A stretch of DNA of 64,000 nucleotides from Pseudomonas fulva 12-X (GTDB lineage Bacteria > Pseudomonadota > Gammaproteobacteria > Pseudomonadales > Pseudomonadaceae): contig NC_015556.1 in assembly GCF_000213805.1 (NCBI RefSeq), positions 124,001 to 188,000 of the forward strand, read 5' to 3'. The notes under the pieces are model-generated. The model was given only the letters and a program-made list of their open reading frames with translations, made no database searches and was not told the origin of the DNA. Position 1 is the stretch's first letter; each line of letters opens with the position of its first letter. The position numbers and the translations under genes were made by a program. Below are positions 1 through 64,000 of the stretch, piece after piece.

Positions 1-310
1 TGGTATGGCGCACCGAGCGCTCGCGGATGTTCTCGGTGATCACCTTGATGCCGACCTCCATGGAGGTGCGACCGGTGTAGTTGACCGAGGCCAGAAAGGT
101 CACCAGCTCGCCGACGTGCACCGGTTCGCGGAAGGTCACCTGGTCCACCGACAGGGTTACTACATAGCGGCCGGCGTAGCGGCTGGCGCAGGCGTAGGCG
201 ACTTCGTCCATGTACTTGAGCAGCGTGCCGCCGTGTACATTGCCGGAAAAGTTGGCCATGTCCGGAGTCATCAGGACGGTCATCGACAGTTGGGCGTTTC
301 CGGGTTCCAT
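1..310 (-). CDS. Acyl-CoA thioesterase, hotdog fold (partial, C-terminus outside window)
   Basis: Hydrolyses acyl-CoA thioesters to free acid and CoA in the cytoplasm. Reading leftwards from the ATG at 310, the protein opens with TVLMTPDMANFSGNVHGG, followed by LLKYMDEVAYACASRYAG and SVDQVTFREPVHVGE. This is the standard core of the YciA/ACOT hotdog thioesterases: the substrate loop NVHGG, the helix carrying the catalytic acidic residue (MDE), and the FREPVHVGE strand. About 103 residues are present, and the gene runs off the left edge of the window, so its length and tail cannot be judged. The family is clear; the physiological substrate is not. Confidence 0.88.
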   Translation of the reverse strand, partial: MEPGNAQLSMTVLMTPDMANFSGNVHGGTLLKYMDEVAYACASRYAGRYVVTLSVDQVTFREPVHVGELVTFLASVNYTGRTSMEVGIKVITENIRERSVRHT

Positions 311-463
311 AACGTCTGGCTCATCAGGTTGGTTGGGGGCGTGATTGTCAGCCGTCTGCGCGGCCTTGGCTGGTCGATTGTTTCTATGCAGTCGATTGCT
401 GCAACGTATGTACCGGCATTTCACTCCTAGAGCCATAGTCTTTCACCCATTCAGGACGATTCC

Positions 464-1213
464 ATGACGCGCTCCGTTAGTTGTTTAGCCCTGTTGCCGC
501 TGCTCACCGGTCTCGCCCATGCGGCGCCGCCGGCCTGTGACAGCGTCAGCCAGTGCAACTCCGCCGGCACTGCCGCTTATCAGGCAGGCCGCTACGAGGA
601 GGCCGCCGAGGCCTTCGAGCGCCAGCTGCGCCGTGCCGAGCAGCTGCAGGAAGACAACAGCGCGGCCCGTGAGCTGGCGCTGAACAACCTTGTGGTGACC
701 AGCCTGCGCCTCAAGCAGCCTGGTGAAGCACGCGCCTGGCTGAACCTGGCCCTGGCCGACGGCATGCAGGGCACCGCCACGCGCAACAACCTGCGCGCGG
801 TGGCCGCAGTGGTGGATTACCCGCAACTCGCCGCCAGTATCGAGGGTCGTTATCTGCGCTACGCCGGCGCAGCGGTGTGGAGCAGCCTGGACATCAGCCG
901 CCAGGCCGACGGCAGGTATCGGGCGAACTTCGCGCCGCTACGGGCCGGCGGCAAGGTCGAGGAATATGGCCCGGCGGCCATCGGTATGCTGCAGGGCGCC
1001 TTGCAGGGTGACAAGGCCTATTACCGGTTGGCCTCGCCGGAGCTGCCCAATGGCTGCGCCGTCGAACTGCTGCACGAAGGGCTGGATATCCAGGTGCTGG
1101 AGGTGATCGATCAGCGCTGTCAGGCGTACGGCGGTTTTGGCATCAGCGTGGCGGGCCGTTACCTGAAGGTCAGTACCGAACCGCAGCCGCCGCGAGCGCC
1201 CATTCAGCAATAG
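464..1213 (+). CDS. Secreted hypothetical protein with TPR-like N-terminal half
   Basis: A 249-residue protein with an N-terminal signal peptide (MTRSVSCLALLPLLTGLAHA, likely cleaved after AHA), so probably periplasmic. Residues 30-110 look like two or three tetratricopeptide helices (AAYQAGRYEEAAEAFERQL, then LNNLVVTSLRLKQPGEARAWL). The C-terminal half is rich in beta-like segments and has two cysteines (NGCAVELL and DQRCQAYG) that could form a disulfide. An AGGA ribosome site lies 7 bases before the ATG. I do not recognise the family and assign no function; TPR repeats usually mediate protein contacts. Confidence 0.75.
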   Translation: MTRSVSCLALLPLLTGLAHAAPPACDSVSQCNSAGTAAYQAGRYEEAAEAFERQLRRAEQLQEDNSAARELALNNLVVTSLRLKQPGEARAWLNLALADGMQGTATRNNLRAVAAVVDYPQLAASIEGRYLRYAGAAVWSSLDISRQADGRYRANFAPLRAGGKVEEYGPAAIGMLQGALQGDKAYYRLASPELPNGCAVELLHEGLDIQVLEVIDQRCQAYGGFGISVAGRYLKVSTEPQPPRAPIQQ

Positions 1214-1484
1214 TGCGCAAAGCCTCGTCGGTTGCCGCCAGCGGTGACCCTGACGAGATGCCCGGCGTCTTTCCCTGGTCGCGCTGTAACGCGCACCACC
1301 TCGCGGTTTGCGGCAAATATTTCCGAATATTTCCATGCCGCGACGCGTCTGGCGCGGATGTTAACCTGCGGTCAGTGTGGCCCGGCAAAGGGTCGATCTT
1401 CCCCCATTCCAGCAGGCTTCAACGCGCCCTCGAGCAGCCGCCCGAGCGCGTTGCCGCCTGCCTAAAACAAGGAGCCGTTTCCTC

Positions 1485-3248
1485 ATGCATGCCATCAGCT
1501 TCATCCAGGATCTAGCGGTGATCATGCTGGTAGCCGGCGTGGTTACCGTGCTGTTCCACCGCTTCAAGCAACCGGTGGTGCTCGGCTACATCCTCGCCGG
1601 TTTCCTTATCGGCCCGCATACGCCGCCGTTTGGCCTGATCCACGATGAAGAGACCATCCGCACCCTGGCCGAGCTGGGGGTGATCTTCCTGATGTTCTGC
1701 CTGGGGCTGGAGTTCAGCCTGCGCAAGCTGTTCAACGTCGGAGCCACGGCGTTCATCGCCGCGTTTCTGGAAATCATCCTGATGATCTGGATCGGTTTCG
1801 AGATTGGTCGCTACTTCGGCTGGAGCACCATGGACTCGCTGTTCCTCGGCGCGATCCTGGCGATTTCCTCGACCACCATCATCATCAAGGCGCTCAGCGA
1901 CCTGAAGATGAAGAACGAGCGCTTCGCCCAGCTGATCTTCGGCGTGCTGATCGTAGAGGACATCCTCGGCATCGGCATCATCGCCCTGCTTTCCGGTATC
2001 GCTCTGAGCGGCACGGTCGAGACCGGCGAAGTGTTCGCCACGGTCGGCAAGCTGTCGCTGTTCATGATCGTCGCGCTGGTCATCGGCATCATCCTGGTGC
2101 CGCGGATCCTCGCCTACGTGGCCAAGTTCGAAAGCAACGAGATGCTCCTGGTCGCCGTGCTGGGCATGTGCTTCGGCTTCTGCCTGCTGGTGGTCAAGCT
2201 GGAATACAGCATGGTCCTGGGCGCCTTCCTGATCGGCGCGATCATGGCCGAGTCGCGCCAACTGGTGCAGATCGAGCGCCTGGTCGAGCCGGTGCGCGAC
2301 ATGTTCAGTGCGATCTTCTTCGTCGCCATCGGCCTGCTGCTCGACCCCAGCGTGCTGGTCGAATACGCATGGCCGATCGCGGTGATCACCGTGGCGGTGA
2401 TCGTCGGCAAGGTGCTGTCGTGCAGCGTCGGCTCGTTCATCGCCGGCAACGACGGACGTACCTCGCTGCGTGTCGGCATGGGCCTTTCGCAGATCGGCGA
2501 GTTCTCCTTCATCATCGCCACCCTGGGCATGACCCTGCAGGTGACCAGCGACTTCCTGTACCCGGTGGCGGTGGCCGTGTCGGTGATCACCACCCTGACC
2601 ACGCCGTACCTGATCCGCGCCGCCGATCCGCTGGCGGTGAGCCTCGGTAACGTGATGCCGCAGCGCGTATCGCGGGTGTTCTCGCTGTACGGCGAGTGGC
2701 TGCGCAGCATCCAGCCGCAAGGGCAGGGCGCGGTGCTGGCCGGCATGATCCGCAAGATCGTTCTGCAGGTGCTGGTCAACCTGGCCTTCGTGGTGGCGAT
2801 CTTCCTCGGTATCGCCTTCTTCGCCGCGCAGATCGGTGCCTGGCTGGCCGAATGGATCGACCAGGAGAACCTGCGCAAGGCGGTGATCTGGGGCGCCGCG
2901 CTGATCCTGTCGCTGCCGTGCCTGATCGCCGCGTACCGCAAGATCAAGGCACTCTCCATGCTGCTCGCCGAAATGGGCGTGCGTCAGGAGAAGGCCGGCC
3001 GCCATACGGCGCGGGTGCGCAAGGTAATTTCCGAGGTGATTCCGCTGCTCTCGCTGGTCGGCATCATGGTGCTGCTCACTGCGCTGTCGTCGAGCATCCT
3101 GCCGTCCAACGACATGCTGCTGCTGGTCGGCGTGGTCGCCGCTGGCGTGGTCGCCGTGCTGTGGCGCTGGTTTATCCGCGTGCACACGCGTCTGCAGATC
3201 GCCCTGTTCGAGACCCTCGACAAGCCCGAAACACCCGGGCATCACTGA
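1485..3248 (+). CDS. CPA2-family cation:proton antiporter (KefB/YbaL-like membrane domain)
   Basis: Monovalent cation/H+ exchange across the inner membrane. The 587-residue protein begins MHAISFIQDLAVIMLVAG at an ATG preceded by GGAG 10 bases upstream; open frame continues 36 codons further up but has no ribosome site. The first ~390 residues form the Na+/H+ exchanger domain (VLGYILAGFLIGPHTPP; GLEFSLRKL; ISSTTIIIKAL; IFGVLIVEDI; GLSQIGEFSFIIATLG). The acidic residue in VEDILGIG and the QIGEFSF stretch are typical of CPA2. Instead of the usual cytoplasmic RCK/TrkA-N domain, the C-terminal ~190 residues contain further hydrophobic helices (VLVNLAFVVAIFLGIAFF, VIPLLSLVGIMVLLTAL, MLLLVGVVAAGVVAVLW). 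Transported ion unknown. A strong terminator follows. Confidence 0.88.
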   Translation: MHAISFIQDLAVIMLVAGVVTVLFHRFKQPVVLGYILAGFLIGPHTPPFGLIHDEETIRTLAELGVIFLMFCLGLEFSLRKLFNVGATAFIAAFLEIILMIWIGFEIGRYFGWSTMDSLFLGAILAISSTTIIIKALSDLKMKNERFAQLIFGVLIVEDILGIGIIALLSGIALSGTVETGEVFATVGKLSLFMIVALVIGIILVPRILAYVAKFESNEMLLVAVLGMCFGFCLLVVKLEYSMVLGAFLIGAIMAESRQLVQIERLVEPVRDMFSAIFFVAIGLLLDPSVLVEYAWPIAVITVAVIVGKVLSCSVGSFIAGNDGRTSLRVGMGLSQIGEFSFIIATLGMTLQVTSDFLYPVAVAVSVITTLTTPYLIRAADPLAVSLGNVMPQRVSRVFSLYGEWLRSIQPQGQGAVLAGMIRKIVLQVLVNLAFVVAIFLGIAFFAAQIGAWLAEWIDQENLRKAVIWGAALILSLPCLIAAYRKIKALSMLLAEMGVRQEKAGRHTARVRKVISEVIPLLSLVGIMVLLTALSSSILPSNDMLLLVGVVAAGVVAVLWRWFIRVHTRLQIALFETLDKPETPGHH

Positions 3249-3256
3249 CACGACAA

Positions 3257-3280
3257 GGGCGCCAATAGGCGCCCTTTTTT
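3257..3280 (+). terminator. Intrinsic terminator after the antiporter gene
   Basis: Perfect 7-bp stem gggcgcc / ggcgccc with an aata loop, followed by six T, 8 bases after the antiporter stop codon. Confidence 0.9.
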
Positions 3281-3303
3281 ATTCCATTGCTCGATTTGTT
3301 CAC

Positions 3304-3378
3304 GGGCATCGCTGCGCTCAACCCGGACTACAGAAGCAGTTTGCCTTGTGTAGCCTGGTGTTGAGCGCAGCGATACCC
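3304..3378. repeat. Intergenic palindromic repeat (atcgctgcgctcaac family)
   Basis: The left arm holds gcatcgctgcgctcaac and the right arm its inverse, gttgagcgcagcgatacc, separated by about 40 bases. The same unit, with the tail ccaggcta, recurs at 29757-29786 beside the SulP gene. It sits between two convergent genes. This looks like a dispersed Pseudomonas extragenic palindrome; no coding role is seen. Confidence 0.65.
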
Positions 3379-3407
3379 AAGGGCGGCAATTGCCGAACGG
3401 TTGCGGA

Positions 3408-3815
3408 TCACTCCTCCAGCCAGACTTCCCGCACCCAGTGCCAAACCGAATCCCAGCTGTCGTCGGTGAGGTCTTCTTCCTCGCCATCCCAGAGCAGCAC
3501 GGTGCCGTCCTGTTCGACGCAGTAGTAGTTGCCGCGGTCCTCGCAGATCGGCACCAGCTCGCGCGGCACGCCCAGGGACCAGGCCACCGAAGCCACTTCC
3601 GGCAGGTAGGTATGCGACTGCGGGTCGGTGACGGTGACCGGCTCCAGGCGGCCATATACCACGTCGCTGACCTTGAGCAGGAATTCACGCAGCTCGAACG
3701 GTAGGTTGATGAGGATCTGCTCTTCGATCTCCACCAGCAGCTCCTCGTCCGGTAGTTCCAGCGGCACCGGCACCGGCTCGTTCAATTCACGCAGTTGTTC
3801 GATGACTTCTTCCAC
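3408..3815 (-). CDS. SMI1/KNR4 (SUKH)-like small acidic protein
   Basis: A 135-residue, strongly acidic protein starting MEEVIEQLRELNEPVPVPLELP. The order of features is that of SUKH proteins: an N-terminal helix, LPDEELLVEIEEQILINLPFEL, then YLPEVASVAWSLGVP, a central ICEDRGNYYCVEQDGTV strand pair, and a C-terminal WDSVWHWVREVW helix. SUKH domains are often immunity or regulatory modules, but solitary chromosomal copies like this are common and have no assigned role. No toxin gene adjoins it, so an immunity role is not supported. Family assignment is moderately sure. Confidence 0.72.
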   Translation of the reverse strand: MEEVIEQLRELNEPVPVPLELPDEELLVEIEEQILINLPFELREFLLKVSDVVYGRLEPVTVTDPQSHTYLPEVASVAWSLGVPRELVPICEDRGNYYCVEQDGTVLLWDGEEEDLTDDSWDSVWHWVREVWLEE

Positions 3816-4052
3816 GGCGGCTCCACCTGAGTTCGGCGACTCTCATCAGATTCTGAAACGCACGAAGCAGACGCAGGCCCGGTTGGCCTCGTCTGCTCTG
3901 CTGCTTCCTGGATAACGCAGCTTTTTACGCTGAATGGAAAATAGTCACAAGCCGGGCAGAGGCAAAACGCCATGTTGCGGCTTGCGACGGGTTTCGCATC
4001 CCGTTGGGTGCGATGAGCGTCTGGAGGTTCCGAAAACCGAAGGCCAAAAAAA

Positions 4053-4079
4053 CAAAACCCGGGCAAGCCCGGGTTTTGT
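4053..4079 (-). terminator. Terminator of the Tim44-like gene
   Basis: Palindrome caaaacccgggc / gcccgggttttg around a short loop, 15 bases beyond the stop codon of the leftward Tim44-like gene. A/T tracts on both sides make it potentially bidirectional. Confidence 0.85.
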
Positions 4080-4093
4080 CAGTGCGTGTGGGA

Positions 4094-4951
4094 TCAGCCG
4101 TTCTGGCGGATACCGGCGACCAGCCAGGGCTGGTTCTCACCAACCACACGCTCCAGGCGCCAGCTTTCGCTGAAAACTTCGCCCTGGTCGAAGCGCGAGG
4201 TCTTCGATACACCGCTGAAAGTCAGGGTGGCGATGGTTTTGTCGGCGTGGTCGTCGACGCCGTCCAGCTGCACCTCGAGGTTGTCGATGTAGGTGGATTG
4301 GAAGCCGTCACCCAGCTCGGCGCGCTCGCGCTTCAGGAACTCCAGCAGTTGCGGGGTCACGAACTCGGCGATCTTGTCCATCTCGTTCGCGTCCCAGTGC
4401 TGCTGCAGGTTCAGGAAGTGCTCGCGACCAGCGTTGACGAAGCTCTCCTCGTTGAACCAGGCCGGTGCGTTGATCACCGGCTTGATGGCAGCCGCGCTGC
4501 TGCCACCGAAGATCGACGGCTGAGCCGGCTGCGGCTGGCCATGGGCTTCACGCTGGAAGGGCGCACCGCCAGCGGCCGCTACATTCGGCTGCTGCTTCTG
4601 ACGACGGGTGGCCAGGAAGCGGAACAGCAGGAAGGCGATCAGGCCGAAGATCAGCATGTCCATGATCTGCAGGCCTTCGAAGCCATCACCCATGAACATG
4701 GAGGCCAGCAGGCCGCCAGCGGCCAGGCCGGCCAGCGGGCCGAGCCAGCGCGAAGCACCGCTGGCGGCAGCCGGCGTGCGGCCTGGCGCGGCGGCAGTGG
4801 AATTAGGCTGGGAAGGCGGGGTGGCCTGGCGAGTCTGGTGGCTCGGCGCGGCGCCGAAGGATTTGCCGCCGCCCATACGCTTGGCGTCGGCAGTCAAACT
4901 GAAGGACAGGCCCAGGCAAATTACCAGGGCGATGCTGAGGAAACGCTGCAT
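4094..4951 (-). CDS. Tim44-like domain protein with signal peptide and membrane segment
   Basis: A 285-residue protein. Start chosen at MQRFLSIALVICLGLSFSLTADA, a signal peptide, with an AGAG ribosome site; the frame extends 23 codons upstream without one. After it come a glycine-rich GGGKSFGAAP stretch, a low-complexity Pro/Ala/Gln linker, a glycine-rich hydrophobic segment (LGPLAGLAAGGLLASMFMG), a transmembrane helix (MDMLIFGLIAFLLFRFL), and a C-terminal Tim44-like domain (residues ~165-285: FLNLQQHWDANEMDKIAEF, ELGDGFQSTYIDNLEVQLDG, WRLERVVGENQPWLVAGIRQ). Bacterial members of this family are widespread, membrane-anchored and of unknown function; they are not protein-import factors by default. 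It has its own terminator downstream and stands alone. Confidence 0.85.
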   Translation of the reverse strand: MQRFLSIALVICLGLSFSLTADAKRMGGGKSFGAAPSHQTRQATPPSQPNSTAAAPGRTPAAASGASRWLGPLAGLAAGGLLASMFMGDGFEGLQIMDMLIFGLIAFLLFRFLATRRQKQQPNVAAAGGAPFQREAHGQPQPAQPSIFGGSSAAAIKPVINAPAWFNEESFVNAGREHFLNLQQHWDANEMDKIAEFVTPQLLEFLKRERAELGDGFQSTYIDNLEVQLDGVDDHADKTIATLTFSGVSKTSRFDQGEVFSESWRLERVVGENQPWLVAGIRQNG

Positions 4952-5084
4952 TATCGGTTTCTCTTGGTTGTTGAAACACTGACGGGCATCTTGCCCGCGG
5001 CGGGTCGGCATGACCAGCAACAGAATGTTTCGAGCTTTTGCCCAGCGAGGCGGCCTATAACAGACCTGTTCTGGGCGGGAAAAT

Positions 5085-5110
5085 GAAACGGAACCCGCAA
5101 GTTCCGTTTC
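5085..5110 (-). terminator. Probable terminator downstream of the TRAP binding protein gene
   Basis: Perfect 10-bp inverted repeat gaaacggaac / gttccgtttc around a 6-base loop. Read on the minus strand it lies 20 bases after the stop of the gene at 5131-6228 and is followed by a short T run. Confidence 0.7.
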
Positions 5111-5130
5111 AGGGCATGGCGGCTGGTGCG

Positions 5131-6228
5131 TTAGCGCCAGTTGTAGAGTTCCTTCTCGGTCACCTCGCCCATCGGCGTGGCTTCGTCCTGGAAGGTCTTC
5201 ATGGATTTCCAGATACGGCCATTGAGGTCGTTCTGGCTGGCCAGGTCTTCGAGTACGGTCTGCGACTCACGCTTCATCGCCGCCAGCACCTCGTCAGGGA
5301 AGCGCTTGATCGCTACGCCCTGTTCCTTCAGCTGGGCCAGGGATTTAGCGTTGTGGAAGACGTAGTCGTCCATCATGTCCAAGGTCGCGGCGCGGGCGGC
5401 CTCGACGACGATTGCTTGCAGATCCGCCGGCAGGCTGTCGAAGGCCTTCTGGTTGACCATCGACTCGACCACCGCCTGCGGCTCCTGCCAGCCCGGGAAG
5501 TAGTAGTACTTGGCCGCCTTGTGCAGACCGAAGGCCAGGTCGTTGTAGGGGCTGACCCAGTCGGTGGCATCGATCACGTGGGTCTGCAGGGCGGTGAAGA
5601 TCTCGCCGCCAGGCAGATTGACGGTGATGGCGCCAAGCTTGGTCCAGACTTCACCACCCAGGCCCGGCATACGAATCTTCAGGCCCTTGATGTCGTCCAG
5701 CGAGTTGATTTCCTTGTTGTACCAGCCGCCCATCTGCATGGTGGTGTTGCCCGCCGACAGCGGCTTCACGCCGTAGGGCGCGTAGGTTTCGTCCCACAGG
5801 GCCTGACCGCCGCCCTTGCTCAACCAGGCGTTCATTTCCAGGGTCGACAGGCCGAACGGCACCGAGGAGAAGAACTGCGCCGCCGGCACCTTGCCTTTCC
5901 AGTAGTACGGCGTGCCGTGGCCCATTTCGGCGGTGCCGCGGGACACCGCATCGAACACTTCCAGCGCCGGAACCAGCTCACCGGCGGCATAGACCTTGAC
6001 GGTCAGGCGGCCGGCGCTCATGGCGTTGATACGCTCGGCCAGGCGCTCGGCGGCGGTGCCCAGGCCCGGATAATTCTTCGGCCAGGAGGTGACCATCTTC
6101 CAGTGGAAGGTTTCGGCTTTTGCAGCGGTGGCGCCTTGCCCGGCAGCGGGTGTTTCTTCCTTGCAGCCGGCCAGACCGATGGCAGCGAGCAGCGCCATAG
6201 CGGCACCGAACAGATTGCGGCGGTTCAT
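5131..6228 (-). CDS. TRAP transporter solute-binding lipoprotein (DctP family)
   Basis: Periplasmic extracytoplasmic receptor that captures a carboxylate-type solute for a TRAP transporter. 365 residues. The N-terminus MNRRNLFGAAMALLAAIGLAGC is a signal peptide ending in a lipobox (LAGC), so the mature protein should be a lipoprotein. DctP hallmarks follow: AERLAERINAMSAGRLTVK, EVFDAVSRGTAEMGHG, a GLKIRMPGLGGEV strand with the substrate-binding arginine, and QTHVIDATDWVSPYNDLAF. The sequence resembles the 2-oxoacid-binding TakP subgroup, but substrate is inferred only. AGGGAG precedes the ATG. No DctQ or DctM membrane subunit is adjacent in this window, which is unusual. Confidence 0.9.
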   Translation of the reverse strand: MNRRNLFGAAMALLAAIGLAGCKEETPAAGQGATAAKAETFHWKMVTSWPKNYPGLGTAAERLAERINAMSAGRLTVKVYAAGELVPALEVFDAVSRGTAEMGHGTPYYWKGKVPAAQFFSSVPFGLSTLEMNAWLSKGGGQALWDETYAPYGVKPLSAGNTTMQMGGWYNKEINSLDDIKGLKIRMPGLGGEVWTKLGAITVNLPGGEIFTALQTHVIDATDWVSPYNDLAFGLHKAAKYYYFPGWQEPQAVVESMVNQKAFDSLPADLQAIVVEAARAATLDMMDDYVFHNAKSLAQLKEQGVAIKRFPDEVLAAMKRESQTVLEDLASQNDLNGRIWKSMKTFQDEATPMGEVTEKELYNWR

Positions 6229-6303
6229 GGTGTTCTCCCTTGAGTGTCGAGCAGCGTGCCCGTTTTTTATTAAAAGATTCGCGCCACGATTTCAGTGAGT
6301 CTT

Positions 6304-6428
6304 CTCAAAGGCTTGCGAGCTAGAGCCCTGCAAGGCGAAATCAGGCGAGGAAGCGGAGTGTACTTTTGTACATGAGCATTCCGAGTCTGATTTCAACGCA
6401 GCAGGGCCGACGCGCAGCTGCCTTTGAG
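6304..6428. repeat. Structured intergenic element, copy 1 (covarying helices)
   Basis: Outer arms ctcaaaggc (6304-6312) / gcctttgag (6420-6428); middle arms gaaatcag (6337-6344) / ctgatttc (6387-6394); apical hairpin tgtac-tttt-gtaca (6359-6372). Conserved cores gcgaggaagcggag and atgagcattccgag lie between. A second copy in inverse orientation is at 35762-35889 with different but still complementary arms. It fills the gap between the TRAP gene and uvrD (transcription enters from uvrD). Confidence 0.8.
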
Positions 6429-6436
6429 CAGGCTCC

Positions 6437-8638
6437 TTAGATAGCTTCGAGCTTGGCATAGGCCAGCATCAGCCACTTGCTGCCTTCGCTTTCGAAGTTC
6501 ACCTGCACCCGCGCCTGGGGCCCCGAGCCCTCGAAGTTGAGGATGGTGCCTTCGCCGAACAGCGAGTGCTGCACACGCTGGCCGAGGTTGAACGGCGTGT
6601 CCGGCACGGCGCTGCCAGCGAACAGGCTGCTGCCGCTCATGCTGCGGCTGCCACTGCCGTACGGGCGGCTGACGCTGTTGGACAGGCGTACTTCCTGCAC
6701 CAGATGTGGCGGCACTTCGCGCACGAAGCGCGAGACCTTGTTGTAGGTCTCGTTGCCGTACAGGCGGCGGGTCTCCGCGTAGCTGATCACCAGGTTGCGC
6801 ATGGCCCGGGTGATGCCCACGTAGGCCAGGCGGCGTTCCTCTTCCAGGCGGCCGGGTTCTTCCAGGCTCATCTTGTGGGGAAACAGGCCTTCTTCCATGC
6901 CCACCAGGAACACCCGCGGGAACTCCAGGCCCTTGGCGCTGTGCAGGGTCATCATCTGCACGCTGTCTTCATGCTCGGCGGCCTGGGTGTCGCCGGCTTC
7001 CAGCGAAGCGTGATCGAGGAAGGCCGCCAGCGGCGTTTGCGCGTCGTCACCTTCCTCGCCTTCGTAAGAGTCGAAGGCACGGGCGGCGGACACCAGTTCC
7101 TCGAGGTTTTCCACGCGAGCCTGGGCCTTCTCGCCCTTCTCGTCGCGGTGATAGGCGAGCAAGCCGGATTGTTCGATCACCAGTTGCGCGGTGCTGTGCA
7201 ATTGCAGGCCCTCGACCTTCAGGGCCAGGGTGTCGATCAGTTCGACGAAGGCGTTCAGCGCGCTGGCAGCACGGCCACCGATAACCTTGGTGCCGACCGC
7301 TTCGTGCAGCGCGGCCCACATCGACAGGTCGTTGGCGCGGGCGAACTGGCGCAGGGTTTCCACCGTCTTCTCGCCGATACCGCGGGCCGGCACGTTGATC
7401 ACCCGCTCCAGCGCCGCGTCGTTGCCGCGCTGGTGGATCAGGCGCAGGTAGGCCATGGCGTTCTTGATTTCCGCGCGCTCGAAGAAGCGCTGGCCGCCGT
7501 AGATGCGGTAAGGAATCTTCTCGCGCAGCAGGGCTTCCTCCAGCACCCGCGACTGGGCGTTGGAGCGGTAGAGAATGGCGATGTCGCTGCGCTTGAGGCC
7601 GTCCTTGTGCAGGGCGTCCTCGATGGTTTCGACCACGTAGCGCGCTTCGTCGTGTTCGTTGAAGGCGGCGTACAGGCTGATCAGCTCGCCATCGCCGACA
7701 TCGGTGCGCAGCTCCTTGCCCAGGCGCCCCTGGTTGTTGGCGATCAGTGCGTTGGCAGCGTTGAGGATGTTCGCCGTGGAACGGTAGTTCTGCTCCAGGC
7801 GGATGATCTCCGCGTCGGCGAAGTCGCTGTCGAACTGCTGGATGTTCTCGATCTTCGCGCCGCGCCAGCCGTAGATCGACTGGTCGTCGTCGCCCACCAC
7901 CATCAGGCTTTCGCCGCCCATGGCGAGAAAGCGCAGCCAGGCGTACTGCACGGCGTTGGTGTCCTGGAATTCGTCGACCAGGATGTGCCGGAAGCGCTTC
8001 TGGTAATGCGCCAGCAGGCCGGCGTTGTTGCGCCACAGGTCGAGGGCGCGCAGCAGCAGCTCGGCGAAGTCGATCACCCCGGCTCGGGCGCAGGCCGCCT
8101 CGTAGGCTTCGTAGATGCTGCGCATGGTGGCCAGGAACAGATCGCCACTGGCCTGGATACCGGCCGGGCGAATGCCTTCGTCCTTCTGGCCGTTGATGAA
8201 CCACTGCGCCTGCTTGGCCGGCCAGCGCTGCTCATCCAGGCCCAGCTCGCGGATCACCCGCTTGATCAGCCGTTGCTGGTCGTCGGAATCGAGAATCTGG
8301 AAGTTCTCGGCCAGCCCGGCCTCCTGCCAGTGCGCGCGCAGCAGGCGGTGCGCCAGGCCGTGGAAGGTGCCGACCCACATCCCCGCCGGGCTTTGCCCGA
8401 GCACATCCTCGATGCGATGACGCATCTCGGCCGCCGCCTTGTTGGTGAAGGTCACCGACAGGATGCTGTGCGGCGAGACGTCCAGGCGCTGGATCAGAAA
8501 GGCGATGCGGTGCACCAGCACGCGGGTCTTGCCGGAACCGGCACCGGCCAGCACCAGTTGATGACCGGGCGGCGTGGTGACCGCGTGGTACTGGGCTTCG
8601 TTGAGAGATTTGAGTCGCTGATCGAGGTCATTTTGCAT
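6437..8638 (-). CDS. uvrD: DNA helicase II (UvrD), superfamily 1A
   Basis: ATP-dependent 3'-5' DNA unwinding in nucleotide excision and mismatch repair. 733 residues, close to the usual ~720-730. All SF1 motifs are visible in order: Walker A AGAGSGKT (31-38), motif II DEFQDTN, motif III GDDDQSIYGWRGA, motif IV QNYRST, motif V MTLHSAKGLEFPRVF, motif VI EERRLAYVGITRA. The C-terminus has the Tudor-like segment GQRVQHSLFGEGTILNFEG found in UvrD/PcrA, which separates it from Rep. Single gene, start ATG at 8638. Confidence 0.95.
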   Translation of the reverse strand: MQNDLDQRLKSLNEAQYHAVTTPPGHQLVLAGAGSGKTRVLVHRIAFLIQRLDVSPHSILSVTFTNKAAAEMRHRIEDVLGQSPAGMWVGTFHGLAHRLLRAHWQEAGLAENFQILDSDDQQRLIKRVIRELGLDEQRWPAKQAQWFINGQKDEGIRPAGIQASGDLFLATMRSIYEAYEAACARAGVIDFAELLLRALDLWRNNAGLLAHYQKRFRHILVDEFQDTNAVQYAWLRFLAMGGESLMVVGDDDQSIYGWRGAKIENIQQFDSDFADAEIIRLEQNYRSTANILNAANALIANNQGRLGKELRTDVGDGELISLYAAFNEHDEARYVVETIEDALHKDGLKRSDIAILYRSNAQSRVLEEALLREKIPYRIYGGQRFFERAEIKNAMAYLRLIHQRGNDAALERVINVPARGIGEKTVETLRQFARANDLSMWAALHEAVGTKVIGGRAASALNAFVELIDTLALKVEGLQLHSTAQLVIEQSGLLAYHRDEKGEKAQARVENLEELVSAARAFDSYEGEEGDDAQTPLAAFLDHASLEAGDTQAAEHEDSVQMMTLHSAKGLEFPRVFLVGMEEGLFPHKMSLEEPGRLEEERRLAYVGITRAMRNLVISYAETRRLYGNETYNKVSRFVREVPPHLVQEVRLSNSVSRPYGSGSRSMSGSSLFAGSAVPDTPFNLGQRVQHSLFGEGTILNFEGSGPQARVQVNFESEGSKWLMLAYAKLEAI

Positions 8639-8942
8639 CGCGGCATTCTAGGGGCGCGGGGCAGGTTGGGCAACGCTGGTGACGGTGAGGTCAACAGCTG
8701 TCGATGCGAGCTGCTGGAGGCTGCAATCAGTGCGCCGGCAGATTGCGAAGCTTTTAGGAGGCAACTCGAACACTAGAACGAAGAGCATCGAGATTGAAGC
8801 GCCTCGTGCAATCTATTTGCTATTCGATCGCCAGCTTTCTGCCATAAAAACGACCGTTCAGCGGTTTTTTGACGCGTTCGGGAACCCACCCGGCATGAGC
8901 CCGTCGTAGCGGCGAACGAGTTTTTAAGACGGGTATGGATGC
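8639..8942. other. Intergenic region between uvrD and the cdi operon
   Basis: 304 bases between divergent uvrD and cdiB. It must hold both promoters, but I see no convincing -35/-10 pair, operator or palindrome, and no coding potential. It marks the left edge of the cdi island. Confidence 0.5.
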
Positions 8943-10634
8943 ATGGTTGTACGCAACGGAGCTGCGGTTGTAGGGTTTTGTCTGGCTGTTTTTCCTGCTC
9001 TGGCGATCGCCCAGAGCCCTGGTGAACGTGAGCTGTATCGCGACAGGCAGGAGCGTTTGCTGCAAGAGCAGCAGCAACGTTTGCAGGAGCTGCAACAGCT
9101 CCCGGGCCGTGAGGCGCAACAGCCTGCCGAGCCTGCCCCGGGTGATGAGCGTTGCTTCGCCATCGACGATATCGAGATCAGTGGTGCCAGCCTGTTGTCC
9201 GAGGTCGATCGCGCCGCGATCCTCGCCCCCTTCGCTGATGACTGCCTGGGCGTCAGCCAGCTCAACGCGCTGCTCAAGGCCATCACCAATCATTACATCG
9301 ACCGTGGCTATGTCACCACGCGCGCCTATCTGCCCCAGCAGGATCTGTCTGCCCGTACCCTGAGGATCACCGTGGTCGAAGGCCGCCTCGAAGGCCTCGA
9401 CAGTTCCGCCCTGGCCAGCGACCGTGAGCTGGCCATGAGCTTTCCCGGCAAGACCGGTGAGGTACTCGACCTGCGCGAGCTGGAACAGCTGGTCGAGAAC
9501 CTCAACCGCTTGCCGTCGCGCTTCGCCAAACTGGAGCTGGTGCCCGGCGAGCAGGTCGGTGGCAGCCGCGTGCAGTTGCAGGGCGAGCGCAGCAAGCCGT
9601 GGCGCGCCAGTCTGTCGCGCCACAACAACGGCCAGCGCAGCACCGGCGAGCAACAGTGGGGCGTCGGCCTGGACTGGGACAGCCCCCTTGGCCTGGCTGA
9701 CCAGCTGAGCCTGCGTGCCAGCCGCGATGCGGTCAGCGACAGCTACCGCCACTCCCACAGCCAGAGCCTCTACTACAGCCTGCCTTATGGCTGGTGGACC
9801 TTCAGCTACAACTACGGCCAGTCCTACTACCGCACCAAAACCGACTTCGACGGCTTCCTGGCAGAAACCGATGGCGACTACCAGAGCCATAACTTGCTTG
9901 CCGAGCGCGTGCTGCATCGCGACAGCGTCAGCAAGACCTCCTTCAACACCGGCCTGAGCCACATTCGCACCAACAACTTCATCGAAGACAACCGTATAGG
10001 TGTCTCCAGCAATCGCCTCAGCGAATGGCAGCTGGGCTTCAATCATGGTCGCCGGGTGGGCAGTGCGTTCGTCAACGCCGACATCGGCTGGCAGCGCGGC
10101 ATCGGTGCCTTCGACGCCCAGGGCAACGGCCATCCCCGCGGCCGGAATCCGGTCGCTCGCTATAACAAATACACCCTCACCCTCAGCTACCTGCAGCCCT
10201 TCGATCTGGGTGGCGAGCGCTTCAGTTTCGAGAGTTTGGCCACCGGCCAGAAAAGCGAAGACCAGCTGTTCAGCCCTGCGCGCATCAGCGTCGGTGGCCT
10301 CAACTCGGTACGCGCCTTCAAGGACCAGTCGCTGTCCGGCAACAGCGGCGGTTACTGGCGCAACCAGCTGCGCTGGACCCGACCGGTCACCTGGGCGCCG
10401 TTGCAGCCGTTCGTACAGCAATACGGCGCTGCGCTGGCCTATGACGTTGGCGTGATCAGCCATGACAGCCACAACAGTGGCGCCAGTGGCCGCATGAGCG
10501 GCCATGCCCTGGAGCTCAGCGCCCGCGGCGAACACCTGGCCGCGTCGGTGACCTTCGCCCATTCCCTGGAACGCCCGGACGCCATCACCGAGAGTGAGCG
10601 GCCGGTGTACTTCCGCCTCGATGTGTTCTTCTGA
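8943..10634 (+). CDS. cdiB: CdiB/ShlB/FhaC-type two-partner-secretion outer-membrane transporter
   Basis: A 563-residue Omp85-superfamily barrel that exports the adjacent CdiA across the outer membrane. Signal peptide MVVRNGAAVVGFCLAVFPALAIA; a Gln/Glu-rich helix (residues 35-60, the plug helix in this family); first POTRA repeat beginning CFAIDDIEISGASLL (with second Cys in FADDCLG); second POTRA (LRITVVEGRLEGLDSS, GGSRVQLQ). From ~residue 220 the barrel has alternating strands rich in aromatic residues, ending in YFRLDVFF with a terminal Phe. The L6-loop motif is usually VRG(F/Y); here it reads SVRAFKDQSLSG, an Ala in place of Gly. Stop codon lies 25 bases before cdiA, with which it forms an operon. 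Confidence 0.92.
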   Translation: MVVRNGAAVVGFCLAVFPALAIAQSPGERELYRDRQERLLQEQQQRLQELQQLPGREAQQPAEPAPGDERCFAIDDIEISGASLLSEVDRAAILAPFADDCLGVSQLNALLKAITNHYIDRGYVTTRAYLPQQDLSARTLRITVVEGRLEGLDSSALASDRELAMSFPGKTGEVLDLRELEQLVENLNRLPSRFAKLELVPGEQVGGSRVQLQGERSKPWRASLSRHNNGQRSTGEQQWGVGLDWDSPLGLADQLSLRASRDAVSDSYRHSHSQSLYYSLPYGWWTFSYNYGQSYYRTKTDFDGFLAETDGDYQSHNLLAERVLHRDSVSKTSFNTGLSHIRTNNFIEDNRIGVSSNRLSEWQLGFNHGRRVGSAFVNADIGWQRGIGAFDAQGNGHPRGRNPVARYNKYTLTLSYLQPFDLGGERFSFESLATGQKSEDQLFSPARISVGGLNSVRAFKDQSLSGNSGGYWRNQLRWTRPVTWAPLQPFVQQYGAALAYDVGVISHDSHNSGASGRMSGHALELSARGEHLAASVTFAHSLERPDAITESERPVYFRLDVFF

Positions 10635-10659
10635 TTCAACGCGTAACGGAGTTATCCAC

Positions 10660-13600
10660 ATGGACGTTCGCAGCCCGCTCAATCGTGCCATCGCCCGCAT
10701 TCTCATAGGCGTCATGCTGTTCGACCCGGTCAAGGCGCTGGCCGCCGACCTGGCAGTCGACCCTGCCGCTGGCGGCAACACCAGCATCGGCCAGGCCGGC
10801 AATGGCGTGCCCGTGGTTAACATTGCCACGCCCAACGGCAGCGGCCTGTCCCACAACAAGTTCACCGATTACAACGTCGACCAGCAGGGCCTGATCCTCA
10901 ATAACGGCTCCCAGGCTTTCGTACCGAGCCAGTTGGGCGGCTACATCAAGGGCAACCCGAACCTGCAGGGCGGCGCCGCAGGCGTCATCCTCAACGAAGT
11001 GACCGGCAGCAACCGCAGCCAGCTCAAGGGCTACACCGAAGTGGCCGGGCAGGGCGCCCATGTCATCGTCGCCAACCCGCACGGCATCACCTGCGATGGC
11101 TGTGGCTTCATCAATACGCCGCGCGCGACCCTGAGCACCGGCGAGCCGAAAATTCAGGATGGCCGCCTCAAGGGCTTCGACGTCGAGGGCGGCGATATCG
11201 CCATCGAAGGCGCTGGCCTCAACGCCAGCAACGTCGACCAATTCGACCTGGTCACCCGCACTGCCAAGATCAACGCCGATATTTACGCCAAGCGCCTGAA
11301 CGTCGTGGCCGGCCGCAACGAGGTGGACGTCGACACCCTGCAAGCCAAGGCCAAGCCGGATGACGGCAGCGAAAAACCGCGGGTCGCTATCGACAGCACG
11401 GCCCTGGGCGGCATGTATGCCGGGGCGATCAGCCTGGTCGGTACCGAAAAGGGCGTCGGCGTGAACCTGGCCGGCGACATGGCGGCCACCGCTGGCGACA
11501 TCCAGATCGATGCCAGCGGCCAGCTGACCATGAACCGCAGCGCCGCCAGCGGTAACACCACGCTGGTAGCCGACAGCGTCGATCTCAAGGGCGATACCTA
11601 CGCCGGCGGCACAGCTCGTGTCGAGGCCAAGCAGGTAGACGTGCGCGAAAGCCTCGCTGCCGGTGAGCAGGTTAAGGTGCAGGCCGAGCGCCTGAACAAT
11701 GCCGGCGCCATCGAGGCCGGCGTGCGCGCCGATGGCAGCACCAACAGCGCCGGGCATTTGCAGTTGGACGGCGGCAGCGTGCGCAACGAAGGCCAGCTCG
11801 TCAGCCATGGCAGCCTGAGCACCGACCTGCAAAAACTCGACAACGCCGATGGCCAGATCGCCGCGGCAGGCAGCGCTACGCTCACGGCCAAGGAACTCGA
11901 CAACCAGAAGGGCCAGGTTGTCGCCCAAGGCAACCTGACCCTGGACACCGAGTCGCTGAACAACCGCCAAGGCAGCGCTTTGGCGGGCCAGGTGTTGGCC
12001 ATCGAGGCCGAGACTGTGGATAACCAGGCCGGCACCTTGGCAGCCGGCGGAGCCATCACCGCGAGGGTCACCAACGCCCTGAACAACGATGGCGGCCTGG
12101 TGGAGGCGGGCGGTCATCTCGATGTGCAAGCCGACAGCCTGAGCAATACCAAGGGCCGCCTGCGCGCCCTGGGCAGCGCCGGAGAAAGCCGCTTCACCAT
12201 CGGCGAGCAATTGAACAACGACGATGGCCTGCTGGAAGTAGGCAGTGCGGTGCTGACCTTCGACACCGAATCGCTGAGCAACAAGGGCGGCGTGGTGCGC
12301 CATCTCGGCAGCGCCGGGTTGGGCCTGGATATGGAGCTGCTCGGGCAGGCCGGCGGCGAATTCATCACCAACAGCGCGGTGAGCCTGAGCGCCAAGGAGT
12401 GGGTCAACCACAGCCTGCTGCAGGCCGCCTCCATCACCCTGGATATCGACCGGCTGACCCAGACTGCTGGCGGCGGCCTGCTGGCGGTCAACAGCCTCAG
12501 CACCACGGGCGAAAGCTGGATCAACGATGGCCGACTCGAAACCAACGGCAATCTCGACCTGCGTTTGAGCGGTGACTACCGCGGCAACGGCAGCCTGCTG
12601 GCCCTTGGCAACATTGATCTGCAGGCCGACAACATCGCCTTCGGCACTGACGCCAAGGTCAGCAGCGGCGGCTTCGGTCGCCTGACGGCGCTAGGCGAGC
12701 TCGTCAGCCAGGGGCGCATGACCGCCGCTGCCTGGCTGAGCATGGCCGCCGAGAAAATCGACAACCGCGGCACGCTTGGTGCCGGTGGCGACCTGCTGCT
12801 GCAGGCGGACAGCATCCGCAACGATGGCGGGCTGATATTCAGCGGCGGCAACCTGCAACTGCTGGCTGATCGGTTTACCAATCGTCTCGGCGATATTTAT
12901 AGTTTTGGTGATCTGCTTGTCGCTGCTGATGCTCAGGGAACGCGAGCTCAGAAAGTAGAGAACCGTTCAGGCTCTATCGAATCCGTTGGCAATTTGTTGT
13001 TCCGTACCGAGGAGTTGGTTAATACCAAAGATGTTTTCGAGCTCGTCCGTAACCAAACATATGGTGATATTCGTATTCATTGTTACGACTGCAAAGGTGA
13101 TCACCATATTGTCGACTACATAGCCACGGAGCGTTATGAAACATCGATAACCCAAGACTCTCCAGCTGGCCGAATCCAAAGCGGCGGTAATCTCGATATT
13201 CAAGCCTCTGAGGTTACGAACGCTTATAGCCAGATTTTCGCCTCTGAAGACCTGAATATCAGAGCAAATAATCTTAATAACATTGGTGCTGAAACTAGCA
13301 CTTCAGAGCGCGTGCGGACATTCTTTACAGGGCGCGTAACCGATGGAACCGAGCGGAGATTCCGCTACGCACATGTTATTCCCTACAACATGACAGGCCT
13401 GAATAAAGAGTTGCCATCTGCTATGTACAGATGGGGGGTAACGAGCGACATTGAAACAACCAGCCAGAAAAAGATAGCGGCCCCAGCGCTTATTCAGGCC
13501 GGCGGAGTCGCTAATATCCAGGCAGCCCAGAACATAAGCAATGCCACGATTCTGGAGCGGCAAGGCGTTGATCAGGGAACCGCTCGCTCCGTTGACACTG

Positions 13601-16600
13601 CAGTAGTCACGGGTCTTGATCCTTTGCGAGTACTCAACACCAACCTGCCTCCAGAGTTGGCCCAGCAAGCCGTCAACCCCATCGAGCTACCTGCCTTTGC
13701 TCTGCCAGCCGGTAAGAATGGCCTGTTTAGCCTGAGCACTAACCCTGCGCATCCCTATCTGATTGAAACCAACCCAGCATTCGCCAATCTGGGTAACTTC
13801 ATCAACTCGGATTACCTGCTCGGCCAACTCGGCTACAGCTCGGATGAGATGCAGCGGCGCCTCGGGGACGGCTTTTATGAGCAGCGCCTGATTCGCGAGG
13901 CAGTGATCGCCCGTACGGGGCAGCGGCTGCTTGCTGGCCTGAACAGCGATGAAGCGCAGTATCGCTATCTGATGGATAACGCTGTTGCCAGCAAAGAAGC
14001 ACTGAATCTCAGTGTGGGCGTTGCCCTGAGTGCCGAGCAAGTTGCTGCACTGACTCACGACATTGTCTGGATGCAAGAACAGGAGGTGCAAGGGCAGAAG
14101 GTACTGGTCCCTGTTCTCTATCTGGCTCAGGCCAGTGGACGACTCGCGCCAAATGGCGCCCTGATCCAGGGGCGTGACCTGGCGCTGATGAGCGGCAGAG
14201 ATCTGCAGAGCAGCGGTACGCTGCGAGCGAGCGAAAACCTTGATGTCAGCGCACGCAATATTGGCAATACCGGTCTGGTTGAGACCAGTCAGCGTCTGCA
14301 ACTGTTGGCCACCGGGAGCATTCGCAACGCCAAGAGTGGCGTCATTACTGGCAACGATGTGGCGCTTCAGGCCGGTACCGACATCATCAATGAGCGCAGT
14401 GTTCAGCAGGAGCAGCGTGAGGGCCGTAATTTCTCAAGCCTGAACACAGTGGTGGGACAGGCCTCGCGCATCGAGGCAACCAATGACCTGTCACTGGTTG
14501 CCGGTCGTGACATCCGCAATCTCGGGAGTACGCTGAGTGCTGGTGGTTCTGCTGAGTTGAATGGCGGCCGTGATGTTCAACTGCTCAGTGCACAGGCCGA
14601 TCATGCGTATCAAATGCAAGCGGGGCGCGTGCAGAACAAATCCAGTAGCGCGGTTCAATATGAAAGCGATATTAGGACCGGTGGTGATCTGCAGGTCAGC
14701 GCTGGTCAAGACTTGTCCGTCATTGCCAGCCGGCTTAATGCAGGTAATAGCCTGGAGGCGAAAACAGGGCGGGATTTGCTTATTTCCAGTGCCGCTAACG
14801 AGAGCCATTCCTTCTCCAAGTCCAAGAAGATTACTCAGAGCCGAGACCAGGTCACCCAGCAGTCGAGCGTGTTGCAGGCTGGGCAGGATGTTCGCTTGGC
14901 TGCCGGCAATGATCTGGGGCTGATTGCCAGCCAGGTGAAAGCTGGCAAAAACGTCGCTGTTGATGCCGGCCAGGATACGCAGATTCTTTCTGCGATGGAC
15001 GAAAGCGCCTCGTATTACTTCAAGAAGAAAAAGGGTTCCTTCGGCCGCAGCAAGACCACTCAGTCGGAAAGTTACGACAGCACCAATGTCGCGTCGGTGA
15101 TCGAAGCGGGTAATGACCTGACACTCAATACCAGCAAGGCTGCTGATGGCAGCCTGAACCTGAAGGGGGGGCGCGACGTTACGGTCATCGGTAGCCAATT
15201 GACCGCAGGTAACGATCTGCTGGTGGGTGGCACGGGAGACGTGGCTGTACTGTCCGGTGTCGAGGAGCATGGCTCTTATACCAAGAAGAGCAAGTCCGGC
15301 TTCCTCGGTTTATCTAAGAGCGGCAAGAGCCAGCTAAAAACCAGCGCTACGCAAGTGGGCAGTGAGCTCGAAGCGGGTAACGACGTTGTCATCGCGGCCG
15401 GTAATGACATTCGCCTACGGGCCAGCAACACTGATGCCGGCAATGACGTCGAGCTGCGCTCCGGCTTGGTCAAGGAATCAGGCGACATCAACTTGGTAGC
15501 CGCGAATGACGAGGCGTATAGCCGCAGCGAGTCGTACAAGAAGAAGTTTGGTCTCTCAGGCAGCGACGCAGTCGGTTTGGTTGTGGGCACGCCAAGTTGG
15601 GGCGGTGATATTGCCATCTCCAATGCCAAGAAGAGCGGCCAGGAAATTATCCGCTCTACCAATGTAGGTAGTCAGGTCAATGCCGAGCGTGACGCTTCGC
15701 TGATCGCCGAACGCGATATCAATGTCCTGGGCAGTGGCGTAAGCGCGGGCCGCAATGTGCTGCTCGATGCCGGGCGGGATGTAAACGTCGTTGCGGGAAG
15801 CAGCAGCGAGCAGGTTACCTCGTGGAGGAACACCAAGACCGTGGGGCTACTGCAGAGCGCAGATGGCAACGGCTTTACCACCTTCGTAGGAGCCGAGTCG
15901 CTCAAAGACAAGACTCGTACCTCTGAGCAGACAGCGGCGGCTAGTCAGATCAATGCGGGACTTGATCTGGACGTACGCGCGGGTCGAGACATCCGGCAGC
16001 AAGGCTCGGATATGCAGGCCGGTTACGACCTGAACATGAAGGCAGGGCGCGACATCGTCGTCGATGCTGCTCGTGAGCAGTCGAGTATCGAGAGGGAGCA
16101 GAGCCAGAAGCGTTCCGGTACCAGTACGACGGTTAGCCACAATTTCGAGCGCACCAAAGATGCGGTAAGTGGTGCAGGAAAAGGCGAGAACACGGTTAGT
16201 CAGGCTTCAAGCATTCTCAAGGCTGTGGACGGTGTTAGCCAGTTCCTCTCCGGCCCGACGTTTGACGGGCACTTCGGCAGCAGCAGCCAGAGCCAACGTG
16301 CCAGCCAAACGCACGTCAGTAACCGTGGATCTAATCTGTTAGCCGGCAATGACATCAACCTCGAAGCCGGCGACGACATTTCTATCGATGGCAGCCGTCT
16401 AGAAACGGGTCGTGATATCAAAGTCAACGCGACCAATGTTTCGCTGGGCGTTGCACGAGGCGAGTACGCTGTCGATAGCGAACAAAACGTCGGCAAAGGC
16501 GGCATCAAGGGGGGGACCTCAGGCGGCATCAAACTCGGTATCGGCGCCAGCACCGGTACCGCCACCCAAGAGGGGCTGCAGACTATATCCAGCCCGAGCG

Positions 16601-18978
16601 AGCTGATTGCGGGTCGAGATATCAGCCTCGATGCGAATGAAGATCTCTCCTTGATTGGTACGCGTGCGCAATCGGGTCGAGATATCACGATGAAAGCAGG
16701 CAACGACCTGCTCATTGGCGCAGCGCAGAACCAGAGTACAACCGACAATGATCGCCGCAACGCTGGCGGTGAGTTTGGTCTCACTATGGGGAGCGAGGGT
16801 TTTGGTTTTTATGTAAGCGCCAGCTTGGGTAAGGGCAGGCTGGATCGCGAAGGCGAACAGATGCAGAACGCCTATTTGTACGCGGGGCGTGACCTGACCT
16901 TCACCAGTGGCCGAGACACCAGCATCACGGGTGCTCATGTCGAAGGGGAAAACGTAAGCGGCGAAGTTGGGCGTAATCTTACCGTCTCTTCCATTCCGGA
17001 TACCGGCAAGGCGTCGGGTAAGGAATATGACGTCAGCGCTACGGTCACCGTAGGTTATGGCGTCAGCGTCAGCGGCTCTGTCGGTTTTGGTGAAACCAGC
17101 GGCAAGACCGATTGGGTTAATGATCAGACGCGGGTGGTGGCACGCGACAAGCTGGGCATTCGTACCGAGCAGCACACTCAGCTCGATGGCGCGTTGATCG
17201 CGTCGAAGACCGATAACCTCAAACTGGACACGGACACTCTGGGTTTCCGCGATATCCAAGGCGAGGATCGTGAGCGCAGCTACTACCTCAATGTCGGTGG
17301 TAGCTACGGCCAAGGCCAACAGGACAAAAGCCAGGTTGGCAAGGGTGAGGAAGGCCAGGTTGGCTGGAGCGTGGATGGCTATGAGTACGAACGGGAACGC
17401 GAGCAGACCGTACGCGCCACTATCGGTAAAGGCGAGATCGTCGTAGGCAGCGATGCCTACACCGGTCAGGACTCCACGGCAGGGCTGAATCGCAATGCCA
17501 GCAAGGCCTACGAGATTACCAAGGACGATGAGGCGCGCACTGATCTATACGTGACCAAGAGTTCTATAGAAGCGGTTGCCGCGCCGTTAGAGACGCTCGA
17601 TCAATGGAAAAAGTCATTATCTGAAACTGTCTCGAAAGAAGGACTCAAGAAAGATCTATATAAGGCAGAAGCCTTTATCAATAAAACGGTGGAGGTCGCG
17701 GGGCAAATAGGGGCATCTATTCGCGCGCAGCAAGTGGGGATGGACGCTGTGCCGTCAGCGCTAACTACTCATCTTGACGATGAAAAAGCGCTGTTAATTA
17801 CCAAGAATTTCGTACGTCGAGGGCTTGATCCAAAACTGCTGGAAAAACTCGGTGAGCGCGAATTGCAAGTTCTCAATGCAATGGCAGGCCATTTCGAAAC
17901 GTACGGAGAAAAGGCTGCAGCTTGCGAGAATTTGGGGGGCTGCACGTCCACAGTGAGTGGAAACAGTAAAGGCACGTTAACTTACACCTACGTGAAAGAT
18001 GGAAAAGTACAGTTTGCGACTCTCGGCACCGCAAATATATCTTCCCCTGGGAAGGTTTTATTATCCAAGGTCGCGACGTTCTACGATTATATTGAGCAAC
18101 TGCCTCTAGAAGAGGCCGCTCTTATGAGAGTTGCTGCGCAAGCCATGATGACGCCAGTGAAGAGTGGCGTGGGTATTGCGGGCAATATGATTGCCACAGC
18201 GCTCTGGGGAGAGCAGATAGCCGCAGCGAAACAAGACATTTCCCTAACTGTTGCCGGGACTCTTGCCGATCAAGAGAAGGAGAGACTAAAAGCCTCTGAC
18301 GAATACCTCCAGGAGCTACATGCCAACGGGGCCGTTGATCGGGAAGGAAGGCTGATTAACGAGCGTAATGTTTATGTTCAAGGTGCCGAAGGGCTAGTCG
18401 ATCTGGCATTGGATGGTGTAGGTTCGGCCGTAGTAAGGGCTGTAAGTGGTATCTGGTCGAGCGCGGACAGAATCAATGCCAACTCAGGGCGGCCGAAGAG
18501 CAATCCAGAAACCATTGATCCCGGGCGAGCACCGGATCATAGTTGGGGGCAGCCAAGTTCTACCTCAGGTACAAAAGGAACTGGTACTGTAAGCGAAGTA
18601 CCGCAAATCACTCTCAATCGTCGAAATGGCGCAGCGTTTGAGCGCCAAGTCGTTGAAGCATTCGGGCATGTTGGTGGGGTAAAGAATACAGCTCCTGTAA
18701 CGGTTCAGCTTCCTAACGGTGCGCAGGTAACGACGATCCCTGATCTGTGGGGGAAAAATGTTGGGGGGCTTTTGGAGGTTAAGAATGTCAAAGATCTTTC
18801 ATTGTCTAATCAGTTGCGAGCGCAGATCAAAGTTGCAAGCGATACAGGTCAGCCTCTGAATCTTGTTGTGAGTCCTAGAACAAATAATGTATCTGGAGAA
18901 CTCATGCGCCAAGTACGAAGCACTGGCGGTGATGTCTACAGATACAATCCTGCCACAGGTGATTTGACGAAGTTTTGA
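10660..18978 (+). CDS. cdiA: CdiA-type filamentous hemagglutinin / contact-dependent toxin with PD-(D/E)XK C-terminal nuclease
   Basis: 2,772 residues; start ATG 10660 with GGAG 8 bases upstream. Parts in order: signal region ending ALAAD; TPS secretion domain (residues ~40-300, [20 protein letters not shown]); first filamentous FHA repeat block (~350-740); an AT-rich unique region (~740-1020) at the position of the receptor-binding domain; the conserved [20 protein letters not shown] / [15 protein letters not shown] segment; second FHA block (~1150-2290, repeated AGRD and AGND units); a pretoxin region; and a variable toxin from ~2650. No VENN motif was found. The toxin matches the Tox-REase-7 pattern: FE at E2661, IPD at D2695, EVK at E2706/K2708, then [11 protein letters not shown] and NLVVSPRT. 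It is predicted to be a nuclease delivered to neighbouring cells. The last ~450 codons are AT-richer than the filament. Confidence 0.93.
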   Translation: [2772 protein letters not shown]

Positions 18979-18984
18979 TGGCTT

Positions 18985-19737
18985 ATGAAATCATATATAC
19001 AACTAGCAATTAGAACAAAATCCGAAACGATTGGCTGGGGCACTGGCGAAAAGCTTATTGACTCGTTGAGCATGAGCGGAGGGTTACTGCTTCCGGAGCT
19101 AGTGTCGCATAATGCAGATAAGTTCACGGAGCCTTTCTTGGGGAGCACTTCGTGCGAGAGTGTTTGGGCCTCTAAGGCTTCGATTCGCGCTAATGGTACC
19201 TTGTCGGATTTTTACCAAGATTTTGCATGGAAAAGAAAGAAAGCAATTAAATCCTCGGGTAGTGTTGTTCATACATCTCGAAATTTTCGTGGGCAACTTG
19301 TTCCTGGATCAATCTCCCTAAATGCTGCGTTTAGCGATAAGGTCGATTGGTATTCGCTTTTCCAAGCATGGTGTGAAATTTTTCCTCCTCAACTTGGAAT
19401 GCTTCATCCTTTTACTGGCCCCGAGCTAAGTCCGACTGAAAAGAATGGTAGCTTTCAGATCGGTTCGTTCAATTCGGCATTGAAACCGGATATTCCGAAT
19501 ATCGGCTGGGGAATGTTTTATGGAGACGAGTTTGCCCAAGAGGTCAATGCTGATCTAATCGCAGCGTCAGGCTTTCCTATTGAGAGAATAGGTGATGGTT
19601 ACTTGGTGAGAGTTACAAATAGCATTCAAGACGTGATAGATGATTTTCCGCTATTTTCAAAACGCCGCGCTGAGCTTAAAAGTTTGTTTCGAGAGGGACT
19701 TTTTCTCATCAATAATGAGCCTTCGATCTGGATATAA
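18985..19737 (+). CDS. cdiI: Predicted cognate immunity protein of CdiA
   Basis: A 250-residue cytoplasmic protein (no signal peptide or membrane helix) starting 6 bases after the cdiA stop, the position of CdiI in E. coli-type cdiBAI loci. It should bind and neutralise the CdiA nuclease in kin cells. The start is ATG 18985 (MKSYIQLAIRTKSETIGWG); the ATG at 18978 overlapping the cdiA stop closes after a dozen codons. Notable segments are DWYSLFQAWCEIFPP, IPNIGWGMFYGDEFAQEV and YLVRVTNSIQDVIDDFPLF. I do not recognise a named immunity family, so the role rests on position and on AT-rich composition shared with the toxin tail. Confidence 0.75.
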   Translation: MKSYIQLAIRTKSETIGWGTGEKLIDSLSMSGGLLLPELVSHNADKFTEPFLGSTSCESVWASKASIRANGTLSDFYQDFAWKRKKAIKSSGSVVHTSRNFRGQLVPGSISLNAAFSDKVDWYSLFQAWCEIFPPQLGMLHPFTGPELSPTEKNGSFQIGSFNSALKPDIPNIGWGMFYGDEFAQEVNADLIAASGFPIERIGDGYLVRVTNSIQDVIDDFPLFSKRRAELKSLFREGLFLINNEPSIWI

Positions 19738-19740
19738 TCG

Positions 19741-19766
19741 ACACCGGCCTTGCGCCGGTGTTGTTT
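19741..19766 (+). terminator. Terminator of the cdiBAI operon
   Basis: Perfect stem acaccggc / gccggtgt with a 5-base loop, followed by TGTTTT, 3 bases after the immunity gene stop. Confidence 0.85.
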
Positions 19767-19860
19767 TATCTACGACCAGCGGTAGGCAGCGGCCGGTTTG
19801 CATCATCGGTGCAGCATCTCTGCCACATGCATGCATCCACTTGTGCAAGATAGAATAATA

Positions 19861-19906
19861 GGGGACAGACCACGATTAATTCTCCCATAAATCGTGGTCT
19901 GTCCCC
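19861..19906. repeat. RAYT-type palindrome GGGGACAGACCACGAT, perfect 16-bp arms
   Basis: Left arm 19861-19876 (GGGGACAGACCACGAT), 14-base spacer, right arm 19891-19906, an exact inverse complement, followed by TTTT. The toxin-tail remnant starts directly after it. Its outer 13 bases equal the inverted repeats that bracket the tyrosine transposase at 20722-21509. Confidence 0.88.
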
Positions 19907-19910
19907 TTTT

Positions 19911-20017
19911 ACTCTTCTAAATCCTATAATTTAGCCGTGACGAGAACCTTGGAAAGGATTAAATCAGAGGCAGTGATTGTGGGGAGTCAGGTTAATAAAT
20001 GGCTTACGGGGCAATAG
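19911..20017 (+). pseudogene. Orphan CdiA toxin-tail remnant 1
   Basis: An open frame that emerges from the palindrome and reads SYNLAVTRTLERIKSEA, then VIVGSQVNKWLTGQ, ending at TAG 20015-20017. There is no ribosome site or obvious start. The stop is one base before the GTG start of the next, immunity-like gene, exactly the toxin/immunity spacing expected. I interpret it as the last ~35 residues of a displaced CdiA C-terminus. The toxin family cannot be told from this length. Confidence 0.55.
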
Positions 20018-20018
20018 T

Positions 20019-20615
20019 GTGAAGTATTATTTGCTTAGGCAGGATGTTGCAGTTCCCGGTAAGTGGGTGCTCGGTGACGTGCGGCATGTAGATAATTGGC
20101 ATTTTACTAATCCGCCTGTCAACTTTATGGAGCCTGGTAGATACGTTCTCGATATCCGGTTCGATGGTAAAGAGGCTGATTATTCTCTTGCTGGTTACGC
20201 TAGTACTCCAGTACTGAGTGCAAAGGCTTGCGGCGCTTTGGCTGGTTTGCCAGAGATTGATGAACCATACCGAAGTGTCGTTTTTGAGCCGGTTCAAATA
20301 GAGGGCAAGCAGGTTTCTCAAGATTATTTTCTGATGATTGTTGAAACGCAGATTGATTGTGTTGATGAAGAAAGATCTGACTTTAATAAATATGATTTTG
20401 ATGATCCTGTAAGGCCGGACCTAGCGGGTCACTATCGTTCCTTTTTTAATCTGGTTGTTGATCCCGCCAAGCTCGGATCACATCATGTTTTTAGGTTAAA
20501 GGAATATCTAGGTGCGCTAATCGTTAGTGATGAGATAAAGCTGCGCTTTGAAAGGGCAGGCGTGGTAGGTGCCATTTTCGAGTCGGTAAGTGGTGATCGA
20601 ATAACTGTTGCTTAA
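20019..20615 (+). CDS. Orphan immunity-like protein (Imm11/DUF1629-like)
   Basis: 198 residues from GTG 20019 (VKYYLLRQDVAVPGKW), chosen because it directly follows the preceding stop and is preceded by CGGGG; the frame stays open upstream to a TTG at 19977, inside the toxin remnant. The pattern agrees with Imm11/DUF1629 proteins: an N-terminal VPGKWVLGDV strand, STPVLSAKACGALAGLPEID, VFEPVQIEG, DYFLMIVETQIDCVDEERS, then HVFRLKEYLGALIVSDEIK and a final FERAGVVGAIFE. Such proteins guard against polymorphic toxins. Here the toxin partner is only a stub, so the gene is an orphan that may still protect against related cells. AT-rich relative to the core genome. Confidence 0.68.
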   Translation: MKYYLLRQDVAVPGKWVLGDVRHVDNWHFTNPPVNFMEPGRYVLDIRFDGKEADYSLAGYASTPVLSAKACGALAGLPEIDEPYRSVVFEPVQIEGKQVSQDYFLMIVETQIDCVDEERSDFNKYDFDDPVRPDLAGHYRSFFNLVVDPAKLGSHHVFRLKEYLGALIVSDEIKLRFERAGVVGAIFESVSGDRITVA

Positions 20616-20642
20616 TTGGACAAAAAGCAGCAGGCGTGGGTT

Positions 20643-20699
20643 AAAAAGGGACGAATTTATTTTCTGCTTAGGCTGAATAAATAAATCTGTCCCTTTTTT
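20643..20699. repeat. Imperfect palindrome of the GGGACAGATTTATTT family
   Basis: Left arm aaaaagggacgaatttattt, right arm aaataaatctgtcccttttt, about 15 bases apart. It is a degenerate relative of the perfect copy at 23200-23260 and closes cassette 1. Confidence 0.75.
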
Positions 20700-20721
20700 A
20701 CTAGGCGGGACGCGAATAACA

Positions 20722-21509
20722 GGGGACAGACCACAATTATTCCTACCATCTCGATAGTGGTCTAGGCTTGTAAGCCTCTATGGAAGGAGATTTTATGCCA
20801 CGTCGAGCACGTGTTTTGTTGCCAGGAATGTCACTTCATTTAATTCAGAGAGGAAATAATCGCTCAGCCTGTTTCTACGCAGCTGAAGATTATCTTTTCT
20901 ATCTGGATGTATTGGCGGAGCAAGCAAAGAAAAATGGGTGCGCTGTCCATGCTTGGTGCCTAATGACCAATCATGTTCATTTGCTGGTCACGCCCGAAAG
21001 CTCCGAGAGTACGGGCCTGATGATGAAGGGGCTAGGGCAGCGCTATGTACAGTACGTCAATCGGACATACTGCCGTAGCGGTACGCTTTGGGAAGGTCGC
21101 TTTCGCTCCTGCCTGCTGCAGGACGAGGCTTATGTGCTCGCTTGCTATCGATATATTGAAATGAACCCTGTGCGCGCCGGCATGGTTGAGCACCCAGGTG
21201 AATATCGCTGGTCGAGCTACCGGACCAACGCGCAAGGCGAGGCGTCAGTTCTGCGCTGTACACATCCTCTCTACCATACATTGAGTCAAGATGAGCGGCT
21301 CCGGGCTGAGTTCTATAGGGAGTTGTTCCGCTATCAGTTAGATCCAGGGCTGGTTGATCAAATACGTGCCGCGACAAATGGAAACTACGCGCTGGGGAGT
21401 CCGAAGTTTTCTGCCGAAGTTGAGGCTGCGTTGGGGCGAAGAGTCACAAGAGGCAAGCCAGGGCGTCCTAAGAGCGCGCCAGATATTTAGTAAAACGTGG
21501 TCTGTCCCC
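20722..21509 (+). mobile_element. RAYT unit bracketed by 13-bp perfect inverted repeats
   Basis: GGGGACAGACCAC at 20722-20734 and its exact inverse complement at 21497-21509 enclose a single transposase gene (20795-21490). Near the left end there is also a partial inner arm, gtggtct, at 20757-20763. The arms are the same sequence as the palindrome at 19861-19906. This is the arrangement expected of a REP-associated tyrosine transposase and its cognate palindromes. Confidence 0.78.
20795..21490 (+). CDS. rayt: REP-associated tyrosine transposase (RAYT, Y1/HUH family)
   Basis: Single-strand DNA nicking and joining enzyme related to IS200/IS605 TnpA, thought to mobilise or maintain REP-type palindromes. 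231 residues, start ATG 20795 with GGAAGGA 6 bases upstream. The HUH signature is N59-H-V-H62-LLV (LMTNHVHLLVTPES), and the catalytic tyrosine is expected at Y120 in CYRYIEMNPVRAGMV. The opening MPRRARVLLPGMSLHLIQRG and WSSYRTNAQG are typical RAYT segments. The gene seems intact. It sits inside the cdi orphan array and is bracketed by its likely substrate palindromes. Confidence 0.92.
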   Translation: MPRRARVLLPGMSLHLIQRGNNRSACFYAAEDYLFYLDVLAEQAKKNGCAVHAWCLMTNHVHLLVTPESSESTGLMMKGLGQRYVQYVNRTYCRSGTLWEGRFRSCLLQDEAYVLACYRYIEMNPVRAGMVEHPGEYRWSSYRTNAQGEASVLRCTHPLYHTLSQDERLRAEFYRELFRYQLDPGLVDQIRAATNGNYALGSPKFSAEVEAALGRRVTRGKPGRPKSAPDI

Positions 21510-21511
21510 TA

Positions 21512-21661
21512 TTATTCAAAAGCATCAGCGTGGCAGAGCAGCAGCAGGCTAGGCAGATGCTTCGGGAGTTCAGGCGTGCCCCTGAAAATGTGAGTGGTAA
21601 TTTGATCGGCGTGGATCTACAAGGTGAAGTATTGCGGGTCTCACCTTGGGCGCGTAATTGA
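21512..21661 (+). pseudogene. Orphan CdiA toxin-tail remnant 2
   Basis: Open frame running out of the right-hand RAYT repeat and reading SVAEQQQARQMLREFRR, APENVSGNLIGVDLQGEV, LRVSPWARN, with the stop TGA at 21659-21661. It lacks a plausible ribosome site. It ends 3 bases before an ATG and 18 before the preferred ATG of an immunity-like gene. Interpreted as the last ~45 residues of a lost CdiA C-terminus; the toxin activity is not identifiable. Confidence 0.6.
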
Positions 21662-21679
21662 CTGATGGGGCGTACCAGA

Positions 21680-22546
21680 ATGAAAAAAATAGAAGGAATT
21701 CTAGAGCAGCATCGGCACTGGCTCTCTCAGTCGGATGGGATGGCGGCTCAAGAGCTTGAGTACCTTGAAGAGGATCTTGCTTGTAACTCCTTGGAGGGGT
21801 TGGGCAATGTGTCCGATTCATTGGGGATACTTGCAGTTTATCACGGTATACAGGGAGAGGTTTCTATTTGTGCCGGTGATATTTCTGGCTGGGAGGAAGT
21901 ATCCCGCGCGATGATTTACCGCTATTGGGTACTAATGCTTAGAGCTAAGAGCTTTTCTAATACGAGCTTTCTCCGAGGTATTAGAAATGTGCCGAATCTG
22001 ACTAATCAGTTGAGCAATGCAGGTTGCTTACTTGCAGGTTTTATTGCTGCGGACAGGCGTGATCTAGCAGAGTCGGTCGCCGATGTGCTTGTAGGGATGT
22101 TAACTGTTGATGGAGCTGTTGATTCTGGCTATCTCAAAGAGCGTCGATTCGAACCTTTCATGCTATGGCTCTATTCTGTCTATTCGGGTGGGAGTGCACC
22201 TGCCCTGATTGAGTCCATGGATCTCGGCATTTACAAGAAAGTGATAGAAAGTTGGGCAGATGAGCAAAGGCTTGCTGGTGTACTGGACGATGTATGCCAA
22301 TATCACTTAGCTAACTCCGAAGATAAGGGCGGGGCTTGGGACCCTGAGTTTAAAAACCCACCTTTTGATTTGCTGCCTTTGGAGGTTCTAGCAATTTTTA
22401 AGGTTCGCCAACAGTGCGGGTTGAAGTCACCTTCAGTTGCGAATCCATTGTTATCTGTTGAAGTGGCTGCATTGGAGAATCTTGCTTTCAAGCCTGATGA
22501 CGTTTCTGTAAAGGTTGAGACAGCCTATAGAAATTTCTTCAGCTAA
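21680..22546 (+). CDS. Orphan immunity-like protein (Imm49-like, all-alpha)
   Basis: 288 residues from ATG 21680 (MKKIEGILEQHRHWLSQ), preceded by GGGGCG at an 8-base spacing; an in-frame ATG at 21665 is the alternative. Cytoplasmic, mostly helical: AMIYRYWVLMLRAKSF, NLTNQLSNAGCLLAGFIAA, DRRDLAESVADVLVGML, then WADEQRLAGVLDDVCQYHLA and LPLEVLAIFKVRQQCG. The length, helical make-up and NLT...L..AGCLLA region resemble Imm49 proteins, which protect against polymorphic toxins. The family call is tentative; the immunity role rests mainly on its place directly after a toxin-tail remnant. Confidence 0.6.
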   Translation: MKKIEGILEQHRHWLSQSDGMAAQELEYLEEDLACNSLEGLGNVSDSLGILAVYHGIQGEVSICAGDISGWEEVSRAMIYRYWVLMLRAKSFSNTSFLRGIRNVPNLTNQLSNAGCLLAGFIAADRRDLAESVADVLVGMLTVDGAVDSGYLKERRFEPFMLWLYSVYSGGSAPALIESMDLGIYKKVIESWADEQRLAGVLDDVCQYHLANSEDKGGAWDPEFKNPPFDLLPLEVLAIFKVRQQCGLKSPSVANPLLSVEVAALENLAFKPDDVSVKVETAYRNFFS

Positions 22547-22554
22547 GTGTGGAA

Positions 22555-22562
22555 GGGGACAG
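22555..22562. repeat. Half palindrome GGGGACAG at the end of cassette 2
   Basis: An isolated GGGGACAG nine bases after the immunity gene stop, with no matching right arm before the transposase remnant. It is probably the left arm of a repeat that was interrupted by, or recombined with, the IS4-type sequence that follows. Confidence 0.5.
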
Positions 22563-22585
22563 GAAAAAAGGATAAAAAGGGGGCG

Positions 22586-23199
22586 GATTTGAATGGCACT
22601 TACTTTAGCTTCTTTGGATGTCCGGATCTGCGGATTGTGCGGCGTGCGCAGGTACGTTTCTGCGTCATCAGCGGGTAAGGCTTTGGCCGCCGTTTGACTG
22701 CCCGAGGTTCTATCCTGCCAAGGCGCCGGCCTACACGTTTCTGTGCGATCAGCCTCAGCAGTTCAGCGATGGCGTCGTCATCACAGCAGCTGTGCAGCAG
22801 GCGCCACGTCAGCCATAGCTGGACGCTGTGCTTGAAACTCAGTTGCCTGGGCATGCAATCAGCCAACAACGCGGACTTGGTCATCAGCAGGCGAATCAGG
22901 TTGTAAGCCAGCAGGTAAACCCACAACTCCTTGATCGCCATCTGTGGTGTCTTGCAGCTGAGCACCTCCAGGCCCAGCGTGCTCTTGAGGTTGCGAAGGT
23001 CGAGCTCGACATGCCAGCGCTGCTTGAACAGCTCTTTGAGTGAGGCCTTGGGCGTCTGTTTGGCGCAGCACAAGGTGGTGACCAGGATTTTGCCAGCGGC
23101 TTTCAGTTCGCGTACGGTCAGTGTTTCGGGGACTTGTTCGTAGTCCTCTGGAGTCATCCAGGCGGGACGTTTGCGAGGCTTGTGCAGGTCGATCAAGCG
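22586..23199 (-). pseudogene. IS4-type transposase, C-terminal remnant
   Basis: The leftward frame from 23199 to the stop at 22600 reads FRLIDLHKPRKRPAWMTPED, ILVTTLCCAKQTPK, LFKQRWHVELDLRNLKSTLG, and a basic tail VKRRPKPYPLMTQKR. The RW.VEL..R.LK element is the end of the IS4 Y-(2)-R-(3)-E-(6)-K signature that holds the last catalytic glutamate. The N-terminal two thirds, with both catalytic aspartates, are missing: homology stops exactly where the palindrome at 23200 begins. The distal end gatttgaatggcacttactt (22586-22605) recurs identically at 24425-24444, suggesting it is the element terminus. Confidence 0.82.
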
Positions 23200-23260
23200 A
23201 AAAGGGGACAGATTTATTTTTGGCTGTGGAAATGGCTGAATAATAAATCTGTCCCCTTTT
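23200..23260. repeat. RAYT-type palindrome AAAAGGGGACAGATTTATT, perfect 19-bp arms
   Basis: Left arm 23200-23218, right arm 23242-23260, exact inverse complements around a 23-base spacer. It truncates the IS4 remnant on one side and gives way to a toxin-tail remnant on the other. Confidence 0.88.
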
Positions 23261-23263
23261 TTC

Positions 23264-23545
23264 ATGCTTGAAAATGCGTTTAAAGCAGTTAATGACCGCT
23301 TCTTAAATACGGCCCGTAAGGCTGGAAATGAAATATCAGAAGTGCACCATTGGAATTTCAGCAAGTCTGAGTTTCCGACGCAAATTGTCGATCCTCGGCA
23401 CCTGGTTCCTATTGACTCTAGGAGGACTCATCAAGAAATCCACAGGGCCACTAGCTCGACTAGAAATATTTGGGTGGGACCTATAGCTCCAGAACATATT
23501 ATTAATATTCCTGAGTGGTCAACTCCACTGCCGCAGCGAGATTGA
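23264..23545 (+). pseudogene. Orphan CdiA toxin tail 3, HNH/HHW-like nuclease fragment
   Basis: 93 codons beginning 3 bases after a palindrome (MLENAFKAVNDRFLNTARKA) with no ribosome site, so more likely the end of a displaced CdiA than a free gene. The histidine pattern ISEVHHWNFSKSEFP, IVDPRHLVPID, RRTHQEIHRATSS resembles compact HNH/treble-clef nuclease toxins with a paired HH and a later H...H. Most of the nuclease domain may be present. The stop is 4 bases before the next gene, an immunity candidate. If expressed without export sequences it would be toxic only inside the producer. Confidence 0.62.
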
Positions 23546-23549
23546 GTTT

Positions 23550-24068
23550 ATGAGTTATGTAAAAGTTTTAAAAAAGCTTTGTTTGCCCGACGCAGTTGTT
23601 GCTCTTGCGTCGGGTGAGCTTCATACCCCTGTAATTGGTTTTGATGCTCCTGCAAAGTGGTTTGGATACCCCCCAGCTTTAATTCCTATATTGAGTGAAA
23701 GCTCAGGGCCATCCTATCTCGGATATTGGAAACATTGGTTTGTGGAGCGCGAAAGCTCCTTTGTTAAGATGTATGTCGACTCCGATCGGGCGCTACTGGA
23801 AATTGCGAGAAACGCTGAGCAATTTTTTGGTGTGCTAATAATTGATGCAATCTCTCAATTCGATGGATTGAGTCAAGAGATAAAGACCTTTGCCAAAGAA
23901 ATTGGCGAAGAAACTGGTGGTGTAACGTTATCCGATTATGATCGAGTCTCACTGGAAACTGGTGATGACTTAAAAGGGCTTCATAGTCTTGAGGTTTTCC
24001 AAATAAAAACGCCACTGGCAGTTATACAAGATCAGACCAAGTACACTGGTAGCTTCCCTGTGCAGTAA
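23550..24068 (+). CDS. Orphan immunity-like protein, possibly shortened by a frameshift
   Basis: 172 residues (MSYVKVLKKLCLPDAVVALA), starting 4 bases after the toxin-tail stop. It contains GFDAPAKWFGYPPALIPILS, YLGYWKHWFVERESSFVKMY and NAEQFFGVLIIDAISQF, a layout reminiscent of SMI1/KNR4-like immunity proteins, though the match is loose. The frame closes at SFPVQ. A -1 shift near 24059 would continue for about 100 codons (FLNHSCPFELNNG, WYVSLDKEQLFYEYVSD, WLTLNSPGWSIRSARRA), so the intact protein may have been ~275 residues. Function inferred from position only. Confidence 0.55.
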   Translation: MSYVKVLKKLCLPDAVVALASGELHTPVIGFDAPAKWFGYPPALIPILSESSGPSYLGYWKHWFVERESSFVKMYVDSDRALLEIARNAEQFFGVLIIDAISQFDGLSQEIKTFAKEIGEETGGVTLSDYDRVSLETGDDLKGLHSLEVFQIKTPLAVIQDQTKYTGSFPVQ

Positions 24069-24373
24069 ATATTGCGAAAGGCTTTCTGAATCATAGCTGT
24101 CCGTTTGAGTTGAATAACGGGCAAGCTGAAAATCGAGTAGCTGGAGAATTGCCCAGTTGGTATGTGTCGCTGGACAAAGAACAGTTGTTTTATGAATATG
24201 TATCTGACTGTGCTTTTGATAAAGCGTGGCTTACATTGAACTCACCCGGTTGGTCTATTCGGAGTGCGCGGCGTGCTATAAAAGAACTGCAAGCTTATTC
24301 GAAGGATGAGGGATTCGATTTGCTTGTTGATGCATGGTTGGATGCAGCAACTGAGGACGCTGGCGGATACTAG
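24059..24373 (+). pseudogene. Probable frameshifted C-terminal part of the preceding immunity gene
   Basis: Open frame in the -1 register relative to 23550-24068, with no ATG/GTG start or ribosome site near its beginning (first TTG at 24110). It encodes a helical, acidic segment (LDKEQLFYEYVSD, ARRAIKELQAYSKDEGFD, LLVDAWLDAATEDAGGY) and stops at 24371. The absence of start signals and the immediate continuity with the upstream frame favour one broken gene, but a separate small gene cannot be excluded. Confidence 0.45.
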
Positions 24374-24411
24374 GGTTCAATCAAGGCATCAATGGAGTCA
24401 GAGTCTGGATT

Positions 24412-24448
24412 AAAAAAAGGGACAGATTTGAATGGCACTTACTTAAGC
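24412..24448. repeat. Isolated GGGACAGATTTGAATGGCAC end repeat
   Basis: Contains gatttgaatggcacttactt (24425-24444), identical over 20 bases to the terminus of the IS4-type remnant at 22586-22605 and in the same orientation. It marks the right edge of the orphan array, with no transposase attached. Confidence 0.75.
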
Positions 24449-24473
24449 GTTAACCAATTGATCTAAAGGAAAA

Positions 24474-24493
24474 GGGCAGATCTAGATCTGCCC
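24474..24493. terminator. Bidirectional terminator between the orphan array and galM
   Basis: Perfect palindrome gggcagatct / agatctgccc with A/T tracts on both sides. On the minus strand it lies 28 bases after the galM stop codon and is followed by TTTT. Confidence 0.75.
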
Positions 24494-24521
24494 CCCTTTT
24501 TCTAATTATTAAATTCCTCTT

Positions 24522-25667
24522 CTACTTCACCGAAAACTTGAACACCGTGTTCTGCGTATAGGTCTGCCCCGGATCCAGGCGGGTAGACGCGAACTTCGGC
24601 TGGTTCGGTGCATCCGGGAAGTGCTGGGTTTCCAGGGTGAAGGCGCCCCAGTGGGCGTAGGTCTTGCCGGCTTTGCCTTTTACCGAGCCGTCCAGGAAGT
24701 TGCTGGTGTAGAACTGCACGCCCGGCTCGGTGGTGTAGAGCTGCAGGAGGCGGCCGGAGGCGGGGTCGTGGACTTCGGCGGCGAGTTGCTTGATGTCGCC
24801 TTTGGTATCCAGCGCCCAGTTGAAGTCGAAGCCGCCCTGTTTGGCCTCGGCGAACTTGAGCTGCTCGTGGTCATCCTTGATGTGCTGGCCGATGGGCGTC
24901 GGTTTGCTGAAGTCCATCGGCGTGCCTTTGACCGGGGCCAGTTCGCCAGTGGGGATCAGCGTCTTGTTGACCGGCGTGTAGTGGCTGGCGTGCAGGGTGG
25001 CGACCTGCTTGAGGATATCGCCGTTGCCGGCACCGGCGAGGTTGAAGTAGCTGTGGTTGGTGAGGTTGACCACGGTGGGCTTGTCGGTGGTGGCCTTGTA
25101 GTCGATGTGCAGTTCGTTGTTATCGGTGAGGCGGTAGGTGACTTCGGTTTTCAGATTGCCGGGAAAGCCCATCTCGCCGTCCTTGGACAGGTAGGTGAGG
25201 GTTACGCCGACCGAATCCTTGTCCTTCACCGGCTTGGCTTCCCAGACCTTCTTGTCGAAGCCCTCGGCGCCGCCGTGCAGGGCGTTCGGCCCGTCGTTGA
25301 GCGGTACCTGAAAGCGCTTGCCATCGAGCTCGAAGGCGCCGCCGGCCAGGCGATTGCCGAAGCGGCCGATGGTGGCGCCGAAGAATGCAGTACCGCCTTC
25401 GTAGCCCTGCACGTCATCGAAACCCAGCACCACGTCTTCTACCTTGCCGTTCTTGTCCGGCACTGCCAGGGCCTGCAGCACGCCGCCGTAAGTGATGATG
25501 GTGGCCTGCATGCCATGGCTGTTGCGCAACTGGTACTGCTCGACGGGCGTGCCGTCGCGGGTCTTGCCGAATGGCTTGTGTTCACTGGTCAACCCTGCCG
25601 CGTTGGCGCCTGTGGCAATCGCCAGAGAAAGAGCCAGGCCGGATAGCAGGTGGTGAGGGTGGGTCAT
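24522..25667 (-). CDS. galM: Aldose 1-epimerase (mutarotase), exported
   Basis: Interconverts alpha and beta anomers of hexoses such as galactose and glucose. 381 residues with a clear signal peptide (LLSGLALSLAIATGANAA), so the enzyme acts in the periplasm or outside, unlike cytoplasmic E. coli GalM. Family features: TIITYGGVLQALAVPDKNG, FFGATIGRFGNRLAGG, catalytic-His region VVNLTNHSYFNLAG, and the catalytic-Glu region TLETQHFPDAPNQPKFA. Single gene; the first of the ordinary genes right of the cdi island. Confidence 0.92.
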   Translation of the reverse strand: MTHPHHLLSGLALSLAIATGANAAGLTSEHKPFGKTRDGTPVEQYQLRNSHGMQATIITYGGVLQALAVPDKNGKVEDVVLGFDDVQGYEGGTAFFGATIGRFGNRLAGGAFELDGKRFQVPLNDGPNALHGGAEGFDKKVWEAKPVKDKDSVGVTLTYLSKDGEMGFPGNLKTEVTYRLTDNNELHIDYKATTDKPTVVNLTNHSYFNLAGAGNGDILKQVATLHASHYTPVNKTLIPTGELAPVKGTPMDFSKPTPIGQHIKDDHEQLKFAEAKQGGFDFNWALDTKGDIKQLAAEVHDPASGRLLQLYTTEPGVQFYTSNFLDGSVKGKAGKTYAHWGAFTLETQHFPDAPNQPKFASTRLDPGQTYTQNTVFKFSVK

Positions 25668-25956
25668 GGTCGAACTTCCTTTTATTGTTGTGGGAGTCGT
25701 TCTAACGCAAGCGGCCTTTAAGCCGGGGCAGGCCGGAATAATCTTGATACGAAAAACAGGTTAGCTGTTATCTGACAACCGGCTAGTCCGTTCGTCTCGG
25801 TGCGGTCAAGAAATATGAAGGTGCTGCAGGAAGGGGGCGCAATGGTGGGCTGACTTCGGGCCGCTCTTCGGCGGGCCGCCTGTGGTTCGAATCAAGAAGT
25901 GCTTCGCATGGCGCAGCGATCACGTGCGAAGGCTTTGCCTCATCAGCGAGTGTGCT

Positions 25957-26904
25957 TCAGGCGGTGTTTTTGAATCGCCCCAAAACCGCAAAGCGCAGGC
26001 ATCCCCAGGCGATCGTGCCGATGACCAGCACTTCTGCGAAGCCGAAGAGCAGGTTGAAGGAGAACACCAGCGGCTGTTCGGCCCAGTAGAAGATGTGAGA
26101 GCCGGTTCGCAAGCCGCTGACAGGTAGACGGCCGGTAAACAGTGCAGGTAGCAGCACGAAGATGTTGATCAACTCGAGCACTGACAGGAAGGCGCCCAGT
26201 AGCGCGCAGAACGCCCGTGCCGGCGTGCCGAACATCTCGTTTTTTTCCGTTGGTGACGCGGCTGCCTTGGGGCTGCCCATGGCTGCGGCTTTAGTGGGCT
26301 TGCTACTGATTGGCCTGTAGATTGTCGGCGCTTTGATTGTCGCTGGGTCGATGACGTCGATCGGCACCTCCAGTTGCAGATACTCGGCCAGTTCGCGCAG
26401 CCACAGGTCCGTGCGTTTGCTGCCGGGGATGACGGGCACGTTATCCGTCGTCAGTCGGTGCTCGGCGCCGTTGTGCATCACCAACCACAGTTGTGTGCTG
26501 GCAGGTTCGGCGTCTTTGCGGCGGCGCAGTTCGAGGCGCTTGGCTTTATCGATCCGGAATACGTCGTGTATGCGCTCGCGGCGGCCAAAGAAGTTTCGCG
26601 TGCGGCGTTTGCCTTCTCCGTCGAGGCGCGACAGCAGCAGGGTCTCGCGCATACCGGTGTAAACGGTCACGACCAGGCCGAGGGCCGGCAGCAGCAACAG
26701 CCCGAGCATGACCAGTAACCACGACAGCGGGTCCATGCTCGCTGCGAGCGAGGGTTCACCGGAAAAGGCGAATGCCATGAATGCCAAAGGGCCCGCGAAC
26801 GAGATCGCGCCCATGAGCGGCGCGACGATGTTCATTAGCCAATTGAGTGAGTGGATGTGCAGGTCGCCCTGTGGAGTGCGCTCGTAGCGATGGCCGATCA
26901 GCAT
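25957..26904 (-). CDS. Multi-pass membrane protein of unknown function
   Basis: 315 residues starting MLIGHRYERTPQGDLHIHSL. Two hydrophobic helices lie at residues ~24-50 and ~60-85 (WLLVMLGLLLLPALGLVVTV), then a ~140-residue basic soluble loop (RDNFF-type region RRTRNFFGRRERIHDVFRID, LWLVMHNGAEHRL), a Pro/Ala-rich linker, and two more helices near the C-terminus (FLSVLELINIFVLLPALF, LFGFAEVLVIGTIAWGCLRF). I do not recognise the family. The next gene leftwards, galM, is 289 bases away, so no operon is evident. Confidence 0.72.
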   Translation of the reverse strand: MLIGHRYERTPQGDLHIHSLNWLMNIVAPLMGAISFAGPLAFMAFAFSGEPSLAASMDPLSWLLVMLGLLLLPALGLVVTVYTGMRETLLLSRLDGEGKRRTRNFFGRRERIHDVFRIDKAKRLELRRRKDAEPASTQLWLVMHNGAEHRLTTDNVPVIPGSKRTDLWLRELAEYLQLEVPIDVIDPATIKAPTIYRPISSKPTKAAAMGSPKAAASPTEKNEMFGTPARAFCALLGAFLSVLELINIFVLLPALFTGRLPVSGLRTGSHIFYWAEQPLVFSFNLLFGFAEVLVIGTIAWGCLRFAVLGRFKNTA

Positions 26905-27019
26905 GCGAAATCCCTGTGCGCTGCCGTACGCGAGGTGTCGTCAGCTGTGCAGAATACCTGAGGCTGCCGCAGTCGGGCTGCTATCGAGTGATCCCCCAAC
27001 GCTGCCTGTTAACGCATCT

Positions 27020-27349
27020 TCAGTCTTGTCTGGTCGCGGTGCCGCCGGATTGATCCTGCGCCTGCCACTGGCGGATCGCCTCCAGCACCTGATCCTGATA
27101 GCCGCGCAACTTGCGCGGTTTGTAGGGCGAGTTGCTGATTGCCAGGATGGGGGCGCTGTAATGGATGGCTTCGGCCAGGCGATTGAGGTAGGCGTGGCCG
27201 CCGTCTCGATACTCGGCCAGTTCCTCTTCATTCAGACGGATCAGTACGCTGCAGCTGACGGCACCGTTGTGGCACTCCACGTCGATCAGCAAGCCGCTTT
27301 CGTCTTCAAGCAGGAGCCAGGCGTGGGGTTGGTGGTCGATGACTTTCAT
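27020..27349 (-). CDS. Small hypothetical protein
   Basis: 109 residues (MKVIDHQPHAWLLLEDESG), no signal peptide or membrane helix. Contains LIDVECHNGAVSCSVLIRL, LNEEELAEYRDGGHAYLNRL and PYKPRKLRGYQDQVLEAIRQ. Its start lies 6 bases after the stop of the alpha/beta hydrolase gene, so the two are probably cotranscribed. No function assigned. Confidence 0.72.
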   Translation of the reverse strand: MKVIDHQPHAWLLLEDESGLLIDVECHNGAVSCSVLIRLNEEELAEYRDGGHAYLNRLAEAIHYSAPILAISNSPYKPRKLRGYQDQVLEAIRQWQAQDQSGGTATRQD

Positions 27350-27355
27350 GGCCCG

Positions 27356-28258
27356 TCAGCCCTTGCCGATCGTCTGTTGGGAAAACAGCGTACGGATCGC
27401 CTCGCGGTATTCGCGGCTGCCGGTGCGCATGCTGTTGTTGTGGTTGCCGCCGTCGATCAGCAGCAGGCGTTTGGGCTGGTTGGCGGCCTGGTAGAGGCTT
27501 TCGCTGAAGCGCGCAGGCACGTAGCGATCGCCGGTGCCGTGGGCGATCAGCACCGGCACCTTGATGTCGCCGATCTTGCTCAGGGAATCGAATTTCTGCG
27601 ACAGCAGCCAGCGCACCGGCAGCGAGGTGTACTCGGCGGCCACGGCGGTGGCGGCATCGGCCAGATTGGTGAAGGTCGACTCGATGATCAGCCCGGCCAG
27701 CGGCGGCGTATGGCGGTCACGGCCCAGGGAGTCGGCGAGGTTGACCGCCACCGCGCCGCCAAGGGAATGCCCGTAGATAAAGCGTTTGGTCGGGTCGGGC
27801 TGCAGCTCGGTCAGGCGTTGCCAGGCGATCTCGGCGTCTTCGTAGAGGGTGCGCTCGGACGGCAGCTCGCCGCGGCTTTCGCCGAAACCGCGATAGTCGA
27901 TGGCCAGCACCGAAAAACCCATGGCGTGCAGTTGCTCGATGCGAAACAGCTGGCCGGTGAGGTTCCAGCGCGAGCCGTGCAGGTACAAGAGGGTCGGTGC
28001 GTTCGCCTTGCGGGCCGGCCACCACCAGGCGTGGATGCTCTGACTGTCGCCGAACTCCGGCACGCTGAGGGTCATGTCTTTCACGCCGGCGGGCAGGCCG
28101 TGGAACCAGCTGGCGGTGCCCGGCTCGATGCGAAACACCAGTTCGCGTTCCTTTTGCTCGAGCTTGGCGCAGCCGACCGGCAGGCCGACGGCCAGCAGCG
28201 CCAGCAAGCCGATGCTCAGCCAGCGGCGGCGCAGGGTGTGGATAAGTGAAGTGGCCAT
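27356..28258 (-). CDS. Alpha/beta hydrolase, predicted lipoprotein
   Basis: A 300-residue serine hydrolase. Start at MATSLIHTLRRRWLSIG with GGAGAG upstream; signal sequence ends in the lipobox LPVGC, so it is probably anchored on the periplasmic face. Fold landmarks: LLYLHGSRWNLTGQ (oxyanion strand), VLAIDYRGFGESRGELPSE, nucleophile elbow IYGHSLGGAVAVNLA, acid region VLIAHGTGDRYVPA and the catalytic His in DGGNHNNSM. The shape matches YfhR/BEM46-type hydrolases whose substrates are unknown. It is followed closely by the 109-residue gene. Confidence 0.87.
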   Translation of the reverse strand: MATSLIHTLRRRWLSIGLLALLAVGLPVGCAKLEQKERELVFRIEPGTASWFHGLPAGVKDMTLSVPEFGDSQSIHAWWWPARKANAPTLLYLHGSRWNLTGQLFRIEQLHAMGFSVLAIDYRGFGESRGELPSERTLYEDAEIAWQRLTELQPDPTKRFIYGHSLGGAVAVNLADSLGRDRHTPPLAGLIIESTFTNLADAATAVAAEYTSLPVRWLLSQKFDSLSKIGDIKVPVLIAHGTGDRYVPARFSESLYQAANQPKRLLLIDGGNHNNSMRTGSREYREAIRTLFSQQTIGKG

Positions 28259-28464
28259 GGCTCTCCGCAGGCGTTGCAATGGTGGCGTGCTGCGCTTCGC
28301 TCATGGGCGGCGCAGGGGCGAGATAAGGTGACAGGCGAATAGACCGAAACGCCACGGCTGCGTTCGTCTGCGTCGGTGCTTTCGGGTATCGAGTTGTAAC
28401 CGCCGCATGCTGGCGCTTTCAAGCCTGCGCTATGCTGCGCCGCTGAATTTTTGTGGACATTGCC

Positions 28465-29715
28465 ATGTCGCCCACTCCTGCCGATTTGCGCCGCCCGGCC
28501 GGCGCCACCTTGGTGCTATTGGCATCGCTGTATTGCGCTCAGGGTTTGCCGTCCGGGCTGATCGCCCATGCGTTGCCGGTGCTGCTGCGCCAGCACGGCG
28601 TGGACCTGGCGGTGATCGGCCTGCTCAAGTTGCTGGCGCTGCCCTGGCTGCTCAAGGTGCTGTGGGCGCCGTGGGTGGATCGCCTGTCGTCGCGGCGCCT
28701 GGGCCACCATCGCGGCTGGATCCTGCCGCTGCAGGGCGCGGTGGTGGCGATCCTGCTGGCCCTGGCGCTGCTCTCGCCAGATGCGCTTTTCGGCGCCCAC
28801 CTGCCGCTGCTGCTTGGCCTGTTGGTGCTGGTCAACCTGGCGGCGGCGACCCAGGACATCGCCACCGACGGCCTGACCGTACGCCTGTTGCCCGAGCGCT
28901 GGCGCGGCCTGGGTAACAGCCTGCAGGTCGGCGGCTACAAGGTGGGAATGATCGTCAGTGGCAGCGGCCTGCTCTTGGTGATCGACCGCGTGGGTTGGAA
29001 CCTGTCGCTGCTGGCGCTGACCCTGCTGGTGGCCCTGATGCTGCTGCCGGTATGGCGCTTTGCCGAAACGCAGCAATTGCCGCCAGCCAGCGCGCCGGCC
29101 GAGCCAATGGGCGTCGGCCTGCTGTGGCGGCATTACCGCGGCCTGCTGGCGCTGCCGGGCATGGGCCTGTGGTTGGCCGTGGTGCTGACCTTCAAGCTGG
29201 GCGATGCCCTGGGTTCGCCGATGATCAAACCGATGCTGGTGGATCAGGGCTGGAGTAATGCCGAGCTGGGGCAACTGACATTGATCAGCAGCCTGGTCGG
29301 CATCGGCGGGGCGTTGTTGGGCGGCCTTTTGTATGCGCGTCTTGGCGTGCTGCGTGCGCTGTTGATCTTCGGCACCTTGCAGGCGCTGAGCCTCGCCGCG
29401 CTGGCGCTGCTGGTCAGTCGTGGCGGCGATACGGTTCTTGTTTACGCGCTGACCCTGAGCGAGCAGGCCGCCGACGGCTTATCCACAGTCGCGCTGTTCG
29501 CCGCGATGATGCGCCAGTGCCGCCCGGGCCACGAAGGGGCGGACTTCACCCTGCAGGCTTCGACGCAGATTCTTCTTGGCGGCTTCGTCGGCGCGGCCAG
29601 TGGCGTGCTGGCCAAGGCGCTGGGGTACGACGGGTTGTTCGTCTGTGCCGGGGCACTCGGGCTGGCGGCCTTGCTGCTGGTGGGACGTTACTTTCGTCGA
29701 CACGGGTGGCGGTAG
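28465..29715 (+). CDS. MFS transporter, AmpG/RhtX-FptX-like
   Basis: A 416-residue inner-membrane protein with about 12 hydrophobic helices. Start chosen at ATG 28465 (MSPTPADLRRPAGATLVLLA); a GTG lies 12 bases upstream. Segments LYCAQGLPSGLIAHALPVLL, PWLLKVLWAPWVDRLSSRR and NLAAATQDIATDGLTVRLLP are characteristic of the MFS branch holding AmpG (muropeptide permease) and the siderophore permeases RhtX/FptX. Neighbours give no substrate clue: there is no siderophore or cell-wall gene alongside. Specific naming is avoided. Confidence 0.82.
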   Translation: MSPTPADLRRPAGATLVLLASLYCAQGLPSGLIAHALPVLLRQHGVDLAVIGLLKLLALPWLLKVLWAPWVDRLSSRRLGHHRGWILPLQGAVVAILLALALLSPDALFGAHLPLLLGLLVLVNLAAATQDIATDGLTVRLLPERWRGLGNSLQVGGYKVGMIVSGSGLLLVIDRVGWNLSLLALTLLVALMLLPVWRFAETQQLPPASAPAEPMGVGLLWRHYRGLLALPGMGLWLAVVLTFKLGDALGSPMIKPMLVDQGWSNAELGQLTLISSLVGIGGALLGGLLYARLGVLRALLIFGTLQALSLAALALLVSRGGDTVLVYALTLSEQAADGLSTVALFAAMMRQCRPGHEGADFTLQASTQILLGGFVGAASGVLAKALGYDGLFVCAGALGLAALLLVGRYFRRHGWR

Positions 29716-29756
29716 CCTGCGGATCGCTCATGACCCGGGACTATCGCGATTCCTGG

Positions 29757-29786
29757 GTATCGCTGCGCTCAACGCCAGGCTACGGC
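29757..29786. repeat. Intergenic repeat, second copy of the atcgctgcgctcaac family
   Basis: ggtatcgctgcgctcaac followed by gccaggctac; matches, in inverse orientation, the right arm of the palindrome at 3304-3378. Lies between the convergent MFS and SulP genes. Confidence 0.6.
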
Positions 29787-31352
29787 TCAGTCCTCGAACA
29801 GCACCGGGCAGGTGGCGCCTTCGAGTTTCTGGATTTCCTCGATCACGTGGGGGCGGGCGTGGCGCAGCACCAGCTGACGGTTCTGCGCCATCAGGCGGCG
29901 TGCTTCCAGGTGAAGCATTTCCACGCCAGCGTAATCGATGAAGTTGATATGCCGGGCGTCCACCACCACCCGCTCGCCGTGGCTGAGCTGCAGAATCTGC
30001 TGCACGTAATGGCAGGCGCCAAAGAAGATCGAGCCTTCCAGGCGCAGCAGTTCGTCGTCGCCGTCGCGGGTGTACTTGAAGCGCGGCTGCGAGGTGCGCT
30101 TGAGGTAGAAGAACAGCGAGGCCAGCACGCCGGCGTAGATCGCCGTTTGCAGCTCCAGCACCAGGGTGGCGAGCAGGGTCAGCAGCATCACCACGAACTC
30201 GGCGCGGCTGACCCGCAGCAACGCGCGCACGCCCTCGATATCCACCAGCCCCCAGCAGATCAGCAGGATCGCCGCGCCCATGCTGGGTAGGGCGATATGG
30301 GCGATCAACGGCGCGCAGAACAGCGCGAAGGCGGCCACCAGCAGCGCCGAGAACACCCCGGCCATAGGTGACGTGGCGCCGCTCTGCAGGTTCAGCGCCG
30401 AGCGGGTGAAGGAGCCGGCCGACAGCGAACCGGCGAACCACGGGCCGATCATGTTGGACAGGCCCTGGGCGCGTACTTCCTGATTGGCGTCCAGCAACTG
30501 CTGGGATTTCGCCGCCAGCGAGCGAGCGATGGACAGGCTGGTGACCAGCCCGAGCATGCCGCAGGCGATGGCGGCGGGCAGCAGCCCGAGCAGGCTGTTG
30601 ACCTCAAAGTGCAGCAGGGTGAACGGCGGCAGTGAGCCCTCGAACGCATCGACCAGGCGGATGCCGGCAAAGAAGCCGGGCAGGGCGGCGACCAGCAGGC
30701 TGCCGGCGACCACGCCGATCAGCAATGCCGGCAGGCGCGGCCACAGGCGCCGACAGAGCAGGCTGACCGCCAGGGTGAAGGCGGCTACCAGCATGGCGTG
30801 CCAGTCGGCCTGGCCCAGATGCTGGCCGAGGTCGAGCAGAGTCGCCACGGCGGTGCGCTGGCTGTCCAGCTCCAGGCCCAACAGGTTGGGTAGCTGACCA
30901 AGAGCGATCACCAGCGCCGCGCCCAGGGTGAAGCCGAGGATCACCGAGGGCGAGACGAAGTTGACCAGATTGCCGAAGCGCAGCAGCCCAAGCAGCCACT
31001 GGAATAACCCGGCGAGGAAGGTCAGCACCAGCACCAGCGCGACGAATTCGTCGCTGCCTGGCCGGGCCATGGGGCTGACGCTGGTGAACAGCACGATGGA
31101 AATCGCTGCCGTTGGCCCGCCGATCAGGTGCCACGACGAACCCCACAGGCAGGCGATGATCACCGGCACGATGGCCGCATACAGCCCGTACTCGGCTGGC
31201 AGGCCAGCGATCAGCGCGTAGGCGATCGATTGCGGCAAGGCGAGGATGGCGCCGCTCAGCCCAACCAGCAGATCCGTGCCCAGCGTGCGCCGGGTGACGG
31301 TCGGCCACCAGAGCAGGAAGGGGAACAGGCTGTAACGGCTGGGTAGACGCAT
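29787..31352 (-). CDS. SulP-family inorganic anion transporter with STAS domain
   Basis: 521-residue inner-membrane permease of the SLC26/SulP family (sulfate, bicarbonate or related anions, usually with H+ or Na+). The transmembrane domain (~1-400) includes DLLVGLSGAILALPQSIAYA, the family signature AGLPAEYGLYAAIVPVIIAC, and NMIGPWFAGSLSAGSFTRSA. A cytoplasmic STAS domain follows (RLEGSIFFGACHYVQQIL, VVDARHINFIDYAGVEML). From memory, a SulP gene also sits beside the choline-sulfatase cluster in P. aeruginosa, where sulfate handling would be coherent, but transport specificity here is not shown by sequence. Confidence 0.9.
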   Translation of the reverse strand: MRLPSRYSLFPFLLWWPTVTRRTLGTDLLVGLSGAILALPQSIAYALIAGLPAEYGLYAAIVPVIIACLWGSSWHLIGGPTAAISIVLFTSVSPMARPGSDEFVALVLVLTFLAGLFQWLLGLLRFGNLVNFVSPSVILGFTLGAALVIALGQLPNLLGLELDSQRTAVATLLDLGQHLGQADWHAMLVAAFTLAVSLLCRRLWPRLPALLIGVVAGSLLVAALPGFFAGIRLVDAFEGSLPPFTLLHFEVNSLLGLLPAAIACGMLGLVTSLSIARSLAAKSQQLLDANQEVRAQGLSNMIGPWFAGSLSAGSFTRSALNLQSGATSPMAGVFSALLVAAFALFCAPLIAHIALPSMGAAILLICWGLVDIEGVRALLRVSRAEFVVMLLTLLATLVLELQTAIYAGVLASLFFYLKRTSQPRFKYTRDGDDELLRLEGSIFFGACHYVQQILQLSHGERVVVDARHINFIDYAGVEMLHLEARRLMAQNRQLVLRHARPHVIEEIQKLEGATCPVLFED

Positions 31353-31477
31353 GCGGTTTTTCGTTAAGTGGGTCGGTTGGTGGGCAGGGTAGCAGAGGTG
31401 TTGGTCGTCACGTCTGCGGCTTGAGACAGTCAGGAACGGGCAGTCGCATAACTTGTGGCAGGGGCCGGGCGGCGATC

Positions 31478-31527
31478 CGCTTTAGCCGCGAGCTCTTTAC
31501 CCCAGGCAGGCACAATCGCGGCTAAAG
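31478..31527. repeat. Palindrome cgctttagccgcga / tcgcggctaaagc
   Basis: A 13-bp near-perfect inverted repeat around a ~25-base spacer; the ctaaagccgctcccac wording is that of a common Pseudomonas extragenic repeat. Confidence 0.65.
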
Positions 31528-31639
31528 CCGCTCCCACGAGATCGCGATCAGCACCTACGCGGCCGGCGTCCACCGCTCTGCAATCGCAACGGTGGATGAA
31601 AAAAGCGCCATGCACCCTACGGGGCTCCCGCGAGGATTC

Positions 31640-31688
31640 GTAGGATGGGTGAAACCCATCAATGGCCGATGGTTTTCACCCATCCTAC
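31640..31688. repeat. Palindrome gtaggatgggtgaaa
   Basis: Long hairpin: gtaggatgggtgaaac followed by ccatc, and its inverse gatggttttcacccatcctac, with one mismatch. Probably a dispersed extragenic palindrome. Confidence 0.65.
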
Positions 31689-31701
31689 AAACTGATCCAT
31701 T

Positions 31702-31765
31702 GTGGGAGCGGGCGGGGACGCCCAGTCCATGCCCGCGAAAAATCACGGGAATGGCCCGTTCCCAC
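31702..31765. repeat. gtgggagcgggc repeat, copy 1
   Basis: gtgggagcgggcggggacgc ... agtccatgcccgcgaaaaat and closing cccac. A nearly identical copy is at 47706-47771 between gloA and the phosphodiesterase gene. Confidence 0.75.
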
Positions 31766-31803
31766 GGGATAAGGAAAAGGCCGCTATCGCCTTCTAACAC
31801 ACC

Positions 31804-32733
31804 CTATAGCTTGGCCTTCACCGCGACCAGCGCGTCGCCGCCTTCACGGGTGGTGACGCCCTTGAGCCAGCTGTCGATCACCTCCGGGTTGGCCTTGAGC
31901 CAGTCCTTCACGGCCTGATCGTTGCTGGCCTGCTTGCTCAGCACCTGGTCCATGATGGCGTTCTCCATGTCCTGGGTGAACTTGAGGTTGCTCAGCAGTT
32001 TGCCGACGTTCGGGCACTGCGCCGCGTAGCCCTTGCGGGCCAGGGTGTTGACGCTGCCGCTGTCGCCAAAGTACTTCTCGCCGCCCTTGAGGTACTTCAT
32101 GCCGTACTGCACGTTCATCGGGTGCGGCGTCCAGCCGAGGAACACCACGAACTCGTCGCGCTTCACCGCGCGGCCGACCTGCACCAGCATGGCCTGCTCG
32201 CTGGATTCGACTAGCTTCCAGTCCTTCAGTCCGAACTCGTTGGCGGCGATGATTTCCTTGATCGACTCGTTGGCCGGTGCGCCGGAGGCGATGCCGTAGA
32301 TCTTGTGGCCGAACTTGTCGGCGTATTTGTTCAGGTCGGCGAAGGTTTTCACACCGGCGTCGTAGGCGTAGGTCGGTACAGCCAGGGTGTACTCGGTGCC
32401 GCTGAGGTTTTCGGTGACCTTATCCACAGTGCCGCTGGCGACGAATTTGTCGTAGTTGGCCTGTTGCGCCGGCATCCAGTTGCCGAGGAACACGTCGACC
32501 TGACCTTTCTGCAGGCCGGCGAAGATGATCGGCACGCCCAGGGTCTGGGTTTTCACGTTGTAGCCCAGGCCATCGAGCACCAGGCTGGCGATGCCGTTGG
32601 TCACGGCGATATCGCTCCAGCCGGGATCGCCGAGCGTCACCGTGGCGCAGCTGGCATCTTCGGCGTGGGCCTGGCTGGCCAGGGTGGCGGCCAGGAGCAG
32701 GCTGCCCGCGACGGCTTTCTTGAGTGTCTTCAT
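31804..32733 (-). CDS. choX: Choline ABC-transporter substrate-binding protein
   Basis: Periplasmic receptor for choline (OpuAC/ProX fold). 309 residues, signal peptide ending SQAHA. Matches ChoX/CbcX-type proteins: LGDPGWSDIAVTNGIASLVL, LGVPIIFAGLQKGQVDVFLG, NWMPAQQANYDKF, and FLGWTPHPMNVQYGMKYLKG; the aromatic residues of the W-M/W-T-P segments form the trimethylammonium cage in this family. It lies 93 bases downstream of the choline sulfatase gene on the same strand, consistent with uptake of choline (sulfate) before hydrolysis. The ATPase and permease genes are absent here, so the receptor must borrow a permease encoded elsewhere. Confidence 0.9.
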   Translation of the reverse strand: MKTLKKAVAGSLLLAATLASQAHAEDASCATVTLGDPGWSDIAVTNGIASLVLDGLGYNVKTQTLGVPIIFAGLQKGQVDVFLGNWMPAQQANYDKFVASGTVDKVTENLSGTEYTLAVPTYAYDAGVKTFADLNKYADKFGHKIYGIASGAPANESIKEIIAANEFGLKDWKLVESSEQAMLVQVGRAVKRDEFVVFLGWTPHPMNVQYGMKYLKGGEKYFGDSGSVNTLARKGYAAQCPNVGKLLSNLKFTQDMENAIMDQVLSKQASNDQAVKDWLKANPEVIDSWLKGVTTREGGDALVAVKAKL

Positions 32734-32826
32734 GCCTTATTTCCTTATGTTGGTTTTCTGTTGGGCAGGCTATGCGACGCAAGTGAGCGCACCGGGTTCC
32801 CGCTTTCTGGCCCCCGGCGTGCGACG

Positions 32827-34335
32827 TCACGGTTGGGGAAAGCGGGCACGGCGCTCCAGGTCGTCGAGGTCGATGTGGTTGCGCATGTATTGTTCGCTGG
32901 CATCGACCAGTGGCTGGTGATCCCAGCTCTTCAGCTTGCCCTTGGTCAGCGCCTCGGCGACCAGGCGACGCCGGCGCTGGCTGGCCAGGGTGGCGCCGTG
33001 GATGGCGGCCATGTCCCAGCGGCTGCGCGCCTCGGCGAGGAACGCCTCGAGCTGCTCGCGATGGTCCGGCGAAGCGGCGAGGTTTTCACGCTCTTGCGGA
33101 TCGTTCGCCACGTTGAACAGCAGTAGTGGGTCTTCCTCGCTGTAGATGAATTTCCACTCGCCGCGGCGAATCATCATCAGCGGGCTGGTGGTGCCTTCGG
33201 CCATGTATTCGCCGAGTACTTCATCGTGGCCGCCATTGCCCTGCAGGTGCGGCAGCAGCGAGCGGCCGTCGAGCGCCAGGCCCGGCTCGACCTGGCCGCC
33301 GGCCAGCTCCACCAGCGTCGGCAGCAGGTCGACGGTGGACACCGACTGGGCGACCCGGTGCGCGGCGAAACGCGCTGGCGCATGCACCAGCAGCGGCACG
33401 CGGGCGGCCATCTCAAACCAGTGCATCTTGTACCAGAGGCCGCGCTCGCCAAGCATGTCGCCGTGGTCGCCGGAGAACACGATGATTGTATCGTCGGCCA
33501 GCTTGCAGTCCTTCAGCGTCTTGAGCAGCTTGCCGATGTTGTCGTCGATGTAGCTGCAGGCGCCGAAATAGGCGCGCCGCGCGTCGCGGATCTTGTGCTC
33601 GGGCAGCGGCTTGTCCCACAGGTCGATGACCTTGAGCAGGCGCTGCGAGTGCGGGTCCTGCTCGGCCTGGTCGATCACCTGGCGGGGCAGCGGAATGTCC
33701 TCATCGCGGTAGCGATCCCAGTATTCCTCGGGGATGGTGTAGGGGTCGTGCGGGTGGGTCATCGACACGGTCAGGCAGAACGGCTGGTCCGGGGTGAGGC
33801 GCACATGGTCGTAGAGATACTGCTGGGCCTTGAACACCACCTCCTCGTCGAAGTCGAGCTGATTGGTGCGCACGCAGGGGCCGGCCTGCAGCACCGATGA
33901 CATGTTGTGGTACCAGCTGGCGCGCACCTCGGGTTCGTCCCAGTTCACCGCCCAGCCGTAGTCGGCGGGATAGATGTCGCTGGTCAGGCGTTCCTCGTAG
34001 CCGTGCAACTGGTCCGGGCCGCAGAAGTGCATCTTGCCGGACAGCGCGGTGCGGTAGCCGAGGCAACGCAGGTAGTGGGCGTAGGTCGGCACGTCGGCGG
34101 GGAAGTCGGCGGCGTTGTCATAGGCGCCGATCTGGCTGGGCAGCTGGCCGCTGACCAGGGTGAAGCGCGACGGCGCGCACAGCGGGCTGTTGCAGTAGGC
34201 GGAGTCGAACAACACGCCCTCGGCGGCCAGGCGCTGCAGGTTCGGCACCTTGATCGGCGAGTTGGCGTCGTGCAGCGGCAGCAGCGGTGCGGCCATCTGG
34301 TCGGCCATGATGAAGAGAATGTTGGGGCGTTTCAT
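32827..34335 (-). CDS. betC: Choline-sulfatase
   Basis: Hydrolyses choline-O-sulfate to choline and sulfate, supplying carbon, nitrogen, sulfur and the glycine-betaine precursor. 502 residues from ATG 34335 (MKRPNILFIMADQ); an ATG 15 bases upstream is possible but lacks a ribosome site. The sulfatase signature C53-A-P-S-R57 (NSPLCAPSRFTLVSGQ) supplies the cysteine converted to formylglycine. Metal-site segments include IMADQ near the start and VFSGDHGDMLGERGLWYKM. The C-terminal HQPLVDASEQYMRNHIDLDD is typical of BetC. Divergent from the LysR gene at 34446 with choX behind it. Confidence 0.94.
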   Translation of the reverse strand: MKRPNILFIMADQMAAPLLPLHDANSPIKVPNLQRLAAEGVLFDSAYCNSPLCAPSRFTLVSGQLPSQIGAYDNAADFPADVPTYAHYLRCLGYRTALSGKMHFCGPDQLHGYEERLTSDIYPADYGWAVNWDEPEVRASWYHNMSSVLQAGPCVRTNQLDFDEEVVFKAQQYLYDHVRLTPDQPFCLTVSMTHPHDPYTIPEEYWDRYRDEDIPLPRQVIDQAEQDPHSQRLLKVIDLWDKPLPEHKIRDARRAYFGACSYIDDNIGKLLKTLKDCKLADDTIIVFSGDHGDMLGERGLWYKMHWFEMAARVPLLVHAPARFAAHRVAQSVSTVDLLPTLVELAGGQVEPGLALDGRSLLPHLQGNGGHDEVLGEYMAEGTTSPLMMIRRGEWKFIYSEEDPLLLFNVANDPQERENLAASPDHREQLEAFLAEARSRWDMAAIHGATLASQRRRRLVAEALTKGKLKSWDHQPLVDASEQYMRNHIDLDDLERRARFPQP

Positions 34336-34445
34336 GGCGGCGTATTCCATATCGTTGTTTTATGCGAAATTGATCAGCCGATGATCAAGGCGAGATAAGC
34401 AGGGGTAAACCCGCATGCAGCACATGGCTCGGATAAGCAGCGCTT

Positions 34446-35399
34446 ATGTTTGAAGCGCTCGCAGGCATCTCTCTCGACACGCTGCGGGTGTTCGAGTCGG
34501 CGGCGCGCCACCTGAGTTTCACTGCCGCTGCAGCGGAGCTCGGCAGCACCCAGCCGGCGATCAGTCAGCAGATCAAACGGCTGGAGGCGCAGCTGGCGAC
34601 CCGCCTGTTTGACCGCGTGTACCGCGGCATCGTGCTGACCGATGCCGGCGAAGCGCTGCTGGCGCCGGTGCAGGAGGGCCTGGCGGCTATGGACGCGGGG
34701 CTGGCGACGGTGGTCGGCCGCCAGCAGCATGAGGTGTTGCAGGTGGCGACCGACTTCGCCTTTGCCGCCTACTGGCTGATGCCGCGCCTGCAGCGTTTTC
34801 ACCAGCGCTACCCAGACGTCGACGTCAGCCTGATCACCAGCGAGCGCGACCTGACCAGCCTGCCGGCGGAGATCGACGTGGCCATTTCCTTCGGGGACGG
34901 GCGCTTCAAGCACGGCGAGCAGCACCTGCTGTTCAGCGAGGAAGTGTTCGCCGTGTGTGGCCCGCTGCTGTTCAAGGAACTCGATGCTTCTTCTGGAGAG
35001 CCGCTGGCGCAGTTGCCCTTGTTGCACCTGCGCCCGGAAAGCCGCTCGCGCTGGTTCGACTGGAGCGGCCTGTTCCGCGCCCTGGGCATCGCCGAGATGC
35101 CCAGCCCCGGCAGCCTGCGTTTCGACAACTACACGCTGCTGATCCAGGCGGCCATCGCCGGGCGCGGTGTGGCCATTGGCTGGCGGCATCTGGTTGACGA
35201 ACTGATCGACCAGGGCCTGCTGGTGCGGCTCGACGCGCGCTCAGCCACCTCGCGGTTCGGCTATTACGTGGTGCTGCCAGCGCGCAAACGGCGCATTCGC
35301 CTGGTGGAACATTTCGTCGCCTGGCTGCAGGATGAGCTGCAGCGCGACCCCCTGCCGGAGCGGCAGGGCGGTATCGACCCCAAAGGACTTGCCCTATGA
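34446..35399 (+). CDS. LysR-type regulator of choline-sulfate use (BetR-like)
   Basis: 317 residues. N-terminal winged helix (LDTLRVFESAARHLSFTAAA, STQPAISQQIKRLEAQL) and a LysR effector domain (VATDFAFAAYWLMPRLQRFH, AIAGRGVAIGWRHLVDEL). It is transcribed away from betC across a 110-base gap (34336-34445), the classic layout of a LysR protein controlling the divergent operon. I therefore infer regulation of betC-choX. No clear T-N11-A operator was picked out in the gap by eye. Its last codons overlap the next gene by 4 bases (ATGA), so the two are translationally coupled. Confidence 0.86.
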   Translation: MFEALAGISLDTLRVFESAARHLSFTAAAAELGSTQPAISQQIKRLEAQLATRLFDRVYRGIVLTDAGEALLAPVQEGLAAMDAGLATVVGRQQHEVLQVATDFAFAAYWLMPRLQRFHQRYPDVDVSLITSERDLTSLPAEIDVAISFGDGRFKHGEQHLLFSEEVFAVCGPLLFKELDASSGEPLAQLPLLHLRPESRSRWFDWSGLFRALGIAEMPSPGSLRFDNYTLLIQAAIAGRGVAIGWRHLVDELIDQGLLVRLDARSATSRFGYYVVLPARKRRIRLVEHFVAWLQDELQRDPLPERQGGIDPKGLAL

Positions 35400-35755
35400 G
35401 CGAAACCCGAATCCGCGGCTACCACGCCCACGTGTATTTCGACGCCAGCAGCATCGGGCAGGCCCGGGCGCTGTGCGAAGCGGCTTGCGCCCGCTTCGCC
35501 CTGAAGATGGGCCGCATGCACGAAAAATTGGTCGGTCCGCACCCGCAGTGGAGTTGCCAACTGGCGATGCGCGCCGAGCTGTTCGGCGAGGTGATTCCCT
35601 GGCTGATGCTCCACCGCGGCGAGCTGGTGGTGCTGGTGCATCCGATTACCGGCAATGACCTGGTCGACCACCGCGACCACGCGTTCTGGCTGGGCGCTGC
35701 GCAGCTGCTGGATCTTTCGACCTTGTCTGACGAGCCGCTGATCTTCGAGCTCTGA
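35396..35755 (+). CDS. DOPA 4,5-dioxygenase family protein
   Basis: A 119-residue single-domain protein starting MSETRIRGYHAHVYFDASS. It has the family histidines: GYHAHVYFD, GPHPQWSCQLAM, VLVHPITGNDLVDHRDHAFW. Fungal members open the ring of DOPA; bacterial homologues are common but their substrates are not established. The start overlaps the stop of the LysR gene (ATGA), so it is probably made from the same transcript. A link to choline-sulfate metabolism is not obvious. Confidence 0.85.
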   Translation: MSETRIRGYHAHVYFDASSIGQARALCEAACARFALKMGRMHEKLVGPHPQWSCQLAMRAELFGEVIPWLMLHRGELVVLVHPITGNDLVDHRDHAFWLGAAQLLDLSTLSDEPLIFEL

Positions 35756-35761
35756 GAACCT

Positions 35762-35889
35762 GTTCACGATCTGCTGCGCGTCGGCGCTCCTGCGTTAAAA
35801 ACAAGCTCGGAATGCTCATTTACCACTCGTAAACTCCGCTTCCTCGCTTGTTTTTGCCTTGTATCGCTCTAGCTCGCAAGATCGTGAAC
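35762..35889. repeat. Structured intergenic element, copy 2 (covarying helices)
   Basis: Inverse orientation relative to 6304-6428. Outer arms gttcacgatc (35762-35771) / gatcgtgaac (35880-35889); middle arms aaaaacaag (35797-35805) / cttgttttt (35847-35855); apical hairpin tttac (35819-35823) / gtaaa (35829-35833). The conserved cores ctcggaatgctcat and ctccgcttcctcgc are shared. All three helices differ in sequence from copy 1 yet remain paired. Confidence 0.8.
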
Positions 35890-35952
35890 AGGCTCTGACG
35901 CGCAAAGCCAGTCAAGGTATGATCCGCGCCTGATTTCCCGAGAGCCCGCGCC

Positions 35953-36816
35953 ATGCCTTACCTGCTCGCCGTCACCGTCCTCTGGGCGTTTTCCTTCAGC
36001 CTGATCGGCGAATACCTGGCCGGCCGGCTGGACAGCGACTTCGCCGTGCTGGCGCGGGTGGCGGTGGCGGCGCTGGTGTTCCTTCCGTTCACGCTCTGGC
36101 GTGGCCTGCCGCGGCGTTTGCTGGCCGGCTTCTGGCTGGCCGGCGCACTGCAGTTCGGCGTCACCTACCTGTGCCTGTACCGCAGTTTCCAGGTGCTGAC
36201 GGTGCCCGAGGTGCTGCTGTTCACCGTGCTTACGCCGATCTACGTGACTCTGCTCGACGATGCCCTGGCGCGGCGCTTCAGCCCCTGGGCGCTGGTCGCC
36301 GCGCTGGTGGCGGTCGGCGGCGGCGTGGTGATCCGCTTCGAGCGCCTGGAAGGCGAGTACCTGATCGGCTTCCTGCTGCTGCAACTGGCCAACCTGACCT
36401 TCGCCGCCGGCCAGGTGCTGTGCCGCCAGTTGCTCATGCGCTACCCGACCGAGCAGCCGTTGCACCGCTTCTTCGGGCATTTCTTCCTCGGCGCACTGGT
36501 GCTGGTGGTGCCCTCGTTCCTGCTGTTCGGCAACCCGGGCAAACTGCCGAGCACCGCGCTGCAGTGGGGCATCCTGCTGTGGATGGGTCTGTTCGCCACT
36601 GCGCTGGGGCTGTTCTGGTGGGTCAAGGGCAGCGTCAAGGTCGATGCCGGCACCCTGGCGGTGATGAACGAGCTGCACGTGCCGGCCGGCCTGGTGGTGA
36701 ACCTGCTGATCTGGAACCGTGATGCCGACATCCCCCGCCTGGCCCTGGGCGGCGCGATCATCCTCGCTTCGCTGTGGCTCAACCGCCTTGGCAGGCGGCG
36801 TTTGGCGACGGCCTGA
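35953..36816 (+). CDS. DMT-superfamily (EamA) transporter
   Basis: 287 residues with about ten hydrophobic helices in two EamA repeats (MPYLLAVTVLWAFSFSLIG at the start, LLLQLANLTFAAGQVLCRQL opening the second). Typical features: LYRSFQVLTVPEVLLFTVLT and a basic C-terminal NRLGRRRLA. Such proteins export metabolites or amino acids; E. coli YdcZ/CarP-like homologues differ in substrate and none is suggested here. It stands alone between the structured repeat and pbpG. Confidence 0.85.
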   Translation: MPYLLAVTVLWAFSFSLIGEYLAGRLDSDFAVLARVAVAALVFLPFTLWRGLPRRLLAGFWLAGALQFGVTYLCLYRSFQVLTVPEVLLFTVLTPIYVTLLDDALARRFSPWALVAALVAVGGGVVIRFERLEGEYLIGFLLLQLANLTFAAGQVLCRQLLMRYPTEQPLHRFFGHFFLGALVLVVPSFLLFGNPGKLPSTALQWGILLWMGLFATALGLFWWVKGSVKVDAGTLAVMNELHVPAGLVVNLLIWNRDADIPRLALGGAIILASLWLNRLGRRRLATA

Positions 36817-37037
36817 TCCATTTATCGGACGATAGGAACCGGCCTTGACGGGTGCTAACATCGCACCTTCAATTGCCGATGCAATTAGCTGTTTTTCAAA
36901 CCCTATTTCCGGGGCCCATATGAACGTTGCCGAGCGAGGTCTGCGCGGCGCTTTTATCGAGGCTCAAGGGTCATGGACGAAGTTCCTTCACCGGCACGGA
37001 GCGCCTTTTCAGCCATCTCTTGCCCAGTGAATCCATC

Positions 37038-37946
37038 GTGAATATTCGACGCCCCTTCGCCAGCCTGGCCCTGGCCTGCCTGTTCATCGTTTCCCCGCTG
37101 GTGGCCACCGCCGCCACCGCGCCTGCCAAGCAGGAACTCGCCTCCGGCAGCGCCCTGCTGGTCGACCTGAATACCAACAAGGTCTTGTATTCCAGCAACC
37201 CGGACATGATGGTGCCCATCGCCTCGGTCACCAAGCTGATGACCGCCATGGTCACCCTCGACGCCAAGCTGCCGCTCAACGAAGAGCTACCGGTGATCAT
37301 CCGTGATGTGCACGAGATGCGCGGCGTGTATTCGCGCGTGCGTATCGGCAGCGAGATCAGCCGCCGCGAGATGCTGCTGCTGACCCTGATGTCGTCCGAA
37401 AACCGCGCCGCTTCCAGCCTGGCCCATCACTACCCGGGTGGCGTCACCGCCTTCGTCGCGGCCATGAACGCCAAGGCCCGCGCCTTGGGCATGACCCACA
37501 CCCGTTACGTGGAGCCGACCGGCCTGTCCGAGCACAACGTGTCCACCGCCAACGACCTGGTGAAGCTGCTCAAGGCGACGCGCAGCTACCCGCTGATCGG
37601 CGAGCTCAGCTCCACCCCGGAAAAAACCGTGGCCTTCCACAAGCCCAACTACACCCTGGGCTTTCGCAACACCAACGGGCTGACCCGCAAGCAAGGCTGG
37701 GACGTGCAGCTGACCAAGACCGGCTTCACCAACAGCGCCGGCCACTGCCTGGTGATGCGCACCACCATGGCCGGCAAGCCGGTAGCCTTCGTGGTGCTCG
37801 ACGCCTTCGGCAAGTACACCCACATGGCCGACGCCAGCCGCCTGCGCAAGTGGGTGGAAACCGGCAAGGTCACTCCGGTGGCGCCCGCCGCCCTGGCCTA
37901 CAAGCAGCAGCGTGCCGCGCAGCGCCAACTGCAGGCTTCGCAGTAA
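37038..37946 (+). CDS. pbpG: D-alanyl-D-alanine endopeptidase PbpG (PBP7/8 type)
   Basis: Periplasmic enzyme that cleaves D-Ala-meso-DAP cross-links in peptidoglycan. 302 residues from GTG 37038 (signal peptide [22 protein letters not shown]); the frame is open 37 codons upstream, but that part does not look like a signal sequence. The penicillin-binding motifs are S63-V-T-K66, the SxN motif in [14 protein letters not shown], and KTGFTNSAG. Length agrees with PbpG (~310) rather than with larger DacA/DacC carboxypeptidases, and it lacks the C-terminal amphipathic anchor. The adjacent LysR gene is convergent. Confidence 0.9.
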
Positions 37947-37949
37947 GCG

Positions 37950-38852
37950 TTACCGCGCCTGCCAGAGCGGATCGGCCACCAGCCGTTCGGCGATGAAATC
38001 CAGCAACGTACGCAGCGCTGGCAGCATCTGCCGGCGTGAGGCGTAGATGGCATGAATACCCAGGGATTGCGGCTGCCAGCCCGGCAGCACGCGCAGCAAT
38101 CGCCCTTGCTCCAGTAGTGGCGCCGCGGCATACAGCGGTTGCATGCAGATGCCGCCACCGCTTACCGCCGCCTCCAGCAGCACCGCCGTGTCGTTGCTGC
38201 TCAGGTTGCCCGTCACCGGCACCTGCACGTCCTCTTGCTCACCTGTGAAGTGCCACAGGTTGCGACCGAAATAGCTGTAGGTCAGGCAGTTGTGCGCGCT
38301 CAGCTCCTCCGGCTGGCGCGGTGTGCCAGCGCGGGCGAGATAGGAAGGCGCGGCGCATACCACCGAATGGCAGTCGCCCAGGTGACGGGCGACCTGGTTG
38401 GGTTCCAGCTGATTGGTGATGCGCAGCGCCAGGTCGATACGCTCTTCGACCAGGTTCACGGCCTGGCTGCCGATCAGCACATCCACCGAGGTTTTCGGAT
38501 AGCGCGCCAGATAATCCACCAGCACCGGGCTCAGCCAGGTTTGCGCAAATGACTGGCTGGTGGCGATACGCAGGTTGCCGCTCGGCCCGTCGCTGGCCTT
38601 GATGCCGGTAGCCTGCATCATCTCGGCGGTGTGCAGCATTTCCCGGCAGTGCGGCAGCAGCTCGTTACCCACTTGGGTGAGGCTTAGCTTGCGCGTGGTG
38701 CGATGCAGCAGACGCGCGCCGACCCAGCCCTCCAGCTCAGCCAGGTAGCGCGAGACCATTGCCCGCGACAGTTCCAGATGCTCGGCCGCAGCAGTCTGGC
38801 TGCCGCGATCCACCACTTCGACGAAGACGCGGGTTGCCGTGAGTCGGTCCAT
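37950..38852 (-). CDS. LysR-type transcriptional regulator
   Basis: 300 residues: helix-turn-helix MDRLTATRVFVEVVDRGSQT / AAAEHLELSRAMVSRYLAEL, then an effector domain of the CrgA-like clade (SGNLRIATSQSFAQTWLSPV, LIGSQAVNLVEERIDLALRI, TNQLEPNQVARHLGDCHSVV). It is divergent from the oxidoreductase gene at 38992, 139 bases away, which is its most probable target. The inducer is unknown. Confidence 0.88.
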   Translation of the reverse strand: MDRLTATRVFVEVVDRGSQTAAAEHLELSRAMVSRYLAELEGWVGARLLHRTTRKLSLTQVGNELLPHCREMLHTAEMMQATGIKASDGPSGNLRIATSQSFAQTWLSPVLVDYLARYPKTSVDVLIGSQAVNLVEERIDLALRITNQLEPNQVARHLGDCHSVVCAAPSYLARAGTPRQPEELSAHNCLTYSYFGRNLWHFTGEQEDVQVPVTGNLSSNDTAVLLEAAVSGGGICMQPLYAAAPLLEQGRLLRVLPGWQPQSLGIHAIYASRRQMLPALRTLLDFIAERLVADPLWQAR

Positions 38853-38991
38853 GATTTGCTCGTTTCATGCAACGGTGTAGCGGCGATTATGCGGCTTTTT
38901 GTGGCATTGCAGGCGGGTAAGCTCATGCCTCGTCCATCGGCGCGTGGCAATGCTCGCCGATATCTCATCGCCTGTCACAGTGGAGCCTCAT

Positions 38992-39603
38992 ATGAACGTC
39001 GTCATTCTGGGTATCAGCGGTCGCGCCGGTTCGCGCCTGGGTCATGAGCTGCTACAGCGTGGTCATCAAGTCACCGGGATCGCCCGCGACGTAAGTAACG
39101 TGCCGGCCCAATCCGGTCTTACCCTGGCCAGCGCCGATGTGGCCGATGTCGAGCGTCTGGTGCCGCTGCTCAAGGGCCATGATGCAGTGATCAGCACCAC
39201 CCGTTTCGTCGGTAGCGATGCGGTCAGCCTGATCGGCGCAGTGAAGGCGGCCGGTGTGCCGCGCCTGCTGGTCGTCGGTGGCGCGGGCAGTTTGGAAATG
39301 GCGCCCGGTGTGGCGCTGATCGACACACCGGAATTTCCGGCGGCCTACAAGGACGAGGCGAGCGCCGGGCGTGACTTCCTCAACGTGTTGCGTGGCGAAA
39401 CGGCGCTGGACTGGACCTTCCTGTCGCCCTCGGCGCTGTTCGAGCCGGGCCAGCGCACCGGGCGCTTCCGCATCGGCACCGACAGCTTGCTGGTCGATGC
39501 CGACGGCAACAGCGCGATCTCCATGGAGGATTACGCCATCGCCCTGGTCGACGAGCTGGAAAAACCTCAGCACTCGCGCCAGCGCTTCACCGTGGGTTAC
39601 TGA
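38992..39603 (+). CDS. NAD(P)-binding oxidoreductase / SDR-like (YwnB type)
   Basis: 203 residues, start ATG 38992 with TGGAG upstream. Atypical Rossmann-fold short-chain dehydrogenase: dinucleotide motif VVILGISGRAGSRLGHEL, LTLASADVADVERLVPLLKG, DAVISTTRFVGSD, RLLVVGGAGSLEMAPG, and LDWTFLSPSALFEPG. Homologues are annotated NAD(P)H-binding or flavin-reductase-like proteins of unproven activity. Divergent from the LysR gene, which probably controls it. Confidence 0.86.
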   Translation: MNVVILGISGRAGSRLGHELLQRGHQVTGIARDVSNVPAQSGLTLASADVADVERLVPLLKGHDAVISTTRFVGSDAVSLIGAVKAAGVPRLLVVGGAGSLEMAPGVALIDTPEFPAAYKDEASAGRDFLNVLRGETALDWTFLSPSALFEPGQRTGRFRIGTDSLLVDADGNSAISMEDYAIALVDELEKPQHSRQRFTVGY

Positions 39604-39625
39604 CCACTTCGCCAGCGCAAAAAAA

Positions 39626-39678
39626 CGCGGCTCAAGCGCTACCCCCACTCGGCAATGTGGGGGAGCGGCTTGGCCGCG
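39626..39678 (+). terminator. Long hairpin after the oxidoreductase gene
   Basis: cgcggctcaagcgct accccca c pairs with gtgggggagcg gcttggccgcg with a few mismatches around a ~8-base loop. It lies 22 bases after the stop. There is no T tract, so it may be an extragenic repeat rather than a true terminator. Confidence 0.5.
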
Positions 39679-39710
39679 TGCAGGGCCTCGAGTCACTCAA
39701 GGCAAGTTGC

Positions 39711-39977
39711 TAGGGTCTGTTGACGTTTCAGCGCAAGCCGCGTTGCAGCGAGAAATCTCGCCAGGCTAGGCGGAGGACGCAGGGAATGGTGTCCCCTTTT
39801 CAAGTCCTCCAACGACGCATGGCGAGATTTCCCGCGCAACCCGAAGGGCCGGGCCAGTTTTAGCGCGATGCTGCGTTTCTCGGTGGCTCATTTGGCCGGC
39901 CAAACTTCGCACCTCGTGCCTTACCTCGCGCTAAAACTGGCTCCGGCGCGGTCGTGCTGAAACGTCAACAGACCCTA
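39711..39977. repeat. 267-bp cloverleaf-like inverted-repeat element
   Basis: Perfect 22-bp terminal inverted repeats (39711-39732 beginning TAGGGTCTGTTGACG; 39956-39977). Inside are two independent stems: GAAATCTCGCCA (39752-39763) / TGGCGAGATTTC (39820-39831) with a nested ggaggac (39772-39778) / gtcctcc (39804-39810), and ccagttttagcgcga (39854-39868) / tcgcgctaaaactgg (39926-39940). No transposase is present. It ends 10 bases from the stop of the Nramp-like gene and looks like a non-autonomous (MITE-like) or structured element. Confidence 0.8.
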
Positions 39978-39987
39978 GGCATCGACG

Positions 39988-41289
39988 TCAGGCCAGCATC
40001 TGCATGCCGAGCTGGATGGCGACCCACACCGCCAGGATGGTTGCAGCGCCGAGGGCCAGGTTCTCGAACCAGTTGTTGCGGTACTGGCCGAGCAGTTTCT
40101 TTTGGTTGGACATGATCAGCAGGCCGAGGGAAATGATCGGCAGGCCGACGATGTTCAGCGCGTTGACCGCGATGGTCAGGGTCACGAAGTCCGGCATGCC
40201 CGGCAGCGACCAGATCAGCGGGGTGACCAGGATGAACAGCAGGAACCACTTGTGCAGCGGGTCCTTCTGCAGCGCCTCGCCATACTGCTCGCGGCGCTTG
40301 GGCTTGATGTGGTGCAGGGCATCGGTGATCAGCATCGGGAACGCGGTGGTCTTGCCCACGACGCTGGCGAACAGCGTGGCGAACACGCCGATGAAGAAGA
40401 TGTACCAGCCGCCTGGACCGAAGAACATCTGCAGGGCGGCGCCCAGGTCATCGAGGGTTTCCACCTTCAGGCCATTGGGGCGCAGGATTTCCGCCCCCAC
40501 TACCCAGATCGCCAAGTTGATGACGATACCGACGAACACCGCGAACAGCAGGTCGTTGCGCTGGATGCGCTTGTGCTCTGGGCCGGTCCAGCCTTTCTGC
40601 TTCATCACGTAGGGGTGCACGAAGTTGGCGATCGAGCCGGCGACGGCGCCGATGACCGACACGGCGACCAACAGCGCGCCATGCACGCCTTCGTCCTTCG
40701 GAATGCTGAAACCGAAGGTGCCGGAAACGATGCCGCCCACGTCCGGGCCGGACATCACCGCTAGGGACAGGAATGCCAGGGTCATGATCGCCAGCAGCAC
40801 CTTCATCACGCCCTCGATGAGGCTGTAGATGCTACGGCCGACCAGCAGCCAGACACCGAGCACCACCGCGAAGGAGCACAGCAGCGGCTGGTTGAGGTGC
40901 AGCAGCGTGGACAGCGCCTCGCCGGCGCCCTTGATCATGTAGGCGTTCATCAGGTGGCCCATGAACAGCGCGTAGCCGAACAGGAACCAGGCGAAACTCG
41001 GGTGCAGTTGCGCATAACCGCCGAGGATGGACATGCCCTGGTTATTGCACAGCTGGAAGCGAGCGATGATGTTGACGATCAGAAAGCGCAGCAGCAGCGA
41101 AACCGCCAATACCCACATCATTGCGTAGCCATAGTTGGCGCCGGCGACGGACGAGGTGATCAGGTCGCCTGCACCCAGCCAGGAAAGCACCGCGATAATG
41201 CCGGGGCCGAGCAGCTTGGCCATTCTGCTGAGGGGATTGCTTGAAGAGCTTGCGGACACGCCTTTGTCGGCAACGTCGGTACGAGCCAT
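39988..41289 (-). CDS. Nramp-related divalent-metal transporter with non-canonical metal motifs
   Basis: 433 residues from ATG 41289 (MARTDVADKG) with AGAGG upstream; the frame is open 26 codons further but without start signals. About 11 transmembrane helices. TM1 begins KLLGPGIIAVLSWLGAGDLI, clearly Nramp-like, but where Nramp proteins have DPGN it reads GAGD (residues 39-42). In TM6 the canonical MPH is replaced by the segment ANFVHPYV (221-228). Both motifs bind Mn2+/Fe2+ in classical Nramp, so this belongs to a divergent branch whose substrate is unclear. Single gene. Confidence 0.85.
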   Translation of the reverse strand: MARTDVADKGVSASSSSNPLSRMAKLLGPGIIAVLSWLGAGDLITSSVAGANYGYAMMWVLAVSLLLRFLIVNIIARFQLCNNQGMSILGGYAQLHPSFAWFLFGYALFMGHLMNAYMIKGAGEALSTLLHLNQPLLCSFAVVLGVWLLVGRSIYSLIEGVMKVLLAIMTLAFLSLAVMSGPDVGGIVSGTFGFSIPKDEGVHGALLVAVSVIGAVAGSIANFVHPYVMKQKGWTGPEHKRIQRNDLLFAVFVGIVINLAIWVVGAEILRPNGLKVETLDDLGAALQMFFGPGGWYIFFIGVFATLFASVVGKTTAFPMLITDALHHIKPKRREQYGEALQKDPLHKWFLLFILVTPLIWSLPGMPDFVTLTIAVNALNIVGLPIISLGLLIMSNQKKLLGQYRNNWFENLALGAATILAVWVAIQLGMQMLA

Positions 41290-41570
41290 GGGAGGAGCCT
41301 CTATCGTTGTTTTTGTTGGGAGTAGCACGCTGTGAGATACGACATCATACAAATTACTTTGTTGCAAAGTGGCAATGAGAATTATCGGCGTTTAACCGAT
41401 AAGCGGCATAAAGGCCTGTAATCATTGACCTCTAGCGGTTTTGACGGGTTTCGGAATGAGTGCAGAGCTGTTTCTAGATGTTGCGGTTGTAGGATGTCTT
41501 TGTGGTAGTTTCCTGAAGACCTCGCTGCTAAGTGCAGCGCGCCCGCTCTGTTTCACCTTCAGGAGAGCCC

Positions 41571-42521
41571 ATGACGTCACCCGCCCCCACTGCGCAATTG
41601 CTGATGATCGGCCCCTTGCTGCCCGCGCTTGTCGCCCGTATCGAGCAGACCTACCGCGTGCACCGTTTCTGGGAAGTCGATGACCCGTCCGCCTGGTTGC
41701 AAGCCAATGCCGGCAGCATCGATGCCATCGCCACCAGCGGCGTGTTCGGCGCCAAGGCCGAACTCATCGAGGCCCTGCCGAACCTCAAGGCGGTCATCAG
41801 CTTTGGCGTGGGTTACGACGCGATCGCCGTCGATACGGCAAAAAAACGTGGCGTGACCGTGACCAACACGCCAGGCGTGCTGGACAACTGCGTCGCCGAT
41901 ACGACGGTGGCGATTCTGCTCGATGTAGGGCGTCGGATCAGCGAGGCGGATCGCTTCGTACGGGCAGGCGAGTGGCAGAGCGGACGCTTTCCGCTGGCCG
42001 GCAGCATCGGCGGCAAGGTGTGCGGCATCGTCGGCATGGGCAATATCGGCCGGGCGATCGCCAAACGGGTTGAAGCCTTCGGCATGACCGTCGCCTATCA
42101 CAATCGCCGGCGCCGTGATGACGTCGACTATGCCTATCACGAAACCCTGGAGGGGCTGCTGGAAGCCGCCGATTACGCGGTGCTGGTGGTGCCCGGTGGC
42201 AGCTCGACGGACAAGCTGATCGGCGCCGAGCAACTGCGTGCCCTCGGCCCTGAGGGCTATCTGGTGAACATCGCCCGCGGCTCGGTGGTGGACGAGCAGG
42301 CGCTGGTCGAGGCGCTGCACAACGGCACCATCGCCGGTGCGGCGCTCGACGTGTTCGCCGACGAGCCCCAGGTGCCGGCCGAGCTGCTGACGCTGAACAA
42401 CGTGGTGCTCACCCCGCACATCGGCAGCGGCACCCATGAAACCCGTCAGGCCATGGCCGACCTGTTCTTCGCCAACCTCGACGGCTTTTTCAAGCACGGC
42501 AAGGCAGTAACGCCGGTATAA
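41571..42521 (+). CDS. D-isomer-specific 2-hydroxyacid dehydrogenase
   Basis: 316 residues, ATG 41571 with AGGAG upstream. NAD(P)H-dependent reduction of a 2-oxoacid (glyoxylate/hydroxypyruvate-type). Nucleotide fold CGIVGMGNIGRAIAKRVEAF; catalytic Arg in NIARGSVVDEQALVEAL; Glu in DVFADEPQVPAELL; His in TPHIGSGTHETRQAM. Signature AVISFGVGYDAIAVDTAKKR in the substrate domain. It resembles hydroxypyruvate/glyoxylate reductases more than PdxB or SerA (no ACT domain). Shares a bidirectional terminator with trpBA. Confidence 0.9.
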   Translation: MTSPAPTAQLLMIGPLLPALVARIEQTYRVHRFWEVDDPSAWLQANAGSIDAIATSGVFGAKAELIEALPNLKAVISFGVGYDAIAVDTAKKRGVTVTNTPGVLDNCVADTTVAILLDVGRRISEADRFVRAGEWQSGRFPLAGSIGGKVCGIVGMGNIGRAIAKRVEAFGMTVAYHNRRRRDDVDYAYHETLEGLLEAADYAVLVVPGGSSTDKLIGAEQLRALGPEGYLVNIARGSVVDEQALVEALHNGTIAGAALDVFADEPQVPAELLTLNNVVLTPHIGSGTHETRQAMADLFFANLDGFFKHGKAVTPV

Positions 42522-42532
42522 CGCCCGGCAAT

Positions 42533-42570
42533 AAAAAACCGCTGCCCGTAACCGGAGCAGCGGTTTTTTT
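42533..42570. terminator. Bidirectional terminator between the dehydrogenase and trpA
   Basis: aaaaaaccgctgc / gcagcggtttttt inverted repeat around an 11-base loop, with A and T tracts that serve both converging genes. Confidence 0.9.
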
Positions 42571-42583
42571 ATGCGCGAGTTGC

Positions 42584-44673
<2,090 letters not shown>

Positions 44674-44762
44674 CTAACGCTGCCACGCTGCTCGGAAAAG
44701 CGATTAGTTTTAACGAATAGGTGAGTAAATATCACATTTCGGCATGTCTCATATTGGCGACC

Positions 44763-44784
44763 AATTGTGCGAGGCATCGCAATT
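44763..44784. promoter_or_regulatory. Candidate TrpI operator upstream of trpB
   Basis: aattgtgcga gg catcgcaatt: an imperfect palindrome (AATTG arms and TGCGA...TCGCA core) about 160 bases upstream of trpB in the gap shared with the DUF3592 gene. In P. aeruginosa TrpI binds dyad sites in the trpB-trpI gap. Assignment by position and symmetry only. Confidence 0.4.
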
Positions 44785-44874
44785 ATTGGGGCTATAAGGC
44801 CTGACCATTGGCGTTCTCAGCGGGTTGGTCGATAATCCCGCCGTCATGAATTTTACGCACAGGTAGGGAACGCC

Positions 44875-45543
44875 ATGAAAACAGCTTGGCTGTGGATATT
44901 TCCGGGTATCGGCGCGCTGATGCTGGCCGGGGCGGTCGGCATTCAAGTGGCGCGCTTCAGCGATCAGGCGCAGATGACGCGCACCGAGGGTTCGGTGGTG
45001 GATATCGAGGGCGGTTGCCCGACGGTGTCGTTCAGCAGCCTCGACGGCACTCTGGGCGAGTACCACAGTGGCACCTGCAGCACGCCGCCGTCGTTCGATA
45101 TCGGCGAGCGGGTGACGGTGTATTACGACCCGCAGAACCTCGAGCGGGCGCGGATCGACAGCTTCGAGCAGAACTGGATAGGTAGCCTGATCCTCGGCGG
45201 TATCGGCGCGGTCTTTCTGGCGCTTGGCCTGCTGTTCGTGTTGCCGCCTCTATTCGCCAAGCGCCGTGCCGCCGAGTTGCTGGTTACCGGCACGCCAGTA
45301 CAGGCCGAGGTGGTGGATGTCGAGCTCAATGGCGGGCTGACCATCAACGGCCGCAACCCGTACCGCATCGTTGCCCAGTGGTTGAACCCGCAGACCAACA
45401 AGCTGCACGTGTTTCGCAGCGAAAACCTGTGGTTCGATCCGGGCCCCTATATCAGCGAGTCGCTGGTCACCGTGATGATCGACCCGGCCAACCCCAAGCG
45501 CTACAGCATGGATACGCGCTTTCTGCCCGAGTTGGCGGACTGA
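44875..45543 (+). CDS. DUF3592-type membrane protein between trpB and trpI
   Basis: 222 residues. N-terminal helix ([20 protein letters not shown]), an extracytoplasmic ~85-residue domain ([39 protein letters not shown]), a second helix ([20 protein letters not shown]), and a C-terminal soluble repeat of the same fold ([36 protein letters not shown]). This is the DUF3592 pattern; function unknown. The stop is 1 base before trpI, so the two genes are cotranscribed and it occupies the place normally taken by the trpB-trpI control region. Confidence 0.82.
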
Positions 45544-45544
45544 C

Positions 45545-46438
45545 GTGGCCCAGGATCTGCCATCACTCAATGCCCTGCACGCCTTCGAGGCGGCGGCGCG
45601 GCTGGGTAGCGTCAGCCGTGCAGCGGTCGAACTGCACGTCACCCACGGCGCGGTAAGCCGGCAGATCCGCACCCTGGAAGAGCAGCTGGGCGTGGCGCTG
45701 TTCGTCAAGGACGGGCGCGGCCTGAAGTTGACCGAGGCGGGCTTGCGCCTGCGTGACGTGAGCGGTGAGACCTTCGCCCGGCTGCGCCAGGTGTGCGGCG
45801 AATTACGCCAGCACGAGGCAGACACGCCCTTCGTGCTCGGTTGCCCGGGCAGCCTGCTGGCGCGCTGGTTCATCCCGCGCCTGGACCGCCTCAACAGCGC
45901 GCTGCCGGACTTGCGTTTGCAGCTGTCCACCAGCCAGGGCGAGCTGGACCCGCGCAGCCCTCAGGTGGACGCCACGCTGCTGTATGCCGAACCGTCCTGG
46001 CCGGCGGACATGCAGGTGTTCGAGCTGGCGCGTGAATCCATCGGCCCGGTGCTCAGCCCGCAGCACCCGCGCTTTACCGAGCTCAGCGCGGCAGCGCCGG
46101 CTGCCTTGCTGCACGAGGCCCTGCTGCACACCACCTCGCGGCCCCAGGCCTGGCCGCAGTGGCTGAGCGCGATGAACCTCGAACTAGCGGCGATGCGCCT
46201 GGGCCAGGGTTTCGAGCACCTCTACTACCTGCTCGAAGCAGCGAGCGCCGGCCTCGGCGTGGCTATCGCGCCACTGCAACTGGTGGCCGATGACCTCAAG
46301 GCACGGCGGCTGGTGGCTCCCTGGGGTTTCGTGGAAACCGAAGCGCGCCTGGCGCTGTGGGTGCCCGAGCGACGTAGCGGCGGGCGGGCCGAGCGGCTGG
46401 CTGACTGGTTGCGAAGTGAGTTGCAAATCGCGCAGTGA
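45545..46438 (+). CDS. trpI: TrpI, LysR-type activator of trpBA
   Basis: 297 residues from GTG 45545. Binds indole-3-glycerol phosphate and activates trpBA. The N-terminal [20 protein letters not shown] / [20 protein letters not shown] and the body [38 protein letters not shown] agree closely with Pseudomonas TrpI as I remember it, and GcvA-type relatives are less similar. In the usual arrangement trpI is immediately divergent from trpB; here the DUF3592 gene is inserted in front of it. Confidence 0.9.
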
Positions 46439-46532
46439 GGCGCTGGTAGCTGCGAACCATCGCTGGTCGGCATCGGTCATAGCATCGGCCCCACGATCTG
46501 CTCCGGGCCATGACCGAGAGAGGGATTTGGCG

Positions 46533-47033
46533 ATGAATCGTATGCAAAAGCTGGGCGGCCTGCTGGCCGGTATGGCGTTAACCGCGCTGGCGCAGGCCGA
46601 GCCACTGAATATCGAGGGGATTGGCCTGTCGCGCGACGTTTCCTGCAAAGGCCAGGATGTGAACATCTCCGGCAACGCCAACGTGATTCACCTCAAGGGC
46701 GATTGCGGCGCGGTGGAGGTTTCCGGCTCGGAACATAAGGTGACGCTGGACACTGCCAAGTCCCTCAGCGTTTCTGGTGCCGAGCATGAAGTGGTGGCCG
46801 AGCGCGTCAATGCGCTGAGTGTCGATACCCTTAACAACCAGGTACGTACCGCGGTTGTCGCGGGTGAGCAGTCGACACCGATAACGGTCGCGGGTACTGG
46901 GCATAAGCTGGATCTGCGCCTCGAGGGCGAGACCAGGCTGGACGTCAGTGGGATCGAACAGCAGGTGCGCTGGAGTGGCGATGAGCCGCAGGTGCAGCTA
47001 TCGGGCGCTGACAACAGGGTCGAGCGCCAATAG
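46533..47033 (+). CDS. DUF3060-type exported protein
   Basis: 166 residues, ATG 46533, signal peptide MNRMQKLGGLLAGMALTALAQA. The mature part is built of short beta repeats with a recurrent (V/I)SG(S/A)xHxV pattern: VNISGNANVIHLKGDCGAVE, VSGSEHKVTLD, VSGAEHEVVAE, VAGTGHKLDLR, VSGIEQQVRWS, LSGADNRVERQ. This suits a small right-handed beta-helix of the DUF3060 family. Probably periplasmic; role unknown. Confidence 0.82.
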   Translation: MNRMQKLGGLLAGMALTALAQAEPLNIEGIGLSRDVSCKGQDVNISGNANVIHLKGDCGAVEVSGSEHKVTLDTAKSLSVSGAEHEVVAERVNALSVDTLNNQVRTAVVAGEQSTPITVAGTGHKLDLRLEGETRLDVSGIEQQVRWSGDEPQVQLSGADNRVERQ

Positions 47034-47038
47034 AAACG

Positions 47039-47059
47039 GGCGCCCCGGAGAGGGGCGCC
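47039..47059. terminator. Hairpin between the DUF3060 gene and gloA
   Basis: Perfect 8-bp stem ggcgcccc / ggggcgcc, 5-base loop, directly after two converging genes. T tracts are weak, somewhat better on the minus strand (cgtttct). Confidence 0.6.
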
Positions 47060-47066
47060 GCGGTGC

Positions 47067-47594
47067 TTACGCCACGTCGGTGAACTGGATGATCTCCACC
47101 CAGTAGCCGTCCGGGTCCTTGATAAAGGCGATATTGCGCATGCGCCCGTCGGTCAGGCGCTTCTGGAAGTCCACGCCGAGGTCTTCGAAGCGCTGGCAGG
47201 CAGCCTTGATATCCGGCACCGCCACGCACAGGTGACCGAAGCCGCGCGGGTCGCTGTTGCCGCTGTGGTAGGAAAACTCCGGGTCCTTCTCGGTGCCGTA
47301 GTTGTAGGTCAGCTCCAGCACGCCAGGGATCGATTTGCGCCACTCGTGGCGGGCTTTCGGGTCGGCCGGGATCTGCGACTTGTCGGCAATCAGCGCCAGG
47401 AAGTAGAGGCTGAATTCGGCGTCCGGAAAATCGCTCTTCTCGAGCAGGGTGAAGCCCAGCACGCGGGTGTAGAAGTCCAGGGACTTCTCCAGATCCTTCA
47501 CGCGGATCATGGTGTGGTTGTAGACGAAGTCCGCGGTGGCGACGTCGGGCTTGCCGGTCACGCCGGGCAGTTTGTTGAGTTCGTCGAGGGTCAT
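47067..47594 (-). CDS. gloA: Lactoylglutathione lyase (glyoxalase I)
   Basis: Converts the methylglyoxal-glutathione hemithioacetal to S-lactoylglutathione. 175 residues, the longer eukaryote-like form also found in pseudomonads. Metal ligands: His in FVYNHTMIRVKD, Glu in GVLELTYNYGTE, His in RGFGHLCVAVPDI, Glu in DGYWVEIIQF. DFYTRVLGFTLLEKSDFPDA is a family signature. Confidence 0.94.
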   Translation of the reverse strand: MTLDELNKLPGVTGKPDVATADFVYNHTMIRVKDLEKSLDFYTRVLGFTLLEKSDFPDAEFSLYFLALIADKSQIPADPKARHEWRKSIPGVLELTYNYGTEKDPEFSYHSGNSDPRGFGHLCVAVPDIKAACQRFEDLGVDFQKRLTDGRMRNIAFIKDPDGYWVEIIQFTDVA

Positions 47595-47705
47595 GGGCGT
47601 CTCCAGTCAGGTGAGTGGACGATTCAAAAAGTCATGAGGTCAGTAGATGGCCTCGTGGGATGGGTTTTTCAAGGTGGTGTGTTGAAGGGTGATCTTCGAT
47701 TCATT

Positions 47706-47771
47706 GTGGGAGCGGGCGGGGACGCCTAGTCCATGCCCGCGAAAAAGATCGCGGGCATCGCCCGCTCCCAC
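47706..47771. repeat. gtgggagcgggc repeat, copy 2
   Basis: gtgggagcgggcggggacgc ... agtccatgcccgcgaaaaag and closing cccgctcccac, an inverted repeat nearly identical to 31702-31765. It lies in the gap between gloA and the phosphodiesterase gene. Confidence 0.75.
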
Positions 47772-47802
47772 GAAAGCAAATCGGTGGCAGCTTCCCACTG
47801 CA

Positions 47803-48261
47803 TCAAACCTCCAACCCAATCATCTCAGCCCGCACCCCATCCCCATCGATATGCAAAACGGCCACCCCAATCGGCAGCCTGAACCGCCTCGGGCCGGCGC
47901 TGCCAGGGTTGAGATAAAGCACGCCATCGCGCTCTTCATGCAGCGGCTTGTGCGAGTGCCCGGCGATCACCACGTCGATACCTTCGGCCTTGGGGTCAAT
48001 GACCAACTGCTTGAGGTCGTGCAGCACATACAGACTGATCGCGCCGTAGCGCAGTGTCAGGTACTCGGGAATGCCGTCTGCCCAGGCCTCTGCATCGTTG
48101 TTGCCGCGTACCACCGACAGCGGCGCGATGCGTTCGAGCTCGGCAAGAATCTGCGGCCCGCCGATGTCGCCGGCATGAATCAGGTGGTCGACACCCTGTA
48201 GCGCCGCCAGCGCCTGGTGTCGCAACAGGCCGTGGGTGTCGGCGATCAGGCCAATCTTCAT
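47803..48261 (-). CDS. Metallophosphoesterase, YfcE/MJ0936-type phosphodiesterase
   Basis: 152 residues, a minimal calcineurin-like fold. Metal-binding motifs in order: MKIGLIADTHGLLR (DxH), HLIHAGDIGGP (GD), VVRGNNDAEAW (GNxD), VIAGHSHKPLHE (GHxH), and LYLNPGSAGPRR. Hydrolyses phosphodiester or artificial phosphate substrates in characterised homologues; the natural substrate is unknown. Single gene. Confidence 0.9.
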   Translation of the reverse strand: MKIGLIADTHGLLRHQALAALQGVDHLIHAGDIGGPQILAELERIAPLSVVRGNNDAEAWADGIPEYLTLRYGAISLYVLHDLKQLVIDPKAEGIDVVIAGHSHKPLHEERDGVLYLNPGSAGPRRFRLPIGVAVLHIDGDGVRAEMIGLEV

Positions 48262-48370
48262 GGGTTCTCCTGCATGGTCTTTCTAGGAGCGGGCCCAGCC
48301 GCGATGCGTTCCGTAAAACCGTAGCCCGGGTCGAGCGAAGCGACACCCGGGGCGCTGCCGCAAAAACAGA

Positions 48371-48393
48371 AAACCCGGCACAAGGCCGGGTTT
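48371..48393 (-). terminator. ilvD terminator
   Basis: aaacccggc / gccgggttt stem with a 5-base loop; on the minus strand it is followed by TTCTGTTTTT, 20 bases after the ilvD stop. Confidence 0.88.
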
Positions 48394-48412
48394 CCGTTAC
48401 AGCGTGACGGGA

Positions 48413-50251
48413 TCAACCGTCCAGCATCGCCTTGTTGCGCACCGCGCCCTTATCGGCGCTGGTGGCGAGCAGGGCGTAGGCCTTGAGTGCAGTGGTGACC
48501 TTGCGCGGGCGCTGCTCGGCCGGTTTCCAGCCCTTCTTGTCCTGCTCGGCGCGGCGCTCGGCCAGCTCTTCGTCGCTGACCAGCAGGTTGATCGAACGGT
48601 TAGGGATGTCGATCAGTACCTTGTCGCCGTCCTTCACCAGGCCGATGGCGCCGCCGGCAGCCGCTTCCGGCGAGGCGTGGCCGATGGACAGGCCCGAGGT
48701 GCCGCCGGAGAAGCGGCCGTCGGTGAGCAGGGCGCAGGCTTTGCCCAGGCCCTTGGATTTCAGGTACGAGGTCGGGTAGAGCATTTCCTGCATGCCCGGG
48801 CCGCCTTTCGGGCCTTCGTAGCGGATGATGACGATGTCGCCTTCCTTCACTTCGTCATTGAGGATGCCGCGCACTGCGCTGTCCTGGCTTTCGAAGATCT
48901 TGGCGTTGCCCTCGAACACGTGGATCGACTCGTCGACGCCGGCGGTCTTCACCACGCAGCCGTCCAGGGCGATGTTGCCGTACAGCACGGCCAGGCCGCC
49001 TTCTTTCGAGTAGGCATGCTCGACGCTGCGGATGCAGCCGTTCTCGCGGTCGTCGTCGAGGGCTTCCCAGCGGGTCGACTGGCTGAACGCGGTCTGGGTC
49101 GGGATGCCCGCCGGGCCGGCCTTGAAGAAGGTATGCACGGCTTCATCGTCGGTCTGGGTGATGTCCCATTTGGCGATGGCCTCGGCCATGGACTTGCTGT
49201 GCACGGTCGGCAGGTCGGTGTGCAGCAGGCCGCCACGGGCCAGCGAGCCGAGAATGGAGAAGATGCCGCCAGCGCGGTGCACGTCTTCCATGTGGTACTT
49301 CTGGATGTTCGGCGCCACCTTGCACAGCTGTGGTACCTGGCGCGACAGGCGATCGATGTCGCGCAGGTCGAAGTCCACCTCGGCTTCCTGGGCGGCGGCC
49401 AGCAGGTGCAGGATGGTGTTGGTCGAGCCGCCCATGGCGATGTCCAGCATCATGGCGTTCTCGAACGCCTTGAAGTTGGCGATGTTGCGCGGCAGTACCG
49501 AGTCGTCGCCTTCGCCGTAGTAGCGCTTGCACAGCTCGACGATGGTGCGGCCAGCCTGCAGGAACAGCTGCTCGCGGTCGCTGTGGGTGGCCAGGGTCGA
49601 GCCGTTGCCCGGCAGGGCCAGGCCCAGGGCTTCGGTCAGGCAGTTCATCGAGTTGGCGGTGAACATGCCGGAGCACGAACCGCAGGTCGGGCAGGCGCTG
49701 CGCTCGTATTCGGCGACTTTCTCGTCCGAGGCGGTGCTGTCGGCAGCGATCACCATGGCGTCGACCAGATCCAAGCCGTGGCTGGCCAGTTTGGTCTTGC
49801 CGGCTTCCATCGGGCCGCCGGAGACGAAGATCACCGGGATGTTCAGGCGCAGGGCGGCCATCAGCATGCCGGGGGTGATCTTGTCGCAGTTGGAGATGCA
49901 GACGATGGCGTCAGCGCAGTGGGCGTTGACCATGTACTCCACCGAGTCGGCGATGATCTCGCGGCTCGGCAGCGAATAGAGCATGCCGTCGTGGCCCATG
50001 GCGATGCCGTCGTCGACGGCGATGGTGTTGAATTCCTTGGCCACGCCGCCGGCTTTCTCGATCTCGCGGGCGACCAGCTGGCCCAGGTCCTTGAGGTGCA
50101 CGTGGCCGGGCACGAACTGGGTGAAGGAGTTGGCGATGGCGATGATCGGTTTCTTGAAGTCTTCGTCCTTCATCCCGGTGGCGCGCCACAGGGCACGGGC
50201 GCCGGCCATGTTGCGGCCGTGGGTGGAGGTCTTCGAGCGGTAATCAGGCAT
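48413..50251 (-). CDS. ilvD: Dihydroxy-acid dehydratase
   Basis: Iron-sulfur enzyme dehydrating 2,3-dihydroxy-isovalerate and -methylvalerate in valine/isoleucine synthesis. 612 residues, full length. Start [20 protein letters not shown]; cluster cysteines in [12 protein letters not shown] and [40 protein letters not shown] near the C-terminus. It is in an operon of its own, terminator downstream, 225-base gap to cheB upstream. Confidence 0.97.
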
Positions 50252-50476
50252 GACGGATTCCTGCGGCTAATCAGGTAGGCATTGGTATGGGGTGAGCGGA
50301 TCAGCGGCAGGTGACCGCGAAGCAAGGTGGCATGGCGCACGACGGGATCTCCGTCTGCCTGCCCGGGCTCACAGCCCGCCGAAGGGTGGCTGGCGGGGAA
50401 TGCCCTGATTCTACGCCGCGCAAGGCGGGGGAGGAAAGGCTGCTAGCAGCCGGCCGTCCCCGCCGGCGGCAGAGCG

Positions 50477-51538
50477 CTACCCGCGCAGGATGGCGGCCGG
50501 GATCTGCTCCAGAGGGATTTCCTTGCTGACCGCGCCGAGCTTCATGGCTTCCTTGGGCATGCCGTAGACCACGCAGCTGGCTTCGTCCTGACCGAGGGTC
50601 AAGGCGCCAGCGTCGTACATTTCGCGCAGGCCGCGGGCGCCGTCGTCGCCCATGCCGGTCATGATGATGCCCATGGCGTTGGCGCCGGCGGCGCGGGCGG
50701 TGGAGCGGAACAGCACGTCTACCGACGGCTTGTGGCGGCTGACCGGCGGGCCGTCGACCACGTCGACCACATACTGGGCGCCGCTGCGCTTGAGCAGCAG
50801 ATGGCGACCGCCTGGGGCGATCAGCGCGCGGCCGGGCACCACGCGGTCGCCATTGCGGGCTTCGAGAATCTCCAGTTCGCAGATCGCGTTGAGGCGCTCG
50901 GCGAAGGCGGCGGTGAAGCGTTCGGGCATGTGCTGGACGATGACGATCGCCGGGCAGACCCGCGGCAGACGGGTGAGGATGTACTCCAGTGCCTGGGTGC
51001 CGCCGGTGGAGGTGCCGATGGCGACGATGCGCTCGGTGGTGCGCGCCATGGCGCCAGTGGCGGGCGGCAGGATGGCATCGGCGCTGAGCTTGGCCTGGGG
51101 CGCGGGTGCTGCCGCCTTGTTGCTCAGCCGTTTCACATTGGCGCGAGCGGCGGCCTTGACCGCGTTGACCAGATCATCACTGGCATTGACCAGGAATTTG
51201 CTCAGGCTGGCCTGGGGCTTGGTGACGATGCTCACCGCGCCGGCAGATAGCGCCTGCATGGTGGTGGTGGCGCCCTTTTCGGTCAGCGTCGAACAGATCA
51301 CCACCGGCGTCGGGCGCTCGGCCATCAGCTTGCGCAGAAAGGTGATGCCATCCATGCGCGGCATCTCGACGTCGAGCACGATCACGTCCGGCCACTGGCG
51401 CTGCATCTTGTCGAGGGCGAACAACGGGTCGGCGGCAGTGCCGATCACCTCGATCGCCGGGTCGGCCGCCAGCACCTGGGAGAGCACCTGGCGCACCACG
51501 GCGGAGTCGTCGACGATCATCACTTTGATGCTTTTCAT
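50477..51538 (-). CDS. cheB: CheB, receptor glutamate methylesterase/deamidase
   Basis: 353 residues from ATG 51538 ([20 protein letters not shown]); the same frame stays open upstream through cheD but that part is not coding. Receiver domain with phospho-acceptor D56 ([13 protein letters not shown]), a basic Ala-rich linker, and a C-terminal methylesterase with the Ser-His-Asp triad: [38 protein letters not shown]. Removes methyl groups from the receptors for adaptation. It overlaps cheD by 4 bases and is the last gene of the che operon. Confidence 0.95.
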
Positions 51539-52053
51539 TGCGGTCGCTTTCCGGCAGGAGGTTCTTGGACGGCGAGGGGCTGGGTCTGCTTCAGCGCGAT
51601 CTGGCCGTTCCAGATATCGAAGATTAGATTGCGGTGGCCGAAGCCGCCGACATGTTCGCCATGGCAGCCGATTTTCTTTTCGGCGAGCAGGCGGCGTGCG
51701 GCATCGATGTTCTGCTGGCCGATATGATTGCGACGGGCTTTCGCCAGCCCGGGAAACATGTGGCCGCCGCCAAAGATACGCGCCTGGTACTCGGCCAGCT
51801 TGGTTCCACTCTGGGCGATGGCTTCGCACAGCAGGCTCATCACCTCGTCGGCATAGCGACCGTCGCGCTGCTTGGCCGGGCGGCCGCGGGTGGGCAGCAT
51901 GAAATGGCATATGCCGCCCAGATGGGCGTGAGGGTGCCAGAGGACGATCGACACGCAGGAGCCCAGCAGCGTGCGCACGCGGGTGTAGGGCCCGCCGAAG
52001 TGATAGTCGCCGGGGTTGAGATAGACCTCGGCGATGGAGGGGCGATTAGGCAT
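51535..52053 (-). CDS. cheD: CheD, chemoreceptor glutamine deamidase
   Basis: 172 residues. Signature [40 protein letters not shown] with the catalytic Cys in GSCVS and His in GGICHFMLP, then [11 protein letters not shown] and [14 protein letters not shown]. Deamidates specific receptor glutamines. Overlaps cheB (ATGA) and cheR by 8 bases, so the three are tightly coupled. Confidence 0.95.
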
Positions 52054-52867
52054 CTGGCTTGCGATAGATCGAGGGTTTGACGACCTTGAGCGTATCGTTG
52101 ACGCCGTTCAGGCTTTCCGAATGGCTGATGATGAAGTGACCGCCCGGGCGCAGGTGCTTGAGCAGGCGATCTACCACCTGACGCTTGGTCTCGGCGTTGA
52201 AGTAGATCATCACGTTGCGCAGGAAGATGACGTCGAACAGGCCCACGTCCGGCAGCGTGTTGTTGAGGTTGATCTGGGTGAAGCGCACCCGCTGGCGCAG
52301 CGATGGTGTGATCATCATCCGCCCCTGGTTCTCATCGACGCCGCGCAGGCAGTGCTTGACCAGTAAATGACGGGGGATGTTCTCGCTGTCGGCGAGCTCG
52401 TACACGCCACTGCGCGCCTGGTCGAGGATGCGCTGGCTGATGTCCGAAGCGAGGATCTCCCACGGCCGTTCGCCGAGGCGTTCGGCCAGCAGCAACGCCA
52501 GGGTATAGGGCTCCTCGCCACTGGAGCAGGCGCCGCTCCAGATGCGCAGCGGGCGACCGCTGGGAATCGCGCCGGGCTTTTGCAACAGCTCGCGCAGGAA
52601 GTCGAAGTGCTTGGGCTCGCGGAAGAAGTAGGTTTCGTTGGTGGTCAGCAGATCCACGCAGGTCTGCAGCTCGGTCTTGTCCTTGCCGACCAGGCGGAAG
52701 TACTCGCCGTAAGTGGCCATGCCAAGGGAGCGCAGACGTTTGTTGAGGCGCCCGGCCACCAGCGGCTTCTTGGCGTCCGACAGGTGAATGCCGGCGATGT
52801 CGTGGATCAGCTGGCGGAACTGGTGGAACTCGATATCGGAGAGGGTGGCCTGGCTCGAGTCGCGCAT
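52046..52867 (-). CDS. cheR: CheR, receptor methyltransferase
   Basis: 273 residues. N-terminal helical domain (FHQFRQLIHDIAGIHLSDAK, RLNKRLRSLGMATYGEYF) and SAM-binding methyltransferase domain (LRIWSGACSSGEEPYTLALL, LASDISQRILDQARSGVYEL, VGLFDVIFLRNVMIYFNAET, GGHFIISHSESLNG). Adds methyl groups to receptor glutamates. Its ATG overlaps the cheW stop codon by one base. Confidence 0.96.
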   Translation of the reverse strand: MRDSSQATLSDIEFHQFRQLIHDIAGIHLSDAKKPLVAGRLNKRLRSLGMATYGEYFRLVGKDKTELQTCVDLLTTNETYFFREPKHFDFLRELLQKPGAIPSGRPLRIWSGACSSGEEPYTLALLLAERLGERPWEILASDISQRILDQARSGVYELADSENIPRHLLVKHCLRGVDENQGRMMITPSLRQRVRFTQINLNNTLPDVGLFDVIFLRNVMIYFNAETKRQVVDRLLKHLRPGGHFIISHSESLNGVNDTLKVVKPSIYRKPDA

Positions 52868-53385
52868 CAGTTGCTGGCACCCTGTTGCTGCGCCTGGCTC
52901 AGCGCGACGTACTCCTCGGCCGAAATCACCCGGCCGATGTCGAGCATCACCACCAGCCGGTCATCGAGCTTGCCCATGCCGCGGATGAAGTCGGCGCGGA
53001 TGCTGCCGCCGAAGGCCGGCGTCGGCTCGATGTGCTCGGCGCCCAGCTCGCGCACTTCGTTGACCGCATCGACGACGATGCCGATCACCTGGGTGTGTTC
53101 GGGGCCAGCGATTTCCAGGATCACGATGCAGGTGCGCGGGCCGATGCGGGTGGGCTGGCCGCCGAAGCGCTGGCCGAGGTCCACCACCGGCACCACGGCG
53201 CCGCGCAGGTTGATCACGCCGAGGATGCTTGGCGGCATCATCGGCACCGTGGTGAGCCGGCCGTAGCCGATGATCTCGCGCACGGCGCGGATCTCGACGG
53301 CGAACAGCTCCTGCGCCAGGGTGAAGGTCAGGTACTGGCCCGACCCCGCCGTGGCGTTGTCGAGCAGCCGTGGCTCGGAACTCAT
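52867..53385 (-). CDS. cheW: CheW coupling protein (second copy)
   Basis: 172 residues. Scaffold linking receptors to CheA. CheW landmarks: QYLTFTLAQELFAVEIRAVR, EIIGYGRLTTVPMMPPSILG, VINLRGAVVPVVDLGQRFGG, TQVIGIVVDAVNEVRELGAE. It lies 3 bases after the receptor gene at 53389-55032 and overlaps cheR. The other CheW in the operon (55066-55599) shares the layout but is clearly a distinct sequence. Confidence 0.94.
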   Translation of the reverse strand: MSSEPRLLDNATAGSGQYLTFTLAQELFAVEIRAVREIIGYGRLTTVPMMPPSILGVINLRGAVVPVVDLGQRFGGQPTRIGPRTCIVILEIAGPEHTQVIGIVVDAVNEVRELGAEHIEPTPAFGGSIRADFIRGMGKLDDRLVVMLDIGRVISAEEYVALSQAQQQGASN

Positions 53386-53388
53386 GGC

Positions 53389-55032
53389 TTACTCCTGAAA
53401 GCGCACGTAGCCGGCCGGCAGGCCGCCGCTGTGGCCGTCGTCTTCACGCGCCTGACGCGTCGGGCCATTGCCGCGGGCCGGTTGCTGACGGTTGCGCGGC
53501 GGGTTGGCGACGGTGATGCGCTCGCCCGTACCGTTGAGGCGGAAGAAGTCCATCAGCTGTTGCAGCTGCTCGGCCTGACCGCTCATTTCCTCGGCCGTGG
53601 CTGCCAGCTCTTCGGAAGCCGACGCGTTCTGCTGGGTCAGCTCGCTGAGCTGGTTCATCGCCGTGCTGATCTGGCCAACGCCGCTGCTCTGCTCGTCGGA
53701 AGCTGCGGCGATTTCCTGCACCAGGTCGGAAGTCTTGGCGATGGACGGCACGATTTCATCGAGCAGGGTGCCGGCGCGTTCGGCCAGGGCCACGCTGTTC
53801 TTCGCCACTTCGCCGATTTCCTGAGCGGCCACCTGGCTGCGTTCTGCCAGCTTGCGCACTTCGGCGGCCACCACCGCGAAGCCCTTGCCGTGCTCGCCGG
53901 CGCGGGCCGCTTCGATGGCGGCGTTCAGAGCCAGCAGGTTGGTCTGGTAGGCAATGTCGTCGACGATGCCGATCTTGTCGGCGATGGTCTTCATGGCGCG
54001 CACGGTGTCTTTCACCGCCTGGCCGCCTTCGCTGGCTTCATTGGAAGCCTTGCTGGCCATGCCGTCGGTAACCCGGGCGTTTTCGGTGTTCTGCGAGATG
54101 GACGCCGACATCTGCTCCATCGAAGCGCTGGTTTCTTCCACCGAGGCAGCCTGTTCGGAGGCGGCCTGGCTCATACTCTGGGCCGTGGAAGAAATCTCTT
54201 CCGAAGCGCTGGACAGCGAATCGGCGGAGCTGCGCACCTCGGCGATGATCTGCGTCAGGCGGGCGGACATATTGCTGATCGAGGCCAGCATGCTGGTGGT
54301 GTCGTTGGGCTTGACCATCACCTGGGTGCGCAGGTCGCCCTCGGCGATGCGGGTCACCACTTCGGCGGCATAGGCCGGCTCACCGCCCAGCTGCTTGAGC
54401 AGGCTGCGGGTGATCAGCCAGCCGAGCAGGATGGAGATGAAGATGGCGACGCCGCCAATCAGCGAGAGCTGCAGACGCGATTCCTCGTAGAGCTGAGTTG
54501 CGCCGTCGGCATCCTGATCCATCAGATCGCTCTGATATTTGATCAGCGCATCAGCCGCTGCGAGCAGCCCATTGTTGGCCGGGATGATGTCGCTGTACAG
54601 GTAGGCCTCCGCACGCTCCTGGTCGTTCAGCAGCTTGAACATCTCCTCATAGCGCTTGCCTACCTCATCGCGTGCGGCGTTGACACGTGCCAGGAACTCC
54701 CGGCCCTGAGGCGAGGTGATGGTGCGATCCAGTTCTTCGGTAGCCGCTTTGCGTCGCTCACGGCTGGCCTCCAGATGAGCGATATTCTTGCGATCCGCCT
54801 CGTCGTCGTCGAGCAGAATGATGTCGCGAATGTAGCGCCCCTGATTCAGGGTTTCTTCCTTGATGACGTTGGCTTCGCGGATCTTCACATAGCGATCCTT
54901 GATGACCAGGTCATTGGAGTCGTTGATCGCGCTCATGCGGGTCAGGCCCAGCACCAGGGCGATCAGCAGCAGCACGATCACCGTGCCGAAACCGAGGCCG
55001 AGCTTTGTGGACACACGTAGGTCTTTGAACAT
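53389..55032 (-). CDS. Methyl-accepting chemotaxis receptor, 4-helix-bundle sensor, with C-terminal tether motif
   Basis: 547 residues. TM1 ([20 protein letters not shown]), periplasmic four-helix-bundle sensor (~30-190, conserved-type [20 protein letters not shown]), TM2 ([17 protein letters not shown]), HAMP ([20 protein letters not shown]), methylation helices rich in Ala/Ser/Glu, and the signalling hairpin [20 protein letters not shown]. The end reads GYVRFQE: GYVRF fits the x-aromatic-x-x-aromatic pentapeptide used to recruit CheR/CheB/CheD, attached through a flexible Gly/Pro/Arg tail. The ligand is not predictable. Confidence 0.93.
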
Positions 55033-55065
55033 GGTTGCTTCCCTCTGTGATGCTTGGCTGCCCGA

Positions 55066-55599
55066 TCAGGCGGACAATGCGTTGTTGCCGTCTGGCAGAG
55101 CCGCAATCTCGGCAACCGCAAGGGCGTTCTCGATGGCCAGCAGGATGATGAAATCATCCTCGCGGTGAACCATCGCCTGAATGAAATCGCTGCGAATCGC
55201 GTTGCCGAAGGCCGGCACCGGATTCATTTCCGCCGGGGCTACTTCCAGCACCTCGCTGACCGCATCGACGAGGATGCCGAGAATCTGCGGGGCTTCGGGC
55301 TGGGGCACTTCGACGATGATGATGCAGGTGCGGCGGTCGATCTGCGTCTTGGCGTGGTTGAAGCGCAGGCTCAGGTCGATGACCGGCACCACGGCGCCGC
55401 GAAGGTTGATCACCCCGTGCACGCAGCGGTTGGCCATAGGCACCTTGGTGGTGCGCTGGTACTCGATGATTTCCCGCACGCAAAGCCCGTCCAGGGCATA
55501 ACGCCGCTCGTGTAGGATGAAACTCAGGTACTGGTGCACCAGCTCCTCGCCGGGGGTGGCTTGCGGGTCGCTGGCGGTGGTCACAGTGAGTTCACTCAT
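55066..55599 (-). CDS. cheW: CheW coupling protein (first copy)
   Basis: 177 residues. YLSFILHERRYALDGLCVRE, IIEYQRTTKVPMANRCVHGV, INLRGAVVPVIDLSLRFNHA and ILGILVDAVSEVLEVAPAEM follow the CheW fold. It overlaps cheA by 8 bases, so it is probably the primary partner of this CheA. An N-terminal extension of about 20 residues precedes the domain. Confidence 0.94.
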   Translation of the reverse strand: MSELTVTTASDPQATPGEELVHQYLSFILHERRYALDGLCVREIIEYQRTTKVPMANRCVHGVINLRGAVVPVIDLSLRFNHAKTQIDRRTCIIIVEVPQPEAPQILGILVDAVSEVLEVAPAEMNPVPAFGNAIRSDFIQAMVHREDDFIILLAIENALAVAEIAALPDGNNALSA

Positions 55600-57775
55600 G
55601 AGCGTACACCTGGGCAGATTCGTGATGCACAGCGCTGCGCGGTGCGGCCAGTTGGTTGAGCAGGCGGGGAATGTCGAGAATCAGCGCGACGGTGCCGTCA
55701 CCGAGAATGGTGAAGCCGCCGAGTTCGCTGCAGCCGGCGAAGATCTTGCCCAGGGGCTTGATCACCGTCTGGAATTCGCCGGCCAGCTGGTCGACCACCA
55801 GGCCCGCACGCAGCCCGGCCTGGCGTACCACCACCACGCTTTCGCGGCGCGGCGGTTGGCTTTCTTCTTCGAACAGGTCACGCAGGCGCACGATGGGCAG
55901 CATCTGCCCACGCAGTTCCAGATGGCCGCGCTTGAACGAGGTGTCGGCCGGCAGCTCGATGCATTCTTCCACCAGCTCCAGGGGAATCACGTAACCGGCC
56001 TGGCCGACGCTGACCAGGAAGCCGTCGATGATCGCCAGGGTCAGCGGCAGGCGGATGCGAACGCGCGTGCCCTGGCCGAGGGTGCTGTCCAGATCGATGG
56101 TGCCGCGCAGGGCAGCGATGTTGCGCTTGACCACGTCCATGCCGACGCCGCGGCCGGACAGGTTGCTGACCTGCTCGGCGGTGGAGAAGCCGGGCTCGAA
56201 GATCAGCGCGAAGGTTTCCTTTTCCGACAGGGTCTGACCTTCGCCGATCAGGCCGCGCTCGCGGGCCTTGGCGAGGATGCGCTGGGCATCCAGGCCACCG
56301 CCATCGTCGCTGACTTCCAGCACGATGCTACCGGCGTCGTGGTAGGCATTCAGGGACACCTTGCCCTGGGCCGGCTTGCCGCGAGCCAGGCGGGTTTCCA
56401 CCGACTCGATGCCATGGTCCATGGCATTGCGCACCAGGTGGGTGAGCGGATCGGTGATGCGCTCGACCACGGTCTTGTCGAGTTCGGTTTCGCCGCCGCT
56501 GATGGACAGGGCGATGTCCTTGCCGATCTCACCGGCAACGTCGCGCACCACGCGCTGGAAGCGGTTGAAGGTGCTGCCGATCTGCACCATGCGCAGCGGC
56601 AGGGCCGAGTCTCGGACCTCCTCGACCAGCCGGGAGAGCAGCTCGGTGGCTTCGAGCATTTCCGGATGGCCGCAGTTCTGGGCGGTCATGCGCGCCCCGG
56701 CACCGGCGATGATCAGCTCGCCGACCAGATCGATGAGTTTGTCCAGCTTGCCGGCATCGACGCGGATCAGGCTGTTCTCGTTGCTACGGTTTTCCTTGAT
56801 CTGCTGCTGCTTCTGCAGCGCGGCGGCGATCACCGGCGGCTGCACCAGGCTTTCCTCGACCAGCACGCGGCCGATGGGGCGTGGCTCGTCGCGCTCCTGG
56901 CCCTGCACCTGGGCTTGCAGCACTTCCTGCAGCTCGTTGGCGGTCAGGGTGCCGCAGCGCATGAGGATCTCGCCCAGGCGCATGTCTTCTTCCGGCAGTG
57001 CGCGGATCAGCTCCAGGTATTGGTCGGACTTGCTGTTGGGCGGCAGGATGCGGATCAGGCTGTCTTCGCGCACGAACTCGAAGGCGCCCTCGATGGTGGC
57101 CTTGTCGGCGTCGCTGACGAAGGCCATTTCGAAACCCAGGTAGCAGGTTTCCGGGTCCATTTCGGCGGCCACCGGAATGCGGTCGAGCAGCGGCACGATG
57201 CTGACGATCTTGCCGAAGGTACTCAGGTAGCGGAACAGGCCCAACGGATCCATGCCGTTGCGCAGGGTATCGGGGCCGAAACGCAGGGACAGGTGCCAGT
57301 GATCGGCCCCGACGCCCTCGCCGTGGCCGCGCTCGATGCGCGTAGCGGTGGCCGGCATTGGCTCGGCGGCCGGCGCGGGATCCAGATAACGGGACAGTTG
57401 CTCGGCCAGCTGCTGGTGGACGATCTGTGTGTCGGCCTCCAGGGTTTCCAGATCGGCGCCGCTGTCGACCAGTGCTACCAGGCGCGCCAGGTGGTCGCCG
57501 ACCTGCAGAAACAGCGCGGTCATGTCCTTGTCGAAGCGCAGCTCGCCGTTGCGCACGCGGTCCAGCACGCTTTCGGCGATATGGGTGAAGGCGACGATCA
57601 CGTCGAGGCCGAACAGGCCGGCCGAGCCTTTGATGGTGTGGGCGGCGCGGAATACGGCGTTGATGGTGTCGGCGTCGTCCGGATCGTTTTCCAGCTGCAG
57701 CAGGGCTTCTTCCATCTGCTGCAGCAGTTCCTGGCTTTCGGCGATGAAAACCTGCAGCACTTCGTCCATGTTCAT
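55592..57775 (-). CDS. cheA: CheA histidine kinase with two inserted MshEN-like motifs
   Basis: 727 residues. Domains in order: Hpt/P1 with H46 (FRAAHTIKGSAGLFGLD); a P2-like domain (158-245: WHLSLRFGPDTLRNGMDPLG, CYLGFEMAFVSDADKATIEG); two 24-residue motifs, RLGEILMRCG (266-289) and IGRVLVEESL (300-323), matching the MshEN/T2SSE N-terminal pattern RLGxxLLxxGLLx4Lx3LxxQ; P3 dimerisation (IRVDAGKLDKLIDLVGELI); P4 kinase with N box HLVRNAMDHGIES, G1 VSDDGGGLD, G2 LSGRGVGMDVVKRN; P5 CheW-like regulatory domain. Phosphorylates CheY and CheB. MshEN motifs bind c-di-GMP in other proteins, so this CheA may be c-di-GMP responsive (inference). Confidence 0.95.
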   Translation of the reverse strand: MNMDEVLQVFIAESQELLQQMEEALLQLENDPDDADTINAVFRAAHTIKGSAGLFGLDVIVAFTHIAESVLDRVRNGELRFDKDMTALFLQVGDHLARLVALVDSGADLETLEADTQIVHQQLAEQLSRYLDPAPAAEPMPATATRIERGHGEGVGADHWHLSLRFGPDTLRNGMDPLGLFRYLSTFGKIVSIVPLLDRIPVAAEMDPETCYLGFEMAFVSDADKATIEGAFEFVREDSLIRILPPNSKSDQYLELIRALPEEDMRLGEILMRCGTLTANELQEVLQAQVQGQERDEPRPIGRVLVEESLVQPPVIAAALQKQQQIKENRSNENSLIRVDAGKLDKLIDLVGELIIAGAGARMTAQNCGHPEMLEATELLSRLVEEVRDSALPLRMVQIGSTFNRFQRVVRDVAGEIGKDIALSISGGETELDKTVVERITDPLTHLVRNAMDHGIESVETRLARGKPAQGKVSLNAYHDAGSIVLEVSDDGGGLDAQRILAKARERGLIGEGQTLSEKETFALIFEPGFSTAEQVSNLSGRGVGMDVVKRNIAALRGTIDLDSTLGQGTRVRIRLPLTLAIIDGFLVSVGQAGYVIPLELVEECIELPADTSFKRGHLELRGQMLPIVRLRDLFEEESQPPRRESVVVVRQAGLRAGLVVDQLAGEFQTVIKPLGKIFAGCSELGGFTILGDGTVALILDIPRLLNQLAAPRSAVHHESAQVYAHE

Positions 57776-57780
57776 GGTGA

Positions 57781-58101
57781 TTACTCGCTCGCCGGCTTGA
57801 TCAGGATGGGGTCGCCGAAGAAGGTGCCCAGCCCGCTCAACTCGAAGGCCTCGATCACTGCCGGGCTGTGGTTGGTCAGGCGCAGGTCACAGTTCATGCG
57901 TGCGGCTTCCTGCTTGGCCAGAATCAGCAGTTGCAGGCCGGCACAGTCCAGCTCGTCGACGGCGCCGAGGTCGAGCTCCACTTCCACATCGCTGGCCAGC
58001 GCCTGCGTCAGCAGCTGCATGTGCTCGGTGGCGCTGTAGATGGTCAGGCCGCCTTCCAGCGGCAGGATGCGGTAGAGGTTTTCCGCCGGCGCGTCGCTCA
58101 T
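57781..58101 (-). CDS. STAS-domain protein in the chemosensory operon
   Basis: 106 residues. STAS/anti-sigma-antagonist fold: LPLEGGLTIYSATEHMQLLT, VELDLGAVDELDCAGLQLLI with the position of the phosphorylatable Ser/Thr occupied by Asp-Cys in ELDCAG, LRLTNHSPAVIEAFELSGLG. In SpoIIAA proteins the segment is D-S-S/T-G; here no Ser or Thr is present there, so regulation by phosphorylation is doubtful. It overlaps cheY by 4 bases and precedes cheA by 5, so it is a built-in component of the operon with unknown role. Confidence 0.88.
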   Translation of the reverse strand: MSDAPAENLYRILPLEGGLTIYSATEHMQLLTQALASDVEVELDLGAVDELDCAGLQLLILAKQEAARMNCDLRLTNHSPAVIEAFELSGLGTFFGDPILIKPASE

Positions 58102-58466
58102 GGCAGGATCAGCTTGGAAACGGCGGTGAGCATCTGCGCCGGCTGGAAGGGCTTGACCACCCAGGCCTTGGCACCCGCGGCGCGGCCTTCTTCCTTCTTG
58201 GCTTCGCCGGCTTCTGTGGTCAGCATGATCACCGGGGTGAACTTGTAGGCGGGCAGCTGCTTGACGTTCTTGACGAAGGTGATGCCGTCCATGTTCGGCA
58301 TGTTCACGTCACTGATGATCAGGTGCACCTTGCGGCCGTCGAGTTTGCTCAGTGCATCCTTGCCGTCGCAGCCTTCGATGACCTGGTAGCCGGCCCCCTT
58401 GAGCGTAATGCTGACGACCTGGCGGATGGAGGCGGAGTCGTCGACGATGAGTACAGTCTTGCTCAT
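58098..58466 (-). CDS. cheY: CheY response regulator
   Basis: 122-residue single receiver domain from ATG 58466 (MSKTVLIVDDSASIRQVVSI). Phospho-acceptor D53 in LIISDVNMPNMDGITF; acidic pair D9/D10; Thr in MLTTEAGE; Lys in WVVKPFQP. Output of the CheA phosphorelay, acting on a motor or other target. It sits between the receptor and the STAS gene. Confidence 0.95.
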   Translation of the reverse strand: MSKTVLIVDDSASIRQVVSITLKGAGYQVIEGCDGKDALSKLDGRKVHLIISDVNMPNMDGITFVKNVKQLPAYKFTPVIMLTTEAGEAKKEEGRAAGAKAWVVKPFQPAQMLTAVSKLILP

Positions 58467-58474
58467 GGGAAACC

Positions 58475-59629
58475 TCAAAAAAACGTGATGTCGGAGTCGT
58501 TGCTTTTGGCGCTGCTTTTTTCGCCCCGATGGATCTGATGCTGTTCGGGGGTGGTGTAGGTCTGGGCCAGCTCGGCAAGCCAGCGGTCGGCGTCCAGAGC
58601 CGGCGGCGCGAGGTTCTGCTGGCGCTGCGTGGTGCGGTTCTGGATATGCGCGTGCAGCTTGTCCTGGTCGGCGGCGATATGGCCGAGGGTCTGGCTGATG
58701 CGGTCCTGGAACTGCAGCGAGACCAGCACTTCGGAAATGTCCTGGGCGACCGATTCGCTCTGGGTGCGCATGATTTCGTTGTGCTGCACGATGTCGCTGG
58801 CGTTCTGCTTGAAGCGGCCGATCACCCCGGCGATCACTTCGCCGGCCTTGTTCAGGGTGGCGGTGTCGGTCTTGGTGTACTCCTGGGAGATGTCCAGGGT
58901 CTTGTGGATCGCATCGTTGACGATCACTACGGTCTCGCCGATGCGCTGGCCGGTTTCCCCGGACATCGACGACAGCTTGCGCACCTCGTCGGCGACCACC
59001 GCAAAACCGCGGCCGCTCTCGCCGGCGCGGGCGGCTTCGATGGCGGCATTGAGCGCCAGCAGGTTGGTCTGCTTGGCGATATTGGCCACATCCTGGGCCA
59101 TCTCCTGCAATTGATCGGTGAAGCTGGACAGCTGGGTGATTTCCTTGAGCAGCGACTCCTTGCTGGCCAGGGCGTCGCGCAGGGCGACGATGATCATGTC
59201 CAGCTCGTATTCGCTGCTCGACAGCAGCGCCACCAGGCGTTTGCCGGCATCGCGCTCGGTGCTGCCCCCCAGGCTGCTCTGGATACGCGTAGCCAGCTGG
59301 GCGAAGCGCTCGCTTAGCGAGCTGATGGACTCTTCGGTGTGGCTGCGGGCGTTCTCGATGTGCTGCGACCACAGCGGCAGCACCTGCTCGCACAGTTGTT
59401 CGACGCTTTCGTCCTGGTCAGGGCTGGTTACGTAGCCTTGAACGGGCGCTGGACTCGTCGAATCAGCGTTCGGGCGGCGCAGGGCAAAAACGATGACGGC
59501 GCTGGCGGCCAGCAGAATGGCCAGGGCCGGCAAAATGCCGAGTACCTGTTGGCCAACCAGGATCACAGCGGCGATACCTGCGATGACGATCAGCAGCGGG
59601 GCGAGCAGAGGTGTGGAAAGGTCACGCAT
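58475..59629 (-). CDS. Chemoreceptor-like protein without periplasmic domain
   Basis: 384 residues from ATG 59629 ([20 protein letters not shown]); the frame extends 34 codons up but that part is not signal-like. Two closely spaced hydrophobic helices (residues ~6-25 and ~33-50) leave practically no periplasmic loop; no HAMP domain follows. The cytoplasmic part contains the receptor hairpin [20 protein letters not shown] / [16 protein letters not shown], then a helical region [20 protein letters not shown], and the tail SNDSDITFF. The LQFQDRISQ and DITFF elements recall CheZ-like tails. First gene of the che operon; may sense through the membrane or interior. Confidence 0.88.
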
Positions 59630-59812
59630 GTAAGGCTCCGTGGCGGACTGGGCGCAGACTCCACGGAACCGGCGAGGGGTGGGCTGAGCTCCAGCACAGT
59701 GACCAAGCATTCCTTTGGATATCGGCAGCATGCATCAAGCATCTTGTTTGGGTGCATCGGTGTTGACTGATATTCCTCTGGGTTTAAGTGCCGCAAAGAT
59801 CTAGGGATTTCC

Positions 59813-60451
59813 TTAGGCTGTATCGGAATCCATGTAGCTCGAGGCAAAGCGAATCAGGTCGGCATTCGTTGCAAAGTGCATCTTTTCCATCAGATTTATC
59901 TTATGAGTGCTGACTGTCTTGTTACTGATCGTCAATTGCTTGGCTATGTGATTGACGCTCAAACCAGCCGCCAACAGGCGCATGATCTGGAACTCTCGGT
60001 TGGTCAAACTGTCCAGCCCGCTCCTGTTGGCAGGCTTCAAGCTGCTCAGGGCGATGGGCTCGATCAGTTCCGGATCGATGAAGCGATTGCCGGTGCTGAC
60101 TTTTCTTACCGCCTCTATCAGAACTTCCGGAGACTGGCCCTTGGTCAGATAGCCCGCCGCGCCGCTGCGCAGGGCGCGCAGGGCCAGCTGTGGATCGTTG
60201 TGCATGCTCAACACCAGCACGGGAACCTTGGGGTACTGGTGGCTGATGCGGGTGATCAGTGCTTCGCCGCTCAGGCCCGGCATGCTGATGTCGAGCAGCA
60301 ACAGGTCCACCATGGCGCTGCGCAGCTTTTCCAGTGCCTGAGCACCATCGGCGGCTTCGGCGATCACGCGAATATCGTCGTAGAACTCGAACAGACGCTT
60401 GAGGCCGGCGCGCATCAGCGCATGGTCGTCGGCGATCAGCAGCTTGATCAT
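59813..60451 (-). CDS. NarL/FixJ-type response regulator
   Basis: 212 residues from ATG 60451 (MIKLLIADDHALMRAGLKRL). Receiver with D54 (LLLLDISMPGLSGEAL) and a C-terminal LuxR helix-turn-helix (LDSLTNREFQIMRLLAAGLS, VNHIAKQLTISNKTVSTHKI). A DNA-binding regulator without an adjacent histidine kinase. It precedes the che operon by 183 bases on the same strand; a regulatory link to it is possible but not shown. From memory P. aeruginosa has a similar regulator next to trpA. Confidence 0.9.
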   Translation of the reverse strand: MIKLLIADDHALMRAGLKRLFEFYDDIRVIAEAADGAQALEKLRSAMVDLLLLDISMPGLSGEALITRISHQYPKVPVLVLSMHNDPQLALRALRSGAAGYLTKGQSPEVLIEAVRKVSTGNRFIDPELIEPIALSSLKPANRSGLDSLTNREFQIMRLLAAGLSVNHIAKQLTISNKTVSTHKINLMEKMHFATNADLIRFASSYMDSDTA

Positions 60452-61186
60452 CGGAAAATCCTTAAAAACGCGGCGTAGCGGATAGAGCTGAAAATGCCTG
60501 TCGGCTCGCCGCAACGCTGGTGGCGCGCAAGCTTGTCGGCCGAGGCGGGTAGATGGCTGTCAGGGAGTAGGGCGCTAAGGTGTGGTAAGCCGTCGAACAG
60601 GTGAAACGGGGTAATTGCCAAGCCGCTTTGTGAACGGCTGGTTGGGCCGCCGAATGGCCGTACACGCGAGGTTTCGATGCGCGAGCATGGTGCGTCGTCA
60701 CGCCTGCGCTGCCGGTCGCGGATCATCGTGTGGAGCTTGGCGCGACGCTTGCGATGGCGCACGACGTCAGCGTCCACGTTCCGGGAGGTATTTGTCGTAT
60801 GGTGATGGAAGAGCGTCGTCGCGTGTTTCACCTTAACTCTTCTCGCTTTCCTGTGCGGCGGTTGAACGGCGTGTTCTGGCCCTATGGAGAATCTACCGCT
60901 GTCTTAAGGGTAGACGCTGCGGACAACGCCGCCTGGCGCAATTCCTTGACACGACTTGTACAGATTGCAAGTGCCATGCCTTATGTCGGCAAGCGAAGCG
61001 AGAACTGCAATGCGCGCAGAGATTTTTTGCGCGGGTGGAAATCGACCCATGGTGCGGGCGATTTGTGACGGTGCGATGTCGGATCACGACACCTCGCCAG
61101 GGAGGAGCATCAGCTGAGCGGAGCTGGGATCGCCAGGCGCCGCTCTGCTGGGGCGTGCCTGCCGCAAGGCGCGGCAGGCACTGCCG
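60452..61186. other. 735-base region without a supported gene
   Basis: Open frames exist, for example 60730-61068 on the plus strand, but none has a ribosome site, known motif or pseudomonad codon pattern. It includes a TTGACA at about 60956 without a convincing -10. It may hold the promoter of the response regulator and degraded sequence; I see no clear palindrome or RNA gene. Confidence 0.5.
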
Positions 61187-62383
61187 TCAGCTGTTGGGCA
61201 GCAGGCGGCAGGTCAGGCTCTTGATGTAACGGGTCTCATTGATGGCCGGGTGCACCGGATGGTCCGGGCCCTGGGCGCCGCGTTCGAGCAGCTGGATGTT
61301 GCGGTCCAGATGGCGGGCGCTGGTCAGCAGGATGTTCTGCAGATTGTCCTCGTCCAGATGCATGGAGCAGCTGGCGCTGACCAGGATGCCGTCCTTGTTG
61401 AGCAGGCGCATGGCGGTTTCGTTGAGGCGACGATAGGCGGCCTCACCGTTCTTGATGTCCTTCTTGCGCTTGATGAAGGCGGGTGGATCGGCGATCACCA
61501 CGTCAAAACGCTCTTCGGCCGCCTTCAGCTCACGCAGAGCGGCAAACACGTCGCCTTCCACGCAGGTGACCTTCTCGGCGAAACCGTTGAGCGTGGCGTT
61601 GCGCTCCACGCCGTCGAGGGCGAATGCCGAAGCGTCCACGCAGAACACTTCACTCGCGCCGAACGCCGCAGCCTGCACACCCCAGCCGCCGATGTAGCTG
61701 AACAGATCGAGCACGCGCTTGCCCTTGACGTAGGGCGCCAGGCGCGCGCGGTTCATGCGGTGGTCATAGAACCAGCCGGTCTTCTGGCCTTCGATGACCG
61801 GCGCTTCGAACTTCACGCCGTTCTCTTCCAGGGCGACCCACTCCGGCACCACGCCAAAGGCGGTGTCGACATAGCGCTCCAGGCCTTCGGCATCGCGTGC
61901 GGCCGAGTCGTTCTTGAGCAGGATGCCGCTGGGCTTGAGCACCTGGATCAGCGCGGCCAGTACGTCGTTCTTGTGGCGTTCCATGGTCGCCGAGGCCAGC
62001 TGCACCACGAGGATGTCGAAGAAGCGGTCGACCACCAGGCCCGGCAGCAGATCGGAGTCGCCGTACACCAGGCGGTAGCAGGGCTGGTCGAACAGCCGCT
62101 CGCGCAGGCTCAGGGCAACATTGAGGCGGTGCACCAGCAGGGATTTGTCCAGCACGTGCTTGACGTCACGGGACAACAGGCGGGCGCAGATCAGGTTGTT
62201 GGGGCTCAGGGCAACGATGCCCAGGGGCTTGCCGCCGGCAGCTTCGAGGATGGCCTGGTCACCGGCTTCGAAGGCGTTGAGCGGTGTGGCGGCAACGTCG
62301 ATCTCGTTGCTGTAGACCCACAGGTGGCCGGCGCGCAGGCGTCGGTCGGCATTGGCTTTCAGGCGCAGGCTGGGCAGGGACAT
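61187..62383 (-). CDS. rlmI: 23S rRNA m5C1962 methyltransferase (RlmI)
   Basis: 398 residues from ATG 62383 (MSLPSLRLKANADRRLRAGH). N-terminal PUA domain (LRAGHLWVYSNEIDV, DQAILEAAGGKPLGIVALSP), central RlmI-like domain (LVYGDSDLLPGLVVDRFFDI), and a Rossmann methyltransferase: FYDHRMNRARLAPYVKGKRV, LDLFSYIGGWGVQAAAFGAS, VVIADPPAFIKRKKDIKNGE, VSASCSMHL with the catalytic Cys. Length is that of E. coli RlmI (396). Confidence 0.93.
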   Translation of the reverse strand: MSLPSLRLKANADRRLRAGHLWVYSNEIDVAATPLNAFEAGDQAILEAAGGKPLGIVALSPNNLICARLLSRDVKHVLDKSLLVHRLNVALSLRERLFDQPCYRLVYGDSDLLPGLVVDRFFDILVVQLASATMERHKNDVLAALIQVLKPSGILLKNDSAARDAEGLERYVDTAFGVVPEWVALEENGVKFEAPVIEGQKTGWFYDHRMNRARLAPYVKGKRVLDLFSYIGGWGVQAAAFGASEVFCVDASAFALDGVERNATLNGFAEKVTCVEGDVFAALRELKAAEERFDVVIADPPAFIKRKKDIKNGEAAYRRLNETAMRLLNKDGILVSASCSMHLDEDNLQNILLTSARHLDRNIQLLERGAQGPDHPVHPAINETRYIKSLTCRLLPNS

Positions 62384-62486
62384 GGTGGGCTCCGTCGCAA
62401 AAACGCGCATTCTAAACGAGGAGCCCGGTAGCTGCTTGCTGCAGTTGCAGGCCGTGGACGCACATCGGTGGTCCACGGCGGCTGGT

Positions 62487-63026
62487 TCAGGCAGCGAGTG
62501 CGTCGATCAGCTTCTCGTTGAAAGCTGGCAGGTCGTCCGGGGTACGGCTGCTGATCAGCTTGCCGTCGACCACCACTTCCTTGTCCACCCAGTTGGCGCC
62601 GGCGTTCTTCAGGTCGTCGGTCAGCGAGGGATAGCTGGTCAGGGTCTTGCCCTTGATCAGGTCGGCGCTGGCGAGAATCCAGGCACCATGGCAGATCACG
62701 GCGATCGGCTTGTTGGCCTTGGCGGCGTCCTTCACCAGCTCCACGGCCATCTCGTCGAGGCGGATGGTGTCGGCGTTGACCACGCCGCCGGGCAACACGA
62801 TGGCGTCATAATCGTCGATCTTGGCCGTATCGAAAGTCTTGTCGACGGTAAACGTGTCGGCCGGCGTGGTGTGGTTCCAGCCGGTGACCTTGCCGGACTT
62901 GCTGGACAGGATCTCAGCGGTGGCGCCGAGCTCTTCGAGTGCCTTTTTAGGGGCGGTCAGCTCGACCTGCTCGAAACCGTCGGTAACCAGCAGTGCGATA
63001 CGCTTGCCTGTCAGGGACTTGCTCAT
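62487..63026 (-). CDS. DJ-1/PfpI family protein (YhbO/class I glutamine amidotransferase-like)
   Basis: 179 residues from ATG 63026 (MSKSLTGKRIALLVTDGFEQ) with GAGGTG upstream. Nucleophile elbow AVICHGAWILASADLIKG with the active Cys, its Glu partner in DGFEQVEL, and the family strands DYDAIVLPGGVVNADTIRLD and NWVDKEVVVDGKLISSRTPD. Homologues act as general stress proteins, proposed deglycases or chaperones. Cytoplasmic. Confidence 0.92.
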   Translation of the reverse strand: MSKSLTGKRIALLVTDGFEQVELTAPKKALEELGATAEILSSKSGKVTGWNHTTPADTFTVDKTFDTAKIDDYDAIVLPGGVVNADTIRLDEMAVELVKDAAKANKPIAVICHGAWILASADLIKGKTLTSYPSLTDDLKNAGANWVDKEVVVDGKLISSRTPDDLPAFNEKLIDALAA

Positions 63027-63195
63027 CGAAAACACCTCTCTGAATATGCTGAGTGAGCAGTATTCGGGGCGCTGCGAGCGGGTAAGTTCAGGCCAGGCGA
63101 CGACCTGCAGATTTGTTCTGCAGCCGATGGGTCAAAAGTCGTCACGCTCAGGGTAGACTGCGAGTTCCATCTCATTCTTAACCTTGCCGCCTTCC

Positions 63196-64000
63196 ATGGA
63201 AAAAGAACTCTCCGCCGAGCAGATCCAGGCGTTTCTGCAGGGCATCAGTGTGCCTCCACAGCCGCAGATCATGGTCGATCTGCAGTTCGAGCAGTACATG
63301 CCCAACCCGGACCTGAAGGCCATCGCGCGGCTGATCAGCCAGGACCCAGGGCTGTCCGGCGCCTTGCTCAAGATCGTCAACTCGCCGTATTTCGGCCTGG
63401 CCAATCGCATCGGTTCCATTCAGCGGGCGGTCAACCTGCTGGGTAGCCGCTCGGTGATCAACATGGTCAACGCCCTGTCGATCCGTGGCGAGATGACCGA
63501 CGAGACCATCGTCACTCTCAACCGCTTCTGGGATACCGCCCAGGACGTGGCCATGACCAGCCTCACCCTGGCCAAGCGCATCGGTTACGAGTCCGTGGAC
63601 GAGGCCTACACCCTGGGGCTGTTCCACAATTGCGGCATCCCGCTGATGCTCAAGCGTTTCCCGGATTACATGAGCGTGCTCGAAGAGTCCTACGCCAGCG
63701 CCAGTGCCGAGCGGCGCATCGTCGACACCGAGAACCGCCTGCTCAACACCAACCACGCGGTGGTCGGCTATTACACCGCCAAGTCGTGGAACCTGCCGCT
63801 GCACCTGTGCCAGGCCATCGCCAACCACCACAACGTGCTGGCCATCTTCGCCGAAGAGAACGACAACGATGCCCAGCTCAAGAACCTGCTGGCGATCCTC
63901 AAGATGGCCGAGCACATCTGCCGCAGCTATCAGGTGCTGGGTAATCAGGATGAGGATCACGAGTGGCAGAGCATCGAGGCGCTGATCCTCGATTACGTGG
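63196..64000 (+). CDS. HDOD-domain signalling protein (partial, 3' end outside window)
   Basis: At least 268 residues from ATG 63196 (MEKELSAEQIQAFLQGISVP), running off the right edge. HDOD domain: LKAIARLISQDPGLSGALLK, IVNSPYFGLANRIGSIQRAV, NLLGSRSVINMVNALSIRGE, TLGLFHNCGIPLMLKRFPD, and NTNHAVVGYYTAKSWNLPLH. HDOD proteins are HD-superfamily relatives without phosphodiesterase activity, found in signal-transduction and stress contexts. Role not predictable. Confidence 0.9.
   Translation, partial: MEKELSAEQIQAFLQGISVPPQPQIMVDLQFEQYMPNPDLKAIARLISQDPGLSGALLKIVNSPYFGLANRIGSIQRAVNLLGSRSVINMVNALSIRGEMTDETIVTLNRFWDTAQDVAMTSLTLAKRIGYESVDEAYTLGLFHNCGIPLMLKRFPDYMSVLEESYASASAERRIVDTENRLLNTNHAVVGYYTAKSWNLPLHLCQAIANHHNVLAIFAEENDNDAQLKNLLAILKMAEHICRSYQVLGNQDEDHEWQSIEALILDYV

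Follow-up and report, generated by a model that had tools for sequence, protein, structure and literature searches.

How arrays of orphan toxin–immunity genes arise is an open question, and the junctions described here address it. The origin models in the accessible text of PMC5361080, PMC6336857, PMC3150448, PMC2935791, and PMC4927057 invoke circular intermediates or illegitimate recombination, with no defined joint. The locus lies in a 64,000-nt stretch of DNA, herein called the window, whose positions serve as coordinates (Table 1). A live cdiBAI operon is followed by three co-oriented cassettes, each consisting of a stub resembling a CdiA C terminus and an immunity gene. The initial annotation had interpreted these as orphan CdiA toxin tails with immunity genes, and homologues at live toxin tails bear this out.

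Table 1. Live cdi operon and orphan array with their boundary elements (window positions).
Feature	Position	Strand	Evidence
cdiB-type transporter gene	8943..10634	+	ORF; homologous ORFs 5' of cdiA in L036, L061, L083, L084
Live cdiA: TPS domain, haemagglutinin repeats, C-terminal Tox-REase-7 (PF15649)	10594..18978	+	Pfam
Cognate cdiI	18985..19737	+	Relatives elsewhere 70–84% (DNA); 79% protein match in L049
Solo palindrome type B (GGGGACAGACCACGATT...), junction 1	19852..19915	.	Arms match transposase-element ends
Remnant 1: C-terminal ~33 residues, AHH-nuclease CdiA tail	19916..20017	+	74% to L036 CdiA tail, which is AHH (PF14412)
Orphan immunity gene 1, Imm11 (PF07791)	20019..20615	+	Pfam E 7.5e-11; 70% homologue adjoins live AHH tail in L036
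Palindrome type A (GGGACAGATTTATTT-type), 5' of transposase element	20640..20701	.	Sequence, folding
Transposase element, inverted ends GAATAACAGGGGACAGACCAC / GTGGTCTGTCCCCTATTATTC	20714..21517	+	Homologous elements stop at 21516–21518 (L008, L009, L010, L015, L018)
Y1/HUH tyrosine transposase gene, TIRYT / RAYT subclass 2.1 type (NHVH, WE, YIEMNP)	20780..21490	+	PF01797 E 1.2e-12; NF047646 E 1.4e-19, under its cut-off
Remnant 2: C-terminal ~48 residues, toxin-type ORF	21517..21661	+	95% DNA identity, L034, L033; homology from element's last base
Orphan immunity gene 2, no Pfam family	21680..22546	+	93% homologue right behind same tail in L034
Truncated IS4-family element at palindrome arm	22574..23196	-	NF033592 E 4.9e-23; L022 homology stops at 23196; longer 402-aa relative in L060
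Palindrome type A, junction 3, 63 bp	23199..23261	.	89–94% identity to four copies in syntenic G358 array
Remnant 3: displaced toxin tail, live in G358	23262..23545	+	97% to C terminus of syntenic 2359-aa CdiA; homology from 23262
Orphan immunity gene 3, two frames here (23550–24068; second ending 24373)	23550..24373	+	Single 286-aa gene in G358
Palindrome arm with IS4-type end, last boundary before conserved 3' flank	24413..24448	.	Flank from 24470 on, 94% to G358

Homologues at toxin C termini, proposed earlier as a check, are found for all three stubs. Remnant 1 corresponds to the tail of a 2793-aa CdiA (L036, 74%), remnant 2 to that of a 587-aa ORF (L034, 98%)—meaning a toxin-type tail and not a full-length CdiA—and remnant 3 to the tails of CdiAs of 2359 aa (L080, 97%) and 2948 aa (L084, 68%). 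When live tails 1 and 2 are compared with the window by tblastn, the C-terminal part alone matches, and homology to the live tail 3 locus begins only at 23262. A VENN-type motif or retained core, which is usual but not universal, is absent 5' of the orphan tails. The homology break falls at a palindrome in 3/3 cassettes, as had been claimed, exact to the base in two and within ~8 nt in the third: at junction 2, homology starts at the last base of the transposase element, and at junction 3 one base past the hairpin. The gaps of 1, 18, and 4 bases between stub and immunity gene as well as the remnant frames agree with the initial annotation. The frames are generally start-less as described there, the exception being remnant 3, whose in-frame ATG at 23264 makes it not strictly so. 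Palindrome ends at 19906 and 21509 coincide with CTGTCCCC arms, whereas the third such arm ends at 23256, the earlier value of 23260 counting T's as well; the arm ending at 21509 belongs to the right terminus of the transposase element, which itself stops at 21517. The cassettes are indeed AT-rich: their G+C content is 43.9–47.7%, compared with 61.6% in the window as a whole and 58.5% in the core of cdiA.

The third cassette can be followed in other genomes. The syntenic cdiA of G358 ends in tail 3, which is live there, and this gene with its flanks is 89–94% identical to the window; other genes lie behind the live tail, again with hairpins between them. Judged by its sequence, G358 is the un-displaced state of the locus. 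The tail-3 homologue in G268 (L082) is truncated at a different point, at a palindrome of its own.

The palindromes had been called RAYT-type. They do belong to a RAYT-type enzyme, yet of the kind flanked by terminal inverted repeats (TIRYT), and are not GTAG-tagged REPs: they represent the terminal inverted repeats of a RAYT-like, TIRYT-type element (GGGGACAG..., no GTAG). Canonical REPs or REPINs are ruled out by the absence of a GTAG (or CGTC) foot, by ends reading GAATAAYA or GAAAA plus GGGGACAG, and by the low number of pattern copies in this genome, 5–6. The pattern GGGGACAGAYYWNNWTT occurs 6 times in the 4.92-Mb genome, with 5 copies within the array region; the reversed control pattern gives 0. 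Folding energies of the single-stranded hairpins are −21.8 kcal/mol at 19853 (z −8.8), −15.1 at 20640 (z −6.8), and −20.2 at 23199 (z −8.6); an Rfam search on L113 gives no match. Two palindrome types pair with two transposase clades. The transposase in the window carries NHVH at residue 64, WE at 104, and YIEMNP at 125, which corresponds to the HUH pattern (NHVH, W[EQ], Y---NP) of the TIRYT / RAYT subclass 2.1; YIEMNP is one residue off the YIELNP in the motif table of PMC6006769. Long inverted repeats with GGGGWSAS flank the gene as in TIRYTs (GGGGACAGACCAC / GTGGTCTGTCCCC at 20714–20734 and 21497–21517), the element end being set by sequence comparison, not enzymology. In Pfam at E ≤ 1, Y1_Tnp alone is detected; the C-terminal HTH described for the subclass is of the Bac_DnaA_C, HTH_23, or HTH_28 type. 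The NCBIfam model NF047646 (REP-associated tyrosine transposase) scores 70.5 bits (E 1.4e-19), under its curated cut-off of 80 bits. Simple insertion of the element into a long toxin gene is rejected, as the hairpin that follows Imm1, and not the missing toxin part, adjoins it on the left.

The coincidence of palindromes and junctions recurs elsewhere. In a hand-curated set, from which CdiB, IS4, and other non-toxin ORF tails, matches under 60%, and repeats were dropped, and in which the junction start was read from the DNA or protein alignment by judgement, homology starts −3 to +15 nt past a right palindrome arm at 11/21 junctions, with gaps of 5–10 nt (1.84% for random positions, p 2e-14). 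ORF starts are so placed in 1/88 cases. Outside the window, 7/17 displaced tails start 4–15 nt past a palindrome arm (chance 1.8%). The same applies to 5/8 true remnants of a replicate set, in which 4 of 12 rows (L128 4670, L129, L131, L135) are cdiA-body matches and not displaced stubs, although the p value for this set is computed over all 12. Chance as the cause is rejected by the reversed-pattern, random-position, and ORF-start controls. The rule is not universal: no palindrome arm lies within 60 nt at four of the 20 distinct junctions in the discovery set (L047 13187, L081, L033 8842, L061) and at one of the eight replicate junctions (L121), with two more having one only at 41–46 nt. L122 8229 is also counted among the junctions without an adjacent palindrome, and L061 2014, not at a palindrome, is among the curated ones. 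In L041 and L042, adjacent orphan immunity genes have no palindrome between them, and the hairpin element was not found in L044.

The palindromes are likewise concentrated behind toxin genes. In 23 genomes, 83/146 copies lie 3' of cdiA or rhs (expected 1.08). Excluded from this count were 7 of 30 scanned genomes (G008, G012, G099, and G110, as well as G011, G023, and G027 with several contigs). Because the choice of 10 among the 30 (those from G046 upward) rested on matches to window DNA, which favors similar loci, the count was redone on 14 unselected genomes without G000, giving 30/74 (expected 0.46). To count as cdiA, a TPS gene had to score at least 170 bits and its frame to reach at least 2000 aa. 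The first pattern was later widened to GGGGACAGAYYWMKWT, and the search distances of 15 kb and 8 kb were chosen after viewing the discovery loci and fixed only for the held-out test. Herein, 6/39 copies from 25 genomes lie 3' of cdiA or rhs (expected 0.20), which is significant but far below the discovery-set level; the other 33 of 39 are not behind either gene. An order-wide scan finds the pattern in 23/194 genomes and the reversed control once each in 5 genomes. When the search is seeded with the transposase protein, a co-oriented cdiA lies in the flank at 14/27 Pseudomonadaceae loci among the 80 best of 106 relatives (a match had to align over 100 residues at E 1e-10); where 10 kb of upstream flank is available, the transposase sits downstream of cdiA in the same orientation at 13/18. 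L119 is the same contig as L051, and L126 overlaps L053 by 1.7 kb. Co-orientation was 13/13 in the earlier loci. Beside 29 loci away from cdi and rhs, no toxin or immunity family appears among the 25 of 101 Pfam families listed (128/134 ORFs scanned; transposases and three other ORFs omitted). Left and right flanks were also mapped separately in a search for empty sites; no clear empty site or target duplication is seen among 270 elements, a comparison of low power with few comparable loci (14 with flanks near each other elsewhere), and palindrome mobility is putative. One pair, L081/L085, differs by 26 bp.

On a slight balance of probability, the array arose by stepwise displacement, with the non-homologous right joint at the end of a TIRtron element. 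Herein, cdiA would acquire a new tail with its immunity gene, and the old tail would move downstream, leaving only its C-terminal stub together with its own immunity gene. The left joint would form by homologous recombination in the cdiA core. The right-hand joint would lie at a TIRtron end, whether that of a complete transposase element or that of the hairpin left after internal deletion, either, as we favor, by the HUH transposase cutting single-stranded hairpin DNA or by recombination of repeat copies. Stubs would be retained since the cell, through their immunity genes, stays protected from kin in which the old toxin persists. The cassettes may be made by breaks from the transposase or by template switching, as initially suggested; the same junctions could be obtained by homologous recombination between repeat copies or by deletions anchored at the element end.

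A somewhat unlikely alternative assigns the transposase merely the spreading of repeats: elements would insert anywhere in the array, including old tails, and ordinary homologous recombination, using the core of cdiA as its left and palindrome copies as its right partner, would later swap in new modules or delete what lies between copies. The four G358 array copies, 89–94% identical over ~63 bp to the copy in the window, and a palindrome-plus-stub unit present in duplicate in L046 fit this, as does the IS4-family remnant (22574..23196), which is cut near the left end of the 23199 palindrome that cuts tail 3 on its right, just as a two-copy deletion would leave it. However, an earlier insertion within every toxin tail is required, no tail with both halves flanking a palindrome was seen (a search of low power), and ~60 bp is a short homology for RecA-dependent exchange. 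Passive accumulation is improbable. Illegitimate recombination would displace the tails, and AT-rich, tolerant arrays would gather elements whose later adjacent deletions trim the stubs. Immunity pairs and junctions without palindromes do exist, and homology-facilitated illegitimate recombination is the published model for Vibrio and Acinetobacter, in Vibrio without specific sites (PMC5361080, PMC6336857); yet neither the narrow 4–15 nt offset at stub starts nor the presence of cdiA, always in one orientation, in the flank of 13/18 transposase genes is predicted, and other tolerant sites would be expected to be equally rich in elements. That the hairpins were selected as terminators or insulators between cassettes, stub-start position being a by-product, is very improbable: type A hairpins are near-symmetric with a G+C-rich base and then T runs, but type B has no long T run, the promoter/terminator scan of the array, with calls not above shuffles, called 0/3 junction hairpins and sites only at 19739, 20799, 22018, 23744, and 24474 (its loop limit of 3–8 nt may miss such hairpins), and transposase genes and exact stub starts are left unexplained.

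In integron cassette arrays, the cassettes share one orientation and folded palindromes lie at their boundaries. The window differs from these in that no attC-type core (GCCTAAC or GTTAGGC) is present in 18900–24600, the stubs are toxin tails, and the enzyme is a Y1 HUH transposase. Orphan arrays and TIRYTs are each already known. TIRYTs / TIRtrons (Di Nocera et al. 2013, PMC3733652) contain a RAYT-like Y1 gene within long terminal inverted repeats, many with GGGGWSAS, and repeat copies also occur elsewhere in some genomes, some as dimers or clusters. The window element resembles these, but its link to a toxin locus has no counterpart in the accessible text of that article; "toxin" and "Rhs" occur 0 times in its main text. 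TnpA-REP subclass 2.1, equal to RAYT group 1 (PMC6006769), has a median of 238 aa and motifs of the NHVH, W[EQ], and YIELNP type like the window transposase. GTAG REPs are absent beside its genes, and no REP-like structure is described there, whereas the solo copies of the window form strong hairpins; the C-terminal HTH reported for the subclass was not detected by Pfam in the window transposase.

Published cdiA-CT/cdiI and rhs-tip arrays (Poole 2011 PMC3150448, Jackson 2009 PMC2935791, Ruhe 2016 PMC4927057) likewise hold displaced tails and immunity genes in the same orientation behind the live gene, and genes for transposases and integrases are described as lying between the orphans (PMC4927057). 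Those orphans usually retain VENN or core sequence (some do not, PMC3150448), whereas the stubs of the window lack the core and start at element ends. Sequential displacement with retained immunity genes, one homologous joint, and one illegitimate joint is shared with Vibrio T6SS immunity arrays (Kirchberger 2017 PMC5361080) and Acinetobacter cdi orphans (PMC6336857); Vibrio breakpoints are reported not to be confined to specific sites (PMC5361080), whereas in the present case a defined element end often marks the illegitimate joint. Neisseria T6SS clusters (PMC10210955) similarly place CREE, inverted repeats, and dif sites near toxin-delivery or effector genes, but these repeats are of other families, and effector stubs cut at repeat ends are not reported in its accessible text. 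The accessible text of PMC8129030, PMC2817692, and PMC3390384 links no REP to CDI or Rhs, and a search of the open-access literature found no paper joining orphan arrays with TIRYTs.

Since the joint is often of defined sequence and its candidate enzyme comes from a family with known single-stranded DNA chemistry, this step is directly testable. Tentatively, a Pseudomonadaceae TIRYT lineage may be tied to CDI loci, where cutting and joining at hairpin ends would provide the non-homologous joint that loads new modules and stores old ones, an integron-like antidote archive run by a Y1 HUH enzyme. TIRYT elements herewith gain a striking genomic address, with cdiA in one orientation in the 10-kb upstream flank of 13/18 Pseudomonadaceae loci, and the palindromes offer a practical marker by which immunity arrays can be found and split. 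The cut-off of toxin tails at the hairpin ends of a jumping gene points to how bacteria stack spare antidotes.

The window (G000:C1:124001-188000) belongs to a genome of 4.92 Mb in a single contig and carries a cdiBAI locus; the features behind its cdi genes are listed in the table. The foot of the hairpins reads CTGTCCCC. After cdiI, a strong stem-loop with a T tail (19737-19770) recurs across arrays, with 100% identity over 26 bp in locus L004 and 91% over 33 bp in L028; it appears to be a terminator-like sequence common to the cassettes.

Features of the cdi locus and its downstream array (window coordinates)
Feature	Position	Remarks
cdiA	10594-18978	TPS domain, haemagglutinin repeats, Tox-REase-7 tail (Pfam)
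cdiI	18985-19737	directly behind cdiA
Type B hairpin	19852-19915	first element behind cdiI
Stub 1 (33 residues) and Imm11 gene		between type B hairpin and 20640-20701 hairpin
Type A hairpin	20640-20701	ahead of transposase element
Complete transposase element	20714-21517	
Stub 2 (48 residues) and immunity gene		behind transposase element
IS4-family element, truncated	22574-23196	in palindrome arm
Type A hairpin	23199-23261	ahead of stub 3
Stub 3 (93 residues) and split immunity gene		behind 23199-23261 hairpin
Final palindrome arm with IS4-type end		ahead of conserved 3' flank

Judged from sequence, the stubs are displaced CdiA-type tails, as the initial annotation had proposed: stubs 1 and 3 match the ends of full-length CdiA proteins, and stub 2 matches the end of a 587-aa ORF. 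Stub 1 is 74% identical to residues 2761-2791 of a 2793-aa CdiA in genome G238, whose tail is an AHH nuclease directly followed by an Imm11 gene 70% identical to that of the window. Stub 2 shows 98% identity to the C-terminal end of the 587-aa ORF in G168, which precedes the same immunity gene (93% identity). Among 398 genomes of the genus, stub 3 was found in 7, its own included; it shares 97% identity with the C-terminal end of the 2359-aa CdiA of G358 and 68% with that of a 2948-aa CdiA in G233. Its immunity gene is a single 286-aa gene in G358 (L080 11509-12369) and is split into two frames in the window (23550-24373), so the orphan immunity function has probably been lost here. Imm11 and Imm2 orphans co-occur in several genomes (L040, L041, L042, and window 20019-22546) in either order, with a palindrome between them in some and none in others; in L041 and L042, the two adjoin without one.

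The claim that homology breaks off at a palindrome in all three cassettes was borne out, the first junction being less exact. At the DNA level, the second cassette becomes homologous to the loci in G168 and G122 at 21517, where the transposase element has its last base, and homology of the third cassette to G358 begins at 23262, one base past the hairpin. For stub 1, whose relative is more distant, it begins at 19916-19923, and the hairpin arm ends at 19915. The G358 locus is syntenic with the window (cdiA 89% over 8836-12889, upstream gene 91%, 3' flank 94%). Its live cdiA tail is the orphan tail 3 of the window and is followed by four hairpins 89-94% identical to the window's, with different genes between them. 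Given this synteny, the live tail, and the like hairpins, the window would most simply be the derived state of a G358-like locus, with tail 3 displaced downstream and truncated at a hairpin.

Neighborhoods were fetched in sets of 20 (around palindrome clusters and relatives of the cassettes, the transposase, and the cognate immunity gene), then 20, 14, and 20 more. The search for displaced tails used 89 long-ORF tails taken from these loci as queries, and breakpoints were refined by DNA alignment. Of 21 curated junctions, 11 start between -3 and +15 nt past a right palindrome arm (with at most two mismatches; null 1.84%, p = 2e-14). The share is 10/20 without the duplicate and 7/17 without window and duplicate (p = 1e-8), against 1 of 88 ORF starts used as control. 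The gaps of the 11 positives are 5, 5, 6, 7, 7, 7, 8, 8, 8, 9, and 10 nt. With a motif-free hairpin finder, 8 of 20 junctions (L061 left out) lie within 15 nt of a hairpin versus 1.9% in the null. Among the 21 curated junctions, those of L081, L033 8842, L047 13187, and L061 do not lie at a palindrome. Near misses are L037 9669 and L085 9648, both overlapping variant hairpins, as well as L053 10952, L047 11790, L057 3027, and L080 13944 (gaps -9, 28, 34, and 45). A replicate set, 27 Pseudomonadaceae loci retrieved with the transposase as sole query, yielded 12 rows, of which four are cdiA-body matches; five of the remaining eight start within the same range (null 0.55%, p = 4e-9 counting all 12).

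A variant palindrome family with ends GGGGTCAGACCAC also abuts toxin stubs (L033 13602, L085 9600-9660, L128 about 14000-14790), and a further hairpin kind (CAGGACTAGACAGTCCCC) occurs at L037 9624-9669 and L128 15474. In L046, a palindrome and toxin stub are present twice in one array (7648-7867 and about 10075-10294), as if the pair had moved or been duplicated as a unit. Small genes are set apart from one another by hairpins or transposase genes at many cdi loci (L036, L037, L040, L045, L047, L051, L053, L055-L059, L080, L082); L044 contains no hairpin element. A Pfam scan of 112 array ORFs matched 30 families, and the 25 listed have one to three members each. These include immunity types (CdiI_2/3/4, Imm6/8/11/42, SUKH, Tdi1, GAD-like), toxin parts (EndoU, Ntox24, TreTu, CdiA tRNase), and, as non-toxin matches, one LysR regulator and DUFs.

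The window transposase is a Y1 HUH enzyme (PF01797). RAYT-like genes flanked by terminal inverted repeats were named TIRYT by Di Nocera et al., some having GGGGWSAS ends (PMC3733652), and 20 of 26 TIRYTs were placed in subclass 2.1, described by NHVH, W[EQ], YIELNP, and a median of 238 aa (PMC6006769). The window gene fits this description, except that it misses the NCBIfam cut-off and that no HTH is detected by Pfam. Among 16 distinct relatives from the fetched loci, seven of the eight at 65-100% identity have GGGGACAG[AG]CCAC-type ends (none found at L043), and six of the eight at 39-51% have GGGGACAGATTTATT ends (none found for the other two). No crossing between transposase clade and end type occurs among the 16; hence, hairpins of either type represent the ends of a transposase lineage. 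In a protein-only search of 84,980 species genomes, the best 79 loci were kept. Of these, 27 are Pseudomonadaceae by record title, 14 of them with a cdiA in the fetched flank, always co-oriented; where 10 kb upstream was available, cdiA was found in 13/18. The remaining 52 contain no cdiA, and two have an rhs-like match. At the earlier loci, all 13 transposase genes or gene fragments located downstream of a detected cdiA were co-oriented with it. This one-way orientation would fit transposases riding within displaced modules in the direction of cdiA.

An IS4-family element lies inside palindrome arms at L060 2184-3740 and window 22574-22609 and 24413-24448. In G010, it has GGGACAGATTTG on either side, which looks like a 12-bp target duplication. 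These palindromes seem to be its target, much as REPs are for ISPpu9 (PMC8450116).

The favored mechanism would combine a homologous crossover in the cdiA core at the left joint with a right joint formed where the element ends. Junctions fall at a narrow offset outside an intact hairpin, which favors such a defined end over random breakage inside the hairpin. This offset is consistent with transposase cutting, with recombination of one repeat copy with another, or with deletions anchored at an inserted element, and does not decide among them. No clear empty site was found for 270 elements (flanks near each other elsewhere in only 14), so hairpin transposition itself is only putative.

Orphan toxin-immunity arrays are already known (PMC3150448, PMC4927057, PMC2935791, PMC5361080, PMC6336857); transposase and integrase genes between orphans (PMC4927057) and inverted-repeat elements near Neisseria T6SS genes (PMC10210955) have been noted. 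Among the open-access matches listed (judged by title, abstract start, and term counts), no paper links TIRYT or REP palindromes with CDI or Rhs arrays.

The palindrome-arm pattern is present in 25 of 30 genomes, and the reversed control in none. The 23 genomes whose single-contig listings are complete have 146 arms in all: 65 are located 3' of a cdiA at up to 15 kb and 18 are 3' of an RHS domain at up to 8 kb, giving 83 in either window versus 1.08 expected (merged sites, 22/63 versus 0.39). The upstream mirror window of cdiA holds two arms, neither outside the downstream windows. Such an arm accompanies 12/29 cdiA and 13/64 rhs genes. In the 14 genomes not chosen for similarity, 30/74 arms (0.46 expected) and 12/39 sites (0.23 expected) are so placed, and in 25 held-out genomes 6/39 arms (0.20 expected) and 3/23 sites (0.12 expected, p = 2e-4), every one of them at a cdi locus. 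The association is thus real, yet most held-out copies sit elsewhere. The 128 ORFs beside 29 other loci match 101 Pfam families, of many kinds among the 25 listed. The only other exact-pattern copy in the own genome (L113 4935-5072, G000:C1 about 1970434-1970571) sits within a putative integron attC site (GCCTAAC...GTTAGGC), beside a 76-bp attC-like site; 32 other loci scanned for attC cores contain isolated cores at most and no such pair around an arm. The same palindromes were observed 3' of rhs toxin genes at 11 sites (G005, G020, G029, G036, G064, G084, G097, G111; e.g., L067 and L069), including genomes without a cdiA-type gene above the cut-off (G005, G029, G064, G084, and G111). The palindrome link may extend to polymorphic toxins generally.
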